A stretch of 58,980 nt of DNA, from NCBI GenBank assembly GCA_018817505.1, contig JAHITR010000063.1:1-58980 (forward strand). Reading direction: 5' to 3'. The position numbers and the translations under genes were made by a program. The first letter of the stretch is position 1. Each line of letters starts with the position of its first letter. Under the pieces are notes generated by a model that was not told the DNA's origin, did no database searches, and saw only the letters and a list, made by a program, of their open reading frames with translations. This document shows positions 1 through 58,980 of the stretch, one piece after another. The stretch comes from Candidatus Bipolaricaulota bacterium. Its GTDB lineage: Bacteria; Bipolaricaulota; Bipolaricaulia; UBA7950; UBA9294.

Positions 1-6
1 AACCTG

Positions 7-225
7 GTGATTCAACTGACTTCGGCGAAGAAGCTGGACTTGGCGATGGACGTGCTGGGGCTGAACATCCACGCCTACCCGCAGTACGCGGATTCATATC
101 TGCGGCTGGCAAGGATCTATCTGCAGAAAGGTGATGACGTGTCTGCAAAGGCGACTCTTCTGAACGCACTGTCCATAGAGCCGGACAACGTCGAGGCCAT
201 CGAATTGCTGAAGATGGTCCAGTAG
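7..225 (+). CDS. TPR-repeat protein, C-terminal part (5' end outside window or start uncertain)
   Basis: TPR-like pattern 'AYPQYADSYLRLARIYLQKGDDVSAKATLLNALSIEPDNVEAIELL'; open toward left edge. Confidence 0.6.
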   Translation: MIQLTSAKKLDLAMDVLGLNIHAYPQYADSYLRLARIYLQKGDDVSAKATLLNALSIEPDNVEAIELLKMVQ

Positions 226-405
226 GGCGCACCCTCAAGACTGACTGCCTCTGAAATGTGTGTGTGAGTCTGACTCTTGAGAATGTGCCTTTGCTCTCCT
301 AGTGGACAGGTTCATTAGCGCGCTTGCGATCACGTGCCTGCTGACTGTACGGTGGTGTGGTGCAAGCGAACTTGAAACGCACCCTACCAAGGGGAAGCAG
401 GGAAC

Positions 406-804
406 ATGAAGCAGAGCCAGTCAGAAAATTCCGAGTCTCCAGCTGAACTGATCGACGCTCGAATCAAGGAGCTAGGCGACTGGCGAGGCGAGATGCTCGG
501 ACGGATCCGTGCCTTGGTCAAGCAAGCCGACCCCGACATCGTCGAAGAGTGGAAGTGGAGAGGTGTCCCTGTGTGGTCGCACGATGGGATGGTCTGCACC
601 GGCGAGACCTACAAGGATGTCGTGAAGATGACCTTCGCCAATGGGGCAACGCTGCAGGATCCTTCGGGGCTGTTCAACTCTAGCCTTGACGGAAACACAC
701 GGCGTGCTATCGACTTCCACGAGGGAGAGAAGATCGACGAAGAAGCGTTGAGGTCTCTCGTTCGTGCTGCTGTGGCAGTGAACAAGGCCGCGACCCAAAG
801 CTAG
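406..804 (+). CDS. DUF1801 (YdhG-like) domain protein
   Basis: ORF 132 aa; 'IVEEWKWRGVPVWSHDGMVCTGETYKDVVKMTFANGATLQDPSGLFNSSLDGNTRRAIDF' typical of DUF1801. Confidence 0.75.
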   Translation: MKQSQSENSESPAELIDARIKELGDWRGEMLGRIRALVKQADPDIVEEWKWRGVPVWSHDGMVCTGETYKDVVKMTFANGATLQDPSGLFNSSLDGNTRRAIDFHEGEKIDEEALRSLVRAAVAVNKAATQS

Positions 805-884
805 TCTACAGAATGAGCATGGGCCGCATGACCGACTTCCAGTTTGTTGCTACGCGCATTGGGCAGACAACGCGAGGCGAGAGT

Positions 885-1078
885 TGTCTCACAGCGCGCC
901 TCAACTTCGTGCCAATAGCGGCGGCATTGGAGCCATTTCGCAGGGAGCTGGACATGCACAAGACGACCAAAGGTGTCCGTCAGATCCCTACAGCAAGCCC
1001 CTGCCAGATGACTTGGCTCGCAGAAAGGCTGAGTATTGCCTTCAGGTAGTGCGCGAACGTGAAGTCGACGCGATATAG
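885..1078 (+). pseudogene. Second DUF1801-like gene, truncated and frameshifted
   Basis: Frame of ORF 813 gives 'ALEPFRRELDMHKTTKGVRQ' and frame of ORF 884 continues 'PYSKPLPDDLARRKAEYCLQVVRERE*'; together they resemble the C-terminal half of DUF1801 proteins (…KTSKGTI.FPLDKPLP.DLI..IV..R…). Confidence 0.55.
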
Positions 1079-1295
1079 TAGCTTCATCCCATCATGACTA
1101 GCGACAGCGGAGATTGGGGACAATGCGCACGACTTCGCCAGATCGGCAATTGGATGCGAGGGCTTGCCGGTCTCTCGCCAATGCGGGTTCAGTATCTCTA
1201 GACAGGCCGGTAACATTCGCTGTCTTGTACGGTTGGCTGTGGTCGGGTGCAGCCGCCGACACGACAATCTTACGTCATAGGAGGAGCCAGCTGGA

Positions 1296-1718
1296 ATGAT
1301 TGAGTACAAACTGGGAGCCGACGTCATTGATTGGGAATCGCTGGTTCAGCTCTATTATGAGGCCGACGGCGTCATCGGTCTTGGCAAGGAGCGGAACTTG
1401 CCGAAAATCAAGGAAGCATTTCACCATAGCTACAAGATTGTGACCGCATGGAATGGAAATCGGATTGTCGGCGCAGGCAGGATGCTGTCTGACGGCGTTT
1501 GCTACGGATGGATCCACGACATGGCTGTTCTTCCAAGTGAGCAGAAGCAGGGGATTGGACGTGGCATTGTCGAGGCATTACTGGATGGGAACGAGAAGCT
1601 TCTCGTTGGCCTAACCTCAGCTTTTGGCGCAGTAGAGTTCTATCGCAAGCTTGGATTTAAGCGACACAAGACTGCCCATGCCAAGTACCCGAGCGAATCG
1701 ACTTATCTGGAAGACTAG
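1296..1718 (+). CDS. GNAT family N-acetyltransferase
   Basis: 'YGWIHDMAVLPSEQKQGIGRGIVEALL...GAVEFYRKLGFKR' acetyl-CoA binding motif. Confidence 0.85.
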   Translation: MIEYKLGADVIDWESLVQLYYEADGVIGLGKERNLPKIKEAFHHSYKIVTAWNGNRIVGAGRMLSDGVCYGWIHDMAVLPSEQKQGIGRGIVEALLDGNEKLLVGLTSAFGAVEFYRKLGFKRHKTAHAKYPSESTYLED

Positions 1719-1741
1719 GATACACCTTCAGTGCATTGAGT

Positions 1742-2059
1742 TGCGTGATCGGATTGCAGTTCTGCTCTGTCGTTTTATCAAGCGATGCCGATCGCCAAGG
1801 CACAGTGGATGACTTGATTCGCCATATCGAGCGCATTGTTGACGTGGCTCGTGTCGATCACGTTGGTTGGGATCTGATTTCCTTGAGCCCCAGCTGATCA
1901 AGCGACGTCTCCGATCACTATGCTCGTGAACTGGAAGATATCACGACCGTTCCGCGCGTTACCGATGCTCTTGTCCGTCGAGGCTACTCCGACGAGGATA
2001 TGCGGAGGATCTTGAGCGAGAATGCTTCGCGCGTGTACAGACAAGTCATGGCGCAGTGA
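1742..2059 (+). pseudogene. C-terminal remnant of membrane dipeptidase (peptidase M19) with in-frame TGA
   Basis: Own translation: CVIGLQFCSVVLSSDADRQGTVDDLIRHIERIVDVARVDHVGWDLISLSPS*SSDVSDHYARELEDITTVPRVTDALVRRGYSDEDMRRILSENASRVYRQVMAQ*; resembles M19 '..GVIGL.F…T.DD…HI..I..…G.DHVG.…LEDV…P.LT.ALL.RGYSEEDI.KILG.N..RV'. Confidence 0.7.
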
Positions 2060-2157
2060 CGACACTCAACAGACGCTTGTGTCATCCGATTGCCACGATT
2101 GAATATGGGGCTGGGCGTATTCGTGTTCGAGAGACAACACGGGACAAGGAGATGTTC

Positions 2158-2631
2158 ATGACATTGCAGAATGCGCCAATCGTGAAGGCGCAGATGCTCA
2201 TTCGAAAACCGATTCATGAGGTATTTGAAGCCTTTGTCGATCCCGCGATTACGACAAAGTTCTGGTTCACTCACAGCAGCGGGAAACTCGAACAGGGGAA
2301 GATCATCACGTGGGACTGGGAGATGTACGGGGCATCCGCGCAGGTGTGCGTCAAGGCCGTTGAGCGCAACTCAAGGATACTCATCGAGTGGGGGACGCCA
2401 CCTCTGCCCGTGGAGTGGCAGTTTGCATCCTATGCCGATGACACGACACTGGTGTGCATATCGTGCCGGGGATTCAGCGGAAGCGATGATCAGATGGTCG
2501 CACAAGCGATCGATTCCATGGGCGGTTTCACGTCAGTGCTCGCTGGGCTCAAGGCGTTGCTTGAATATGGCGTGGTCTTGAATCTTGTTGGCGATCATCA
2601 TCCTGATGCCCACCGGGGAAATAACGCTTGA
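2158..2631 (+). CDS. SRPBCC / AHSA1-like domain protein
   Basis: 'IVKAQMLIRKPIHEVFEAFVDPAITTKFWFTHSSGKLEQGKIITWDWEMYGA' typical of AHSA1/START-like. Confidence 0.8.
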   Translation: MTLQNAPIVKAQMLIRKPIHEVFEAFVDPAITTKFWFTHSSGKLEQGKIITWDWEMYGASAQVCVKAVERNSRILIEWGTPPLPVEWQFASYADDTTLVCISCRGFSGSDDQMVAQAIDSMGGFTSVLAGLKALLEYGVVLNLVGDHHPDAHRGNNA

Positions 2632-2757
2632 TCTTGCCTCCGCGAGGCGGGGAATTCCCCGTGTCACGTGTCGCGTGTCGCAAGATGCGCATGCATGAAC
2701 CAGCGTTCAGTACGGAAATGATCAGTTGAGCAGCGTCGGACAGAGCGAGGAGGCGGA

Positions 2758-3642
2758 ATGAGAATCGCCCGAGTATCGGACGACAATACGACTGCGTATG
2801 TAAGCTACTGCCAGCGTTACGGCGCTGAGCATGATGAATCGTTTCTTCCGAACGACGCATTCGTTCCGACAGATGACTATCCGGCCTATCTGTTGTATTC
2901 GGAGGGTCGCGTGGTGGGTGCTGTCGGCTTGATGCGAACGCAGCCCTATGTCGGCAATGGGAAAGTGCGGCTGACGATTCTTCACTCGATCCAGTCAGAA
3001 TCAGAGGCTTACGCGCTCTTGCTGGCGGCGATTCGAGAACACACCGGAGATTCGAACTCTGTGTACGGATTCCTCCCCGAAGCTAAAGCCGAGGCGCGCA
3101 GATACTGGGAGGCCCTTGGCTTTGAAGTGGAGCGGTTCGCCTACTTGTTGGCCTATCGCTCAGAGACGGTTCCAGATTGTTCCGTGCCCGAGGAATACCA
3201 TCTGACGAGACTCAAAAAATCCGACGAAGTAGGAATTTGCGATCTGTGCAACTTGTGGAATCGCAACTACGGACATCAACCTGGATTTGTCGGTGCCGAT
3301 CCAAAGCGTGTGGTGGGCTGGTTTGACGAACCCGAGTACATTCCGGGCGGCGCCTTGCTGTTGCTGCATGATTCGACACCTGTCGGCACGGCTTGGGTCG
3401 GTCGAGATAATGAAGATGCGGATAGCGCCGATGTGTCGATGCTGAGTGTCCATCCCGATTATCGCGGACGGGGCCTGGGACGGTTGCTGCTACGCAAAGC
3501 CGTCGAAGTCGCGCTGAGCAATGATTTGTCTCCCGTGTACTTGTCTGTTGATGCCGCTAACGCATCGGCTGTCGGGCTTTATCTTTCGGAGGGATTCATC
3601 AAGGACAAAGTGATGGTTTGCTACACGCTGGCCATGGCGTGA
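2758..3642 (+). CDS. Tandem-GNAT acetyltransferase
   Basis: 294 aa; C-terminal 'VSMLSVHPDYRGRGLGRLLLRKAVEVAL...AVGLYLSEGFI' and N-terminal degenerate GNAT fold. Confidence 0.85.
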   Translation: MRIARVSDDNTTAYVSYCQRYGAEHDESFLPNDAFVPTDDYPAYLLYSEGRVVGAVGLMRTQPYVGNGKVRLTILHSIQSESEAYALLLAAIREHTGDSNSVYGFLPEAKAEARRYWEALGFEVERFAYLLAYRSETVPDCSVPEEYHLTRLKKSDEVGICDLCNLWNRNYGHQPGFVGADPKRVVGWFDEPEYIPGGALLLLHDSTPVGTAWVGRDNEDADSADVSMLSVHPDYRGRGLGRLLLRKAVEVALSNDLSPVYLSVDAANASAVGLYLSEGFIKDKVMVCYTLAMA

Positions 3643-3856
3643 TGTGCTCCTGAATGCCGCAGCTGGCGAGTGAATCCGGGGTAGGACAGAGATGGGTGTG
3701 TTTTACCGTTCTCGGTTCGGCAGGTGCACGTCCCCCCGTAGCAAGGCGGGTTGGCGGAGTTGGCACACTTGACAGGATATAGAGATTCGGTCGAGCCTTC
3801 ATTCGAGAGGCTCGCACAGATTAATGAACCGTCTAGTTGATCCAAAGGAGGCAGGT

Positions 3857-4228
3857 ATGCAATTAGGTGCATTTTCGATGAGCTTGGCCGTGAGGGATCT
3901 CGAAGCATCCAAAGCCTTCTACGAGAAGTTGGGCTTTGTTGTTTTCGCGGGAGACGGTTCCCAGAATTGGCTGATTCTGAAGAATGGCCAGCACGTGATT
4001 GGCCTGTTCCAGGGCATCCTGGAAAAGAATATGCTGACCTTCAATCCGGGATGGGATCAGAGTGGAAACACGCTGGGCAGCTTCACAGACGTGCGCGAGA
4101 TACAGCGACAGTTGAAGGCTACAGGCGTGCAGCTCGTATCCGAGGCCGATGAAGACACGGTGGGGCCTGCCAGCTTCATCGTTATCGACCCGGATGGGAA
4201 CCCGGTTCTTGTCGACCAGCACATCTGA
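3857..4228 (+). CDS. VOC family (glyoxalase/bleomycin resistance-like) protein
   Basis: 'MSLAVRDLEASKAFYEKLGFVVFAGD...DTVGPASFIVIDPDGNPVLVDQH'; ATG with AGGAGG upstream. Confidence 0.85.
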   Translation: MQLGAFSMSLAVRDLEASKAFYEKLGFVVFAGDGSQNWLILKNGQHVIGLFQGILEKNMLTFNPGWDQSGNTLGSFTDVREIQRQLKATGVQLVSEADEDTVGPASFIVIDPDGNPVLVDQHI

Positions 4229-4397
4229 GTGCAATGCGAGAGCAGTCATGTTCATCGCACGCAGTTCAGGATTGACTATTCGTGAGATGTTCGATTGAAT
4301 GAGAATGGCACAATGATGTGACGTCGAGGGGAAATTGCTTGCAGTGCCCGAATGCCAGTAGATTCGCTGATGCCGACCGCTGCGATGGAGGAGCTCC

Positions 4398-4723
4398 ATG
4401 ACCAACGAAGAATTGACCAGTCAGGCTGCGCCCTGCTTTCGACTGAGAACAAGGTCTATCTGGGCGTATGTGCTTCATCGGGATCCAACGCCTTCTGCGC
4501 CGAGCGAAACGCAACAAGCTCGATGATGATTGACGCCGTCTATCGAGTTGCGAAGATCGTGGCCGTCTGAAAGGACGAGGAGGAGGCTGTTCACGCGCTC
4601 TCGCCGTGCGGCAACTGCCGACAGTTGATGCTTGAGATGGATCAAGCGAGTCTGAATACTGAGTTGCTTCTCGATTGTGGCATGGCCGTGACCCTTGAAC
4701 AGCTGCTCCCCCACGCTGCCTAG
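4398..4723 (+). pseudogene. Cytidine deaminase-like gene, frameshifted and with in-frame TGA (4568-4570)
   Basis: SD GGAGGAG + ATG (4398) gives MTNEELTSQAA; other frame continues SGCALLSTENKVYLGVCASSGSNAFCAERNATSSMMIDAVYRVAKIVAV*KDEEEAVHALSPCGNCRQLMLEM...LEQLLPHAA*; zinc motifs CAE and PCGNC present. Confidence 0.75.
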
Positions 4724-4758
4724 CGGAAGAAGCAGTGATGACGAGGATGGAGGAACGC

Positions 4759-6381
4759 ATGACAGCAAGTCGATTCAGCATCGTTGCATCGTGGCTGATA
4801 CTCCTTGTGGCAATGGCCGCGAGCTTGGCTCCGCTCATTCCACGTGTGCCCCCTGCAAGTCCAGATGAAACCGCGTTTTCAATTGACAACGCACTGGTCC
4901 AAATCGACCGGATTGCCCAGGAGCCCCGTCCGATCGGCTCGCCCGGCAACGAGCGAGGGCGCGACGAGATCGCTGCCCAGCTCCGAGCGCTGGGTCTTGA
5001 GCCGGAGTTCCAGGCGTTCAAGGTGCGCAATTACTTCAGCCCCAGAGGCGAGCTCATCGAGCTTATGAACGTTCTCGCCCGCATTCCCGGCACGGCATCA
5101 ACCGGCGCCGTGGCACTGATGGGACATTACGACACGGTTCTCGACACATTGGGGGCAAACGACGATGCTGGGGCAGTGGCCATTTTGTTGGAAGCTGCGC
5201 GGGCCATTCTCGCTGGCCCTCCTTTGCGCAACGACGTCATTCTTTTGTTTACAGACGGAGAGGAGCCTGTGCCGCGCTTCGGCTCATCGGCTTTTGCGGG
5301 TTCACACCCGTGGTTCAGCGACATCGGATTCGTAATCAATCTCGAAGCCATCGGCTCAAGCGGGCCGTCGATTGTGATCGACATGAACGGTCCCGGCAGA
5401 TGGTTGATTGATCAGTACGCTCGGGGGACACCGTACCCGGTAGCGTTCTCGTTCGTCACGGCAATCACCGAGTTGATCGGGGGCTCAAACACCGACTTCT
5501 CCACGTTCCGAGACGACGGCGTCTCTGGCTTCGACCTTGCCTACTTGACGGGGTCGCCCATTTACCACACCATGGCCGATTCCCCTGAGAACGTGGGAGC
5601 TCGCAGCTTGCACCAACAGGGAGCAAACGCACTTGCGCTCGCACGTCACATCGGCAACCTCGACCTTGGCTTGGCCAGAGAAGACGCGGAGGCTGTCTTC
5701 TTCACCATCGGGCGCTATCTGGTGATTCGGTACCCAAGCTCATGGACACTCCCACTAATGCTCCTCACGGCCGGTGTGCTGATCGCGACTGCGTGGCGAC
5801 AACGCGGCTGGCTCCGAATGCTCCTCAGTTTCGGCACCACGATCGCCATAGCCGCCGTCTCTGCTGTCGCGGCCGTCGGGATCTGGACGCTGATTGTGGG
5901 CTGGCGGAGTTCAATGGGTATTTTTGAGGGCTATCTGTATTTGGCAGGATTCGTTGCGTTGAATGCAGGCATTGGAGCCGTCGTTGCCCGGGTGACAAGA
6001 CGGCGCACAGGCACAGGTTCTGATGCCATCGGGTGCGTGACGGTATGGTGGTTGCTCGGATTGTTCTTGGCCATTGCCGTTCCTGGAATGAGCTACTTGT
6101 TTGCCTGGCCAGCACTGGTGGGTGGTTTGGCCCTGCAGGGGCGATCCCCCGAGAAGGCCAGACTCGGGTGGCGGCTTGCGCGTTGGGCATTGGTGTCAGT
6201 GACGGTACTTGTCCTGCTTGTTCCGGCGGTTGACCTCTTTTATCAATTCGCGCAGCCCAGGCCCGGAAACCTCGACTCGCAAATCCTGGCAGTCATCGCG
6301 ATCCCGGCTATGCTGCTCGCGTTGGTGATTGAACTGCTTCGGGCCTTTCGAGTGCGCCCCTTGCGCAATCGGACGCTGTGA
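4759..6381 (+). CDS. M28 family peptidase with C-terminal multi-TM domain
   Basis: 'ALMGHYDTVLDTLGANDDAGAVAILLEAAR', 'LLFTDGEEP' metallopeptidase motifs; C-terminal hydrophobic helices; GGAGG upstream of ATG. Confidence 0.88.
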   Translation: MTASRFSIVASWLILLVAMAASLAPLIPRVPPASPDETAFSIDNALVQIDRIAQEPRPIGSPGNERGRDEIAAQLRALGLEPEFQAFKVRNYFSPRGELIELMNVLARIPGTASTGAVALMGHYDTVLDTLGANDDAGAVAILLEAARAILAGPPLRNDVILLFTDGEEPVPRFGSSAFAGSHPWFSDIGFVINLEAIGSSGPSIVIDMNGPGRWLIDQYARGTPYPVAFSFVTAITELIGGSNTDFSTFRDDGVSGFDLAYLTGSPIYHTMADSPENVGARSLHQQGANALALARHIGNLDLGLAREDAEAVFFTIGRYLVIRYPSSWTLPLMLLTAGVLIATAWRQRGWLRMLLSFGTTIAIAAVSAVAAVGIWTLIVGWRSSMGIFEGYLYLAGFVALNAGIGAVVARVTRRRTGTGSDAIGCVTVWWLLGLFLAIAVPGMSYLFAWPALVGGLALQGRSPEKARLGWRLARWALVSVTVLVLLVPAVDLFYQFAQPRPGNLDSQILAVIAIPAMLLALVIELLRAFRVRPLRNRTL

Positions 6382-6417
6382 CGGTGCAGTTGGTGAAAGG
6401 AGTCTGTAATAAACGAG

Positions 6418-6891
6418 ATGAACGGCCAACAGGACGCGAAACACAAATTCGATCAGCCGATGGACACGCCCATTAGCTATCGGGAGCTTTACGGACTACG
6501 ATTCGCCACGCACTTCATTCCATTCCTCAAGATCTTGGATCGAGCGACTGGCCGCGAACAAGTCATCGAGTGCTTGCGTGAATTGGCCCTCGAGGGAGCC
6601 AGAGAATACGCGGAGGCTGTTGTCGAGAAGGCAGGCAAGAACGACTTGTCCGTTTTTAAAGCTATCTACAGTCCTGACAATCCTGACAATCCTGATTTGT
6701 GCAATCTCCTGACCGTCGAAGTGTTGGAGAGCACCGACGACGTCTATCGGATCAAGGTTACGGAATGTCTGTTGGCGGAGGTCTTTCGCAACGGCGTTGC
6801 TGCCAGTATCGATTCTATGTCAGGCCGTAGGATCGAGAGGGTGTCTCATGCTGCACCTTCGCCTCGCCCCGCAATCGAAGCCTGGATTTAG
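6418..6891 (+). CDS. ATC-hydrolase-like (L-2-amino-thiazoline-4-carboxylate hydrolase family) protein, probably with an aberrant/truncated C-terminus
   Basis: 'LTVEVLESTDDVYRIKVTECLLAEVFR' resembles the family core; the C-terminal His/Cys part expected after it is not seen. Confidence 0.45.
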   Translation: MNGQQDAKHKFDQPMDTPISYRELYGLRFATHFIPFLKILDRATGREQVIECLRELALEGAREYAEAVVEKAGKNDLSVFKAIYSPDNPDNPDLCNLLTVEVLESTDDVYRIKVTECLLAEVFRNGVAASIDSMSGRRIERVSHAAPSPRPAIEAWI

Positions 6892-7068
6892 CAACGGCTG
6901 CTCATCGTGGGGACACGAGAAGAACCGGCAACCAAGAAGGCGTTATCCTAGAACTTGCGCTCGTGATGCGTGGCTTGCTGGCGATAAGCCCAGTGAATCT
7001 CGAAGGGATGTCTGAGGCGCAACGTTTCCAGGGGCGGCAAGGTGATTGTTGAGTAAGGGGGGACTCTC

Positions 7069-7506
7069 ATGAGGTTTGAAAAAAAAGATCAGAAGGCATT
7101 GCTTCTCTGGGCTGCTGACTGCGCTGAGCGCGTGCTGCCTGTTTTCGAAGCGAAGTGCGCTGCCGATGATCGACCTTGGGAAGCTCTTGAGGCAGCCCGC
7201 GCTTGGACCCACGGCTTGGTACCCTGTTCCGAAGTGCGCACGGCTGCCTTTGCAGCTCATGCTGCGGCTCGTGAGATCGATGATCCAGCGGCCTGTGCGG
7301 CTGCTCGTGCTGCCGGCCACGCGGCCGCAACGGCGCATGTTGCCAGTCATGCGGTTCATGCCGCTGCCTATGCGGTCAAGGCCGTCAGATCTAGCGCACA
7401 TCCCAATCAAGCCGATCAGAAGGCAGCAGAAGAACGCGAATGGCAAATCCAACACCTTCCAGTGCATCTGCGATCCGTCGTGTTTCCAACCTCGGATGGA
7501 AGCTAG
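7069..7506 (+). CDS. Imm5-like putative immunity protein
   Basis: 'LLLWAADCAERVLPVFEAKCAADDRPWEALEAARAWTHG' plus Ala/His-rich tail, as in Imm5-type proteins. Confidence 0.6.
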   Translation: MRFEKKDQKALLLWAADCAERVLPVFEAKCAADDRPWEALEAARAWTHGLVPCSEVRTAAFAAHAAAREIDDPAACAAARAAGHAAATAHVASHAVHAAAYAVKAVRSSAHPNQADQKAAEEREWQIQHLPVHLRSVVFPTSDGS

Positions 7507-7856
7507 CTTTCGGGGAACGTCCCGGACATGCTTGTCGTGCCATGGAACGGGTTGCCGACGAGTAGCTAGCCCCGGATGGCTGCCTGAGAAATGCGCTTGG
7601 CAACGGGCAGTGCTCTGGCACTGCCCGTTGCTTTGAAGAAATCGCCAAGCAAACTCCGATTTCTTCGACCGACAGGCTACGATCTGATGGCTGCCTGTAT
7701 GCTGCGCGCAACTCGCAGTAACTGCCTGCGAGTTCCAATGGAGAACGCCGAGCGAAGCCCGGCGTTCTCTGCAGCTCAATTGGCTATCCGCGGATAGCGG
7801 CTACTCATCTTCGATGACTAGCATGGAGAAACCCCAGCGTGTGCTGGGGGTTTCTC
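7502..7856. repeat. Dense series of distinct inverted repeats/hairpins (about eight) in a convergent intergenic region
   Basis: Perfect or near-perfect IRs: 7502-7508/7564-7570; 7531-7537/7556-7562; 7601-7613/7618-7630; 7635-7644/7657-7666; 7672-7677/7693-7698; 7710-7718/7726-7734; 7741-7750/7760-7769; 7783-7790/7791-7798; 7826-7856. Confidence 0.75.
7826..7856 (-). terminator. Likely rho-independent terminator of ppdK
   Basis: GAGAAACCCCAGC...GCTGGGGGTTTCTC hairpin just after the ppdK stop codon on the minus strand. Confidence 0.6.
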
Positions 7857-7875
7857 TGATGCAATATGTGAGGGA

Positions 7876-10530
7876 TTAGCCTCTAATGGCGGCTTGAGCT
7901 GCTGCCAAGCGGGCGACGGGCACTCGGTAGGGGCTGCAACTGACGTAGTTGAGGCCCACCTTGTGGCAGAAGGCGATGGAAGAGGGTTCTCCACCGTGTT
8001 CGCCACAGATGCCCAGCTTGATATTGGGTCGGGTCTTGCGTCCCAATTCACAGGCCATGGACACCAGCTTGCCTATGCCAGCCTGATCCAAGACGGCAAA
8101 TGGATCCTTATCGTAGATGCCCATTTCGACATAGTCCTTGAGGAACTTGCCAGCATCATCGCGCGAGAATCCGCATCCCATTTGGGTAAGATCGTTGGTT
8201 CCGAAGCTGAAGAATTCGGCCTCAGTCGCAATCTCATCTGCTGTGACCGCTGCGCGCGGCACTTCGATCATCGTTCCGACGAGGTAGGGGATGTCTGCCT
8301 TGCTCAATCCGTTGGCCGCTAGGACTTCCTCAGCGATCCGAACGGACAATTCCCGCTGAAGCGCCAATTCCTTCACGTGCCCAACGAGTGGAATCATGAT
8401 CTCGGGCTTCACGGACGTGCCCGTTTTGTACACATTGCAGGCAGCTTCCATGATGGCGCGGACCTGCATTTCGGAAATCTCTGGATAGATGATGCCGAGG
8501 CGGCAACCGCGGTGGCCGAGCATGGGGTTGAATTCGTGGAGAGCTTCAACCTTCTCACGGATAGCTTCTGCGGATACGCCCATGACCTTGGCAACGTTTG
8601 CCTGACCTTCGGCGTCATGAGGAAGGAATTCGTGCAAGGGGGGGTCAAGCAGTCGGATGGTGGCTGGCAGTCCCTTCAATGCTTTGAAGATGCCCTCAAA
8701 ATCGCCGCGTTGCATGGGAAGCAATTTGGCCAACGGCTCGCGTCGCCCGGCTTCATCCTTCGCCAAAATCATTTCGCGAACAGCGATAATCCGATCGCCT
8801 TCAAAGAACATATGCTCTGTGCGCGTGAGACCGATGCCCTCGGCACCAAATTTAACCGCGACGCTGGTATCGTGGGGCGTGTCAGCATTGGTGCGAACGC
8901 CGAGGGTTCGGAATTCATCTGCCCACCCAAGCAACGTGCCGAAATTACCCGACACTTCAGGCTCGATGGTCTTCATATCGCCCTTGTAGACAATGCCTGA
9001 CGAACCATTGAGGCTGATCGATTCGCCGACCTTGACGACCTGTCCACCGACTGTGAACTGACCCTTGGCATAGTCGATGTTGAGTTCGCCAGCGCCAGCG
9101 ACACAGCACTTACCCATGCCTCTGGCAACGACCGCAGCATGAGATGTCATTCCGCCGCGGGCTGTCAGAATGCCCTGCGCGGCTACCATTCCGCCGATAT
9201 CTTCGGGGCTGGTCTCGATGCGTACGAGAATGACCTTCTTGCCTGCCGCGGCGGCTGTCTCAGCAGCTTCGGCCGAAAACACGACAGTTCCTGAGGCTCC
9301 GCCTGGGCTGGCTGGCAAACCTTTGGCCAGGATGGGAGCCTTCGCTTCAGCTGCCGGATCGAATGTAGGATGAAGAAGCTGGTCGATTTGCCCCGGTGCG
9401 ACACGCAGCAGGGCCTCCTTCTTGTCAATCATGCCTTCTCCAACCATCTCAACTGCGGTCCGCACGGCTGCAGCTGCCGTCCGCTTACCGTTTCTCGTCT
9501 GCAGCATATAAAGAACACCGTCTTCGATGGTGAATTCGATGTCTTGCATGTCTTTGTAGTGGGACTCGAGTTTGGATCGAATCCCCATCAGTTCAGCGTA
9601 AATGGTGGGCATCTCGTCGTTCAACGTCGAAATGGGTTGTGGCGTACGAATTCCGGCAACGACGTCCTCGCCTTGCGCATTCATCAAATACTCGCCGTAG
9701 AATTCGTTTTGTCCCGTCGCAGGATCGCGAGTGAACGCAACGCCTGTTCCGCAGCCATTGCCCATATTTCCGAAAACCATTGCCTGGACATTGACGGCAG
9801 TTCCGAGCAGTCCCTTGATGTCATTAATCTGTCGATACTTGATCGCGCGAGGGTTGTTCCACGAGCGGAATACGGCTTCGATTGCTCCCCACAGCTGTTC
9901 TGTAGGATCTTGCGGGAACGGGCGACCGGCTCGCTTCTCGATAACGGCTTTGAACCGCGCGACCAGTTCCTTGAGGGCTTCGGCTGAGAGATCGGTGTCG
10001 AGCTTGACGCCCTTCTCTGACTTCACGGCGTCAAGAATCTCTTCAAACGGGTCATGATCGCTCTCAGTTTCTGGTTTGAGATCCATGACAACGTCGCCAT
10101 ACATCTGCAGCAGGCGGCGGTAGGAGTCATAGGCGAATCGCTCATTGCCTGACTTCTTGGCGAGTCCGACTACCGTTTCGTCTGTCAGCCCGAGGTTGAG
10201 GATCGTATCCATCATTCCCGGCATGGACACAAACGCGCCCGATCGAACGGAAACGAGAAGCGGATTCTCCACGCTGCCAAATGCCTTCCCAGTTGCGGCT
10301 TCGAGTTTCTTAAGATTCTTTGCGACTTCCTCGCGTAGGCCTTGAGGATAGGTGCTGCCATGATCTGAGTAGTAGCCGCAGACCTCAGTGGTGATGGTGA
10401 AGCCAGGAGGAACGGGGATTCCCAGCTCAGACATCTCCGCAAGATTGGCCCCCTTGCCACCCAGCAGCTGCTTCATCGTTGCATTTCCGTCAGTTTGATC
10501 CTTGCTGAAGAAGAAAACGTTTTTTCCCAC
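7876..10530 (-). CDS. ppdK: Pyruvate, phosphate dikinase
   Basis: GTG start at 10530 with GGAGG; '[23 protein letters not shown]', '[21 protein letters not shown]', '[10 protein letters not shown]' motifs. Confidence 0.95.
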
Positions 10531-10567
10531 TTCGTGCCTCCTTAAATATCCACTCCGTAGATTTCGT

Positions 10568-11479
10568 CTATTCGCTGTCAAAGAGCGCCTCAGCGAATTC
10601 AGCCGCCGAGAACGCGTGTAAGTCTTCTGCTGTTTCACCAACGCCGATGTGGGTGAGCGGAATGTGCAAAGCATCCCAAATGGCAAGGACAACGCCACCC
10701 TTACCTGTGCCATCTACTTTGGTCAGTACGATGCCTGTCAAGTCGATGGCGTCATGAAAATGATGCGCCTGCGAAATCCCATTTTGTCCAGTGGTCGCGT
10801 CGAGAACAAGGAGACGCTCGTCTGAACCTCGTCCCAGTTTCTTGGCCACCGTACGTTCGATCTTCTTCAATTCCTCCATCAGATTGTGTTTCGTTTGCAG
10901 CCTGCCCGCTGTGTCCACGAAAAGAACGCCGCCGGTTCGCATGGCGTGGTCGACGGCATCGTAGACGACGGCTGAGGGATCCGCGCCCGACTGATGGCGA
11001 ATGAAGTCAACGCCAATCCGGTCAGCCCAAATACCCAATTGTTCAATTGCGGCGGCTCGAAATGTGTCCGCGGCTGCGAATGTCATAGGAATACCTGGAT
11101 GGGCGGCGCGAATCTGCGTGGCCAGCTTCGCAATCGTCGTTGTCTTGCCTGCGCCGTTGACGCCGGTCATGGTGATCACCGTAGGCTGGTTGTCGGAGCG
11201 AATGCAGAGGGGCCTCTCGATTCCTGCCAAGCGTTCCTCAATCACCATTCTTAGGACATGCACAGGATCGTTGTCTTTGCGGGATAATGCGGCCTGCAAT
11301 TCCTTTACAAGGGCCATTGCCGTATGCGCACCGACATCTCCGGCAATGAGTGCTTCTTCGAGTCGCTCAACATCGTCTGCCGACAGTTTCTTTGCACCTC
11401 TCAGCACTTGCGAAATCGAGCCGGTGAATCCTGTTCGCGTCTTGGAGAGCCCAACTTTGAGGCGATCAATCCACGCCAT
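10568..11479 (-). CDS. ftsY: Signal recognition particle receptor FtsY
   Basis: '[16 protein letters not shown]', '[16 protein letters not shown]', '[14 protein letters not shown]'; ATG 11479. Confidence 0.95.
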
Positions 11480-13149
11480 TACATTTCCTCCGGTGCGTCC
11501 ATGCCCAAAATGTCGAGGCATTCGCCGAGCGCACCCTGAATCGCTGCCAGCAAAGCCAACCTAGCTGTCTGCAATGCGGTATCGTCAATCAAGACGCGAT
11601 GCTTGTCGTAATAGGCGTGGAATGCACGTGACAGATTGAGACCGTACTCAGCCAAAGCATGCGGTGCGAAATCGAGGGCGGCATGCGCAACCACCTGTGG
11701 AAACTGGTCAAGCATCTTGATCAGATTCAGTTCCTCCAATTCAGCAAGCAGCGACAAATCCGCCTGATTGAAATCGGAAATTCTGCTGGAATCGGTCTTG
11801 CGGAAGATGGATCGGATGCGCGTGTAGGCATACTGGATGTAGGTCGAGGGATTGTCTGAAGACTCTGCCCGAGCCAAATCAAGGTCGAAGTCTAGATGGG
11901 CCTCCGGCTTGCGCGAGATCATGAAGTAGCGAACCACGTCCTTTCCAAGATCTTGTGTCAAATCATGCAAAGTGACGAACCGGCCAGCGCGCGTGGACAT
12001 TTTCTGAATCTGTCCGCCTTCTTTCAGGCTGACGAACTGATGGACGGCATAGCTCAGCCATCCGTCCGGATATCCAAGCAGTCGTAGCGCCGCTTTGACG
12101 CATGTTTGCTCAGCATGATGATCAGCACCCTGCACATCGAGCACATAGTCGAAGCCACGCTCGTGTTTGTCGATATGATAGGCAATATCGACCATGAGGT
12201 AGGTCGGGCGACCATCTGAACGAATGAGAACAGAATCCTTTGCCCCGCCGTGCGCCTCAGATCTCAGCCAGATGGCACCTTCCTGTTCGTAGACTCCGTC
12301 GTTGGCCGTGAGCAGCTGGAGTGTCTGCTCGATCTTGCCTGCCTTGTGCAGATCAGCCTCTGAAAACCAGCGATCGAAGAATACGCCCAATTCGTGAAGG
12401 TCGCGCTTGATCACGTGGGTCATCCGATCGACCGCTGTCCGGCGGAAAAGAGCCTTTGCATCGTCATCGAACTTCGGAAATGGACGCGCCAGGTTCTGCT
12501 TGAGTTCCTCGGCCACTTCAATCAGGTAATCACCTTGGTATCCGTTTTCAGGAATCTCATGAGCGTCTTGGTACAGCTCTTGGTAACGCACCCACAACGA
12601 TTCGGCGAGCAGATCGATCTGCTGACCTTCATCGTTGAAGTAATACTCGCGCTGAACGTTGTAGCCGATGCGTCCATAGAGCGTGGCGAGAACGTCCCCT
12701 AGAACGGCTTGTCTACCGTGGCCGACGGTGAGCGGGCCTGTGGGGTTGGACGAGACGAATTCAATCTGAATGGATTTTCCCTCGCCCAATGTGGAGCTTC
12801 CGAATGGTTCAGACGTGGCCAAGATCCTCTTGAGGGCGTCTTGAACCGCCGCGGGCTTAAGGAATAGATTGAGAAAGCCTGGTCCCGCCAGTTCGACTCG
12901 GGCAACTGGATGGGACGGATCCGTCTCAATCTGATCCGTCAGGGCGCTATGGAGTCTTCCTCCGATGTCACGCGGAGATGCCCTCAGCTTGGATGCGGCC
13001 AGCATGGCGATATTGGATGTGTAGTCTCCGAATTCGGGCCGATCCGTCGGACGAATCTCCAGAAACGCTGCCGCGGGCTCGTCTCCGAACGCTCTGCAAT
13101 AGGCTGAGCGAATCACTCCCAGAATGAGGGTTTCAAGATGTGTCAACAT
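11479..13149 (-). CDS. argS: Arginyl-tRNA synthetase
   Basis: 'EFVSSNPTGPLTVGHGRQAVLGD' and 'KMSTRAGRFVTL'; stop overlaps ftsY start. Confidence 0.95.
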   Translation of the reverse strand: MLTHLETLILGVIRSAYCRAFGDEPAAAFLEIRPTDRPEFGDYTSNIAMLAASKLRASPRDIGGRLHSALTDQIETDPSHPVARVELAGPGFLNLFLKPAAVQDALKRILATSEPFGSSTLGEGKSIQIEFVSSNPTGPLTVGHGRQAVLGDVLATLYGRIGYNVQREYYFNDEGQQIDLLAESLWVRYQELYQDAHEIPENGYQGDYLIEVAEELKQNLARPFPKFDDDAKALFRRTAVDRMTHVIKRDLHELGVFFDRWFSEADLHKAGKIEQTLQLLTANDGVYEQEGAIWLRSEAHGGAKDSVLIRSDGRPTYLMVDIAYHIDKHERGFDYVLDVQGADHHAEQTCVKAALRLLGYPDGWLSYAVHQFVSLKEGGQIQKMSTRAGRFVTLHDLTQDLGKDVVRYFMISRKPEAHLDFDLDLARAESSDNPSTYIQYAYTRIRSIFRKTDSSRISDFNQADLSLLAELEELNLIKMLDQFPQVVAHAALDFAPHALAEYGLNLSRAFHAYYDKHRVLIDDTALQTARLALLAAIQGALGECLDILGMDAPEEM

Positions 13150-13173
13150 GCGGTAAGCGTACCCAAATGCGGA

Positions 13174-13431
13174 CTATCTTTCGACGATGAAGCGAATGCC
13201 CGTTTTTTTGCTCGCTGTTGATCGACAGCTCCATGAATCCGGGAATGACTTTGATTGATGCCTCATCATGTTCGACCAGACGACGGGCAATGGAGATGGC
13301 CTTGATCGTTTGATTGACCGCTCCTGCTCCGATGGCATGAATCTCGACCACACCGTGATCTTCAAGGGCACCGGCAATGGCACCTACGCGGCGTTAGGAC
13401 TGGAGCGGGCAACAATCCAAAGTACGACCAT
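13174..13431 (-). pseudogene. spoVS: SpoVS-family gene with two compensating frameshifts
   Basis: GGAGG + ATG 13431: MVVLWIVARSSPNAA / (shift) VGAIAGALEDHGVVEIHAIGAGAVNQTIKAISIARRLVEHDEASIKVIPGFMELSINSEQ / (A7 tract shift) KTGIRFIVER*. Confidence 0.75.
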
Positions 13432-13594
13432 AGAGCCTCCTGTGTGGACGGTCCCCATGCGTATTGGTACGATCTTGGAAGTATATCGATCCGGGAACGG
13501 AGGGACAAACCTGTTTACCTAGAGCCAAATGTTTTGTTTCACCCTCCGCGACGAGCCTTCACAACTTCTTCAAATCCGGAGCATACAACTAATG

Positions 13595-15391
13595 ACTATG
13601 GCAACAACCAACGACAAAAGGGATTTTCGCCGCCAGATTTTCTTTTCGCTGGGCGGGATCGTGATTGGACTTGCCGTGGCCGGCCTGCTGGCTTTGCTCA
13701 TTAACAATGTGGTGGAGCCGACCATGCAAGTTGAGACGCAGGATCTTGTTGAGTTTCCTGGAGACGTGTTCTCCATTTGGTATCACACGGAATCCCCAAA
13801 CATGAGCACCAGATCCGCGTTGCTTGATCGCCTTGAGGACAGCTTGAGCGACCTGTTGATTCGACTTGATGTGACGATAGATGACATTCCACTTCCGATC
13901 GATGTGCTCGTTCATGATAGCCCCGAGATGATGCAGCAAACGACGATGCGCAGAAAATCAGGCAGCGCGATGTATTCGTTCTACTCGGTGATCGATCTTC
14001 TTCAAGGCGAGGACCCCTATTCGCGTTTGTCCGAATTGGTGCTTGCGTTTGGATGGGGGCGCTGCAGCTCGCAAGTGCTCTACAGGGGTATGCTGATGAA
14101 TATCTCAGCGGCAAACGAGGATTTCCATGTTCCCGTTGCAGCTGCTCCAGCGCGCCTTCTTTATTCTCTGGAAGACCTGCTCATGCTTGAGAAGATCGAT
14201 GCATTCGAGGACACCTTGTATCAACGATACCAGTCTCCCTTCTCGGCCCGACTCGCGATGGGAACCCTTGAAGGACTCAGCGAGTTTCGCTCCATGTTTA
14301 CCACGGTCGGCGACTCGGCAGAGTACGGGATCGCAGATCTTCAGGCGGCATCGCTTGTTCAGTATCTTATAGGCTGTGCGGGAGGGTTGGAGGCGTTCCG
14401 GGAGGTTTGGGGACCGGGAACGTCTGAAGCACTGATTACACGATTAGCCTGCGGCCCGTGGAGTGACTTGTTTGACGATTGGCTAACCGTTGCTCGATCG
14501 GTAGATCCATCCACGGCAGCGTATCAACGCTACAGAGCGCGATTCCTGTATGAGGCAGGCGATATTGAGGCTGCTGCTCAAATTACTGAAACGTGGCGTC
14601 CCAACGATTTGCCGAGCGCGGATAGCGTGTTGGCGGTTCGTGCCCAGCTTGCGGCAGGCCATTTTGAAGCCGCCTCTCGCTTCGCGAATGCTGCCGAGCC
14701 CGGCATATCCGAGGTTCTCGTGGATTGGGTTGCCGTCTACAATGGTTGGAAGCAAGTGTCTGATGGCACATTGACTGTATTCAGCAGAGGAACAAAGGCT
14801 GAGTTGGATGCACGGCTTCAGGAAGTGAAGGCGGCCTACGTCCGTGCAGCAACCTTCTTCGGATTTTCAGAGAGCGAACTTCCCGAGCATGCGTCCGTTT
14901 TCTATTACGGCTCGGCCAGCACTCGGGATACGGGTGAAGCCATACTTCCTGCAGCGGATATTCACAAAGCGATCTGGCACTTCTGCCCAGAAGACAACAT
15001 GGTCGTTGAGTTCGCTGGATCGATGCCTTCGTTTGTTACCATGAAAAGCTCAGCGTCCACCTTGTTGCGCCGTGGGCTAACGGCAGTGCTCACAGTGGAT
15101 CGAGATGAACTGATCTCGCGCGGATGCGAAATGCTTCGGTTAGCGGAGTGGACGCCTTTGTGGCGCATTGGATTTGGTGGCATGCCGGATCGACCTTTTG
15201 AAACCGAGACGGGACTCATGATTGGATATATCTTGGACACGTTTGGTTCTGACGTCGTGCGTGGTCTCTGGATTGCCACTGCGAGGATTGGAGGCGGTGT
15301 TTCTCTGGATACTGCCATTCAGAGCGCGCTGGGCACGTCACGAACGGAGATCGAGCGAACGCTGGTTGATTCAGTGCTCATCTGTGATTAA
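13595..15391 (+). CDS. Membrane-anchored protein of unknown function (one N-terminal TM helix, large extracytoplasmic region)
   Basis: ORF ~600 aa; 'FFSLGGIVIGLAVAGLLALLINNVV' TM; region resembling degenerate peptidase-MA/TPR architecture, not assignable. Confidence 0.7.
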   Translation, partial: TMATTNDKRDFRRQIFFSLGGIVIGLAVAGLLALLINNVVEPTMQVETQDLVEFPGDVFSIWYHTESPNMSTRSALLDRLEDSLSDLLIRLDVTIDDIPLPIDVLVHDSPEMMQQTTMRRKSGSAMYSFYSVIDLLQGEDPYSRLSELVLAFGWGRCSSQVLYRGMLMNISAANEDFHVPVAAAPARLLYSLEDLLMLEKIDAFEDTLYQRYQSPFSARLAMGTLEGLSEFRSMFTTVGDSAEYGIADLQAASLVQYLIGCAGGLEAFREVWGPGTSEALITRLACGPWSDLFDDWLTVARSVDPSTAAYQRYRARFLYEAGDIEAAAQITETWRPNDLPSADSVLAVRAQLAAGHFEAASRFANAAEPGISEVLVDWVAVYNGWKQVSDGTLTVFSRGTKAELDARLQEVKAAYVRAATFFGFSESELPEHASVFYYGSASTRDTGEAILPAADIHKAIWHFCPEDNMVVEFAGSMPSFVTMKSSASTLLRRGLTAVLTVDRDELISRGCEMLRLAEWTPLWRIGFGGMPDRPFETETGLMIGYILDTFGSDVVRGLWIATARIGGGVSLDTAIQSALGTSRTEIERTLVDSVLICD

Positions 15392-15406
15392 TGAAAACCA
15401 CTAGAA

Positions 15407-15434
15407 TTGACAGCCCAACCAAGATCCGTATAAT
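15407..15434 (+). promoter_or_regulatory. Sigma-70-like promoter for the 15551-20337 operon
   Basis: TTGACA (15407-15412) - 16 bp - TATAAT (15429-15434). Confidence 0.7.
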
Positions 15435-15471
15435 GGAAACTTAAGCGAGCGCGCCTTTCCACAAAGATTTA

Positions 15472-15534
15472 GCTCTGCCTAGGAGGTGGTTTTCGAAGAA
15501 GTAAGCGAACCCCAGACTTCAATTAGGCAGGAGC
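15472..15534 (+). promoter_or_regulatory. Leader inverted repeat (GCTCTGCCTA...TAGGCAGGAGC)
   Basis: 10-bp stem with one bulged nucleotide enclosing a GGAGGTGG sequence, between promoter and first gene. Confidence 0.4.
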
Positions 15535-15550
15535 ACAAGGAGGTTAAACA

Positions 15551-16237
15551 ATGAAGCGTAATGGCCTTCGGGCACTAGGACTAGCTTCTTGCGTGGTTGC
15601 ACTTTTCTCGATTTTTGGTATGGCCGTCAATCTTGACGGTATTGTCGCCAATGAACTGATCGAGGAAATCAGTAACGCAGCCGGCTTGAATTTGGTTGAT
15701 CAATATATCGCCAACTACACCGTGGAAGAGTTGACAGACCTTGCAGCACGCGGTCTGACACCTGGAATCAAGCTTGCGGCCGATCGAGCGCTCTTCAAGA
15801 TTAATGGAGGTATCATTCCTCTTATTGGTCTTGGCGATGATGCGCTCCTCGCACTGGCAGCAGCCGGTGACCAAGACGCAGCTGATGCGTATGTCTTCAC
15901 CAAGAGGGCTGCGAACAAGAATCCTGCAGCCGTCGAAGCTTCGATTGCCGCGGCAACTGCCGACACGGTCAAAATTGCCTTTGGAAAACTATTGGGCGGC
16001 TTCTATGGCCCTGGTTCCCCCACTGGCATGAAGACTGAAGCCGAACTTCTCGTCCTCGTTAAGGGAGAAGACCTTGGCATTCGTGTCGCTGCTGCAACCG
16101 CACTTACAACCTACTGGATCCTTGGTTCAGATCTGACGATTGCTCAGGTCGAGGCCAAGATCCTTGGTGTTACGCTGGCGTTCCCCGAATTGGCAGCCGC
16201 CTATCAGGGTTACCTGGCGTACCTTTATAGCCTCTAG
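15551..16237 (+). CDS. Small secreted protein of unknown function, first gene of ABC transporter operon
   Basis: N-terminal signal peptide; Ala-rich helical repeats (HEAT-like impression); SD AAGGAGG. Confidence 0.7.
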   Translation: MKRNGLRALGLASCVVALFSIFGMAVNLDGIVANELIEEISNAAGLNLVDQYIANYTVEELTDLAARGLTPGIKLAADRALFKINGGIIPLIGLGDDALLALAAAGDQDAADAYVFTKRAANKNPAAVEASIAAATADTVKIAFGKLLGGFYGPGSPTGMKTEAELLVLVKGEDLGIRVAAATALTTYWILGSDLTIAQVEAKILGVTLAFPELAAAYQGYLAYLYSL

Positions 16238-16262
16238 CAGGCGATAAGGAGGAGGTTCTCAT

Positions 16263-18089
16263 ATGAAGAACGCGCTAATTTTGGCGGGTCTACTTGTTAT
16301 CACATCACTCGCTGTCTTCGGGCAGGGGTATCCTACCCAGCCGGCAGATGCGTTGGTTTTCCCCGTGGGCGTAGCAGGAACCGTGTATGAAGACATGGAA
16401 CTTGGCGTTCGTGGCGGAACGATCACCATCGCCAATATCGAAGATCCCAAGGGCTGGAATGACATGACTGCTCATGAAACGAGCACGACATACTTCACCC
16501 AGCGACAGCATCGCGGATTGGTCAACCTTGACCACATCTCGGGCGCCATCGTACCTGACCTCGCAAAGAGCTGGGAAATTTCTGATGACAGCTTGGTTAT
16601 CACGTTCCACCTTCGCGAAGGCCTCAAATGGTCTGACGGCGAACCGATTACGGCTGACGACGTTGTCTTTACGTACAACGATCTTCTCCTGAACCTAGAC
16701 GTCGACACGAATGGTCGTGACGGTCAGCTTCTTCCTGACGACACGTACCCCGTGTGCGAAAAGGTCGATACCTACACCGTGAAATTCACGATGAGCGTTA
16801 TCTTCCGTCCCGCGTTGAACTCCCTGTCCTTCTCGATTCTGCCGAAGCACAAGCTTGCTCAGTACGTGCACAAGCTCAATCCTGAAGTGCCAGTCGGAAC
16901 ATTCAATGAAGCCTGGACCCTCGATACGCCTCTTACCGAATTGGTAGGAAACGGTCCTTACATCGTCACGGATTACCAGCCGAACGTCAGCGTCACCATG
17001 ACGCGAAACCCGTACTACTACGGCTATGACCCGGCAGGAACCCAGCTTCCTTATTACGACACGCACATTTCGGCGATCGTAACCAACCAAGACGTCTCGA
17101 TGCTGAAGTTCCGAAACGGCGAGACCGACGTCTATGCCCTTCGACCGGAAGATATCGCAATTCTTCTTCCTGAAGGCGCAAGCAAGGGCTTCCATGTCTT
17201 GATTACCGACCAGCCCGGCTACGGTACGACGTGGTTCTTGATCAACCAGGACGTCGGACTGGCTGAAGGCGTCGATAACGAAAAGCGTGAAGTCTATCGC
17301 AACGTGAAGTTCCGCGAGGCCATGGCTCACTGCATCGACAAAGAAACGATGATCCAGAACGTACTGAACGGACTCGGCGGCCCGCAGTGGAGCCCCGTTT
17401 CCGTACCGTCCCCGTTCTATGCCGGTCGCGATTACTATGGCGGACCCATCACCGAAAACAACGCAGTAATCTTCGAGTATGACCCAGCGAAAGCTGCAGG
17501 CCTGCTTGACGAAATTGGCGTTATTGACGCTGACGGCGACGGCTACCGCGATCTTCCGAGTGGCGCCCCGCTGGCCATGGAGATCAATACCAATGACAAC
17601 ACGACGCGTGTTGCCAGCTGTTTGATCCTCGTGGACGACTGGCAGGCCGTCGGCTTGAACGTGACCTTCCAGGTCGTTGACTTCAATACGTTGGTCGACC
17701 GCCTGTTCGGTTCCTCGGGCGACCTGATTTATCTTGGCCTGACCGGTGGCGACGAGCCCAACAGCGGTGCCAACGTTTACAATTCTTGCGGTTCCCTCCA
17801 CGCCTATCGTTATTCGGCGTGCGATGAGCCGGACGAAATTGACACGCGCGTTGACGAGCTTCTGGGTATCGGCGCGAACACGTTCGATTTGGACGAAGCC
17901 TTTGCGGCATATGTCGAGTATCAGCAGCTTCTTTCTGCCCAGCTCGGCTATATCTACACGGTCGTTCAGTCGTTCCAGTATGCCTACTATGACTACGTCG
18001 GCAACGCCTTCAAGGCAAGCCCGACTTCGACGCCTGGTGGCAACAACGGTCTGCTTATGGAGCTCTGCTTCGACAAGCGACTGCTGTAA
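16263..18089 (+). CDS. ABC transporter substrate-binding protein, family 5 (peptide/oligopeptide type)
   Basis: 'VPDLAKSWEISDDSLVITFHLREGLKWSDGEPITADDVVFTYN' signature; signal peptide. Confidence 0.95.
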   Translation: MKNALILAGLLVITSLAVFGQGYPTQPADALVFPVGVAGTVYEDMELGVRGGTITIANIEDPKGWNDMTAHETSTTYFTQRQHRGLVNLDHISGAIVPDLAKSWEISDDSLVITFHLREGLKWSDGEPITADDVVFTYNDLLLNLDVDTNGRDGQLLPDDTYPVCEKVDTYTVKFTMSVIFRPALNSLSFSILPKHKLAQYVHKLNPEVPVGTFNEAWTLDTPLTELVGNGPYIVTDYQPNVSVTMTRNPYYYGYDPAGTQLPYYDTHISAIVTNQDVSMLKFRNGETDVYALRPEDIAILLPEGASKGFHVLITDQPGYGTTWFLINQDVGLAEGVDNEKREVYRNVKFREAMAHCIDKETMIQNVLNGLGGPQWSPVSVPSPFYAGRDYYGGPITENNAVIFEYDPAKAAGLLDEIGVIDADGDGYRDLPSGAPLAMEINTNDNTTRVASCLILVDDWQAVGLNVTFQVVDFNTLVDRLFGSSGDLIYLGLTGGDEPNSGANVYNSCGSLHAYRYSACDEPDEIDTRVDELLGIGANTFDLDEAFAAYVEYQQLLSAQLGYIYTVVQSFQYAYYDYVGNAFKASPTSTPGGNNGLLMELCFDKRLL

Positions 18090-18104
18090 TCTCGAACAAC
18101 TAAG

Positions 18105-18134
18105 GTGGGGTGCGGCACTTGTGCCGCACCCCAC
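18105..18134 (+). terminator. Perfect 14-bp stem hairpin between SBP and permease genes (attenuator/mRNA stabiliser)
   Basis: GTGGGGTGCGGCAC-TT-GTGCCGCACCCCAC; no U-tract follows. Confidence 0.6.
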
Positions 18135-18160
18135 ACTCTATATCTCATAAGAAGGCTGGC

Positions 18161-19153
18161 ATGCTTACTTATATTTTGCGTAGAACGTTGTATATGTTGC
18201 CGCTTCTTCTTGTTGTGTCGCTGATCTCCTTCACGCTGATCAAGATCATGCCGGGTGACTACCTCACTTCGGCGCGTTTGAATCCTCAGGTCACTGAAGA
18301 GACATTGCAGGCACAGATTGAGCGGTTTGGATTGGATCGAAGCTTCATTGTACAGTACGGGCTTTGGCTGAAGAACATCATTCGATACGGTGATTTTGGT
18401 ACGTCATTCGATACGAAGATGCCCGTTTACAGGGCTCTATTTTTGGGCAACAAGCTTCAGTGGACTGTCTTTATTGCTTTTTCAACGCTTGTGTTATCGT
18501 ACTTATTTGCTATCCCTATTGGCATTTACTCAGCGACCCACCAATACAAACCGAGCGATCATATCGTAACCTTCCTTGGATTCCTCGGCCTTTCTATTCC
18601 CAACTTTTTCTTTGCATTGGTCTTGCTGTGGATTCTCGTGGTCATATTCAAGGTGGGAGATCACGGTTTGACTGTCGGTGGCGTCATGGACCTGCATTTC
18701 TATGGCGAGGCCATGTCGTGGTCCAAGTTCACCAATATTCTCTGGCACTTGTGGCCGGTTTGGGTGGTCATTGGCACCAGCAACATGGCCGGTCTGATCC
18801 GTCTCATGCGTGGGAATCTGCTGGATACACTATCTCTCCCCTACGTGAAGACCGCCCGCGCCAAGGGACTTACTGAGCGCGTCGTCATCTACAAGCATGC
18901 CGTACGCAACGCAGTCAACCCGCTGGTGACGATTCTGGGGCTTACGCTGCCAGGCCTTGTTTCGGGATCGGTCGTTGTGGCGATTGTTCTGAACCTGCCT
19001 ACCGTGGGACGGTCGTATTTTGCTGCGCTGCAACGTCAGGATGAACCGGTCATTATGGCAGGCCTCTTGTTCTTCAGCCTGTTCTTGTTGATTGGCAACG
19101 TTCTTGCTGACTTCTTGCTAGCGTGGGTCGATCCACGCATCCGCTATGACTGA
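18161..19153 (+). CDS. ABC transporter permease (DppB/OppB-like)
   Basis: 'MLTYILRRTLYMLPLLLVVSLISFTLIKIMPGDY', 'MRGNLLDTLSLPYVKTARAKGLTERVVIYKHAVRNA' EAA loop. Confidence 0.93.
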   Translation: MLTYILRRTLYMLPLLLVVSLISFTLIKIMPGDYLTSARLNPQVTEETLQAQIERFGLDRSFIVQYGLWLKNIIRYGDFGTSFDTKMPVYRALFLGNKLQWTVFIAFSTLVLSYLFAIPIGIYSATHQYKPSDHIVTFLGFLGLSIPNFFFALVLLWILVVIFKVGDHGLTVGGVMDLHFYGEAMSWSKFTNILWHLWPVWVVIGTSNMAGLIRLMRGNLLDTLSLPYVKTARAKGLTERVVIYKHAVRNAVNPLVTILGLTLPGLVSGSVVVAIVLNLPTVGRSYFAALQRQDEPVIMAGLLFFSLFLLIGNVLADFLLAWVDPRIRYD

Positions 19154-19189
19154 TTCTTGGGGTAATGAGCAAAGGAGTAAACTCGATCA

Positions 19190-20337
19190 TGGCTAGTCGG
19201 AGAAAAAAGAAAGCACAAGCACAGCTAGAGGAGCAAGGCTACGTTAGCCGGTCCCAAGCGCAGATGATCTGGCAGGCTTTTCGTCGGCATCGCGTGGGCA
19301 ACGTGGGGACGGTCATTGTCCTGCTCTTCCTACTGGTCGCGATATTCGCTCAGTACATTGGCCCCATGTCGTTTTCCTATCAATCCCGCAAGCATCCGTT
19401 TGCACCCCCAACGACCGTGCATTGGCGAGATGACGACGGTTCGCTGTCGAGACCGTATGTCTATGCGACGACGCGGGCGATCGATAGAACAACCTACGCG
19501 GCGATATTTACTGAAGACATATCGAAGAAGTACTACATTCGTTTCTTCGTAACTGGAGGCAGTCAGCACAACCTATTCGGGTTCATCCCGACGACCGGTC
19601 ATTTGTTTGCCGCGCGAGCCGACGATGGCACAGAGGCACCTGTGTTCCTTCTAGGGACGGACATGTTGGGACGCGATATGTTTACGCGTTGCCTCGTCGG
19701 TAGTTGGGTTTCCCTGGCTGTAGGTCCGCTCGTCATCCTCATTGCCTTCCCTCTTGGAATCCTTCTTGGAGGGATTTCTGGATACTATGGCGGCGGCGTG
19801 GACATGTTCATTCAACGTGTTTGCGAAGTGTTCCTTGCCATTCCAGGCCTGCCTATTCTGATGGCCATGGGCGCTGCTCTGAGGGGATTCGGGCTGTCGG
19901 CGATGATGGTGTTCTTTGGCGTGATTGTCTCTCTGGCCATTATTAGCTGGGGCGGTTTCGCTCGCGTCATTCGCGGCCAGGTGTTGGCCATTCGCGAAAT
20001 GGATTTCGTGACGGCTGCATCCGCTGCCGGTGCCAGTGACCTGCGAATTATCGTCCGCCATATCACACCGAATATCACTAGCTATCTCATCGTCTCGGCA
20101 ACGCTACAGATCCCTGGAATGATGCTGACTGAAGCGGCGTTGAGCTTCCTGGGTTACGGCATTCAGGAACCAATGACCAGTTGGGGACAGCTGCTCAACG
20201 CGGCCACCAACATTGGCGCGATGGAATTGCATCCATGGATTCTAATTCCAGGAGCGTTCATTGTTGTCGCAGTGCTTGCCTTCAACTTCATGGGCGATGC
20301 ATTGCGTGATGCCGTGGATCCTTACTCCATTCTGTAG
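19190..20337 (+). CDS. ABC transporter permease (DppC/OppC-like)
   Basis: 'LLGTDMLGRDMFTRCLVGSWVSLAVG', 'REMDFVTAASAAGASDLRIIVRHITPN'. Confidence 0.93.
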
Positions 20338-20365
20338 TAGGTGACCACAGGTAACTGCTGATCAG

Positions 20366-20398
20366 GGCCTTGCTGCGACAAGCAGCAAGGCCTTTCTT
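20366..20398 (+). terminator. Rho-independent terminator after ABC permease operon
   Basis: GGGCCTTGCTGC-GACAA-GCAGCAAGGCCTTTCTTT. Confidence 0.8.
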
Positions 20399-20511
20399 TG
20401 TGCCTGGAACATCACGCCAAAAGATTGTTGTGAGAGGAGCCAGGCAAAATGGCGAAACGTTGCATCAGAAGAGGGAATCCGTTATTCTTAGAGGTCTTCT
20501 GAGGGGGGATT

Positions 20512-22914
20512 ATGGATCGCATCGAACGCACGTTCATCGAAGATGAGATGGAGCAGTCGTACATCAACTATGCGATGAGCGTCATCCGTGGGCGCGCCAT
20601 TCCCGATGTCCGAGATGGTCTCAAGCCAGTACAGAGACGCATCCTTTACGGTATGAGGGAATTGGGAGTGACGCCTGGGAAGCCTCATCGGAAATCGGCT
20701 CGAATCGTTGGCGAAGTCATGGGTAAGTTCCATCCGCACGGCGACCAGGCGATTTACGACACCATGGTGAACATGGCGCAGGATTTCTCCCAGCGCTACG
20801 TGCTTGTGGATGGACAAGGCAACTTTGGCTCGATCGACGGTGACCCCGCGGCTGCCACACGATACACAGAGGCTCGTTTGGCGCCTATCGCAGTCGAAAT
20901 GCTCGAGGAATTGGGCGAGAAGACGGTTGACTGGATCCCCAATTTTGATGAGTCGCTCGATGAGCCAGTGGTTCTCCCTTCGAAAGTGCCTAACTTGCTG
21001 ATGAACGGGGCTTGGGGAATTTCCGTGGGAATGACGACCCAAATTCCACCGCACAATCTGGTTGAACTGGTCGATGGAATCATTGCCGTCATGGACAATC
21101 CATTCATTACGGTGAAAGAGTTGATGGCGCACATTCAAGGCCCGGACTTCCCAACTGGCGGCATGATTATGGGGCGTGACGGCATTGACGACATGTATCG
21201 GACAGGCACTGGCAAGGTCACTGTTCGCGCCCAAGCAACCATTGAAGATGATCGAATCATTGTCTCAGAAATCCCCTATCAGGTCCGCAAGTCGACGATT
21301 GTGGAGTCGATTGCCGCCAAGGTTCAATCTGAGCAAATTGATGGCATTTCGGATTTGCGCGATGAGTCAGATCGAGAAGGGCTGCGAATTGTCATTGAGC
21401 TGAAGCGGTCTGCCAATCCCAATGTGGTTCTCAATCAACTGTACAAATTCACATCGATGGAGCGCACGTTCTCTGCCAATTTCCTGGTGATTCTTGACGG
21501 CAACCCGCGAACTTTGTCCCTCAAGGAGATTCTCAATTGCTTCATCGATTTTCGGCGTGAGGTTGTGCGTCGGCGCACAGAACATCGGTTGGACGTCGCG
21601 CAGAAGCGAGCGCACATTCTTGAGGGCTATCGCATTGCGCTTGAGCAGATTGATCGGGTGATCGAAATCATTCGAACCTCCAAGGACACGGAAACGGAAA
21701 CCCGGCTGCTGCAAACTGAAATGGCGTTGTCTGATGAACAGATCGACGCCATCCTCAAAATGCGCCTGTCGCAGCTGCGCACGTTGGAGCGAGAGCGAAT
21801 CGACAATGAATTCGACGAGAAGATTAGGGCGATTGCTGAATACAAGCGTATTCTTGAATCGGACCTGACGCTTGACGAGACGATCAAATCCGAATTGCGA
21901 GAAGTCGCTGAACGGTTCCCTGAAGCCCGCCGAACGGCCATTGCCGATGAAGACGGGAATCTCGATTTCAATGATCTCATTCCTGACTATGATTTGATGG
22001 TCAGTGTCACCAATCGTGGATACGTCAATGCTCCCCGAGCCATCGATTTTAGATCTCAAGGTCGAGGCGGCAAGGGCGTGATTGGGCAACGCACCAAGGA
22101 TGATGATTTCGTTCTGCTGTCGAGCCTCGTCAATGCGAGAGACCAACTGCTGTTCTTCAGTGATCGGCTTCGCGTCTACCGCACGCAGGGGCATCGCCTG
22201 CCATCCATGAGCCGGGACGCACAAGGCAAGAACATTCGCAGCTTCATTCCGTTGGAGCAAGACGAGATGGTTCGCTCGATCTTGCCGCTGCGCAGTTTTG
22301 ATGACGTAGAAGGCATGCTGTGCTTGATGGCGACTGGCAATGGAATCGTCAACAAGAACCTGCTGACAGACTATTCCAACGTCTATGCCAATGGGATCAA
22401 TGCGCTCACCTCTGCAGACGACGACCGGTTGGTTGACGTCGTCTCGAGTGAGGGTGGAGGCGAGTTGATATTGGCGACCAAGAGCGGTCAATCGATCCGC
22501 TTCCGAGAAGAGGAAGTGAGGCTGACCAAGCGTCCGTCCAAGGGCGTCATCGGCATTCGATTGGATGCTGGAGATAGCGTCATCGGCATGGCTTGTCTGG
22601 ATCGCGATATCACCATGGACAAGAAGCTGCTTATGGTCACCGAGCTGGGCTATGGCAAACGCGTGTCGTTGGAAGACTTCCCAATCCAGGGACGAGGCGG
22701 CAAAGGCGTGCAAGGGATTAAGACAGACGACGAGTCAGGGGCGCTCGTGTCCATTGGTATCGTGTCTGATCAAGACGAACTGATCATTACCACCGAGCAG
22801 AAGGTCATTCGAATCATGGCCGGAGACATCAACATTTACAGACGGTATGCGCGTGGCGTACGCCTAATTCAGTTGGATGAAGACGATCGCATTGTGTCTG
22901 TCGTACGAACGTAG
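20512..22914 (+). CDS. gyrA: DNA gyrase subunit A
   Basis: '[33 protein letters not shown]', active site '[11 protein letters not shown]', GyrA-box 'SQGRGGKGV'. Confidence 0.95.
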
Positions 22915-22922
22915 GGAGCCTC

Positions 22923-24122
22923 ATGAGCGAGCGGATGGCAAGGTTGGTGGACGAACAGCTCAGCGTGGGTGTGGACACACTCGTTCCTCGCGACGAACTT
23001 ATCGCGAAACTTGTGAACTCTGAGAAGAAGGGCGTTCCGCTTCGGATCAAATTGGGAATCGACCCCTCTGCGCCTCACCTCACGCTTGGCCATTCCGTTC
23101 CTCTGCGGAAAATGCGACAATTTCAGGACCTGGGACACACGGGAGTTCTCATCGTTGGCGATTTTACGCGCCGCATCGGCGATCCTACGGGCCGAGCATC
23201 CACGCGCGTGTTGATGTCTGAAGCAGACATCAAGAGGAATATCGAGACCTACCAAGAACAAGCCTACAAAATCCTTGACCCACAGCGAACGGAAATCCGC
23301 TACAACTCGGAGTGGCTTGGCATTCTCAAGCTGGAAGACATCATCAACCTCACTGCGAAATATACGGTTGCGCGCATGTTGGAGCGCGATGATTTCTCCA
23401 AACGCTACGCCGAAGGCCGATCCATCAGCGTGCTGGAATTCTTGTATCCACTGACTCAAGCCTACGACAGCGTGGCCATCCGGGCGGATGTTGAGCTTGG
23501 AGGCGCAGATCAGCTGTTCAACCTGCTGGTCGGCCGCGACATTCAGCGGGAGTACGGCCAAGAATCACAGGTCGTCCTTACCGTCCCCCTGTTGCTTGGT
23601 ATCGACGGAGAACGAGCCATGAGTCAAACCACAGGCAACTACGTGGGGCTCAATGAGTCCGCTTCGGAGATCTACGGCAAGGTGTTGAGCATTCCGGACG
23701 CTCTGATTCAAAGCTACTTCGTCTTCCTGACTGACATTAATCCCGACACGGTGAACGATCTGTCTCCTCGCGATGCCAAGCGAATGCTGGCGAGAGAATT
23801 GGTGACCATGTATCACAGCGCCGACGCTGCCGCAGAAGCGCAAGAGGAATTTGATCGCATTCATATTCGTCATGAACGTCCGACAGAGGTGCCTCAAGTG
23901 AGTCTTGATCGATCTCTGGTCAAAGAGGACGGAGGCGTCTGGATCATTGACCTCCTGCAGGCCTCAGGGCTGGTAGAAAGCCGCTCGCAGGCCAAACGCT
24001 TGATCCAGCAGGGCGGAGTCAAAATCAACGATGAGAAGGCGTCCTCGCCCGAGCTCGATATTCCCTTCCATCCGCCGGTGATGATTCAAGTAGGCAAGCG
24101 AGGATTCACCGAGCTCGTTTAG
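22923..24122 (+). CDS. tyrS: Tyrosyl-tRNA synthetase
   Basis: 'IDPSAPHLTLGHSVPLRKMRQFQDLGH', S4 domain 'LVESRSQAKRLIQQGGVKIND'; KMSQT-like 'AMSQTTGNYVGL'. Confidence 0.93.
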   Translation: MSERMARLVDEQLSVGVDTLVPRDELIAKLVNSEKKGVPLRIKLGIDPSAPHLTLGHSVPLRKMRQFQDLGHTGVLIVGDFTRRIGDPTGRASTRVLMSEADIKRNIETYQEQAYKILDPQRTEIRYNSEWLGILKLEDIINLTAKYTVARMLERDDFSKRYAEGRSISVLEFLYPLTQAYDSVAIRADVELGGADQLFNLLVGRDIQREYGQESQVVLTVPLLLGIDGERAMSQTTGNYVGLNESASEIYGKVLSIPDALIQSYFVFLTDINPDTVNDLSPRDAKRMLARELVTMYHSADAAAEAQEEFDRIHIRHERPTEVPQVSLDRSLVKEDGGVWIIDLLQASGLVESRSQAKRLIQQGGVKINDEKASSPELDIPFHPPVMIQVGKRGFTELV

Positions 24123-24144
24123 CACGAGACGAAATAGAAATCGC

Positions 24145-24215
24145 CGAGGCGCCGGGGCTCAGTCGAGCCCCGTTTCTCCTTCTTGCCAAAGAAGAAGGGG
24201 AATCACCGAATCTCG
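24145..24215. terminator. Bidirectional terminator region between tyrS and hydrogenase operon
   Basis: CGGGGCTCAGTCGAGCCCCGTTT hairpin and GGGGAAT...AATTCCCC nested hairpin. Confidence 0.6.
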
Positions 24216-24252
24216 GCAATTCCCCCAATTACATCACGCGAAGCGCGAGGCG

Positions 24253-24645
24253 TCAGTCTACAATCAGATTCTTGGAGAATCGGTCCGTATCCGCTAGCAA
24301 GAATTCGGGTGTTGTTGCCAACGCATCAACAGGACATACATCAACACACTGCGCACAAAACGTGCAGCGGGCAACATACATGCGAATCTTCTTGTTTTCG
24401 GGCAAGAACTGAATGACGCTTGCCGGACACACGCGAATGCAAAGCTGACAGCCGATGCATTTCTCGCGATCATAGGCGATCTTACCCCGCAGGTCCGCAG
24501 GAGCGGGCACTGGAGGATGAATCGACGCCTTGCCTGCAGCCACCTTGTTCAACAGTCCGGTTACCGATTTCGGCATGTAGCGCGCAGGAAACGGATTGGT
24601 CGCTGGCTTGCTGAACAACTGCTTTAACAACGTGCCAAAGATCAT
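24253..24645 (-). CDS. mbhN: 2x[4Fe-4S] ferredoxin-type subunit (MbhN / NuoI-like)
   Basis: 'CIGCQLCIRVCPASVI' and 'CTFCAQCVDVCPVDAL'. Confidence 0.88.
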   Translation of the reverse strand: MIFGTLLKQLFSKPATNPFPARYMPKSVTGLLNKVAAGKASIHPPVPAPADLRGKIAYDREKCIGCQLCIRVCPASVIQFLPENKKIRMYVARCTFCAQCVDVCPVDALATTPEFLLADTDRFSKNLIVD

Positions 24646-24654
24646 GAATGCCTC

Positions 24655-25653
24655 CTACACGATCCGATCGAGCATCAGAAGCACCATCCCCAACAGGGAG
24701 ATGCCAGTAATCGGCAGCCAGAATAGCCGAGCGGCTTGTCCGATCTTTAGACGCGCGAACGCAACACGAACCACGATGACTGCGAAGAAGATCACCACGA
24801 ACACCTTCACAAGATAGAAGGCGACATCGATGACGCTTCCCCAGATTCCTCCAGTCACGCCCAACAATCCCGACAGCCCGTAGGGGAAGAACAGGGCCAC
24901 AGTGAGCGACCCCATGACCACCATTTTGATGGCATCCGCCAAATAGAACATGGCCATGTTGCGGCCCGAGTATTCAGCCAGGATTCCGCCTGCGATTTCG
25001 GTTTCCGCTTCAGGGATATCAAACGGTATCTTTGTCAATTCTGCTGGTGTCACGATCATCAACGCGCAGAACAGAAGCAACAGCCCAATGAATCCCAGCG
25101 GACCGACCAGACCCCAGAGAGGATTGGATGCCAGCACAGTCAAGGAAAACACCTGTGCGCCGGGCATGACTGAAGACAAGTACCAGCCCAGCGACAAAAG
25201 TGTGATAGCCAGCGGGAACTCATAGGCCATCATCATGACCAGTTCACGCTGTGCGCCGACGGTGGCAAAGGGGGACCCAGCAGCGAAGCCGCCAAGAACC
25301 ATAGCCAGAGACGGAACCGCGAGTAAGTACAGGATCAGGATGAGGTCCCCGAATCCACCGAGCAGCGGCTCGAATCCGCCCAAGGGCAGGTAGAACAACA
25401 ACGTGCCCACAGCCGCCAATGAGACCAGCGGCATGAGATTGAACAGCCAGGCCACGGCGTGATCGGGAACGACGTTTTCCTTCACCATCAACTTAACGAC
25501 ATCGAAGAATGGCTGACGTAGTGGCGGACCGATGCGGCCCTGCATCTGAGCAGCCAGCTTGCGGTCGAGCCCTTTGTAGATCATCCCCAGGAACGTACCT
25601 CCTACGAGGATGATGAGTCCCTGCCAGACGGCATTGAGAAGTGTGGCGCTCAT
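24655..25653 (-). CDS. mbhM: NuoH-like membrane subunit (MbhM)
   Basis: 'GPPLRQPFFDVVKLMVKENVVPD', 'LTKIPFDIPEAETEIAGGILAEYSGRNMAMFYLAD'. Confidence 0.9.
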   Translation of the reverse strand: MSATLLNAVWQGLIILVGGTFLGMIYKGLDRKLAAQMQGRIGPPLRQPFFDVVKLMVKENVVPDHAVAWLFNLMPLVSLAAVGTLLFYLPLGGFEPLLGGFGDLILILYLLAVPSLAMVLGGFAAGSPFATVGAQRELVMMMAYEFPLAITLLSLGWYLSSVMPGAQVFSLTVLASNPLWGLVGPLGFIGLLLLFCALMIVTPAELTKIPFDIPEAETEIAGGILAEYSGRNMAMFYLADAIKMVVMGSLTVALFFPYGLSGLLGVTGGIWGSVIDVAFYLVKVFVVIFFAVIVVRVAFARLKIGQAARLFWLPITGISLLGMVLLMLDRIV

Positions 25654-26909
25654 CCGCAGATCCTCCTTGTCTTTTCACGCGACAGTCGTACGAGTTCTTC
25701 CTTCATCCGAGTCGTCTTGTTCCCAGCAGCATCGGCAAGATGCACACGATCCATGCAGCACATGCACGGGTCAATGGACGCAGCGATGATGGGAACGTCA
25801 GCGATTTCGTCTCCCAGGAATTTGGGCACCCACGCCATCAGATTGGAGTAGGTGGGAGCCTTAACCTTCCATACAGCCAGCTCTTCCACGCCTTCCGCAA
25901 GTCTGACATAGTGGATGACCTCGCCTCGCGGGGCCTCATGCCGCCCGATTCCTTCGCCCGAGGCCTTCTTCAACGCAGCCAAGAGAGCGGGAACTTTGGG
26001 AATAGACATGAGCTCACCTGACGGCAAGTTCTCCAGACAGTACTCAATGATCCCGATGGACTGCTGCACTTCGAGCAATCGCACGATGATGTTATCGTAA
26101 ACGTCTCCGCGAGGTTCTGTACCGAAATCTGCAGGCGTGATCGCCCTAATATCCATGTCCGCATAAGCTAGATACGGCATATCTTGACGAACGTCCTTCT
26201 TAACGCCTGACGCGCGGGCAGTGGGACCGACGGCACAGAGTTCGATGGCTTGATCGTATGTCAGCGCGCCGACATCGCGTGTTCTCATCTCCACGGACTT
26301 GTCATGCAAGAAGGCGTCAATCATCTGCTGGAGAAGGCTCTTGTAGTAGTCGAGCGCCTCGTAGGCAAGATGCGCCTTCTCTGCGGGAACGTCGCGGCGG
26401 ACACCGCTGAAGATCGGGATTGCATAATCGACGCGATTCCCCGTGAGTTCTTCCAGCAGATCCATCGATTTCTCTCGGACATTCCACGTGAGGTGCAGCA
26501 GCGTATCGAATCCGAGTTCGTGCGCGCCGACGCCTGCCCACAGCAAGTGCGAGTGTACGCGTTCCAGCTCACCGATAATCGTTCGAATGTACTGAGCCCG
26601 CGGCGGCACTTCAATTCCTGCGGCATTTTCCACGGCTTGCGTGAAGGCCAACGGATGCGAGATGGAACAAATACCGCAAATGCGTTCAGACAGATAGAGG
26701 GCCTGAATCAAATTGCGTTTCATGCCCATATACTCGATGCCTCGGTGGGCAAAACCAGGCTTGATATCCACGCCGACGATTCGTTCGCCATCCAGATCGA
26801 AACTGAATCGGATGGGTTCCTTCAGCGCCGGATGAACGGGGCCAACGGGGACGGTATACGTGGTGGCGGCGCATTGTCCCACTTTTAGATTGATGGAGTC
26901 GTTATTCAT
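25650..26909 (-). CDS. mbhL: [NiFe] hydrogenase large subunit, group 4 (MbhL)
   Basis: N-terminal 'RICGICSISHPLAF' and C-terminal 'DPCMCCMDR' retain all four Ni-ligand Cys positions. Confidence 0.9.
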   Translation of the reverse strand: MNNDSINLKVGQCAATTYTVPVGPVHPALKEPIRFSFDLDGERIVGVDIKPGFAHRGIEYMGMKRNLIQALYLSERICGICSISHPLAFTQAVENAAGIEVPPRAQYIRTIIGELERVHSHLLWAGVGAHELGFDTLLHLTWNVREKSMDLLEELTGNRVDYAIPIFSGVRRDVPAEKAHLAYEALDYYKSLLQQMIDAFLHDKSVEMRTRDVGALTYDQAIELCAVGPTARASGVKKDVRQDMPYLAYADMDIRAITPADFGTEPRGDVYDNIIVRLLEVQQSIGIIEYCLENLPSGELMSIPKVPALLAALKKASGEGIGRHEAPRGEVIHYVRLAEGVEELAVWKVKAPTYSNLMAWVPKFLGDEIADVPIIAASIDPCMCCMDRVHLADAAGNKTTRMKEELVRLSREKTRRICG

Positions 26910-27429
26910 TGCGCCCCTCCCATTTCACCATTCGCTTGACTTCCTTGGCCGTCTCTTCTTCAAGATCCTTGCGCCATGGGTGAATCGTGGCGCCCTCGGG
27001 CAAGAAGAGGTTGCGACTGTCAGGAATGCCGACGACGTCGATTCCATAGAACTCGATTTTTTCACGTTCCGACGTCTGAGCACCCGCCAGCAAGTCTGTG
27101 ATGGTCGGAATCGACAAATCGGACTTGGGAAGCATCGTTCGAATGGTGAACGTTGCCTCTCCGTAGCGCTCGCCCCAACCCACAGTGAAGTGGTAGTTCA
27201 GTGCCACGTTTTCGCCCAGATCGTCTCCTGAAATCACCGAAAGGTGAGGCGTGTACTCGGTGCACAGATGGGCCACTGCATTGTGGAACGAATCGCGCTC
27301 GACGGTGATCCACAGATCATAGACCTTGCCAGGATCGATCGTCCCCACCGTACGTTCGATGGTACGATCGCCGAGATAGGCTCCTCCGAGCGCATGCTTG
27401 AACGAAGCAAAGAGATTCTCTACGTTCAT
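26902..27429 (-). CDS. mbhK: NuoC/30-kDa-like subunit (MbhK)
   Basis: position plus 'WGERYGEATFTIRTMLPKSDLSIPTITDLLAGAQTSEREKIEFYGIDVVG'. Confidence 0.85.
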   Translation of the reverse strand: MNVENLFASFKHALGGAYLGDRTIERTVGTIDPGKVYDLWITVERDSFHNAVAHLCTEYTPHLSVISGDDLGENVALNYHFTVGWGERYGEATFTIRTMLPKSDLSIPTITDLLAGAQTSEREKIEFYGIDVVGIPDSRNLFLPEGATIHPWRKDLEEETAKEVKRMVKWEGRNE

Positions 27430-27875
27430 TCGCCCCCCCTCGATTTTTCTAACGTCTCCAACTTGGCAACCGCCTTGACCACGCCATCGATGATTGCTTC
27501 AGGACGCGAAGGGCATCCTGGCACATAGACGTCGACAGGGATCACTTCGTCGATTGGTCCGACCACGTTGTACGACTCATAAAAGACGCCGGACGTCGAG
27601 CCGCAACCGCCAACGACGACGACTGCTTTTGGATCTGGAGTTTGCTCATAGATGCGCTTGAGTCGTGGCAGCATCGGCTTGGTCACCGGACCGGTGATCA
27701 GCAAGACGTCCGCGTGACGGGGCGTACCCGTAAGCATAATCCCGAATCTTTCCACATCGTACCGTGGCGTCAATGCAGCCACGATCTCGATATCACAACC
27801 ATTACATGACCCTGTGGCTACGTGGAACACCCACAGCGCCCGCTTAAAAGAACGAGGTAGTGCCATGTCGCTCAC
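27426..27875 (-). CDS. mbhJ: Hydrogenase small subunit (MbhJ / NuoB-like)
   Basis: 'GSCNGCDIEIVAALTPRYD...GGCGSTSG...VPGCPSRPEAI' proximal cluster ligands. Confidence 0.9.
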   Translation of the reverse strand: MSDMALPRSFKRALWVFHVATGSCNGCDIEIVAALTPRYDVERFGIMLTGTPRHADVLLITGPVTKPMLPRLKRIYEQTPDPKAVVVVGGCGSTSGVFYESYNVVGPIDEVIPVDVYVPGCPSRPEAIIDGVVKAVAKLETLEKSRGGE

Positions 27876-28213
27876 CTAGCCAATACGAGAATAACGAACA
27901 CCAATCCGAGCACTCCGACGAACCATGCTGCATAGTCCGAGAGAATGCCGGTATGCCATGCCTTCACACGTCGGTAATAGGCGGATAGCCCATCGATCAT
28001 TCCCCAATACAGGTGATCCCCACGAACGTGGAGTCCATTGGAGGTTTCAGGCTCGTCGTTACCAGACAGGAAGACCTTCGTCTGCCCGGTTCCGCGTTTG
28101 TAGCCTTTGTTCCCAAACGAACGCACGATGAAGGACACCACGAGGATGCCGACGAAAAGCAAGGCCCAGGCAATGGGATTCCATACGCCGAAGCCGGAGC
28201 TTAGTCCACTCAT
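27872..28213 (-). CDS. mbhI: MbhI-like membrane subunit
   Basis: 113 aa, two TM segments, between mrpD-like and small-subunit genes as in mbh operons. Confidence 0.75.
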   Translation of the reverse strand: MSGLSSGFGVWNPIAWALLFVGILVVSFIVRSFGNKGYKRGTGQTKVFLSGNDEPETSNGLHVRGDHLYWGMIDGLSAYYRRVKAWHTGILSDYAAWFVGVLGLVFVILVLAR

Positions 28214-28215
28214 TG

Positions 28216-29775
28216 CTAGCCTCCCAGTACCGCGTTGATGTACGCATCACGTCCGAGCCAAAGGGCCTTGGCTGCCGGCGTCACGATGTGATCGACAAAG
28301 AATCCGGGGAACAACCCGAACACAATGACCACCAACACCAATGCCGCCATCGGCAGCATCATGCCTAGCGATGGATCGGAAACGTGGGCCGATGTATTCG
28401 ATCGAGGTCCCAAGAATGCTGCTTGGAACGCCTTCACGAAGACAGCCAATAACATAATGCTCGACAGAACAGCCAATACGGCCAGGAATGGATTCAGCTT
28501 GAACGCCGCTTCATAGATGAGGAACTTGGAGGCGAAGCCGTTGAACGGCGGTACGCCAGCAAGGGCGACTGCGCCGATGGCGAAGAAGATGCTTGTCCAT
28601 TTCATTCGATGACCGAGACCGCCCATTTGATTGAGATCTCGCGTTCCGGCTGCTCGTATCACAACGCCAGAAGCGAAGAACAGCAGCCCAACGCAGGCGG
28701 CATCGTTGATCATGTGGAAGATGCCTCCCTGCATGGCGACCAACCCATATTCTGGCCTAGTCGCTATCACTGCCATACCTACGCCGACGCCCAACAGCAT
28801 GTAACCAATCTGGGACACGGCACCGAAGGCGACCAATCGCTTGAGATCGCTTTGAATGAGTGCCATCGTCACGCCGACGAAGATCGTCAGAAGAGCAAGA
28901 ACGATGAGGATCCACCCCACGGTCCCTGTGCTGATGCTCGCCCCAAACAGCGTGAACAAGATGCGAAACAACCCGTACAGGCTGGCTTGGGAATTGACCA
29001 CGAGAACCGCGGACATCGGAGCTGGAGACTCACCATACGCGTCAGGCGCCCACATGTGCATGGGTACAGCGCCAGCTTTCATAGCCAATCCCGTCAATAA
29101 GAGCCCGAGGGCAACCATGTCGGTCAGGCTTCCCTGAATGCTCCGTGCGAGGACAGCGATGTTGAGGTGTCCATATTGTCCGTACAGCAAGCCGATGGCT
29201 AGCAGGACAAACAGTCCGGACAGTGTGTACATGGCCATGACCTTGAAGCCAGCTTCCTGAGATTGTTTGAGCCAGACGCGGAACCCGACCATGCTGGCAG
29301 CAGCTATGGATGTGATTTCAAGGAACACGAAAAAGTTGAACATGTCCCCTGTCAGCACCATGCCAAAAACGCCTGCAATCAGCATCAGGAACAGACTGAA
29401 ATAAAGGTTGCCGCCTGAGCGTTCCTTCCAGTACGAGAAGCTGAAGAACGCGCCCGTGAGAGCGATGAGGGCCGTAATCAAGCCCATGAACGCGCTCATG
29501 CCGTCGACCTCGAACAGGATCCGTACAGGCACTTGGCCGCCAGAAAGCGGGAACGTGAACGTTCCGCCGCCCAGCTCGTACACGGTTGGGATGCCGCCCG
29601 ATCCAAAGACATCAATGGCGAGCATCGCAGCCAGTCCTGCCACAGCGAGGACGATGAGTCCAATGAGAGTGTTGCGTGCTCCTTTGCCGAGCTTGCCCAC
29701 AAGAGGCGTTGCAAACGCGCCGAGTAGCGGCAGCGCGACAAGGAGAATCGGTGCATGCAGAGTCAATGCGGTCAT
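28216..29775 (-). CDS. mbhH: MrpD/NuoN-like antiporter subunit (MbhH)
   Basis: 'FNFFVFLEITSIAAASMVGF', 'LLTGLAMKAGAVPMHMWAPDAYGESPAPMSAVL', 'FGAVSQIGYMLLG'; ATG 29775. Confidence 0.92.
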   Translation of the reverse strand: MTALTLHAPILLVALPLLGAFATPLVGKLGKGARNTLIGLIVLAVAGLAAMLAIDVFGSGGIPTVYELGGGTFTFPLSGGQVPVRILFEVDGMSAFMGLITALIALTGAFFSFSYWKERSGGNLYFSLFLMLIAGVFGMVLTGDMFNFFVFLEITSIAAASMVGFRVWLKQSQEAGFKVMAMYTLSGLFVLLAIGLLYGQYGHLNIAVLARSIQGSLTDMVALGLLLTGLAMKAGAVPMHMWAPDAYGESPAPMSAVLVVNSQASLYGLFRILFTLFGASISTGTVGWILIVLALLTIFVGVTMALIQSDLKRLVAFGAVSQIGYMLLGVGVGMAVIATRPEYGLVAMQGGIFHMINDAACVGLLFFASGVVIRAAGTRDLNQMGGLGHRMKWTSIFFAIGAVALAGVPPFNGFASKFLIYEAAFKLNPFLAVLAVLSSIMLLAVFVKAFQAAFLGPRSNTSAHVSDPSLGMMLPMAALVLVVIVFGLFPGFFVDHIVTPAAKALWLGRDAYINAVLGG

Positions 29776-30122
29776 CCCTTCAGCTCCTTCACTTTTCGAA
29801 CATCGAGGGTGCCGTAATGACGATGGACGAATACGGCAAAGGAAAGAAGCAAAGCCGTGGTCGCCAATCCGATGACGATGCTTGTCAGTGTGAGCGCCTG
29901 TGGTGTAGGTAGAACCATCTGTTGCGCTTCGGGTGCGAACGTATAGATCGGCGAGATTCCGCCGGTTCGATATCCGAGTGTGACCAAGAACAGGTTGACG
30001 CCCGTCTCGATCAGCGTGATTCCGATCACGAGCTTGATCAGATTGCGCTTGAATAGGAACGTGTACAGGCCCAGCACAACCAGCAGTGCGGCAACGATAA
30101 ACGGGAGGTTTCCAATATTCAT
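29772..30122 (-). CDS. mbhG: MrpC/NuoK-like subunit (MbhG)
   Basis: 'RNLIKLVIGITLIETGVNLFLVTLGY...LTLTSIVIGLATTALLLSFAV'. Confidence 0.92.
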   Translation of the reverse strand: MNIGNLPFIVAALLVVLGLYTFLFKRNLIKLVIGITLIETGVNLFLVTLGYRTGGISPIYTFAPEAQQMVLPTPQALTLTSIVIGLATTALLLSFAVFVHRHYGTLDVRKVKELKG

Positions 30123-30595
30123 TCGGTCTCCTCCTTATGAGATCCAACGAGCATGACGATCACGACGGCGGCGATGCCGGTCATGACCTTCAATCCCACG
30201 GCCCAGTTCATGAGTGGAACCAGCCCGCCTGCGGTGAGAACGCCTGCGTTCGAGCCTGTCGGCACAGAAGCTCCAAACAAGAAGCCACCTGAGTTGGCGA
30301 ACAGGTTGTAGAAGAAGGCCGTTCCAATACCCAGGAATGCAAGTCCCAGGAATGCAAGGGCTCCGAATTCTTCAATGCTCTGAAGCCAGTGTAGATTCAG
30401 CTGCCCCTTCAAGCCCGCAGATCCAAAAGCGACCAGTAGCAGTGCGAAGGCACTGGCGACTACTGCGCCTCCTTGGAATCCGCCGCCTGGCGTGAGGTGT
30501 CCGTGCATGATCACATAGAAGCCAAACAGGATGATGAGCCCGTACATGAACCGAGTGACTGTGCGAACGATGACTGACATGGAATTGTTGTTCAT
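30119..30595 (-). CDS. mbhF: MrpB-like subunit (MbhF)
   Basis: 'LIILFGFYVIMHGHLTPGGGFQGGAVVASAFALL'. Confidence 0.92.
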   Translation of the reverse strand: MNNNSMSVIVRTVTRFMYGLIILFGFYVIMHGHLTPGGGFQGGAVVASAFALLLVAFGSAGLKGQLNLHWLQSIEEFGALAFLGLAFLGIGTAFFYNLFANSGGFLFGASVPTGSNAGVLTAGGLVPLMNWAVGLKVMTGIAAVVIVMLVGSHKEETE

Positions 30596-30867
30596 CGTTC
30601 ATCCTCCCGGAGCTTGCGAAACAGGCCCAAAACACCAACGACAGCTGCGAACAGAACCGTCGCTTCGCCCAACGTGTCAAAACCACGGTAGTCAAACACC
30701 ACGGCGGTTACGGCGTTGTTCACAGCGACTTCTGGCTGTGCATTCTGGATGTAGTAGTCATCCATGACCGCCATCTGAGGCTCACCAAATGGTCGCATGT
30801 CGGCTACTCCGAGAAGAAGGAATGCGCCGACAAACAAGAACGCGACGAAGAGAATGGCTTTTCTCAT
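30592..30867 (-). CDS. mbhE: MrpB N-terminal-like subunit (MbhE)
   Basis: 'AVVFDYRGFDTLGEATVLFAAVVGVLGLFR'. Confidence 0.88.
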   Translation of the reverse strand: MRKAILFVAFLFVGAFLLLGVADMRPFGEPQMAVMDDYYIQNAQPEVAVNNAVTAVVFDYRGFDTLGEATVLFAAVVGVLGLFRKLREDER

Positions 30868-31115
30868 TCTTCCTCCTTTCGAGCAGTACGGCGGATGGCA
30901 ATCACATAGATGGCCGTTGTGAGTGCGGCGCCAATAGCGGCTTCGGCAATGGCCACATCGGGTGCTTGCAGCATATAAAACTCAAGTGAAACCAATAGGC
31001 TTGCTGCAGCAAGAGCTAGAACCGATGAGAGCAGATCCTTGAACCAAACTGCCAGAGCAGCTCCGATGACGATGAGCACGAGGACGACGACATGAAGGAT
31101 GCTTTGTACAATCAT
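30864..31115 (-). CDS. mbhD: MbhD-like subunit (MrpA C-terminal-like)
   Basis: 'LAAASLLVSLEFYMLQAPDVAIAEAAIGAALTTAIYVIAIRRTARKEEE'; ATG 31115. Confidence 0.88.
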   Translation of the reverse strand: MIVQSILHVVVLVLIVIGAALAVWFKDLLSSVLALAAASLLVSLEFYMLQAPDVAIAEAAIGAALTTAIYVIAIRRTARKEEE

Positions 31116-31447
31116 GATCGATCCTCCAGTTTGTCTACGACAGCACCCTTCGGCTTGACTCCACTGCGATACGCCGCGCGGGCGATGGCGTGAGATCCTG
31201 TGGGGTTGGTTACCAACAGCGCGATCAGGGCGATAATGACGTGAATAGCCAACGTATTGTACTGGGCGCCGCCACGGGCAAATCCGTACACAATGACTCC
31301 CAAGGCAGTGAACAGTGAGCCGAACGTTGTGCACTTGGTCGCTCCGTGAAGCCTCGTGTAGACGTCGGGGAAGCGAACCAGGGCAATGGCGCCCAAGCCG
31401 TTGAACAGAACCCCGATCCCAAGTAGGACATATAGGAGTATGCTCAA
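31112..31447 (-). CDS. mbhC: MrpG-like subunit (MbhC)
   Basis: 'LIGVLFNGLGAIALVRFPDVYTRLHGATKCTTFGSLFTALGVIVY'. Confidence 0.9.
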   Translation of the reverse strand: MSILLYVLLGIGVLFNGLGAIALVRFPDVYTRLHGATKCTTFGSLFTALGVIVYGFARGGAQYNTLAIHVIIALIALLVTNPTGSHAIARAAYRSGVKPKGAVVDKLEDRS

Positions 31448-31713
31448 TTCAATCCCCCTTCTAGGTAGCGAGCGATATACAGTGTTCCAACGAATGACAA
31501 CAGTGCGTAGATGATGGCCACATCAATGAACACGACCTGATCAAAGGCCGCACCCAGGACGATCATCGACGCAACAACCAGCGTATTGAGTGTGTCAAGT
31601 CCGACGACGCGGTCGCCGACTGTCGGCCCCAGCCCGATTCGTAACAGACTAAACATCACGAAGAACGCGAAGCAGGCCGCGACGATGAAGAACACCAGGG
31701 GTTCAATGATCAT
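31444..31713 (-). CDS. mbhB: MrpF-like subunit (MbhB)
   Basis: 'LLRIGLGPTVGDRVVGLDTLNTLVVASMIVLG'. Confidence 0.9.
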   Translation of the reverse strand: MIIEPLVFFIVAACFAFFVMFSLLRIGLGPTVGDRVVGLDTLNTLVVASMIVLGAAFDQVVFIDVAIIYALLSFVGTLYIARYLEGGLN

Positions 31714-32240
31714 TCCGCGATCCTCCTTGCCCAGTCAACGAACGATCCGCACACCGCTTCCGCGGACGGATCCGTGTCTCTCACGTTGATCCAATGCACG
31801 AATAGATCTCCACTCTCCTCATCCACATCGACGGTCAGCGTTCCCGGAGTCAGCGTAATCGAGTTGGCCAACAAGGTGGTTCCGAAATCAGTGCTCAGCC
31901 CGGGGCTGAGACGTACGATTCCAGGACGGATCTTGCCAGTGATGACCCGATAGGCAACATCGAGATTGGCTTTGGCCATCGCCCACAGGAACGGCCCAAT
32001 CAGATAGACAAGAAACAACAGCCAACGAAGAGGATTCAGCATTCGCAGCGAACTCTTTCGGCCTTCTTTCTTGCGATTGAATGCAACGCGCCCAGCGATA
32101 GCTCCGACGATGAGGGAAAGGACTGCGCCCGAAATCCATTCTTCGAGGCTCCATGCAACGATCGTTCCGCTGCCAAATGTCAGCAGAAGATAGAAGAAGA
32201 AAGCTCCGATGGCAGTGACAAAGAATGCAAGCATTCTCAC
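31710..32240 (-). CDS. mbhA: MrpE-like subunit (MbhA)
   Basis: 'AKANLDVAYRVITGKIRPGIVRLSPGLSTDFGTTLLANSITLTPGTLTVDVDEESGDLFVHWINV'. Confidence 0.9.
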   Translation of the reverse strand: MRMLAFFVTAIGAFFFYLLLTFGSGTIVAWSLEEWISGAVLSLIVGAIAGRVAFNRKKEGRKSSLRMLNPLRWLLFLVYLIGPFLWAMAKANLDVAYRVITGKIRPGIVRLSPGLSTDFGTTLLANSITLTPGTLTVDVDEESGDLFVHWINVRDTDPSAEAVCGSFVDWARRIAE

Positions 32241-32261
32241 CCTCCCGATACAACGATTCTC

Positions 32262-32292
32262 GACGGAAGGTGCGATAGCGCACGGATTTTTC
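32262..32292 (-). terminator. Possible terminator/hairpins between PKD protein gene and mbhA
   Basis: GTGCG-ATAG-CGCAC and CGGA-TTTT-TCCG inverted repeats in the 143-bp gap. Confidence 0.35.
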
Positions 32293-32383
32293 CGCCGAGC
32301 CAGCGAATTCTACCCGAGGATTCGAGGAAGATTCAAGGATGAAATGCAATTCCCTTGCTTGCTAGAGAGCGATCCGGAGAGGG

Positions 32384-35300
32384 CTACTCAACCTGAATAG
32401 GAATGCTCAGGGTGTCTGATGCCCCGGAGTTGTCTGTCACAGTGAGTGAGACGGTGGTCGTGCCAGATGCGGGGAAAATGTGCTCAGCGAACGCCGTTTC
32501 AGCATCGATCGTTCCATCGTGATTGAAATCCCAAGCATAGGCAACGATTTCGCCATCGAAGTCCCAGGACAGCGTCCCATTGAACAGGACCAATTCTCCG
32601 GCAGACGGGCGACTGGGCATGTAGGAGAAGTCAGCGACTGGAGGCTGGAACGAAGACGGCGGAGATGGCGGCGCGGATGATGCGACATTGACGAACACCG
32701 CTTGAGTGTAGGCATCTGTATTTCCTGAGTCGTCGGTAACTGTCAAGGTAACATTGAATGTTCCTGCAGTCGGGAAGACGGTTTGAGCAAAGCCATCCGT
32801 AGAATCAACGATGCCATCATCATTAAAATCCCAGGCATAGGCGACGATATCTCCATCGATGTCAGATGACAGGAGACCGTTAAACAGCACCTGCGACCCT
32901 GCTGCAGGTACGGTCGGTGAGTATTCAAAGTCCGAGAGCGGAGGCAGTGAGGGCTCCGACTGCGTCGGCGATGTATTTGCCGCGATTGGTATCTGTCGCG
33001 TTAACGAATCAGTGCCTCCTGAGTCATCCGTGACTGTGAGAGTGACACGAGCGTCGCCAATGATTGCGAACGCGTATTCGGAAATGGCTGCCAACGAGTC
33101 CACCACTCCATCTTGATTAAAGTCCCAAGCGTAGACTGAAATCTGACCGTCTGAATCTGTAGATAGTGTCCCGTTGAACACAACGACGCTTCCCGATTGC
33201 GGCTCAGACGGTGAGTAGTCGAAGTCAGCGATCGGGGGGAGTAGGGTGATTGGCGCTGTCGTTGTTTCAGGGGCGCCCGCTCCGACAGTCACTTGCAAGG
33301 TGAGCGTGTCCGTGGCACCGGAGTTGTCAGTGACTGTGAGTGAGACATCATAAACCCCATCTTCAATGAAACGGTAGTCGACGATGGCTGCCGAGGAATC
33401 GGTTTGACCGTCAGCGTTGAAATCCCAAGCAAATGCCACGATTTGGCCGCCAGCATCTGTAGACAGGGTCGCGTTGAACAGGACAACGGCACCGGCCTCT
33501 GGTTTGGTAGGCAAGTAGGCAAACGCAGCGACAGGTGGGGTTCCGCTGGTCGGTGTCGGGGCTGGCGAAATGACCTCAACGGTCAGTGTGATGCTATCGG
33601 AATTGCCATCGTCATCGGTCACCGTCAATGTCACTTCATGGAGCCCAGCCGTTGCGAACGCATACTCTGCAAAGGGTGCAGTTGAGTCCGTTATCCCATC
33701 TGCATTGAAGTCCCACGCAAACGTCTCGATCAACCCGTCCAGGTCCAGAGAAGGCGTGCCGTTGAACCTGATGATTTCTCCAGGAGACGGAGCCGTTGGC
33801 GAAATCTGGAAACTGGCGATCGGCGGCTGAGCCGCAATCGGAGCGTCCGCTGGGGGCTCGACAGGTGTTTCATCTGCAGTGTTTGCTGGCGTGTCCATGA
33901 TGACGGGGGTCCGCGCGGAGTCGGTGATGACCACGGCGTAGGTTACGGTATCGGAATTGCCGCCATTGTCCGTGACGGTCAGAGAGATGTCGTAAGTGCC
34001 TGCCATCAAGAAGACCTTGGACGTAATCGCTTCATGGGAATCCGAGACGCCATCTCCATCAAGATCCCAAGCATAGGCCGACAAGACACCATCAAAATCC
34101 GACGAGGAGGTGCCATTGAATTGGACGATCTCGCCCGTCTGTGGCTGTGCAGGCACATAGGTGAAGTCAGCCACTGGGGGCTGGAACGAAGCGCTCGAAG
34201 GAGCCGCGGAACCTTCGCCTACGGTAACCGGATAGATGACTGTGTCTTCGTTTCCCGTATCGTCAAGGACTGTCAATGCGATATCAAACGTACCCGCCGA
34301 CTGAAACGCATGAACAACCACGGGTTCCGTCGAATCGACAACGCCATCGGCATTGAAGTCCCATGCGAAGGCGACGATGGTTCCGTCGAAGTCGAATGAG
34401 TAGGTTCCGTCGAACGTGACAGGAACACCTGCGATCACTGTTTCGGGCTCGTAGAAGAAGTCGGCCGTGGGCGGCTGGAACGTGATCACGACCTCGCGTT
34501 CTCGTATGTAGCCACCGAATGAGATCGGCAGCGCGGCCTGCGCTCCAACGACCAACTCAACCTGCTGTTGAGTGGTGAATACGAATCGTTCGGGGAGCGA
34601 GGTCTCATCGACGGATAGCGTATAGGTTCCGGGAAGAATATCGGCGATGGTGAAACGGCCAGCTAGATCGGTGAATGCATCGGAGAATCCGCCGTCAGTC
34701 GTCGACTCCAAAACGAGGCGTACTTGCGCCAATCCGCCCTCGTCTCCGGCTCTTGAGCCGTCCTTGTCCACATCCTCAAACACGTCGCCGGTGATCACGA
34801 CGACCGGGAGAAGGGGAATGTCCACCCAAAGCGTCTCTCCAGCGATAACCGTGACCGTCACAGGTTCGCCAACAGCCGCATTGACGGGGAGTTGATCGGG
34901 AGCAAGCGTGTAGTCGCCGGGATAAACGGGGGTGAACCGGAAGTATCCGTCGGCATTGGTGGAGACTTGCGTACGCCCTGCTCCCACCACGATGGTTCCC
35001 GCAGGCTCGTCATTCAGCCCGTATAAACCATCGCCATCACGATCAATGAATGCGCGGCCTTCGATGCGCCCTTTGGTCACCAGGAATGGAAGAGGAATGT
35101 TCACGTTGGCATTGAAGGAGATTCCCCATCCGAAGCTAATATCGTTGGCATCATGGCGATCCCACGAAATCGAGCCGTCAAACACGACATCCAAGTCATC
35201 CGTGAAATGAATGAAGAAGGATGCAGAGAGATCGAAATCATCTCGTGTGTTCCCAAATGTAATCGATGCTTCGTGAAGCGCAGTTTCAGGCTGGAAACGG

Positions 35301-37153
35301 ATGGATAGATCGGAAGATGAAGACAATGGTGTGTCCGCGATGACATCGAAGCTCTGGGACTCCGTCAGCTGGAAATAGAGGTAGAACGCCTCGATGGCCA
35401 AGCCAGCGCCTTGTGAATAGGTGGTCGTTCGTACGTGTGAATTCAGCACCAAATCCTGTTGCTCCAGCACCTTCCCTGTCAGGGAATAGGGGAACACGCC
35501 CGCTGTCTCTGTGAGGCTGACGGCCACCAGCGTGTCGACGTCGTTCTTGACGGACAAGTCGGCATATCGGTCCCACGAGAAATCGAGGGTCGAAGCCAAT
35601 GTGGGCCCGTTCTCCAGGGGTGTGGCCGTGAGATTGAACCCCAAGTCATCTTGAATGCGCGTCGGAAGAAGCGGATCACGATTGACGTTGTCCCACTCAT
35701 GGGACAGAGAGCTACTCAGAGATATGGCTGTCAGCCGAAGCCGCTGGGATACCTCGATTCCGGCTGAATCGGCTCGTTGTCCGGGAAAGAATGTGCCGAC
35801 AGAGTAGGCGCTTCCGCTGAAGAAATATCCTGATGAATCAATGGTCGTGTTGAAGAAAAGTGCGCGACTCGTAAGCGGGCCGTCCAGGCCGAGGCTACCT
35901 TCGATGTCCAGTGTCCAATCATCAAGTGGCGCTGCATGGGCAGTGGCCGTCCACAGGGATTTCGAAACCGATACCGCATCGCGAATCCCCAAGTAGCCGA
36001 TGCCTATGTTGGCCACATCTGGTCCAAGAGCAAGATACCCGGCAAATCGGGTTTCATTGTTGCTCCCGCCGCCGATCACAGACAGATCGACATACTCCGC
36101 ATCGATCTTCAACGATCCGCCCGTGCACGATAGGCGAACGAGATCTGTGAGAGACTGCGAAACACTGCCAATGGAGAACGTGCTGGGGGCTAGACGATAA
36201 AGCATCGAGAATGAGCTGATCCTGGCCTTCGTTGGCCCAAAGGGATCGAGAAGACTGAAAAAGGACGAGAAATACCCGCCAAGGATTTGTCCAGAAGTAG
36301 AGAATGTCAGCTGGCTGTCGAACGCATTGGTCATTACGTTCTTGTCAATCGAGATTCGAATTCGTGCAGGCAGCTCTTCCATGACGGTTCCCCCCACTGC
36401 ATCGGGAGCTGGGGGAAGAACGGACGTAAAGACAACGGCATCGGAGTTGACGCCTTCATAGATTGCAGATTCCGCCACGACAGTTAGCACATCTCGTCCA
36501 GGTTCCGTACCCATGGGGATAGTGATCTGAACGGTAAACGGCAGCCGTTCTTGAGGAGCCAGGTTTGCTGAGTCATGTGACAGTGCAATGGACAGTCCGC
36601 GAGATGAACTGGCCGTGAGAACCAACGAATCCTGAACATTACCTCGATTGATGAGAACGAATTCGTAAGTCATTGAATGTCCGGGGGCAATACTTGCTCC
36701 CGTAGGGGCAACGAGTTCAATTTGCGTCATGGGCGTAACCAGCACGGTCCCCATGGCTGTCCCATAGTTCAACGCGTCGGATTGTGCCGTGGCCGTGAAT
36801 GCCAAGACGTATTCGCCTGCGACGGCCCCAGCCGGGATGGTGGCGGTGACGAACAGCGTGCCTTCCTCATTTGGCTGCAGTGCAATGGAACTGGGAGCAC
36901 CGAGAAGCCCCCAGCCAGCAGGAGCGACAAACGATAGCGAGAAGGTCTCAGGATTCGGGGAATCGTTGATGAGTCCAAAAACATGCGTGACGAATGATCC
37001 TGGCGCTCCATCTTTCGGAGTGGAAAGGAGGCTGACCTCAACGGACATTCCGCCAAGGCTCACAAGGATCACCAGCAATAGGGCGATCAGCGTTCCCTTC
37101 TGTAACCTCTGGTTGCACGCCAACATGACGATTAACCGTATGTGATGTGGCAC
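32384..37153 (-). CDS. Giant secreted protein: signal peptide, NEW3-like/Ig-like N-terminus, Cna-B/SdrD-like modules, seven C-terminal PKD domains
   Basis: 1589 aa; seven 'PP.A.F.Y.P..P..G..V.FNGT.S.D.DG.I.AYAWDFN.DG..DS......F...G...V.LTVTD.SG..D' units. Confidence 0.88.
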   Translation of the reverse strand: MPHHIRLIVMLACNQRLQKGTLIALLLVILVSLGGMSVEVSLLSTPKDGAPGSFVTHVFGLINDSPNPETFSLSFVAPAGWGLLGAPSSIALQPNEEGTLFVTATIPAGAVAGEYVLAFTATAQSDALNYGTAMGTVLVTPMTQIELVAPTGASIAPGHSMTYEFVLINRGNVQDSLVLTASSSRGLSIALSHDSANLAPQERLPFTVQITIPMGTEPGRDVLTVVAESAIYEGVNSDAVVFTSVLPPAPDAVGGTVMEELPARIRISIDKNVMTNAFDSQLTFSTSGQILGGYFSSFFSLLDPFGPTKARISSFSMLYRLAPSTFSIGSVSQSLTDLVRLSCTGGSLKIDAEYVDLSVIGGGSNNETRFAGYLALGPDVANIGIGYLGIRDAVSVSKSLWTATAHAAPLDDWTLDIEGSLGLDGPLTSRALFFNTTIDSSGYFFSGSAYSVGTFFPGQRADSAGIEVSQRLRLTAISLSSSLSHEWDNVNRDPLLPTRIQDDLGFNLTATPLENGPTLASTLDFSWDRYADLSVKNDVDTLVAVSLTETAGVFPYSLTGKVLEQQDLVLNSHVRTTTYSQGAGLAIEAFYLYFQLTESQSFDVIADTPLSSSSDLSIRFQPETALHEASITFGNTRDDFDLSASFFIHFTDDLDVVFDGSISWDRHDANDISFGWGISFNANVNIPLPFLVTKGRIEGRAFIDRDGDGLYGLNDEPAGTIVVGAGRTQVSTNADGYFRFTPVYPGDYTLAPDQLPVNAAVGEPVTVTVIAGETLWVDIPLLPVVVITGDVFEDVDKDGSRAGDEGGLAQVRLVLESTTDGGFSDAFTDLAGRFTIADILPGTYTLSVDETSLPERFVFTTQQQVELVVGAQAALPISFGGYIREREVVITFQPPTADFFYEPETVIAGVPVTFDGTYSFDFDGTIVAFAWDFNADGVVDSTEPVVVHAFQSAGTFDIALTVLDDTGNEDTVIYPVTVGEGSAAPSSASFQPPVADFTYVPAQPQTGEIVQFNGTSSSDFDGVLSAYAWDLDGDGVSDSHEAITSKVFLMAGTYDISLTVTDNGGNSDTVTYAVVITDSARTPVIMDTPANTADETPVEPPADAPIAAQPPIASFQISPTAPSPGEIIRFNGTPSLDLDGLIETFAWDFNADGITDSTAPFAEYAFATAGLHEVTLTVTDDDGNSDSITLTVEVISPAPTPTSGTPPVAAFAYLPTKPEAGAVVLFNATLSTDAGGQIVAFAWDFNADGQTDSSAAIVDYRFIEDGVYDVSLTVTDNSGATDTLTLQVTVGAGAPETTTAPITLLPPIADFDYSPSEPQSGSVVVFNGTLSTDSDGQISVYAWDFNQDGVVDSLAAISEYAFAIIGDARVTLTVTDDSGGTDSLTRQIPIAANTSPTQSEPSLPPLSDFEYSPTVPAAGSQVLFNGLLSSDIDGDIVAYAWDFNDDGIVDSTDGFAQTVFPTAGTFNVTLTVTDDSGNTDAYTQAVFVNVASSAPPSPPSSFQPPVADFSYMPSRPSAGELVLFNGTLSWDFDGEIVAYAWDFNHDGTIDAETAFAEHIFPASGTTTVSLTVTDNSGASDTLSIPIQVE

Positions 37154-37319
37154 ACATCCGAAAGGACCGGACCACAGTGGGAAAGGGACATTGGTACGTT
37201 GTTCAAGTGACCGGATTCAATCCCCCAGCGCGAATCGCCAAATGTCCCGAGCCGACGGGGCAATCGCCGGAAAGCGGAGTACGCAACTCGCTATGGTTGG
37301 GCGAAGCCAAGAGGTTGAC

Positions 37320-37724
37320 ATGATGGATGCACGAATACAACAAGAGATCGTATTGCGCTCTGAGGATCGCGTCGGCGTTCTGGCAGACATCACCCGCATT
37401 CTCAGCGACATGGGGATCAATCTGTTGTCCGTTCGGCTTGAATCCGTTGAAGGTGATTCGATCGTGCATCTGTTGACCAGCTCTCAATCATATGCCTTTG
37501 AGGCATTGCGCGATGCAGGATTTCACATCACGGAACGGGACGTGGTGTTATTGTCGTTGCCCCATCATCCCGGATTTCTACGGCGAATGAGCGAAGCATT
37601 AGCGCGCAAGGGAATCTCGATCAACGACCTTCATGTTTCGGTCCCTGATGAGGCAAAGGTGGGCGTCGTAGTGCTGACCTGCACCAACAACGCCCACGCA
37701 ATTCAAATCCTACGCGGCTACTAG
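37320..37724 (+). CDS. ACT-domain protein (two ACT modules)
   Basis: 'EIVLRSEDRVGVLADITRILSDMGINLLSVRLE' and 'LLSLPHHPGFLRRMSEALARKGISINDLHV'. Confidence 0.85.
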   Translation: MMDARIQQEIVLRSEDRVGVLADITRILSDMGINLLSVRLESVEGDSIVHLLTSSQSYAFEALRDAGFHITERDVVLLSLPHHPGFLRRMSEALARKGISINDLHVSVPDEAKVGVVVLTCTNNAHAIQILRGY

Positions 37725-37728
37725 GTTC

Positions 37729-40700
37729 TCATTCACCTGCTGGCTCGATCAGCAGAGTTCTTCCGTCCGAACGTCCGAATACTTCAGGGAAGTAGAACTC
37801 CTGGGCCAGCGTGGGCAATACGCCGAATTCTCCTGGGACCACGGCACGAAGGCTATATTGGAACGTGTAGGTCCCTGATGGGAGATAGTCGGCAAACAAC
37901 ACGGCCTTCTCATCGCGGAATTCAGAACGGGAGTACCAACGCCACCACCACCAATAGAACCAGTTGGAGCCACTCGATGAGTCTCGGAACAATCCCGGTT
38001 CGGTCGCAGCGCGACTTGTGGTTGCCAGTGAAGGATCGATGGCTTCGCAGCCGGCTGGGAATGGATCCTCGACGACGACGTAATAGAGGTCATTCGGAGC
38101 AATGATCGTGAGACGAACTTGGATTTCCTCGCCGACAGAGATCGTGTCGATTTCAGGGCAGGGCTCGCCGATCGCACAGGATGCGGCGACATACTGTCTC
38201 TGAACGATAATGCCCCGCTGCAGCGCACCGACCTCCTCCACAGGGATGTAAGACGTAAGGTGGGCTGTGTAGTACAGCCGTCCCGTGCCCTCACCTCGTG
38301 CAACAGTCAATGTGTTGCTCGTCCCCGGCAAGAGATCATGAGCGCCAACCGAGAATTCAATCGGCTCAGTCTGCGCTGTGCCATCAGTCTGTCCCTCGAA
38401 TAGCTGAACGCCGTTGATGGCTGCCTCGAAACTGTAGGTCGGATTCAACTCGCCAGTCGCGACCATCCAATCGGTTAGTGAGATCAGAGCCCATGCGGTT
38501 TCTTGCGTCGTCTCCCAAATTCCGCCCGATCGTGCGACCATCAGCCAGCGAACGACATTGGGCAGCATCGGCTGATCGGGGTTCAGTCGAACCAAGGCAT
38601 CGAGGATGATGGCTGTCGATCGCGTGTCCGTGTTCATCGCCCACCAATCGTAAGTCGACTCCTCCCAGTGGATTCCCGTTGCGGAAATGATGGCCTGCGA
38701 ATAGAGATCCGAGAGAAGGGTGTCCACTGAAGAAGAACTGCCGTTGGAGAGCTGCAGAGTCAACGCCAGCCATGCGCGTGCATAATGGCTGAGCTTGCTT
38801 CGTACAGTGAACAGCTCACTGGCAGCATTGAGTGCATCAGTGTGCCGGTTTCCTTCAGAAAGCACATAGGCAATCCAGGCTTGGCGGTTGGCAATCACCG
38901 TTGATGTGAGGTTCTTGGGCGCGACCAACGAATTGGCGAGGAAGTCGAGGCCATTCTTGAGCGCATCTCGTTGAATCCCAAAATCAGCTTTCTGCGCCTG
39001 CAGCAAGGCATAAACAGCGTATGCAGACAGATAAGGATTCGATCTGTCGCCGTCCCACCATCCCCAGCCGCCATCGGCGTTCTGCCTTGCATAGAGCTTG
39101 TCAATTCCCTCAGTGACCAGGCTGGGAAGCTTGTCTGCCAACGCCTGGTTCTCGATGCCCAGTTCAACCAGGGCACGATAGGTGAGGACGTTGGGGAGGA
39201 ATCGACTGATCACCTGCTCGGTGCACTCGTACTCGAAGTGCTCGAGATAGTCGAGTCCCTGCTGCATAGCTGCAGCAAGAGACGTTTCCAAGCGAATCAA
39301 CAACTCGGAACGGTCCATATCAAGGCCAGGCAACAAGCCGATGATCTCCGTCCGGTTCCCAAAGCCATCCAGTTGACCGGCTGTCCCCACGATCTCAGGG
39401 GACGTGTACCTATAGACAAGCAACGTTCCATCTGGGCCTGTTGTCAATCGCGGACGTGCGGCATCGGACAAGTCCCCAGATTCGACGCTGAACGCGATGT
39501 CCACTGCATCGACATCTTGGACTGTTCCCCACCATACGACAGCCATCTCCCCTCGAGCGGGCACGGTCACTGTTTGGACGGCCCCTGTTTCAAGCGACAA
39601 ACCGGTTTGCGCAAGGGTGACTTCGGCGCTCAGGTCCTCATCCGTTTGGTTGGACACGTTGGCCAGAAGCTGCAATCGGTCACCGACCACGAAGAAACGC
39701 GGTGTGACGGGGCGGATGAGCAGCGGCTTGGTTACCAGCAGTTCTGAAGTGGATTCACCAACGTCCGTCTGGGTCGAGATCCCGACAGCACGGGCAACCC
39801 AGGTCGTCAGATTGTCGGGCAATTGGATGATCAGTCGAGCATAGCCCAGACTGTCCGTGGTCACAGAGCCGTCCCAAAATGCAGTATCCTCGAAATCTTC
39901 GCGAAGCGTGATGCCTTCGGGTAGTTGCGCTGCCGCACTTCGCATGACGGGATCGTGATCGGCGGCTCCAGCTTCTTCTGCCAGGGCAGTGGGCGCGAAC
40001 ACGGCGCCAACGCTCGTGTCATCTTGCTGTGCCTTGACGGCATCGAGCGTTTCGAGTTCTTCAAGCTGCTCAATGACCAAGCGATTGATGGAGAGAGTTA
40101 ATCCACTCGATGTGGACACACCTAGGCCGCGTCTTCCATAGAACGCATCAAGAATGGCGTTGGGCGTCCGCGGGCGAAGCGACAATACGGCAGCATCCAC
40201 CAAATCGAACGCAAGAGAACTGGGTAGCGGAAGGCCGTCGGCATCTGTGACCCATAGGTCATAGGCGATCTCAGTGCCGGGTAGCGATTGCTCGCTGGAT
40301 GGCACCATTTCGATGTGCAATGACTTGGGATCTCTTGACACAGTCAACGCTGCGTACCCGATCTTGGTTTCGGCAGCAGCGGTTGCACCATCGGCTGCCA
40401 ACGTGGCCGCCTCCAATCCCTGGAACAGCACAACACTGACGTAAATGTTGGGGATGTGCTCCAGCGTGATGGGGACCTCAATGACGGTACTGTTGGATTC
40501 CAGCAATCGGACATCACGGTAAAGGATGCCCCCTCGCTCAATGGTTAACAGTGCCCAGTGCGGCCCGGAATAGGGACTGGGCACAAGGATCTGCGCTGTC
40601 TCTCCAACTTCGTACTCGGTCTTGTCAGGAATCAATGTGATGCGATCATCATTGCTGCGTTGCCAAGAGACGCTTTCTGGGCCGCTTGCCCACAGAAACA

Positions 40701-43700
40701 GACTGGTGCGCGTTTCGTTCCCAGCGGCATCTGTTCCGATGGCAAGCACTTTGTAGGTTCCGCCCTCGGGCGGGGAGAATGAGAAGACGCCGACACCCTT
40801 TTCATCCGTTCGTAGCGTACCCGTCTCGACTTCGGTGTCATAGGTCTTCCAAGTCCAACGGCCACCCCCGGCTGCGTCCTGTTCGAAGGTGTTTTCCCAT
40901 TCCCTGTGGATGACTTGATATGTAAGATCCTGTGAGCCGATCCGCTCGCCAGCCCAATCGACGGTCACGACATCGATCGCCGTGTCGTCACCAGCCCGGG
41001 CGATCGATCGAGCCGTTGCCAGTCCGGCGTAGAAGGATGCTGCATGGACGATGATCGTGGATCTTCCAGAAATGACTTGGCCATCAGCCCCTCGCGTCGT
41101 GGCCTCAATCGTCAATGTCTGACTCCCGGATTGGACGTCCTTGACGCCGAAGACAAGGTTCGCGGGAAATTCAATCAGGAGGTTGCCATCGACATCTGTC
41201 GTACCTGAACCTTCCAGAACAGGCACGGAAGGTGTGGACGGCATCCACCAGCAGCTCCAGCAATCCCAGGGATCGTCCCGGTCTGAGAACGTATATCGAC
41301 TGAGGTGAGAAGGCGAGAAGTTGTAGGCTTCGGAGTAAATGCTCCATTCGACAGATTGTTGAGATACGGGCGCACCGAAGAAGTACTCGACTTGCACGTT
41401 TGTTCGTACAGTATCTCCTGCAACGTGTTGATCCTCATCTGGGGTGACCACGACCTGAAATTCGGGAGCGCGATAGGCAGCAACATCGAATGTGTCGGTG
41501 TGGTAGGAACGAGTGGTTTCAATTTCGATGCGATAGGTGCCAATGGCTGCATCGGTTTCTAGCTCAAACTGACCAGAGAACGTGCCGAATGCGTCGACGG
41601 CAAGCCGCCCCTCATAGATCAATGACCAATCTGAGTCTCTGACCGTCACCCCGACGGATTCGTCGCTTGGCAACGAGTAGAGGACATCTTGCTCATCTCG
41701 AAGGACGCCGCGGAAAGATACCGTTTGTCCGGGTCTGTAAATGGGACGATCGGTGTCGAGGAAGAGTCGCTCTTCAGAGCTTCCACCAGAGGAATAGCCG
41801 AAATTCCAAATAGATATTCCCGTCGTCCATTGCGAATTTCCCAGCGAGAACGGGACTGCGCTTGCTACAGTGATCCCTCGCCAATCATAGGCATCCGTGC
41901 CCGCGAAGATGGCGATACCATTTCCGTCTGTGACTGTTGCTTCCAGGGCATCTCCATCTGAATCATACGTTCGTAGAATTAGGCCGGGAATCGGGTCTCC
42001 CGTCAATAGATCGCAGGCCCACACAAGGGTTTCGGTGTCCGATGTCTTCATCGTGAGATTCAGCGGGCTGGCGATGAGCAGATGCCGATGCTGCCAACGA
42101 TTCCAGCTGACTCCTTGTGCATTTATGTCGATGAGATAAATGCCGGGCTCGAGTGACGCGCTATCAGTTAGTAGGTCGATGGGGGCATAACTCACTTTGT
42201 TGAGTTCGCCTGACAGGGACACTGTCCACTTGCGTACGAGAGCGTTCTTGGAGGGGGTGTAGTTGTACCAATCGTTGGTGGCCTTGAAGTACTCATCTAG
42301 GGAGAGGCGTGACAGCGTGAGCGCCACTGAATCAGTATTTCGGTAGGCAATGAATAGCTTGGCGGGCTCATAGGCATTGAAGGTGCCTGTTTGACCAGGA
42401 ACATGCAGCCAGGCCGTTGGATCAAGAGCGGCGGTTTGGAACCTAATTGTCATGGTTTGGTTCGTATGATTCCCGTATGGATCGGCAATATTGGGACCGA
42501 TCCGTACTTCGTAGGTCTGGCTCGGTCCTGAGTCGAACCAAAGCGCATAGGAATTGTCCCAAGAGCGGAAATATCCTGAGACTGTTCCAGGTTCAGGCTT
42601 AGGAAGGATGGTAAGGTTATCTAGAACCGTGTCTGGATCGATAGGGGTATTGAAGGTGATCTCAAGCGACGTATAGGGATAGACATCAGATGCACCGTTC
42701 CTTGGACTCACGGAAATGATCCTTGGAAGAGGGACTGTCTCGAAGCGAGACATGATGGCGTTTTCCATGCCCAAGCCCCCACTAGCACCGGTGACGCCGG
42801 GTTCTAGGGTGATGACATAGGTTCGTGAAAAATCCAATGGATCCCGAGGAGTGAAGGTGACGACGGCCTCGTTGATCGAGAACTCTCCGGGAATCGCCTC
42901 AGAAAACAGGCTGCCGAACAGGCCAGTTGTTCGAAGAACGAATCGCTCCCTGACGCTTTCCAAGGAAACAGGCATGTTGAATGCGAGAACAATGGACGTA
43001 TCAATTGGGACGAGGTCGGCGCTGGTTCGCGGGGACACCCAGACGATGTCAGGTCTCAGCGTCGAGAATCGCCAAACCACGTCTTCTGCGAGCAATCCAC
43101 CGGTAGTGTCTGTGAGTCCGCGTGGCACTGTGACCGTGTATTCGGTGCCGCCTCTGAGGGGGACGGTCGGTGTGAACACGTACATGGACGTGTTCACCCA
43201 CTCTCCGACGCCTGACACTGCGGGCTCGATGATGAGCGGCTGGGGGAGGTTGCTCCGATTGGGATCCGTCAATGTAAGGAGAGGAATCACCGGCCGATTG
43301 AACATGACAAAAATATCGCTATCGACGGCGATCTCTTCGGAATGGTTGACTGGCAGAATCTGAGAAACGTTCAGGAAGCCGACGGTTCGGAATTGAAACG
43401 CAAAGCCCTCTTCAAGAGGTTCCTGCAATGAGGAGGCGGCTTGCTGGGACAACGAAACGGTGTAGACCGTATCACGGACCCATTCGGAATGGGCCACGAA
43501 TCGTAGTGTGCGCTCAGTTGGCCATTCAAAGGAACCCTCGATATCAGGAGTGATTCCCCAGGCCGCTTCAACAGACACCTGATCCATGGCACGGTCGAAG
43601 AGAATCTCCACGACACCGTCGACCAGGAGATCTTCGCCCCTTGTCGGCGAGTGCTGGAGGATGCTCGGGCCACCGAGTGCTCCGGCGGAAATCGCCATGA

Positions 43701-43764
43701 AGACAGAAAATACGAGAGCAATTCCGTACCAACGTCTAGTAGTGCCGCAATTGACTTGACTCAT
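37729..43764 (-). CDS. Bacterial alpha-2-macroglobulin with thioester motif and N-terminal SbsA/Big_5-like Ig domains
   Basis: 2011 aa; 'FEYECTEQVISRFLPN' (CxEQ), 'NADGGWGWWDGDRSNPYLSAYAVYAL', 'DRPIYRPGQTVSFRGVLRD', signal peptide. Confidence 0.93.
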   Translation of the reverse strand: MSQVNCGTTRRWYGIALVFSVFMAISAGALGGPSILQHSPTRGEDLLVDGVVEILFDRAMDQVSVEAAWGITPDIEGSFEWPTERTLRFVAHSEWVRDTVYTVSLSQQAASSLQEPLEEGFAFQFRTVGFLNVSQILPVNHSEEIAVDSDIFVMFNRPVIPLLTLTDPNRSNLPQPLIIEPAVSGVGEWVNTSMYVFTPTVPLRGGTEYTVTVPRGLTDTTGGLLAEDVVWRFSTLRPDIVWVSPRTSADLVPIDTSIVLAFNMPVSLESVRERFVLRTTGLFGSLFSEAIPGEFSINEAVVTFTPRDPLDFSRTYVITLEPGVTGASGGLGMENAIMSRFETVPLPRIISVSPRNGASDVYPYTSLEITFNTPIDPDTVLDNLTILPKPEPGTVSGYFRSWDNSYALWFDSGPSQTYEVRIGPNIADPYGNHTNQTMTIRFQTAALDPTAWLHVPGQTGTFNAYEPAKLFIAYRNTDSVALTLSRLSLDEYFKATNDWYNYTPSKNALVRKWTVSLSGELNKVSYAPIDLLTDSASLEPGIYLIDINAQGVSWNRWQHRHLLIASPLNLTMKTSDTETLVWACDLLTGDPIPGLILRTYDSDGDALEATVTDGNGIAIFAGTDAYDWRGITVASAVPFSLGNSQWTTGISIWNFGYSSGGSSEERLFLDTDRPIYRPGQTVSFRGVLRDEQDVLYSLPSDESVGVTVRDSDWSLIYEGRLAVDAFGTFSGQFELETDAAIGTYRIEIETTRSYHTDTFDVAAYRAPEFQVVVTPDEDQHVAGDTVRTNVQVEYFFGAPVSQQSVEWSIYSEAYNFSPSHLSRYTFSDRDDPWDCWSCWWMPSTPSVPVLEGSGTTDVDGNLLIEFPANLVFGVKDVQSGSQTLTIEATTRGADGQVISGRSTIIVHAASFYAGLATARSIARAGDDTAIDVVTVDWAGERIGSQDLTYQVIHREWENTFEQDAAGGGRWTWKTYDTEVETGTLRTDEKGVGVFSFSPPEGGTYKVLAIGTDAAGNETRTSLFLWASGPESVSWQRSNDDRITLIPDKTEYEVGETAQILVPSPYSGPHWALLTIERGGILYRDVRLLESNSTVIEVPITLEHIPNIYVSVVLFQGLEAATLAADGATAAAETKIGYAALTVSRDPKSLHIEMVPSSEQSLPGTEIAYDLWVTDADGLPLPSSLAFDLVDAAVLSLRPRTPNAILDAFYGRRGLGVSTSSGLTLSINRLVIEQLEELETLDAVKAQQDDTSVGAVFAPTALAEEAGAADHDPVMRSAAAQLPEGITLREDFEDTAFWDGSVTTDSLGYARLIIQLPDNLTTWVARAVGISTQTDVGESTSELLVTKPLLIRPVTPRFFVVGDRLQLLANVSNQTDEDLSAEVTLAQTGLSLETGAVQTVTVPARGEMAVVWWGTVQDVDAVDIAFSVESGDLSDAARPRLTTGPDGTLLVYRYTSPEIVGTAGQLDGFGNRTEIIGLLPGLDMDRSELLIRLETSLAAAMQQGLDYLEHFEYECTEQVISRFLPNVLTYRALVELGIENQALADKLPSLVTEGIDKLYARQNADGGWGWWDGDRSNPYLSAYAVYALLQAQKADFGIQRDALKNGLDFLANSLVAPKNLTSTVIANRQAWIAYVLSEGNRHTDALNAASELFTVRSKLSHYARAWLALTLQLSNGSSSSVDTLLSDLYSQAIISATGIHWEESTYDWWAMNTDTRSTAIILDALVRLNPDQPMLPNVVRWLMVARSGGIWETTQETAWALISLTDWMVATGELNPTYSFEAAINGVQLFEGQTDGTAQTEPIEFSVGAHDLLPGTSNTLTVARGEGTGRLYYTAHLTSYIPVEEVGALQRGIIVQRQYVAASCAIGEPCPEIDTISVGEEIQVRLTIIAPNDLYYVVVEDPFPAGCEAIDPSLATTSRAATEPGLFRDSSSGSNWFYWWWWRWYSRSEFRDEKAVLFADYLPSGTYTFQYSLRAVVPGEFGVLPTLAQEFYFPEVFGRSDGRTLLIEPAGE

Positions 43765-44035
43765 GATGATCCTCCCCAGAATCGAACCTCAAGCACATGT
43801 CCCACACTGATAGGTGGAACTGTCGGTAAATGCAAATCGAACGAGTCCCCCAATCAAACACCTGGACAAGCAGTGAGTTTCACCCAGTGGCTCACATCGT
43901 GCGAGAGGGATTCGTGAGCAAAATCAATTCTAGGGGGATTTTCGAGCGATCTGAAGGTGGCTCATGCGAGATGTCTAGACTGCGAAGAAAGGTGGAACAA
44001 TTAGTTCGTAGGTCATTGACAAGTGAACCGAGGTG

Positions 44036-44070
44036 AAACGGAGGCAGCGCCCTCAAACGGGGCAGCTTCC
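44036..44070 (+). promoter_or_regulatory. Hairpin in leader upstream of tandem riboswitch
   Basis: CGGAGGCAGCGCCC-TCAAAC-GGGGCAGCTTCCG imperfect stem. Confidence 0.4.
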
Positions 44071-44143
44071 GACCACAAGATGGATTTAAAGATTGCGGTG
44101 GACGGTCCATCGCATGGTTTCAATTCCTCAGAGAAGGTATCTA

Positions 44144-44220
44144 CTAAAGGCAAACCGATCGAAAGGTCGGGACGCAAAGCTACGGACCTTAAAGACCAGA
44201 GCTCATCGTCTGAGTTCTCA
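44144..44220 (+). ncRNA. c-di-GMP-I (GEMM-I) riboswitch-like aptamer, copy 1 (divergent 3' half)
   Basis: AAAGGCAAACCGATCGAAAGGTCGGGACGCAAAGCTACGG matches GEMM-I core (GGCAAACC, GNRA-capped P1b, GACGCAAAGCYACGG); the canonical AGCCGGGTTRCCG 3' element is not evident. Confidence 0.65.
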
Positions 44221-44222
44221 TG

Positions 44223-44326
44223 CAAGGGCAAACCCGGGGTGACCCGGGGACGCAAAGCTACGGATCTTTCGAGCGCATTGCGCTCGCGAATGCGAAGCAT
44301 TCGATAGACAGCCGAGTTGCCGCAGC
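44223..44326 (+). ncRNA. c-di-GMP-I (GEMM-I) riboswitch aptamer, copy 2
   Basis: GGGCAAACCCGGGGTGACCCGGGGACGCAAAGCTACGGATC...GATAGACAGCCGAGTTGCCGCAGC: GNRA-capped P1b, core GACGCAAAGCTACGG and 3' AGCCGAGTTGCCG. Confidence 0.88.
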
Positions 44327-44383
44327 GTCTGATGGTGGCCGAGTCGCTAGATGCACTCAACAACCACTTCAGGAGGTGCTTTC

Positions 44384-44857
44384 ATGAGGACGCTTAAAGG
44401 TTTCGGTATTGTGATGTTGGTGGCAGTTTTGGTCGTAGGGATTGCGGTCATGGTTTCTGCGAAAAACGGCACAGAAGCAGCGGTTTCAGTTAATGCTTCG
44501 TTCTCGATTCCGTCTTGGATCTCCTTGTCGGCTGTTGGGAATGGCAACGTCAGCTTCTCAGATATTGCTGGTCCCGGATCCTATGCCGCTTCCAATGGAA
44601 CGCGGCTTCAGGTTCTCAGCACAACGAGCTGGACGATCTCCGGCGAGATTCTTTGGTCTGAATCGAAAATGCCTGAAGGCGCAAGTCAGCAGACGATCGA
44701 CAATGCGCTTGAGCGCTCCTATGACAAGACGTCGGGTAGCTGGGGAATCCACACGGTGAACGTTTCGTATCAGTTCAACGTTGAAGTCGACGACATGGCC
44801 AATATGCCTGAAGGCGACTACAGCCTGGTCATCCAGTACACGGCAACCACGGACTAG
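44384..44857 (+). CDS. Small secreted beta-rich surface/adhesin-like protein downstream of the riboswitches
   Basis: signal peptide 'GIVMLVAVLVVGIAVMVSA', SD AGGAGGTG; no recognised domain. Confidence 0.75.
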   Translation: MRTLKGFGIVMLVAVLVVGIAVMVSAKNGTEAAVSVNASFSIPSWISLSAVGNGNVSFSDIAGPGSYAASNGTRLQVLSTTSWTISGEILWSESKMPEGASQQTIDNALERSYDKTSGSWGIHTVNVSYQFNVEVDDMANMPEGDYSLVIQYTATTD

Positions 44858-44889
44858 CAATAACTCACGAATCTACCGGTGTAGCTATG

Positions 44890-44913
44890 GTGGGGGCGAT
44901 TTATCGCCCCCAC
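44890..44913 (+). terminator. Rho-independent-like terminator hairpin
   Basis: GTGGGGGCGA-TTTA-TCGCCCCCAC. Confidence 0.7.
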
Positions 44914-45096
44914 GCCCATTATCCTCGGTTCATGCCATAACGGCTCCAGGAACTCTGGAGTCCTTTTTGTTTGCCTTCTTGGCAGTCGATTCTTCGTTTG
45001 CATGCGTTCTCTGTTCCCCGTGTGCTCGCGGGAATTTCAGTAGGCCTGTTGTGAAGGCATCGAGTCTTCACGAAAAAAACACATCTGACGGGTTCC

Positions 45097-45420
45097 ATGG
45101 CTTCGACCATGAATACACTCAGGCCTGAACCGAAGAAATCTACTCTAGGACAGTTTCGGCCTGAAAAACCGATGCGCGGTCCATGGATCGGCTATCTGGC
45201 GATGAGCTGCGTGATTGGATCGTTCATCCTGAACAGCCTATTGGGCTGGGTCGCCGGAGTGCTTGTCGCAGGATGCGCTGTGATTTTGGGAAAGATGGGA
45301 TTGGACTCGAAGGGGCGAGGCTTGTCGGTGATTGCCATGCTTCTTGGCGTGGTTCTCATTGGTGTTTTGCTGACGGTTCTTCTCATCGGACAGGAGAACA
45401 TCGGAATGAGTCCAACGTAG
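45097..45420 (+). CDS. Small membrane protein (DUF4190-like)
   Basis: two TM helices with 'GLGWVAGVLVAGCAVILGKMGLDSKGRGLSVIAMLLG'-type pattern. Confidence 0.55.
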   Translation: MASTMNTLRPEPKKSTLGQFRPEKPMRGPWIGYLAMSCVIGSFILNSLLGWVAGVLVAGCAVILGKMGLDSKGRGLSVIAMLLGVVLIGVLLTVLLIGQENIGMSPT

Positions 45421-45612
45421 TCTCGTACGCTGTTCTAGCGATGAGCGAACGGCCAAGCCGATGTCGACAAGTCTGCATTATTGTCTGGAGTTAGCGGTAC
45501 AGAATCAGGCTCGCAAGATTCACATGCGCTCTTCACAAATCCAACACATCTGCGGATTATCGTCTTTTTACTGCGAGCTCATAACCTCGCACCCCCGATA
45601 CCAGCCCTCCGG

Positions 45613-45639
45613 GGAGAGGGGCAATCCCCCTCTCCCTTG
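45613..45639. terminator. Hairpin upstream of gltX
   Basis: GGGGAGAGGGG-CAAT-CCCCCTCTCCC. Confidence 0.5.
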
Positions 45640-45718
45640 GCCTCTTGTACGGACAGGTTTCCAAGACCCAGTTCTCTCGAATCGAGTACAATACGTCCTT
45701 AAGCATGATCGAGGGGGA

Positions 45719-47011
45719 ATGATGATTCGAGTACGCTTTGCACCCAGCCCAACCGGGTATCTTCATGTCGGCGGAGCCCGCACGGCGCTGTTCAATTGGC
45801 TGTTTGCACGCCATAACCACGGAACCTTCATCCTACGGATTGAAGACACGGACAAGGAACGTTCCACAGATGAATCGATCGAAGAAATTCTTGAATCGAT
45901 GCGGTGGCTTGGATTGGATTGGGATGAATACTATCGGCAGACGGATCGAACAGATGCTCATTTGCTTGCGGCGCAAGACTTGATGGACCGAGGCCTCGTC
46001 TATGAATCGGATGGCGCTTGGTGGTTTCGAGTTCCCACAGAAGGCAATACGATCGTGCATGATGACCTGCTTGGCGACGTCACATTCCCCAATGATTTGC
46101 TGAAGGATTTCGTCATTCGCCGGTCTGATGGCAGTTTCATTTATCACTTCGTGGTTGTCGTTGATGACGCAGACATGGAAGTCACGCACGTGATTCGTGG
46201 TGATGATCACTTGAACAATACACCCAAACACGTGTTGCTGTTTGAGGCGCTTGGGCGAACCGTGCCACGGTTTGTTCATCTACCCATGATCCTCGGTTCA
46301 GACCGTACAAGACTATCCAAGCGACATGGCGACACAGCAACGCTAGAGTATCGTGATCGAGGGTTCCTCCCTGAGGCGATGGTAAATTTCCTGGCTCGTT
46401 TGGGATGGTCTCACGGCGATGCTGAGGTGTTCGATCGAGCATCGCTGGTCGAACTGTTCTCAATTGATGAGGTGAACAAGTCGGGCGCCATTTTTGAGGA
46501 CACCAAACTCATGTGGCTCAATCAACAACATATGAAGCTGGCTGACTTGGATCGTTTGCTTGGCCTCGTTCGGCCGATGGTTCTTGAATTGAATCGAGTG
46601 ACAGCTCAGATGTGGGATGCCGTCGATCCAGGCCATCTACGGACGGGAGCACATCTATTCCGCGATCGCTGCAAAACGCTACGCGATCTTGCCTCAGCCA
46701 TGGAATTGCTGTTCCCTGTCCCCTTGATTCCCGAGGACGAGTTCCGGGTGAACGCGACGCAGGCTCCACTGATGATGTCTGTGGCCAACGCGCTCGCATT
46801 GACAAAGCCGTTCACACCTGAAGACATCGAGCAGGATGTACGTGCTGCCTTGGAAGCGAATCAAGCCACGCTCAAAGATGTCGCGTTGGTGTCTCGATTG
46901 GCAGTCACTGGGCGCAAGGCAGGACCCGGTCTGTTTGAGAGTTTTGCCTGCGTGGGGCGCGAGCTGGTCGTTGAGCGTCTGCGTGATGCGGCTCAGAGCG
47001 TTCTCGAATGA
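45719..47011 (+). CDS. gltX: Glutamyl-tRNA synthetase
   Basis: 'RFAPSPTGYLHVGGARTALFNWLFARHN', 'LSKRHGD' motif. Confidence 0.95.
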   Translation: MMIRVRFAPSPTGYLHVGGARTALFNWLFARHNHGTFILRIEDTDKERSTDESIEEILESMRWLGLDWDEYYRQTDRTDAHLLAAQDLMDRGLVYESDGAWWFRVPTEGNTIVHDDLLGDVTFPNDLLKDFVIRRSDGSFIYHFVVVVDDADMEVTHVIRGDDHLNNTPKHVLLFEALGRTVPRFVHLPMILGSDRTRLSKRHGDTATLEYRDRGFLPEAMVNFLARLGWSHGDAEVFDRASLVELFSIDEVNKSGAIFEDTKLMWLNQQHMKLADLDRLLGLVRPMVLELNRVTAQMWDAVDPGHLRTGAHLFRDRCKTLRDLASAMELLFPVPLIPEDEFRVNATQAPLMMSVANALALTKPFTPEDIEQDVRAALEANQATLKDVALVSRLAVTGRKAGPGLFESFACVGRELVVERLRDAAQSVLE

Positions 47012-48162
47012 GCGTCCGGGTCTTCATTGGGTTGGTGTCCTTGATTGGCGTGATCTCACTTTCTGGGGCATGTGCGGAAACGAGCCTTGTCCATTTCACA
47101 AACAGCACGGACTTGACGCCTGGTTGTTTTCCACAGGGCCTGAAGCTGGAATCCGAACCGATCGAGGGCATTGAATGGCCGCCATTCCATGAGGAAGCTC
47201 TTTTCGGGCAAGTTCGATTGGGCGAGGGGACCCATCCGGTGATGATCGACCGCCATGATGAGGGATTCGATCTCTATGTCGATCATGACCGTACAGGTGT
47301 TCTGCAATCGGTTACGTGGGATCGCGTTCTTGTGGATGGCACATCTTTGGCCAGCGTTCCGTTTATCGTGCAGTATCGCGATCAGCAAACGGCTTCCTAT
47401 CAGGCCTTTCTTATGTGGAATGGCTTCACGCCCACTGTGCTAACGCTGTGTCGCGATTCCTATCGCGCTGGCAAAATTCAATTGGGCGAATCGACCTACA
47501 CGTTAGTCCTGTTTGACGAGGACACAGACGCGCGCTATGACGATCTAGCAGATGGCACCTTGGTTATCGACTCAGATGGGGACGGCTACCTGCTCGTGAC
47601 GTCGGATTCGCATGAAGTGTTCTTCCTCGATGAGCCGTTCAATCTAGGCGGCTTGGTGTATGAAGTAGCTGCTGTCGCGGAGGACGGATCGTGGATCGAG
47701 ATTGTAGAGTCAGATGCACAGGTGGCACCGAGGTATCCGCTGCTGGATGGGTTCCCTGCACCGGAATTTGAGGGGATCGATGCCTCGGGAGATCCCTTGT
47801 CGTCTGGCTCACTGCGAGGGAGCCTTCTTGTGCTTGACTTCTGGGCCAGCTGGTGTACTCCCTGCATTGCTGAGTTGCCAACGCTGGAAAGCATTGCTGC
47901 CCAATTTGCTGATCAAGGCGTCCGCGTCCTAGGGATCAACCTCGACCGCTCCGAGAGCGCATTCCGATCAGCCTTGGAGACACATGAAATCAGCTACGAT
48001 CAAATTTATGATTCAGATCGCGGGCCGATTGGCGACCTCTATCGAATTGAAGGCATTCCGATGATCTATATCATTGACCGTGAAGGGATCATTGCCGCAC
48101 GTGGTCTTCGAGGCGAAGCCTTGATGGGGGCGATTCGAGAACTCATTGACCGTGAGGAGTAG
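47008..48162 (+). CDS. Exported TlpA/ResA-like thioredoxin-domain protein with extra N-terminal domain
   Basis: 'LLVLDFWASWCTPCIAELPTLESIAAQFADQGVRVLGINLD' C-terminal redoxin; signal peptide. Confidence 0.88.
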   Translation: MSVRVFIGLVSLIGVISLSGACAETSLVHFTNSTDLTPGCFPQGLKLESEPIEGIEWPPFHEEALFGQVRLGEGTHPVMIDRHDEGFDLYVDHDRTGVLQSVTWDRVLVDGTSLASVPFIVQYRDQQTASYQAFLMWNGFTPTVLTLCRDSYRAGKIQLGESTYTLVLFDEDTDARYDDLADGTLVIDSDGDGYLLVTSDSHEVFFLDEPFNLGGLVYEVAAVAEDGSWIEIVESDAQVAPRYPLLDGFPAPEFEGIDASGDPLSSGSLRGSLLVLDFWASWCTPCIAELPTLESIAAQFADQGVRVLGINLDRSESAFRSALETHEISYDQIYDSDRGPIGDLYRIEGIPMIYIIDREGIIAARGLRGEALMGAIRELIDREE

Positions 48163-48170
48163 AACAAACG

Positions 48171-49208
48171 ATGAAATGGGCAGAGGCATGTAGATGGTGT
48201 GCGGGAGTTGTCTGGTTCCTCCTGGCAATTCTCGTGGCGGCATTCAGTGGATCCGCGCAGAGTTCCATTCTTGAATTCTCGTTCGACAGCGAGTCGCTGG
48301 CCATCCCACTCAACGGCGCGGCGTCTGTCTGGCTGCGAATAGACAATGCTTCTGTGTACGAAGCTGATGCCATTGAAATCGCGTGGCTGGACGGTCCCGT
48401 TCTTCTGAATCCAGTTGAGCCGATTGAGGTTCTCGATGCGTTCTCGGACGGGAGCATACCCATTATTTTGTCGGCGGGTAGTGATGCAGCGCTCGGGGAA
48501 AGCGAGGCTGTATTCGAAGTCTCCTATACCTACTGCATCAATGACCTTTGTTTCCAAATCATCGAACAGATGGCGCTTCGCCTTGAATTCATTCCCGCTG
48601 TTGTTGACCCTTTGGACGTCCAGATTGTAGATCCCGTTCTCATTCCACCCGAGGCTGAACCGTCTGCGTTTCCACCGCTGTTTGCAGTCATTCTGGGTTC
48701 TTGCCTGGCTGGTCTGCTGGTCGTTGGGAACATGTCGGGACGGCGCTGGTGGGTGACGCTTCTTCTCGTGGTCGTGATTGGCGTGGGATTGGGCTACGGG
48801 ATTCTGCTGAAGCAGGATCAGCAAGCACAGAGTATCGGAGCCGTATTGTGCACATCATGCGTCGGGATCGAAGAGACGCCGCACGAGCCCCCCGATCTCT
48901 CGGATAACGCGCGCGCCAGAGTTCAAGCGCTGACAGACAACACCGAGCTGCTTCTATTCACAGCCGTATGGTGTCACGCTTGTCCCTATGCGAAAGCCAT
49001 GGTGCAGCAAGTGGTTGCCGTCAATCCCCTGGTGACTGTTCAGCTCATTGACGTGGATGAATCCCAGAATGCAGCCAGCCAGTATGGCATCGTTCAATCA
49101 GGGAGAACGATTGTCCCTGCCATCCTGCGAGTGGACACAGGGGAAGTTATCTTTGGTATTGAGGATCTCGAAGCCCGGTTGATGTCCTTGTTGGAGGGAT
49201 CGCCATGA
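48171..49208 (+). CDS. Membrane protein with extracytoplasmic beta domain and C-terminal thioredoxin fold (CHAC)
   Basis: 'LLLFTAVWCHACPYAKAMVQQVV...GIVQSGRTIVPAILRVDTGEVI'; TM segments 'LFAVILGSCLAGLLVVG', 'WVTLLLVVVIGVGLGYGILL'. Confidence 0.8.
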   Translation: MKWAEACRWCAGVVWFLLAILVAAFSGSAQSSILEFSFDSESLAIPLNGAASVWLRIDNASVYEADAIEIAWLDGPVLLNPVEPIEVLDAFSDGSIPIILSAGSDAALGESEAVFEVSYTYCINDLCFQIIEQMALRLEFIPAVVDPLDVQIVDPVLIPPEAEPSAFPPLFAVILGSCLAGLLVVGNMSGRRWWVTLLLVVVIGVGLGYGILLKQDQQAQSIGAVLCTSCVGIEETPHEPPDLSDNARARVQALTDNTELLLFTAVWCHACPYAKAMVQQVVAVNPLVTVQLIDVDESQNAASQYGIVQSGRTIVPAILRVDTGEVIFGIEDLEARLMSLLEGSP

Positions 49209-49972
49209 AGATTGCGCGGGCACGTCGCGTTGGCCAGTCGCTGGGGTTGCTGTTGGGATTCTTCGGCATTACCGGCATTGGGATGACGCATCTGATCTTC
49301 CCCGGCCTTCACTGCTATGCCTGTCCTTGGGCGATCACGGTCTGCCCCATTGGATTGGCGCAGAACCTGGTGATCTTCGGAACGCCTCCCTACTTTTGGA
49401 TGGGGATGATCGTCGCCTATGGCTTGGCAGCAGGGCGCGGATTCTGCGGATGGTTTTGTCCGTTTGGCACGTTGAATGATCTGCTTTCTTTCCGCAAGGT
49501 CAAGATTGGGGACGCTTTGTCCTACTCCAAATTCGTTGTCCTGGCAGGAACGATTCTCGCGGCCTGGATCTTTGCCGACACGATGTTCTGCAAGCTCTGT
49601 CCAGCAGCTTCGATTGAGGCTTCGATACCCTACTTGATCATGGGGGTGGCAAAGGTCAATCGCCCATTTCTTGTTCACATGGGGACACTGGCCGCGACGT
49701 TGGCGGGTATGGTGCTGATCGCTCGTTTTTGGTGCCGCTACCTTTGTCCGATGGGCGCGCTGCTCGCATTGTTCAATCGGGTGAGCTTCCTCAAGCTCAA
49801 GTTGGACAAGCATCGGTGCAGCGGATGCGCGGTTTGTACCACAGTATGCCCGATGGGGATTGAACCTCACGAACAGTATGACAACCACAATTGCATCAAG
49901 TGCGGACGCTGCGTTGACACGTGCCATCTCGGGGCGCTGTCCTTGGGATTCGGCGTGAAGGACGACAAATGA
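49205..49972 (+). CDS. NapH/YccM-like membrane-bound polyferredoxin
   Basis: 'CSGCAVCTTVCPMG' and 'CIKCGRCVDTCHLG'; 'GRGFCGWFCPFGTLNDLL', 'FWCRYLCPMGALLALFNR'. Confidence 0.88.
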   Translation: MKIARARRVGQSLGLLLGFFGITGIGMTHLIFPGLHCYACPWAITVCPIGLAQNLVIFGTPPYFWMGMIVAYGLAAGRGFCGWFCPFGTLNDLLSFRKVKIGDALSYSKFVVLAGTILAAWIFADTMFCKLCPAASIEASIPYLIMGVAKVNRPFLVHMGTLAATLAGMVLIARFWCRYLCPMGALLALFNRVSFLKLKLDKHRCSGCAVCTTVCPMGIEPHEQYDNHNCIKCGRCVDTCHLGALSLGFGVKDDK

Positions 49973-50748
49973 TCCGCTACATGCTGCTGGGGCTCGTACA
50001 AGGATTTACGGAATTCCTTCCCGTATCGAGTTCAGGGCATCTTGTGCTGGCCGAGCATCTTCTCAATCTTGATCCTCCTGGCGTGCTGCTTGAGACGATG
50101 TTGCATTGGGGAACCCTAGCAGCGGTGCTCATTGTCTTCCGTCAAGACATCGTGTCCTTGTTGAAATCCCTGCGAGGCAAGGGGCGCGTCGAACAGCGCA
50201 AGGAAGTCGGATTTCTCATTGTTGGCACGGTTCCGGTTGTTGCCGTCGGCTTGTTGTTGCGGGAGACGATTCAATCGGCCTTCTCGTCGTTGATCGGAGT
50301 GGGCATCGGGCTGCTCATCACAGCGACACTGCTTGCTGTCAGCTACTTGGCGCGGCGACGTGCCCGACGTGCTGTGATCCACTTCCCCGACGCAGTGGCT
50401 ATCGGGCTGGCGCAGGCCATCGCGGTCTTCCCTGGCATCTCTCGTAGCGGTACAACCATTTCCGTCGGAACGCTCACGGGCTTGACTGCTGCCCAAGCAG
50501 CCCGGTTCTCATTCCTATTGGCCATTCCTGCATTGTTTGGAGCCGGGCTTCTTCATTTGCCAGAAGCGGTGCAGTCGCTGGGAACGCAGAATGGGGCAGG
50601 CATCCTCCTCGGAGCAGCGTGTGCTTTTGGCAGCGGATGGCTCGCGCTCCGCTCTGCGCTTGCGCTCATTGCACGGGGCCGCTTCTGGATTTTTGCCGTG
50701 TACTGCGCTCTTGTGGGCGGCGCGACGATTGTCTGGTCAGTCCTCTAG
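49969..50748 (+). CDS. uppP: Undecaprenyl-diphosphatase (BacA/UppP)
   Basis: 'GLVQGFTEFLPVSSSGHLVLAEHLL' and 'FPGISRSGTTISVGTLTGL'. Confidence 0.95.
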   Translation: MIRYMLLGLVQGFTEFLPVSSSGHLVLAEHLLNLDPPGVLLETMLHWGTLAAVLIVFRQDIVSLLKSLRGKGRVEQRKEVGFLIVGTVPVVAVGLLLRETIQSAFSSLIGVGIGLLITATLLAVSYLARRRARRAVIHFPDAVAIGLAQAIAVFPGISRSGTTISVGTLTGLTAAQAARFSFLLAIPALFGAGLLHLPEAVQSLGTQNGAGILLGAACAFGSGWLALRSALALIARGRFWIFAVYCALVGGATIVWSVL

Positions 50749-50783
50749 CACAAAATGCAGCCCGAGTTGGGAGATAGAGGGGC

Positions 50784-51980
50784 CTACTCCAGACCCTCTC
50801 CCAGTACAGAGATGAACGTGACGACGGCGATCGCAGCCACAAGAAGGATGCCTACAATGGCCGCGCCCACGGAAGAAACTGTTTTCGCAGGGACGACCTC
50901 ATACGAAATCGTCTGCCGCCCCAGTTTCGTGCCCGGTTCGTCTGCTCGCTCCACCCAAATTTCCCACGTCCATCGTCCGATGTCAGATTCTGTGGCCGCT
51001 TTGTTGAACCACATCCACTCTGAATTGAGAGGGCGAGGCTCGCTCACCAGGCTTTTTCGGGAAGCCACATAACGTGGCGTCCCCGACGTCGCCCCGTCAA
51101 GCGTGGCATAGACCACTTGCCCTGTAGGCTTTGTGACGCGGGCATAGGGAACGAGTGCGTACGATGTTCCTGGGGCGGTCATTGTCAGAACAATGCGATT
51201 TCCCACCTGATAGCTTGCGCCGTCGTTTGCTGTGCCAATCTTCAAAGCGATGTCGCTGGCTGATTTGCCAGCGACAACGACGAAGCGATCGATGATGTAG
51301 TTGCCGTGGACGCCTGCCTCAAGCGTCGTTCGAACACCGAACGGGCTGGCTGGGTCAGGGTTGAATGGATCGACAATGGTGTATACACCATCTCGCTTGC
51401 CCGTCAGAATCACCCAGTGACAATCCTCACTCTGAGTGGAGCCACCGTTGCAGAAGGCTCCCCAGTGGACGCCAGCGACCACCAAATAGCCTTGCCGTAG
51501 CGCGTGGTCAATGACCACCGCAGACACAGGATTAATCCCGACCTCGCTTCGGTTCACGTGTGTACTGATCTCCAGCTCCGCAGGCAGCTGTCCCCAGATG
51601 AGGCAGCAATTGCCTTGCAGATCTTGAGAGCATTGGCCGTAGCCTCCAGTCTCACGCAGCCAATCATTGAAGATACCGGGATCCATGCCTGTACGAGCTT
51701 CTCCTGAGCAGGAGCGACTCGCTGAAACGGAGACGGCGATGTCGTAATAGGCGAGAACGGACGAGAATGCAGTCACCAAGCACCCCGTCGTGCAGATTTC
51801 ATCAGGACAGCCTCCGGTTCCCAATATGCAATTGCCCCAGGCATCTTCACCCTCCGTGTAGGCCTGATTGAAGGCAGGCACGACTCGAGGCAACTGGATG
51901 TCTTGGCCGAAAGAAAGAAGACCCATACTGACGACAAAGAACAGGCTCATGCACCATGCTTGCCGCCTTGGTTTCTTCAT
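50784..51980 (-). CDS. Secreted C39-like cysteine peptidase with C-terminal TM anchor
   Basis: signal peptide; 'TTGCLVTAFSSVLAYYD' and 'DCHWVILTGKRDGVYTIVDPFNP'; C-terminal 'GAAIVGILLVAAIAVVTFISVL'. Confidence 0.7.
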   Translation of the reverse strand: MKKPRRQAWCMSLFFVVSMGLLSFGQDIQLPRVVPAFNQAYTEGEDAWGNCILGTGGCPDEICTTGCLVTAFSSVLAYYDIAVSVSASRSCSGEARTGMDPGIFNDWLRETGGYGQCSQDLQGNCCLIWGQLPAELEISTHVNRSEVGINPVSAVVIDHALRQGYLVVAGVHWGAFCNGGSTQSEDCHWVILTGKRDGVYTIVDPFNPDPASPFGVRTTLEAGVHGNYIIDRFVVVAGKSASDIALKIGTANDGASYQVGNRIVLTMTAPGTSYALVPYARVTKPTGQVVYATLDGATSGTPRYVASRKSLVSEPRPLNSEWMWFNKAATESDIGRWTWEIWVERADEPGTKLGRQTISYEVVPAKTVSSVGAAIVGILLVAAIAVVTFISVLGEGLE

Positions 51981-52729
51981 AGGAGAACCTCTCGGAGCCG
52001 TGTTGTTTGAGACGTGACGATTGTGGGTTGAATGGTAGGGATCACACGATCTTCATCGTGCTTGATCCAAGCGGTATACATACCTGCGTTGTGGGCACCC
52101 ACGATGTCTGCATCATAATTGTCTCCCACGAACAGTGAATGTTTCGCTGGCACATCCAATTCATTCAGCAACAACCGAAATGCTTGCGGATCCGGCTTGT
52201 AGACGCCAACGTCGCCAGCGACGATGATGGCATCGAACAGGGTGTCGAATCCGAGTGCCTTGAGCTTGTCCCACTGAAGAAACGTCGGGCCATTGGTAAA
52301 CAATCCGAGTCGATAGGTTGATCTGAGATCAGCCAGAAACCCATCGATGCCCGGATAGGCGAGAACTCCAGATTCACGGCGTATGTCATCATAGGCTTGT
52401 GATACCTTGAGGATTGTCGACGCATCGGAGAATCCCTGATCCTCGAACAGCGTGGTCATGATTTGAAGGCGTATTGTGTCGATTGACTCCGCGGTTCGTT
52501 CCAACTCAAGCCAACGAGTGTTGTAGCGATCAGCGGCTGTCGTCAGGTCTCCCAAACAATCGAGCGGACATGAGGCGCGACTCAGCGCCTGCTCCAAAGC
52601 CTGCTGTGTGGAAAGGGGATAATAGCTCAGCGTCCAGTCCAAATCGAAGCAAACCGCCTGCAATTTCTCCGCGAATGGTTGAATGATAGGGCGCCCCTCT
52701 CTTATGCTTAGTTGAAGCCGCGAACGCAA
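51977..52729 (-). CDS. HAD-superfamily hydrolase (start codon uncertain)
   Basis: 'AVCFDLDWTLSYYPL', 'LGLFTNGPTFLQWDKLKALG', 'VYKPDPQAFRLLL...SLFVGDNYDADIVGAHNAGM'. Confidence 0.88.
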   Translation of the reverse strand: MRSRLQLSIREGRPIIQPFAEKLQAVCFDLDWTLSYYPLSTQQALEQALSRASCPLDCLGDLTTAADRYNTRWLELERTAESIDTIRLQIMTTLFEDQGFSDASTILKVSQAYDDIRRESGVLAYPGIDGFLADLRSTYRLGLFTNGPTFLQWDKLKALGFDTLFDAIIVAGDVGVYKPDPQAFRLLLNELDVPAKHSLFVGDNYDADIVGAHNAGMYTAWIKHDEDRVIPTIQPTIVTSQTTRLREVLL

Positions 52730-52772
52730 ACGATCATAGCAACGCGGATTCAAAGCTGCAAGGGGGCGCATT

Positions 52773-53375
52773 GTGCGCATCATCAGTGGAAGTCGCAAAG
52801 GGCGCAAGCTCGTGGAATGGGAGCAAGAAGGCATTCGCCCAATGCGCGATTTCGTGCGCAGCGCCCTGTTCAGTATTCTCAATGACTTCGTGCCTGATGC
52901 CGCATTCCTCGATCTGTGCTGTGGAACAGGCAGCGTCGGTCTTGAGGCCCTGTCGCGAGGAGCCTCTTCTTGCCTGTTCGTTGATCTTTCTCCGGATTCC
53001 TGTGGCATTGTGCGGCGCAATCTTGAAGCGCTCGATTTCCTGACCGAAGGACGTGTCATCGAAGGGGATGCCGTCGCTGTGATCGGCGAGCTCGGACGTC
53101 GAGCTAGACGATTTGACGTCATTTTCATTGGCCCTCCCTACTATCAGGAGCTGGTACCTGCCATCCTGAGCGCGTTGGCCGATGGTCGGCTCCTGGCCGA
53201 GGATTTTGTGGTCGTCGCTGAGATTCATCACAAGGAGACTGCGGCCGATGCCTATGGCGTCCTCGAACGAGTCGACACTCGACGCTATGGCGACAATCAA
53301 CTGTTGTTCTATCGTCGTGCAGACGGCCAGCCGATAAGTAAACCACAGGAGGAATCAGCATGGCGGAACGAATGA
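52773..53375 (+). CDS. rsmD: 16S rRNA (guanine966-N2)-methyltransferase RsmD
   Basis: GTG start; 'MRIISGSRKGRKL', 'FLDLCCGTGSVGLEALSRGA', 'DVIFIGPPYY'. Confidence 0.93.
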   Translation: MRIISGSRKGRKLVEWEQEGIRPMRDFVRSALFSILNDFVPDAAFLDLCCGTGSVGLEALSRGASSCLFVDLSPDSCGIVRRNLEALDFLTEGRVIEGDAVAVIGELGRRARRFDVIFIGPPYYQELVPAILSALADGRLLAEDFVVVAEIHHKETAADAYGVLERVDTRRYGDNQLLFYRRADGQPISKPQEESAWRNE

Positions 53376-54157
53376 TCCTGATCACCAATGATGACGGTGT
53401 GAATGCACCCGGCCTGCTGGCGCTCAAGAAGGCGCTAGATGGCGTTGCTCGTGTCGAAGTCTATGCTCCGGATCGAAACTGGTCTGCAGCCAGCCGCACG
53501 CGAACGTTCCACAAGCCGTTGCGCGTTGACGAAGTGCGGCTGCTCGATGGAAGTCGCGGCTTCGCGACCAGCGGAACGCCCTCAGACTGTGTGTCGCTCG
53601 CTCTGCTCGGCTTGCTGGATCGGTTGCCCGACTTGATCGTGTCTGGGATCAATGATGGACTGAATCTGGGGCGCGATGTGTCCTATTCGGGCACCGTGGC
53701 TGCGGCCATGGAAGGAGTCCGCTCAGGCGTTCCTGCTGTGGCAATCTCGTTCGATACCAGTGGGGATCGCTCCGAAATGCCGAACTACACCATGACCGCT
53801 GAGTACGCTGCCCGATTTGCCGCCTTCTTGTTGGATCAGCAGGAGCTTCCAACGAACATCGTGCTCAATGTCAACGTTCCCTATGCGCCGATGGGAAGAA
53901 AACTGGAAACGCGTATCACGCGACTGGGTGGAGACGCTTACAGCAACTACCTCGTCACTGGCAAGGATCCACAGGGGCGCAATTACTACTGGATCAGCGG
54001 GGATCCACTTACCAAGGGATCCAAAGAGGCCGAAAGCACGGACATCGGGGCCATTTCCGCTGGCTACGTCTCAGTGACACCCATTCATCTGGACATGACT
54101 GAACATGAGCTTCTGGCACCGTTGGCTGAGTGGCTGCCGAGCCTCAACGCGGTCTAG
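53360..54157 (+). CDS. surE: 5'/3'-nucleotidase SurE
   Basis: 'MILITNDDGVNAPGLLALKKAL', 'SGTPSDCVSLAL', 'VSGINDGLNLGRDVSYSGTVAAAMEG'. Confidence 0.95.
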   Translation: MAERMILITNDDGVNAPGLLALKKALDGVARVEVYAPDRNWSAASRTRTFHKPLRVDEVRLLDGSRGFATSGTPSDCVSLALLGLLDRLPDLIVSGINDGLNLGRDVSYSGTVAAAMEGVRSGVPAVAISFDTSGDRSEMPNYTMTAEYAARFAAFLLDQQELPTNIVLNVNVPYAPMGRKLETRITRLGGDAYSNYLVTGKDPQGRNYYWISGDPLTKGSKEAESTDIGAISAGYVSVTPIHLDMTEHELLAPLAEWLPSLNAV

Positions 54158-54426
54158 GCCTTCCAGATTGTCCACGCGCCAACGATGAGGAACAGACCGC
54201 CTGCAACATAGTGCAACACCCGCGTGCTTGATTCTGGCAGCAAGCGGGGCAATGTGCAGCCGAGAACAACGGCCAGCACTGTGGATGCAAGCAACGCAGT
54301 TCCAGCTCCGATGAGGACAGCCCACGGATTGTTGCGACTGGCCATTGCCAGCACTGCCAGTTGCGTTTTGTCCCCCAACTCTGCGAGAAAGATCAAGGCA
54401 AAAGTGGCCAATATCGTTCGGATCAT
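54154..54426 (-). CDS. TMEM165/GDT1 (UPF0016) family protein, single repeat
   Basis: 'FLAELGDKTQLAVLAMA' (E-x-G-D-K-T/S), ~90 aa. Confidence 0.85.
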   Translation of the reverse strand: MIRTILATFALIFLAELGDKTQLAVLAMASRNNPWAVLIGAGTALLASTVLAVVLGCTLPRLLPESSTRVLHYVAGGLFLIVGAWTIWKA

Positions 54427-54538
54427 AGCTCTCCTTGGCAAATCAGAGCGAATTGTATTCGACGAAGCAACCGCTGTAAACGTGGTTTGTGAGCAAGCGG
54501 ACTCCTCACTACACTACTCACAGGATTCGGAGGATGAC

Positions 54539-55054
54539 ATGTTTCGACGAGTTGTGTATCAGTACTACACGAATGTGAACTACCTCACCTGTGAACAGTG
54601 CCTGGCTTTGCACGGCCTGATTCGCAGGAAACCGGAAGCATTCCCGCGGATCGATCACGATTGTGCGTCTTCGATTCTGCCCATCCTGAGGAAAGAATTG
54701 CGCCAGTCCCGTGAAAAATCGCGACGGATGCGCCTTCGAGCACAGGGAGAACTGGCGCGCCGATCGCTGTTTGAGCGAGCGCTGAGTATTCTGCCCATTG
54801 AACCTGACGAGTCGCTGGAACTGCTTGCTCGGGCGGCTAGCATTGACCTATACATCCCCGACATCGAACGGCTGGTCCAAACACACGACGGCTTTCTGCG
54901 GTCACACCCCGATCTGCGGGATCGATTGCGACGCCAATGGCTGAAGGCCTACTCTGACAAATTCGGTTGGCGACGATATGAGCTGTTGCCCGAAGTGATG
55001 CGACTGCAACGGGAAAAGGCGGGCTTAGCTCGCATCCAGGAGTTGCTCGGATGA
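54539..55054 (+). CDS. Conserved-looking protein of unknown function
   Basis: 171 aa ORF with GGAGG upstream; overlaps downstream comEA-like start. Confidence 0.6.
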   Translation: MFRRVVYQYYTNVNYLTCEQCLALHGLIRRKPEAFPRIDHDCASSILPILRKELRQSREKSRRMRLRAQGELARRSLFERALSILPIEPDESLELLARAASIDLYIPDIERLVQTHDGFLRSHPDLRDRLRRQWLKAYSDKFGWRRYELLPEVMRLQREKAGLARIQELLG

Positions 55055-55434
55055 AGAAACAAGCTGTGGTCATTCAAGAGCGTGGTCTGATGCTCCTGAT
55101 CGGCGTGGCCGTATTGACCTCGGGTTTGCTTCTATTCACCGATCAAGTGACCACCAGCCACGTGTCGTTCCCGGCGATGATTCATCTGCAGCATGTTCAA
55201 GTACTGCTACCGGACTTCGTCGAACGGATGCCTGTCAATATCAATAGTGCAACGAGTGATGAATTGATCACACTTCCTGGGATAGGCCCTGCATTGGCGC
55301 AACGAATCATCGAGGAACGCCGTGAGAACGGGCCATTCGGAACGGTCGAGGACCTGGTGCGAGTTAGCGGGATCGGGCCCAAGACGGTCGAGGGACTGGT
55401 CGATTGTGCTGTTGCCAGCCCAACCGACATATAG
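55051..55434 (+). CDS. comEA: ComEA-like helix-hairpin-helix protein
   Basis: N-terminal TM and 'NINSATSDELITLPGIGPALAQRIIEERRENGPFGTVEDLVRVSGIGPKTVEGL'. Confidence 0.88.
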   Translation: MKKQAVVIQERGLMLLIGVAVLTSGLLLFTDQVTTSHVSFPAMIHLQHVQVLLPDFVERMPVNINSATSDELITLPGIGPALAQRIIEERRENGPFGTVEDLVRVSGIGPKTVEGLVDCAVASPTDI

Positions 55435-55443
55435 CCTGATCTC

Positions 55444-56415
55444 CTAGTAGAAAACCGTGCGTGTTCGATGTCTCTTGCTTTGCGCTTTGTATCGCGGATT
55501 CTGGCCCTGATGCCACAGCATCTGATCCACATCGCGAGCGGTCCAACGGTATCCAGCATTCGCGGCTGCTTCGATGATTAATTCGACGGCATGAACGCTG
55601 CATGCGCGAATCTCGATCTCCTCGTCAGACCCTTCAGGTATCAGGCGCTCCGCCTCGATGTCGGCAATCAACTTCGGCGTGTACTCGAGAATTCCTTCGA
55701 CACGAAGCACATGAGGAACGAGGTTGTCTGCGAAGATCGTCAGCTCGTCAAGATCGTCGAATTGGCCCAGGCCATGCTCTCGCAATGCAAGGGAGAGGTC
55801 GGATGCCAACAGCTGTGAGCGTTTGTAGAAAGGCACTTCAGCGCCGTGATAGAGACTAACATCGCGGAACAACGGTTGCTCGGAGAGGAGACTCACCAAG
55901 TGCGATGCTTGATGATCGGCTGCCTCAATGCACCTTGTGAAACTACCATTGAAGCGAGAGACTAAATCCTCACCGAGATCGTTCCACGACGTGGCAAACC
56001 GGTCCATGAGCTCGGCCATGGCGGCGTTTTGAGTATCTTGCTGGAATAGTGCTGCGCAATCTGATGCCGAGATGCCAGCAAGTTGTTGGGCAGTGAACGG
56101 GCCGTTCGATGCAAACCGCTCTGTCAATGCGGTGGCGATGGTGTAGTAGCCAGACATGCCCGAACGCTTGTGCAGATGAGGGAAGTAGCCCGAACCAAAA
56201 TTGACGGCTGCGAGGGTCATGAAGAACCCAATCGTATCCTCTGTCTCACCGACAAAGTGAGAGTTCGTATCCAGCGCAGGAATGACCGGAGATTCAGCTA
56301 GCAGAGGAGTGATGGTGACCGGGATGTGCTCAACGATGATGTGGACGTGGCGTGATTGCTCAGCCACCCAGCGGCATTGATCGCGGATGTCATCAAACAC
56401 GCTCGTCCCTTCCAT
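55444..56415 (-). CDS. DUF2419 / queuosine salvage protein (Qng1-like queuosine nucleoside glycosidase) homolog
   Basis: 'FFMTLAAVNFGSGYFPHL', 'VPFYKRSQLLASDLSLAL', 'FADNLVPHVLRVEGILEYTPKLIADIEAERLIPEGSDEEIEIRACSVHAVELI' match the family's signature regions. Confidence 0.78.
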   Translation of the reverse strand: MEGTSVFDDIRDQCRWVAEQSRHVHIIVEHIPVTITPLLAESPVIPALDTNSHFVGETEDTIGFFMTLAAVNFGSGYFPHLHKRSGMSGYYTIATALTERFASNGPFTAQQLAGISASDCAALFQQDTQNAAMAELMDRFATSWNDLGEDLVSRFNGSFTRCIEAADHQASHLVSLLSEQPLFRDVSLYHGAEVPFYKRSQLLASDLSLALREHGLGQFDDLDELTIFADNLVPHVLRVEGILEYTPKLIADIEAERLIPEGSDEEIEIRACSVHAVELIIEAAANAGYRWTARDVDQMLWHQGQNPRYKAQSKRHRTRTVFY

Positions 56416-56580
56416 CGCATACTCCTAAGCTCTTGGGTCCAGATAATTGTAGCCTAAGGGTGTGGAGGGTTGCTGCCGAGGCCCGCTGCAATTCGCGACA
56501 GAAGGAAAGGGGTAGCATTCCGCCGTTTGGAGAGCATGTGGTCCCCCAAACGGCGGAAAGCAAGAGCGATCCGATCCCTG

Positions 56581-57168
56581 TTACGCTTCAGTCTCGTGTG
56601 GATCAAATTCCTCTGTTCGTCTTGGTTGAACTGAGGGCATCGGGCGGGGGGCGGGTGCGGGACGCCCGGAGCGTGCTGGGGACGCTGGTCTCGGGGGTCG
56701 AAATCCGTGCCCGGTCACCATGCTATTCATTTGCGTCGCCTGAATCATGGTCAGATCAATGGCTAGATTCTTGTCCATGCCCGCATCGACGAGTGTCCGA
56801 TAGTAGGTGGCGAGAGATGTGGCGATATTGGCCATCGATTCAGGCGTGTAAACTGCATCATTGATTCCCCGCATCAGCACGGGGATTCGCTCGGACATCA
56901 CATCGAGCAGCTCTTTGACGGACTCAGTATCCTCAAGCTCCTCTTCTGTGTCCTCAAGCTCGTCCTCCATATCCTCCAACTGATCCTCAAGTTCGTCCAG
57001 TTTGTCGGCGCGAGCATCGAGTTCATCGCGCAGCTTCTCAAGCTGTGCGCGCTCGTTCTCCAATTTCTCGCGCTCGCGGTCCAATCGAAGGCGATCACGT
57101 TCCATCTCTTGTTGGATCTTTTCCTTGGCTTGTTCCATGGCTTCGTCTCGATTCTTAGAGAACATCAT
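56581..57168 (-). CDS. Coiled-coil protein
   Basis: 'AKEKIQQEMERDRLRLDREREKLENERAQLEKLRDELDARADKLDELEDQLEDMEDELEDTEEELEDTE' long coiled coil; Pro-rich tail. Confidence 0.7.
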   Translation of the reverse strand: MMFSKNRDEAMEQAKEKIQQEMERDRLRLDREREKLENERAQLEKLRDELDARADKLDELEDQLEDMEDELEDTEEELEDTESVKELLDVMSERIPVLMRGINDAVYTPESMANIATSLATYYRTLVDAGMDKNLAIDLTMIQATQMNSMVTGHGFRPPRPASPARSGRPAPAPRPMPSVQPRRTEEFDPHETEA

Positions 57169-57539
57169 GCTCCTTTCTTGCGTCTTCCTATGATTTGAAC
57201 CTTGTGGCCTAATACCTTGAGGTTCCCCTGAACAGGCATTCTTTGGTTGTCTGCAGCAATCGCGAAATGGACGCCAATGAGGAACGATCCGACATCGATG
57301 CGTGCTTTCTTGGGTGCATCGAGGGTCGGAGAGAGCACATCCCACACGCGATCGATCGGTACGGGCGTTGCATCGACCGCCAATGCGAACTGGTGGCGCA
57401 GCTGAATGACGTGGGCCAGCTCCTTCTGACATGCTTCGCAGGAATCGATATGGCGAGCGAGCCTCCCCATTTTTGTCGCTTCCAGATGCCCAGACACGTA
57501 CCAGGGCATCCAATCTTGTACGGTTTGGCAAATGCTCAT
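57165..57539 (-). CDS. Anti-sigma factor with zf-HC2/ZAS motif
   Basis: 'HIDSCEACQKELAHV' HxxxCxxC next to an ECF sigma gene. Confidence 0.82.
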   Translation of the reverse strand: MSICQTVQDWMPWYVSGHLEATKMGRLARHIDSCEACQKELAHVIQLRHQFALAVDATPVPIDRVWDVLSPTLDAPKKARIDVGSFLIGVHFAIAADNQRMPVQGNLKVLGHKVQIIGRRKKGA

Positions 57540-58048
57540 GTCAGCTCCTTGGCCATTGCTTGCCTTGCGTGGTGCATTCTCGACTTGACTGTGCCTTCAG
57601 GGATGCCCAGCATGTCTGCGATCTCGCGCATGCTGAGGTTTTCGTAAAACACCAAGTGCATGACCTCTCGATGCATCGGCGAAAGCGTCTCCAACGCCTC
57701 TTGTACGCACAAATCGACGTGAAGATTTCGCGTTGGATCGCGCGTTTCTGCAGATGAATCGGTCTCAGGCAATCGCTGTCCCTTCGCTTCTTTGCGTATC
57801 AGGCTGTGAGCCTGGTTCCTGGCGATGCCGAGGATCCACGTCAGGGCCTTGGATCGTCCCTTGAAATGCCTCGCACCCTTCCAGACTGCCATCATTGTCT
57901 CCTGGAGGACTTCTTCTGCCAGATGGGGTTTCCGAAGAATCGACAGGGCATATCGATAAACCGCATTGGCATACTGGTCGTAGAGAAGGTGAAACGCGCC
58001 TCGATCCTGAGTGGCTACGAGTGCGAGCAATCTTCCTTCACCTGTCAA
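57536..58048 (-). CDS. ECF RNA polymerase sigma factor
   Basis: 'YDQYANAVYRYALSILRKPHLAEEVLQETMMAVWKGARHF' (sigma2) and 'LSMREIADMLGIPEGTVKSRMHHARQAM' (sigma4). Confidence 0.93.
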   Translation of the reverse strand: MTGEGRLLALVATQDRGAFHLLYDQYANAVYRYALSILRKPHLAEEVLQETMMAVWKGARHFKGRSKALTWILGIARNQAHSLIRKEAKGQRLPETDSSAETRDPTRNLHVDLCVQEALETLSPMHREVMHLVFYENLSMREIADMLGIPEGTVKSRMHHARQAMAKELT

Positions 58049-58237
58049 CGATTTCTCCTCATCCCTTGCTTCACTCCGTCAAGCACGGTATGCGATCAGT
58101 TTGCCCTACCATGAATGAGTGGTCCATTGCAGTCGTTTAGGTTCACTCGTCGAGAACCAGGGAAGAAATGGGTATAGCGAGCCTGACCCATGAGGCAAAG
58201 AATCCATCAAGGAAGATGCATTTCTGAAGCTGCGTAG

Positions 58238-58980
58238 CTAGTACCCGGCATGCAGATCGACGCGGTGCGGGACCGATTCTCCACGGGCGATGGCATTGAG
58301 GGTCTGAGCCAAGTCAGCCATGCGCCGCTGTTCAAGTTCCTCAAGCTGGAAAGCGCCGCCTCGGTGCGGGCTCATCACCACGTTGTCGAGCTCGTGAAAT
58401 GGGAAACGTGACGGTGGCGTGTTGGAGCGCGATTCGGGAGCGGGTGGGTAGTTGTACCAGACGTCGATCCCGGCGGCCGCGATCCGCCTCTCTCTGAGAG
58501 CAAGGTACAATGCCCCTTCATCGATGATGCCCCCCCGCGCGATATTGACCAGCACGCACGAGGGTGGCAGCATCTTCAACTCGGCTGCTCCAATCAGACC
58601 CTCTGTCTCGGGCGTCAGGGGCAGCGCAACGATCAGAACATCCGCGAGTGGCAGGAGATCGAAAAGCACCTCAGGGCTATGCGTCTGAACTGGCTTCGTA
58701 TTGGCTTCATCGACACGTCGCCGAATGGCGTGAACGTTCATGCCAAGGGCATGGCACGCACGAGCGATCCGCGATCCAATTGCTCCAAATCCGAGAATGA
58801 CTGCCGTCTTGCCGTCCAGCAACAGGGTAGGCGCCCCGTCGTAGCGGCTGCGCCAATCATGCATTCGAAACGTCTGATCCACCGGGATAAGCGATTTAGC
58901 GGCAGCAAGCAACAGCGCAATTGCCAGTTCCGAAGCCGAAGATGCATTGTGATGAAGGTTGTAGACAGCCAGATCGGTCC
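58238..58980 (-). CDS. D-isomer specific 2-hydroxyacid dehydrogenase, truncated by right edge
   Basis: 'TAVILGFGAIGSRIARACHALGMNVHAIRR', 'LVNIARGGIIDEGALYLALRERRIAAAGIDVWYNYP', 'NVVMSPHRGG'; frame continues to edge (…VYNLHHNASSASELAIALLLAAAKSL). Confidence 0.9.
   Translation of the reverse strand, partial: TDLAVYNLHHNASSASELAIALLLAAAKSLIPVDQTFRMHDWRSRYDGAPTLLLDGKTAVILGFGAIGSRIARACHALGMNVHAIRRRVDEANTKPVQTHSPEVLFDLLPLADVLIVALPLTPETEGLIGAAELKMLPPSCVLVNIARGGIIDEGALYLALRERRIAAAGIDVWYNYPPAPESRSNTPPSRFPFHELDNVVMSPHRGGAFQLEELEQRRMADLAQTLNAIARGESVPHRVDLHAGY

Follow-up and report, generated by a model that had tools for sequence, protein, structure and literature searches.

A 14-gene [NiFe] hydrogenase operon of the MBH2 subtype in Bipolaricaulota encodes an MbhH subunit without the TMH8 lysine

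The window analysed here, a 58,980-nucleotide stretch of DNA from a member of the phylum Bipolaricaulota, carries a complete set of mbh genes that branch with the second tandem hydrogenase operon of Thermococcus (MBH2), and its antiporter-like subunit MbhH has neither lysine nor histidine in TMH8. We consider it probable that the encoded complex is a 14-subunit, ferredoxin-oxidising, H2-evolving group 4d [NiFe] hydrogenase joined to a Mrp-type Na+/H+ module, that it belongs to the MBH2 branch and most likely exports Na+, and that its proton path is altered.

The mbh operon and its hydrogenase core

All 14 mbh ORFs lie on the minus strand between 24253 and 32240 in the Pyrococcus mbhA-N order, just as the original prediction of a complete operon for an MBH-type group 4 [NiFe] hydrogenase had proposed. 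Their products match the profile families MNHE, MrpF, MnhG, MbhD, MrpB-like, MrpC-like, Proton_antipo_M, MbhI, NuoB, NuoC, large subunit, NuoH, and Fer4. Two starts were revised relative to the mechanical ORF list (mbhD, 31115; mbhH, 29775). The features are as follows:

31710..32240, minus strand: mbhA (MrpE-like); Pfam MNHE, 1e-34; start GTG 32240 or ATG 32234
31444..31713, minus strand: mbhB (MrpF-like); Pfam MrpF_PhaF; top PDB match 6cfw_B
31112..31447, minus strand: mbhC (MrpG-like), TTG start; Pfam PhaG_MnhG_YufB
30864..31115, minus strand: mbhD; Pfam MbhD; 6u8y_D, 6cfw_D
30592..30867, minus strand: mbhE; MrpA C-terminal / MrpB-type model matches
30119..30595, minus strand: mbhF (MrpB-like); NF006248, above cut-off
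29772..30122, minus strand: mbhG (MrpC-like); 6u8y_G, 6cfw_G; alignment
28216..29775, minus strand: mbhH (MrpD-like antiporter subunit); Proton_antipo_M; 6cfw_H, 367 bits
27872..28213, minus strand: mbhI; NF053600 MbhI, 110.9 bits, above cut-off; 6cfw_I
27426..27875, minus strand: mbhJ (NuoB-like small subunit); 6cfw_J, 197.8 bits; 4 Cys cluster ligands
26902..27429, minus strand: mbhK (NuoC-like); Pfam Complex1_30kDa
25650..26909, minus strand: mbhL ([NiFe] large subunit); 6cfw_L, 410 bits; 4 Cys ligands
24655..25653, minus strand: mbhM (NuoH-like); 6cfw_M
24253..24645, minus strand: mbhN (2x[4Fe-4S] ferredoxin-like, 8 Cys); NF006221, above cut-off; 6cfw_N
24196..24226, minus strand: terminator-like hairpin downstream of mbhN; 14-pair stem, pattern match only

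Nearly all junctions had been described as overlaps of about 4 nt; ten of the 13 are exactly that, and the others are an 8-nt overlap (K/L), a 2-nt gap (H/I), and a 9-nt gap (M/N). The bacterial setting is borne out as well, the host being a member of Bipolaricaulota (Acetothermia). Where relatives offered enough sequence, the identical 14-gene order was nearly always seen, and chance is therefore excluded.

The original prediction had named the Ni ligands, the MbhL phylogeny, and the maturation genes as points to be checked. First, MbhL contains the ERICGICS and DPCMCC motifs with all four Cys ligands of the NiFe site intact, and these are kept in 24 of 24 Bipolaricaulota; MbhJ has 4 Cys (one [4Fe-4S]) and MbhN 8 Cys (two [4Fe-4S]), with ligands kept in all rows but one and in 23 of 23 rows, respectively. 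Second, MbhL, which has a C-terminal extension of 31 residues, clusters with MBH rather than with MBS or FHL, and it scores 410 bits against 6cfw_L, 240 against FHL HycE, and 150 against MBS. Third, the same genome contains hypB, a hypC fragment, hypD, hypE, hypF, and a HycI-type protease, which rules out a lack of maturation genes. For L, J, N, H, I, M, and B, the top PDB sequence match is a chain of Pyrococcus furiosus MBH (6cfw). With G and D, a chain of MBS (6u8y) comes first by a small margin, and this marginal nearness is what speaks for an MBS-type sulfane sulfur reductase or a Mrp-only complex in place of a hydrogenase. We give that identity practically no chance: the full set of Ni-ligand Cys, which MBS lacks, and the MbhL tree rule it out at the level of sequence, the C-terminal extension, the hyp genes, and MbhI also stand against it, and there is a single MbhH, whereas MBS has two MrpD-like subunits. 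Judged by gene content, order, ligands, maturation genes, and the MbhL tree, the operon is assigned to the group 4d [NiFe] MBH (Mrp-linked).

Distribution and placement in the MBH2 branch

The same hydrogenase is present in 48 of the 100 genomes of the phylum that were sampled. The 14-gene MBH in Bipolaricaulota, as first noted, is real and already known: it was published for the phylum in 2018 (Hao 2018, PMC6092417), and the MbhL of the Lost City Bipolaricaulota MAG-1503 has also been published (PMC9469722). The MBH2 subtype of these copies appears to be previously unreported; the searched text of PMC6092417 and PMC9469722 makes no mention of an MBH1/MBH2 distinction or of the TMH8 residue.

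In both MbhL and MbhH trees, all Bipolaricaulota copies join Thermococcales "MBH2" and Thermoplasmatota, apart from the Pyrococcus MBH of known structure (MBH1), with an SH-aLRT of 96 in the MbhL tree and of 99 and 100 in the MbhH trees. MBH1 forms a distinct branch (support 100), and the window MbhL and MbhH do not branch with P. furiosus. We defined the MBH2 subtype by tree and by tandem position (the second tandem Thermococcus operon), and relied on position and identity to link the MBH2 names of the literature to the second of the tandem operons in genome G105. Because it branches with that operon and has no Lys or His in TMH8, we place the window operon in the MBH2 subtype. It is not the bacterial counterpart of Pyrococcus MBH, a point on which the original prediction needs correction. 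The Bipolaricaulota copies are monophyletic and nested among archaeal copies. On the donor of the transfer the trees conflict, the sister group being Thermococcales MBH2 for MbhL (support 83) and lying with Thermoplasmatota for MbhH (support 95).

A plain orthologue of Pyrococcus MBH1 moved into a bacterium, with the same ion-translocation mechanism and with differences due to drift, would account for the shared 14-gene order and ligands and for the retained TMH5 Glu, TMH7 Lys, and TMH12 Lys. However, two trees separate MBH1 from MBH2, and the same Thermococcus genomes carry both, side by side, which refutes orthology to MBH1. Furthermore, all MBH2-type copies have lost the TMH8 residue and all MBH1 copies retain it, and the pattern is therefore not drift. 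We regard this explanation as quite unlikely.

The missing TMH8 residue of MbhH

When the whole TMH8 segment was scanned, Lys/His was absent from 65 of 65 MBH2-type MbhH and present in 15 of 15 MBH1 and 25 of 26 other antiporter-like subunits. Thirty Thermoplasmata copies were then drawn in a second round, of which about seven came from genomes counted before, and again 30 of 30 MBH2-type MbhH were without it. The full-segment scan, the second draw, and AlphaFold2 (AF2) models of the window MbhH and an MBH1 MbhH, in both of which TMH8 is continuous, together rule out an alignment artefact. The AF2 model of the window MbhH (pLDDT 87.7; TM 0.90/0.92 to 6cfw_H) predicts an intact fold. The lost Lys would correspond to Ser/Thr when the register is anchored downstream, or to the next residue (Gln or Tyr) by analogy with NuoN.

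Other positions have changed as well. Of the antiporter-axis residues of the MBH1 subtype, the window MbhH keeps those of TMH5 (Glu), TMH7 (Lys), and TMH12 (Lys) but not the TMH8 Lys, and at TMH11 it has Asp for His and Val for Lys, the TMH11 lysine being lost in Bipolaricaulota too. Bipolaricaulota do not keep MbhI E52/K53, MbhM E216, and MbhH E375, residues to which simulations of the P. furiosus complex had led authors to ascribe a part in coupling, and the MbhG Na+-site residues align as T/E/N in the window versus N/D/H in MBH1. Two acidic residues, D219 and E249 (window numbering), are conserved in MBH2 but not in MBH1. Considered as candidate compensating charges, they appear to lie ahead of TMH7 or where TMH7 meets TMH8 rather than at the axis, and such a role seems doubtful.

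The losses of the TMH8 lysine, the TMH11 lysine, and several proposed coupling residues, together with the precedent of E. coli FHL, whose HycC is without the TMH7 lysine and shows a break in its N-side path (PMC9474812), speak for MBH2-type complexes that are weakly coupled or uncoupled, with electrons dumped as H2 (or H2 uptake reducing ferredoxin) and little ion translocation by MbhH. We think this unlikely: TMH5 Glu, TMH7 Lys/His, TMH12 Lys, and the whole Mrp module are strictly kept, and unless ion transport were under selection this would be difficult to account for.

Proposed working and comparison with known systems

For the altered, ion-pumping hydrogenase that we favour, we infer which way electrons flow, which ion is moved, and how the missing lysine affects coupling. 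Electrons would pass from reduced ferredoxin through MbhN and MbhJ to the NiFe site of MbhL, where protons would become H2, and energy would be handed via MbhM, MbhI, and MbhH to a membrane arm that most likely exports Na+. Proton-pathway models of the pump family use a TMH8 Lys/His-type residue. Because that lysine is lost (in Bipolaricaulota the TMH11 lysine too), proton transfer in MbhH would have to take another route, for example a water wire from TMH7 Lys/His to TMH11 His, or be reduced. Hence the Na+/H+ translocation of the original prediction is still plausible but weaker than first stated, since this MbhH does without the TMH8 lysine of the mechanistic models. The same genome has PFOR genes as a ferredoxin source and an ATP synthase c-subunit motif (GEG...ITESTGIY) that fits a Na+ two-carboxylate rotor (PMC3692424); such a Na+-type F1Fo enzyme could draw on the Na+ gradient. 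Several points count against our reading: the genome also has group 3 hydrogenases, which could be a source or a sink of H2; the proposed coupling residues named above are not kept; we found no biochemistry on any MBH2-type complex in the literature; and MBH2 is transcriptionally inert in T. aciditolerans (PMC12401011), although in T. barophilus a response of mbh2 is seen at 70 MPa (PMC12162507).

We tentatively suggest that a whole MBH branch, found in two archaeal phyla and one bacterial phylum, links its H2 evolution to ion transport by means of an antiporter-like subunit without Lys/His in TMH8. If so, the Lys7-Lys8-Lys12 proton relay assumed for the complex I superfamily would not be obligatory, or would be replaced here by a water wire or cation path. 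For complex I, Mrp, and MBH alike, the way in which antiporter-like subunits tie proton transfer to chemistry is a central question. A widespread natural sister branch that works without the TMH8 lysine would make the role of this residue directly testable, since the genetically tractable Thermococcus has both versions next to each other. It would also mean that the energetics of Bipolaricaulota are not simply transferable from the Pyrococcus enzyme. MBH2 is a second, little-studied branch of the archaeal-type H2-making ion pump.

Within the phylum, Candidatus Bipolaricaulis Ran1 has the same gene set, Mbh A-N, and was reported without an ATP synthase, whereas the window's genome has one (PMC6092417). 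MAG-1503 (locus L010 here) shares phylum, gene set, and a lysine-free TMH8, at 73% MbhL identity. Thermococcales MBH2, or Mrp-mbh2 (T. barophilus, T. aciditolerans, and Palaeococcus; PMC12162507, PMC12401011, and PMC6981617), shares the tree branch, the gene order, and a TMH8 without Lys/His, at 55% MbhL identity; unlike the window MbhH, it retains the TMH11 His and Lys, and it is placed in tandem behind MBH1. P. furiosus MBH (6cfw; MBH1), on which published models rest and which is reported to conserve every key MbhH residue (PMC7419157), has in common with the window the 14 subunits, the order of the genes, the ligands of the NiFe site and the FeS clusters, and the MbhH fold, but it differs in about half the residues and has TMH8 Lys256 (numbering of this analysis), TMH11 His350/Lys354, and, in MbhI, Lys53. 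Finally, E. coli formate hydrogenlyase (group 4a) is also a group 4 enzyme with an antiporter-like subunit that lacks one key lysine, but a different one, that of TMH7, and it has no Mrp module (PMC9474812).

The operon and its occurrence in the phylum

Fourteen consecutive ORFs, mbhA to mbhN, occupy positions 32240-24253 of the minus strand in a genome of 2.66 Mb (241 contigs, 92% complete) whose closest relatives are Bipolaricaulota/Acetothermia MAGs. Family searches assigned Mrp subunits, MbhD, MbhI, NuoB/C/D/H-like, and ferredoxin-like subunits, and a search against solved structures returned P. furiosus MBH (6cfw) as the top match for L, J, N, H, I, M, and B, bearing out the mbhA-N order of the original prediction. 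The overlaps of about 4 nt that it saw at nearly all junctions were measured at 10 of 13; of the remaining three, K/L overlaps by 8 nt, and H/I and M/N have gaps of 2 and 9 nt. Past mbhN, gyrA and tyrS lie on the opposite strand; upstream of mbhA are two further genes:

32384-37153, minus strand, very large protein (1589 aa) with seven PKD domains
37729-43764, minus strand, very large protein (2011 aa)

The gyrA/tyrS and PKD-protein neighbors were found again in close relatives, and several relatives carry sequence resembling the two very large proteins, also upstream of mbhA.

An energy-conserving Mbh A-N complex has been reported for Ca. Bipolaricaulis (Hao et al. 2018, PMC6092417), and a Lost City study included a Bipolaricaulota copy in its MbhL tree (PMC9469722); its MAG-1503 is locus L010 of our set. 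By our own count, MbhL of the window's type (>60% identity) occurs in 48 of 100 sampled genomes of the phylum (10/33 in the window's own family, 36/40 in family f3, 2/2 in f8), and almost every locus with sufficient sequence preserves the 14-gene order. Hence, as originally worded, the finding is real but ordinary.

At locus L097 (G059:C30, family f8; 5509-13500), the operon is split, with K-L-M-N opposite in direction to A-J; every other copy retains the 14-gene arrangement. Other Bipolaricaulota loci (L095, L096, L098-L104, and L109) hold another type of group 4 cluster: its MbhL-like proteins show ~40-47% identity, its gene order differs and, where sequence suffices, it has at least two antiporter-like subunits. 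Bipolaricaulota MBH also sits on MAG contigs that NCBI labels as Atribacteria, Neomarinimicrobiota, and Thermotoga (L001, L004, and L013). Their genomes match G092, G091, and G011, all members of the window's phylum in the genome collection; the NCBI labels look wrong.

Placement within MBH2

Many Thermococcus-family genomes carry two adjacent mbh operons, which in G105 share 49% (first) and 55% (second) MbhL identity with the window; on position and identity, they correspond to what the literature calls MBH1 and MBH2 (PMC12162507, PMC12401011, PMC6981617). In the MbhL phylogeny that the original prediction had called for, Pyrococcus and Thermococcus MBH1 form a single branch (support 100), whose sister unites Thermococcales MBH2, Thermoplasmatota, and all Bipolaricaulota, the window included (96); Bipolaricaulota form one clade (95). 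An MbhH tree built without the TMH8 and TMH11 columns is concordant (MBH1 100, MBH2 100, Bipolaricaulota 96; all supports are SH-aLRT values from quick searches without bootstraps). Judged by sequence, the window complex is not the Pyrococcus MBH (MBH1). The nesting of Bipolaricaulota copies among archaeal ones suggests ancient acquisition from archaea, a direction we infer; the apparent donor differs between the MbhL and MbhH trees.

Capacity for a working hydrogenase

The complex can, from its sequence, be a working hydrogenase. Ni-ligand loss, named in the original prediction as a refutation, is ruled out: the window MbhL has the full set of four NiFe-binding cysteines, as do 24/24 Bipolaricaulota MbhL. 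The eight MbhN cysteines are conserved in 23/23, and those of MbhJ in every row except one, which lacks one of four. MbhL extends 31 residues C-terminal of DPCMCCMDR, fitting the expected protease-cut precursor. The C-terminal Ni motif of MbhL (25650-26909, minus strand), DPCMCC, has an additional cysteine between its two ligands. Among the copies compared, those of Bipolaricaulota and the one of Thermococcales MBH2 share this form, and those of MBH1 and Thermoplasmatota read DPCLSC.

The proposed search for maturation genes, run for hypB-hypF and the protease, recovered hypD with adjoining hypE, a hypC fragment at a contig end, hypF, hypB, and a HycI-type protease in the window's genome. Two further proteases adjoin two group 3 (Mvh/Hox-like) hydrogenase clusters as their own maturation proteases, and one cluster adjoins a NuoF-like subunit:

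L060 (G000:C41, window's genome), 336-3660, group 3 hydrogenase cluster
L060 (G000:C41, window's genome), 13043-17991, group 3 hydrogenase cluster

A second group-4-like complex of the window's genome (L061, G000:C146; 5224-8988) has HyfF-like, NuoD-like, and NuoB/NuoI-like subunits; it is probably not a hydrogenase, since the NuoD-like subunit lacks the CxxC nickel motif.

MbhH without the TMH8 lysine

MbhH is the sole antiporter-like, MrpD-type subunit of the complex. The Mrp structure paper (PMC7419157) names the TMH8 lysine as key and as the sole protonatable residue of TMH8 in MrpD-like subunits, and it presents P. furiosus MbhH as a standard antiporter-like subunit that retains every key residue. 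P. furiosus SAMLSGLVIKIGGIYAIARI aligns with SAVL--VVNSQASLYGLFRI in the window. Across the whole TMH8 segment, Lys/His is absent in 65/65 MBH2-type sequences (23 Bipolaricaulota, 29 Thermococcales, and 13 Thermoplasmatota) and present in 15/15 MBH1 and 25/26 other antiporter-like subunits. A second Thermoplasmata draw gave 0/30, about seven being from genomes of the first set. This absence appears unreported in the open-access literature searched. Outside MBH2, one antiporter-like subunit of Thermococcus (L121, 13070; G101) also has neither Lys nor His in TMH8 (SGLVVNVGVYAMIRF), perhaps lost independently.

All of MBH2 conserves Glu in TMH5, Lys and His in TMH7, and Lys in TMH12. In Bipolaricaulota and part of Thermoplasmatota, the second TMH11 His is Asp and TMH11 Lys is replaced by Val or Ile; in the deep-branching copy of G059, that His remains and Glu takes the place of Lys. 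The AF2 model (pLDDT 87.7; best match 6cfw_H, TM 0.90/0.92) predicts an intact fold, and a polar N-S/T-Q patch occupies the TMH8 site. Elsewhere, MbhG N34/D37/H41 of the MBH1 Na+ site correspond to T/E/N in the window, of which MBS shares E and N; in the alignment used, no MBH2-type copy has the MbhI E52/K53 positions; in Bipolaricaulota, MbhM E216 is Gly and MbhH E375 is not conserved; MbhL E21 and D379 are retained in the window. Simulations of P. furiosus MBH give such residues a redox-ion coupling role (PMC11228991).

Pyruvate oxidation (PFOR genes lie on contig C69 of the window's genome) would reduce ferredoxin, from which electrons would pass via MbhN and MbhJ to the NiFe site, releasing H2, while the membrane arm would export Na+. 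The c-subunit of the genome's F1Fo ATP synthase (GEG...ITESTGIY) agrees, matched by eye, with the Na+-driven two-carboxylate rotor pattern (Glu32/Glu65/Ser66/Thr67/Tyr70; PMC3692424), which supports a Na+ economy in the host. No protein-level wet data on MBH2-type complexes were found in the open-access literature searched. In lysine-free MbhH, protons might pass along a TMH7-TMH11 water wire, cations might be routed via the polar patch, or coupling might be weak. E. coli formate hydrogenlyase is a precedent for partial loss: its HycC loses the TMH7 lysine (PMC9474812), and MBH2 MbhH that of TMH8.
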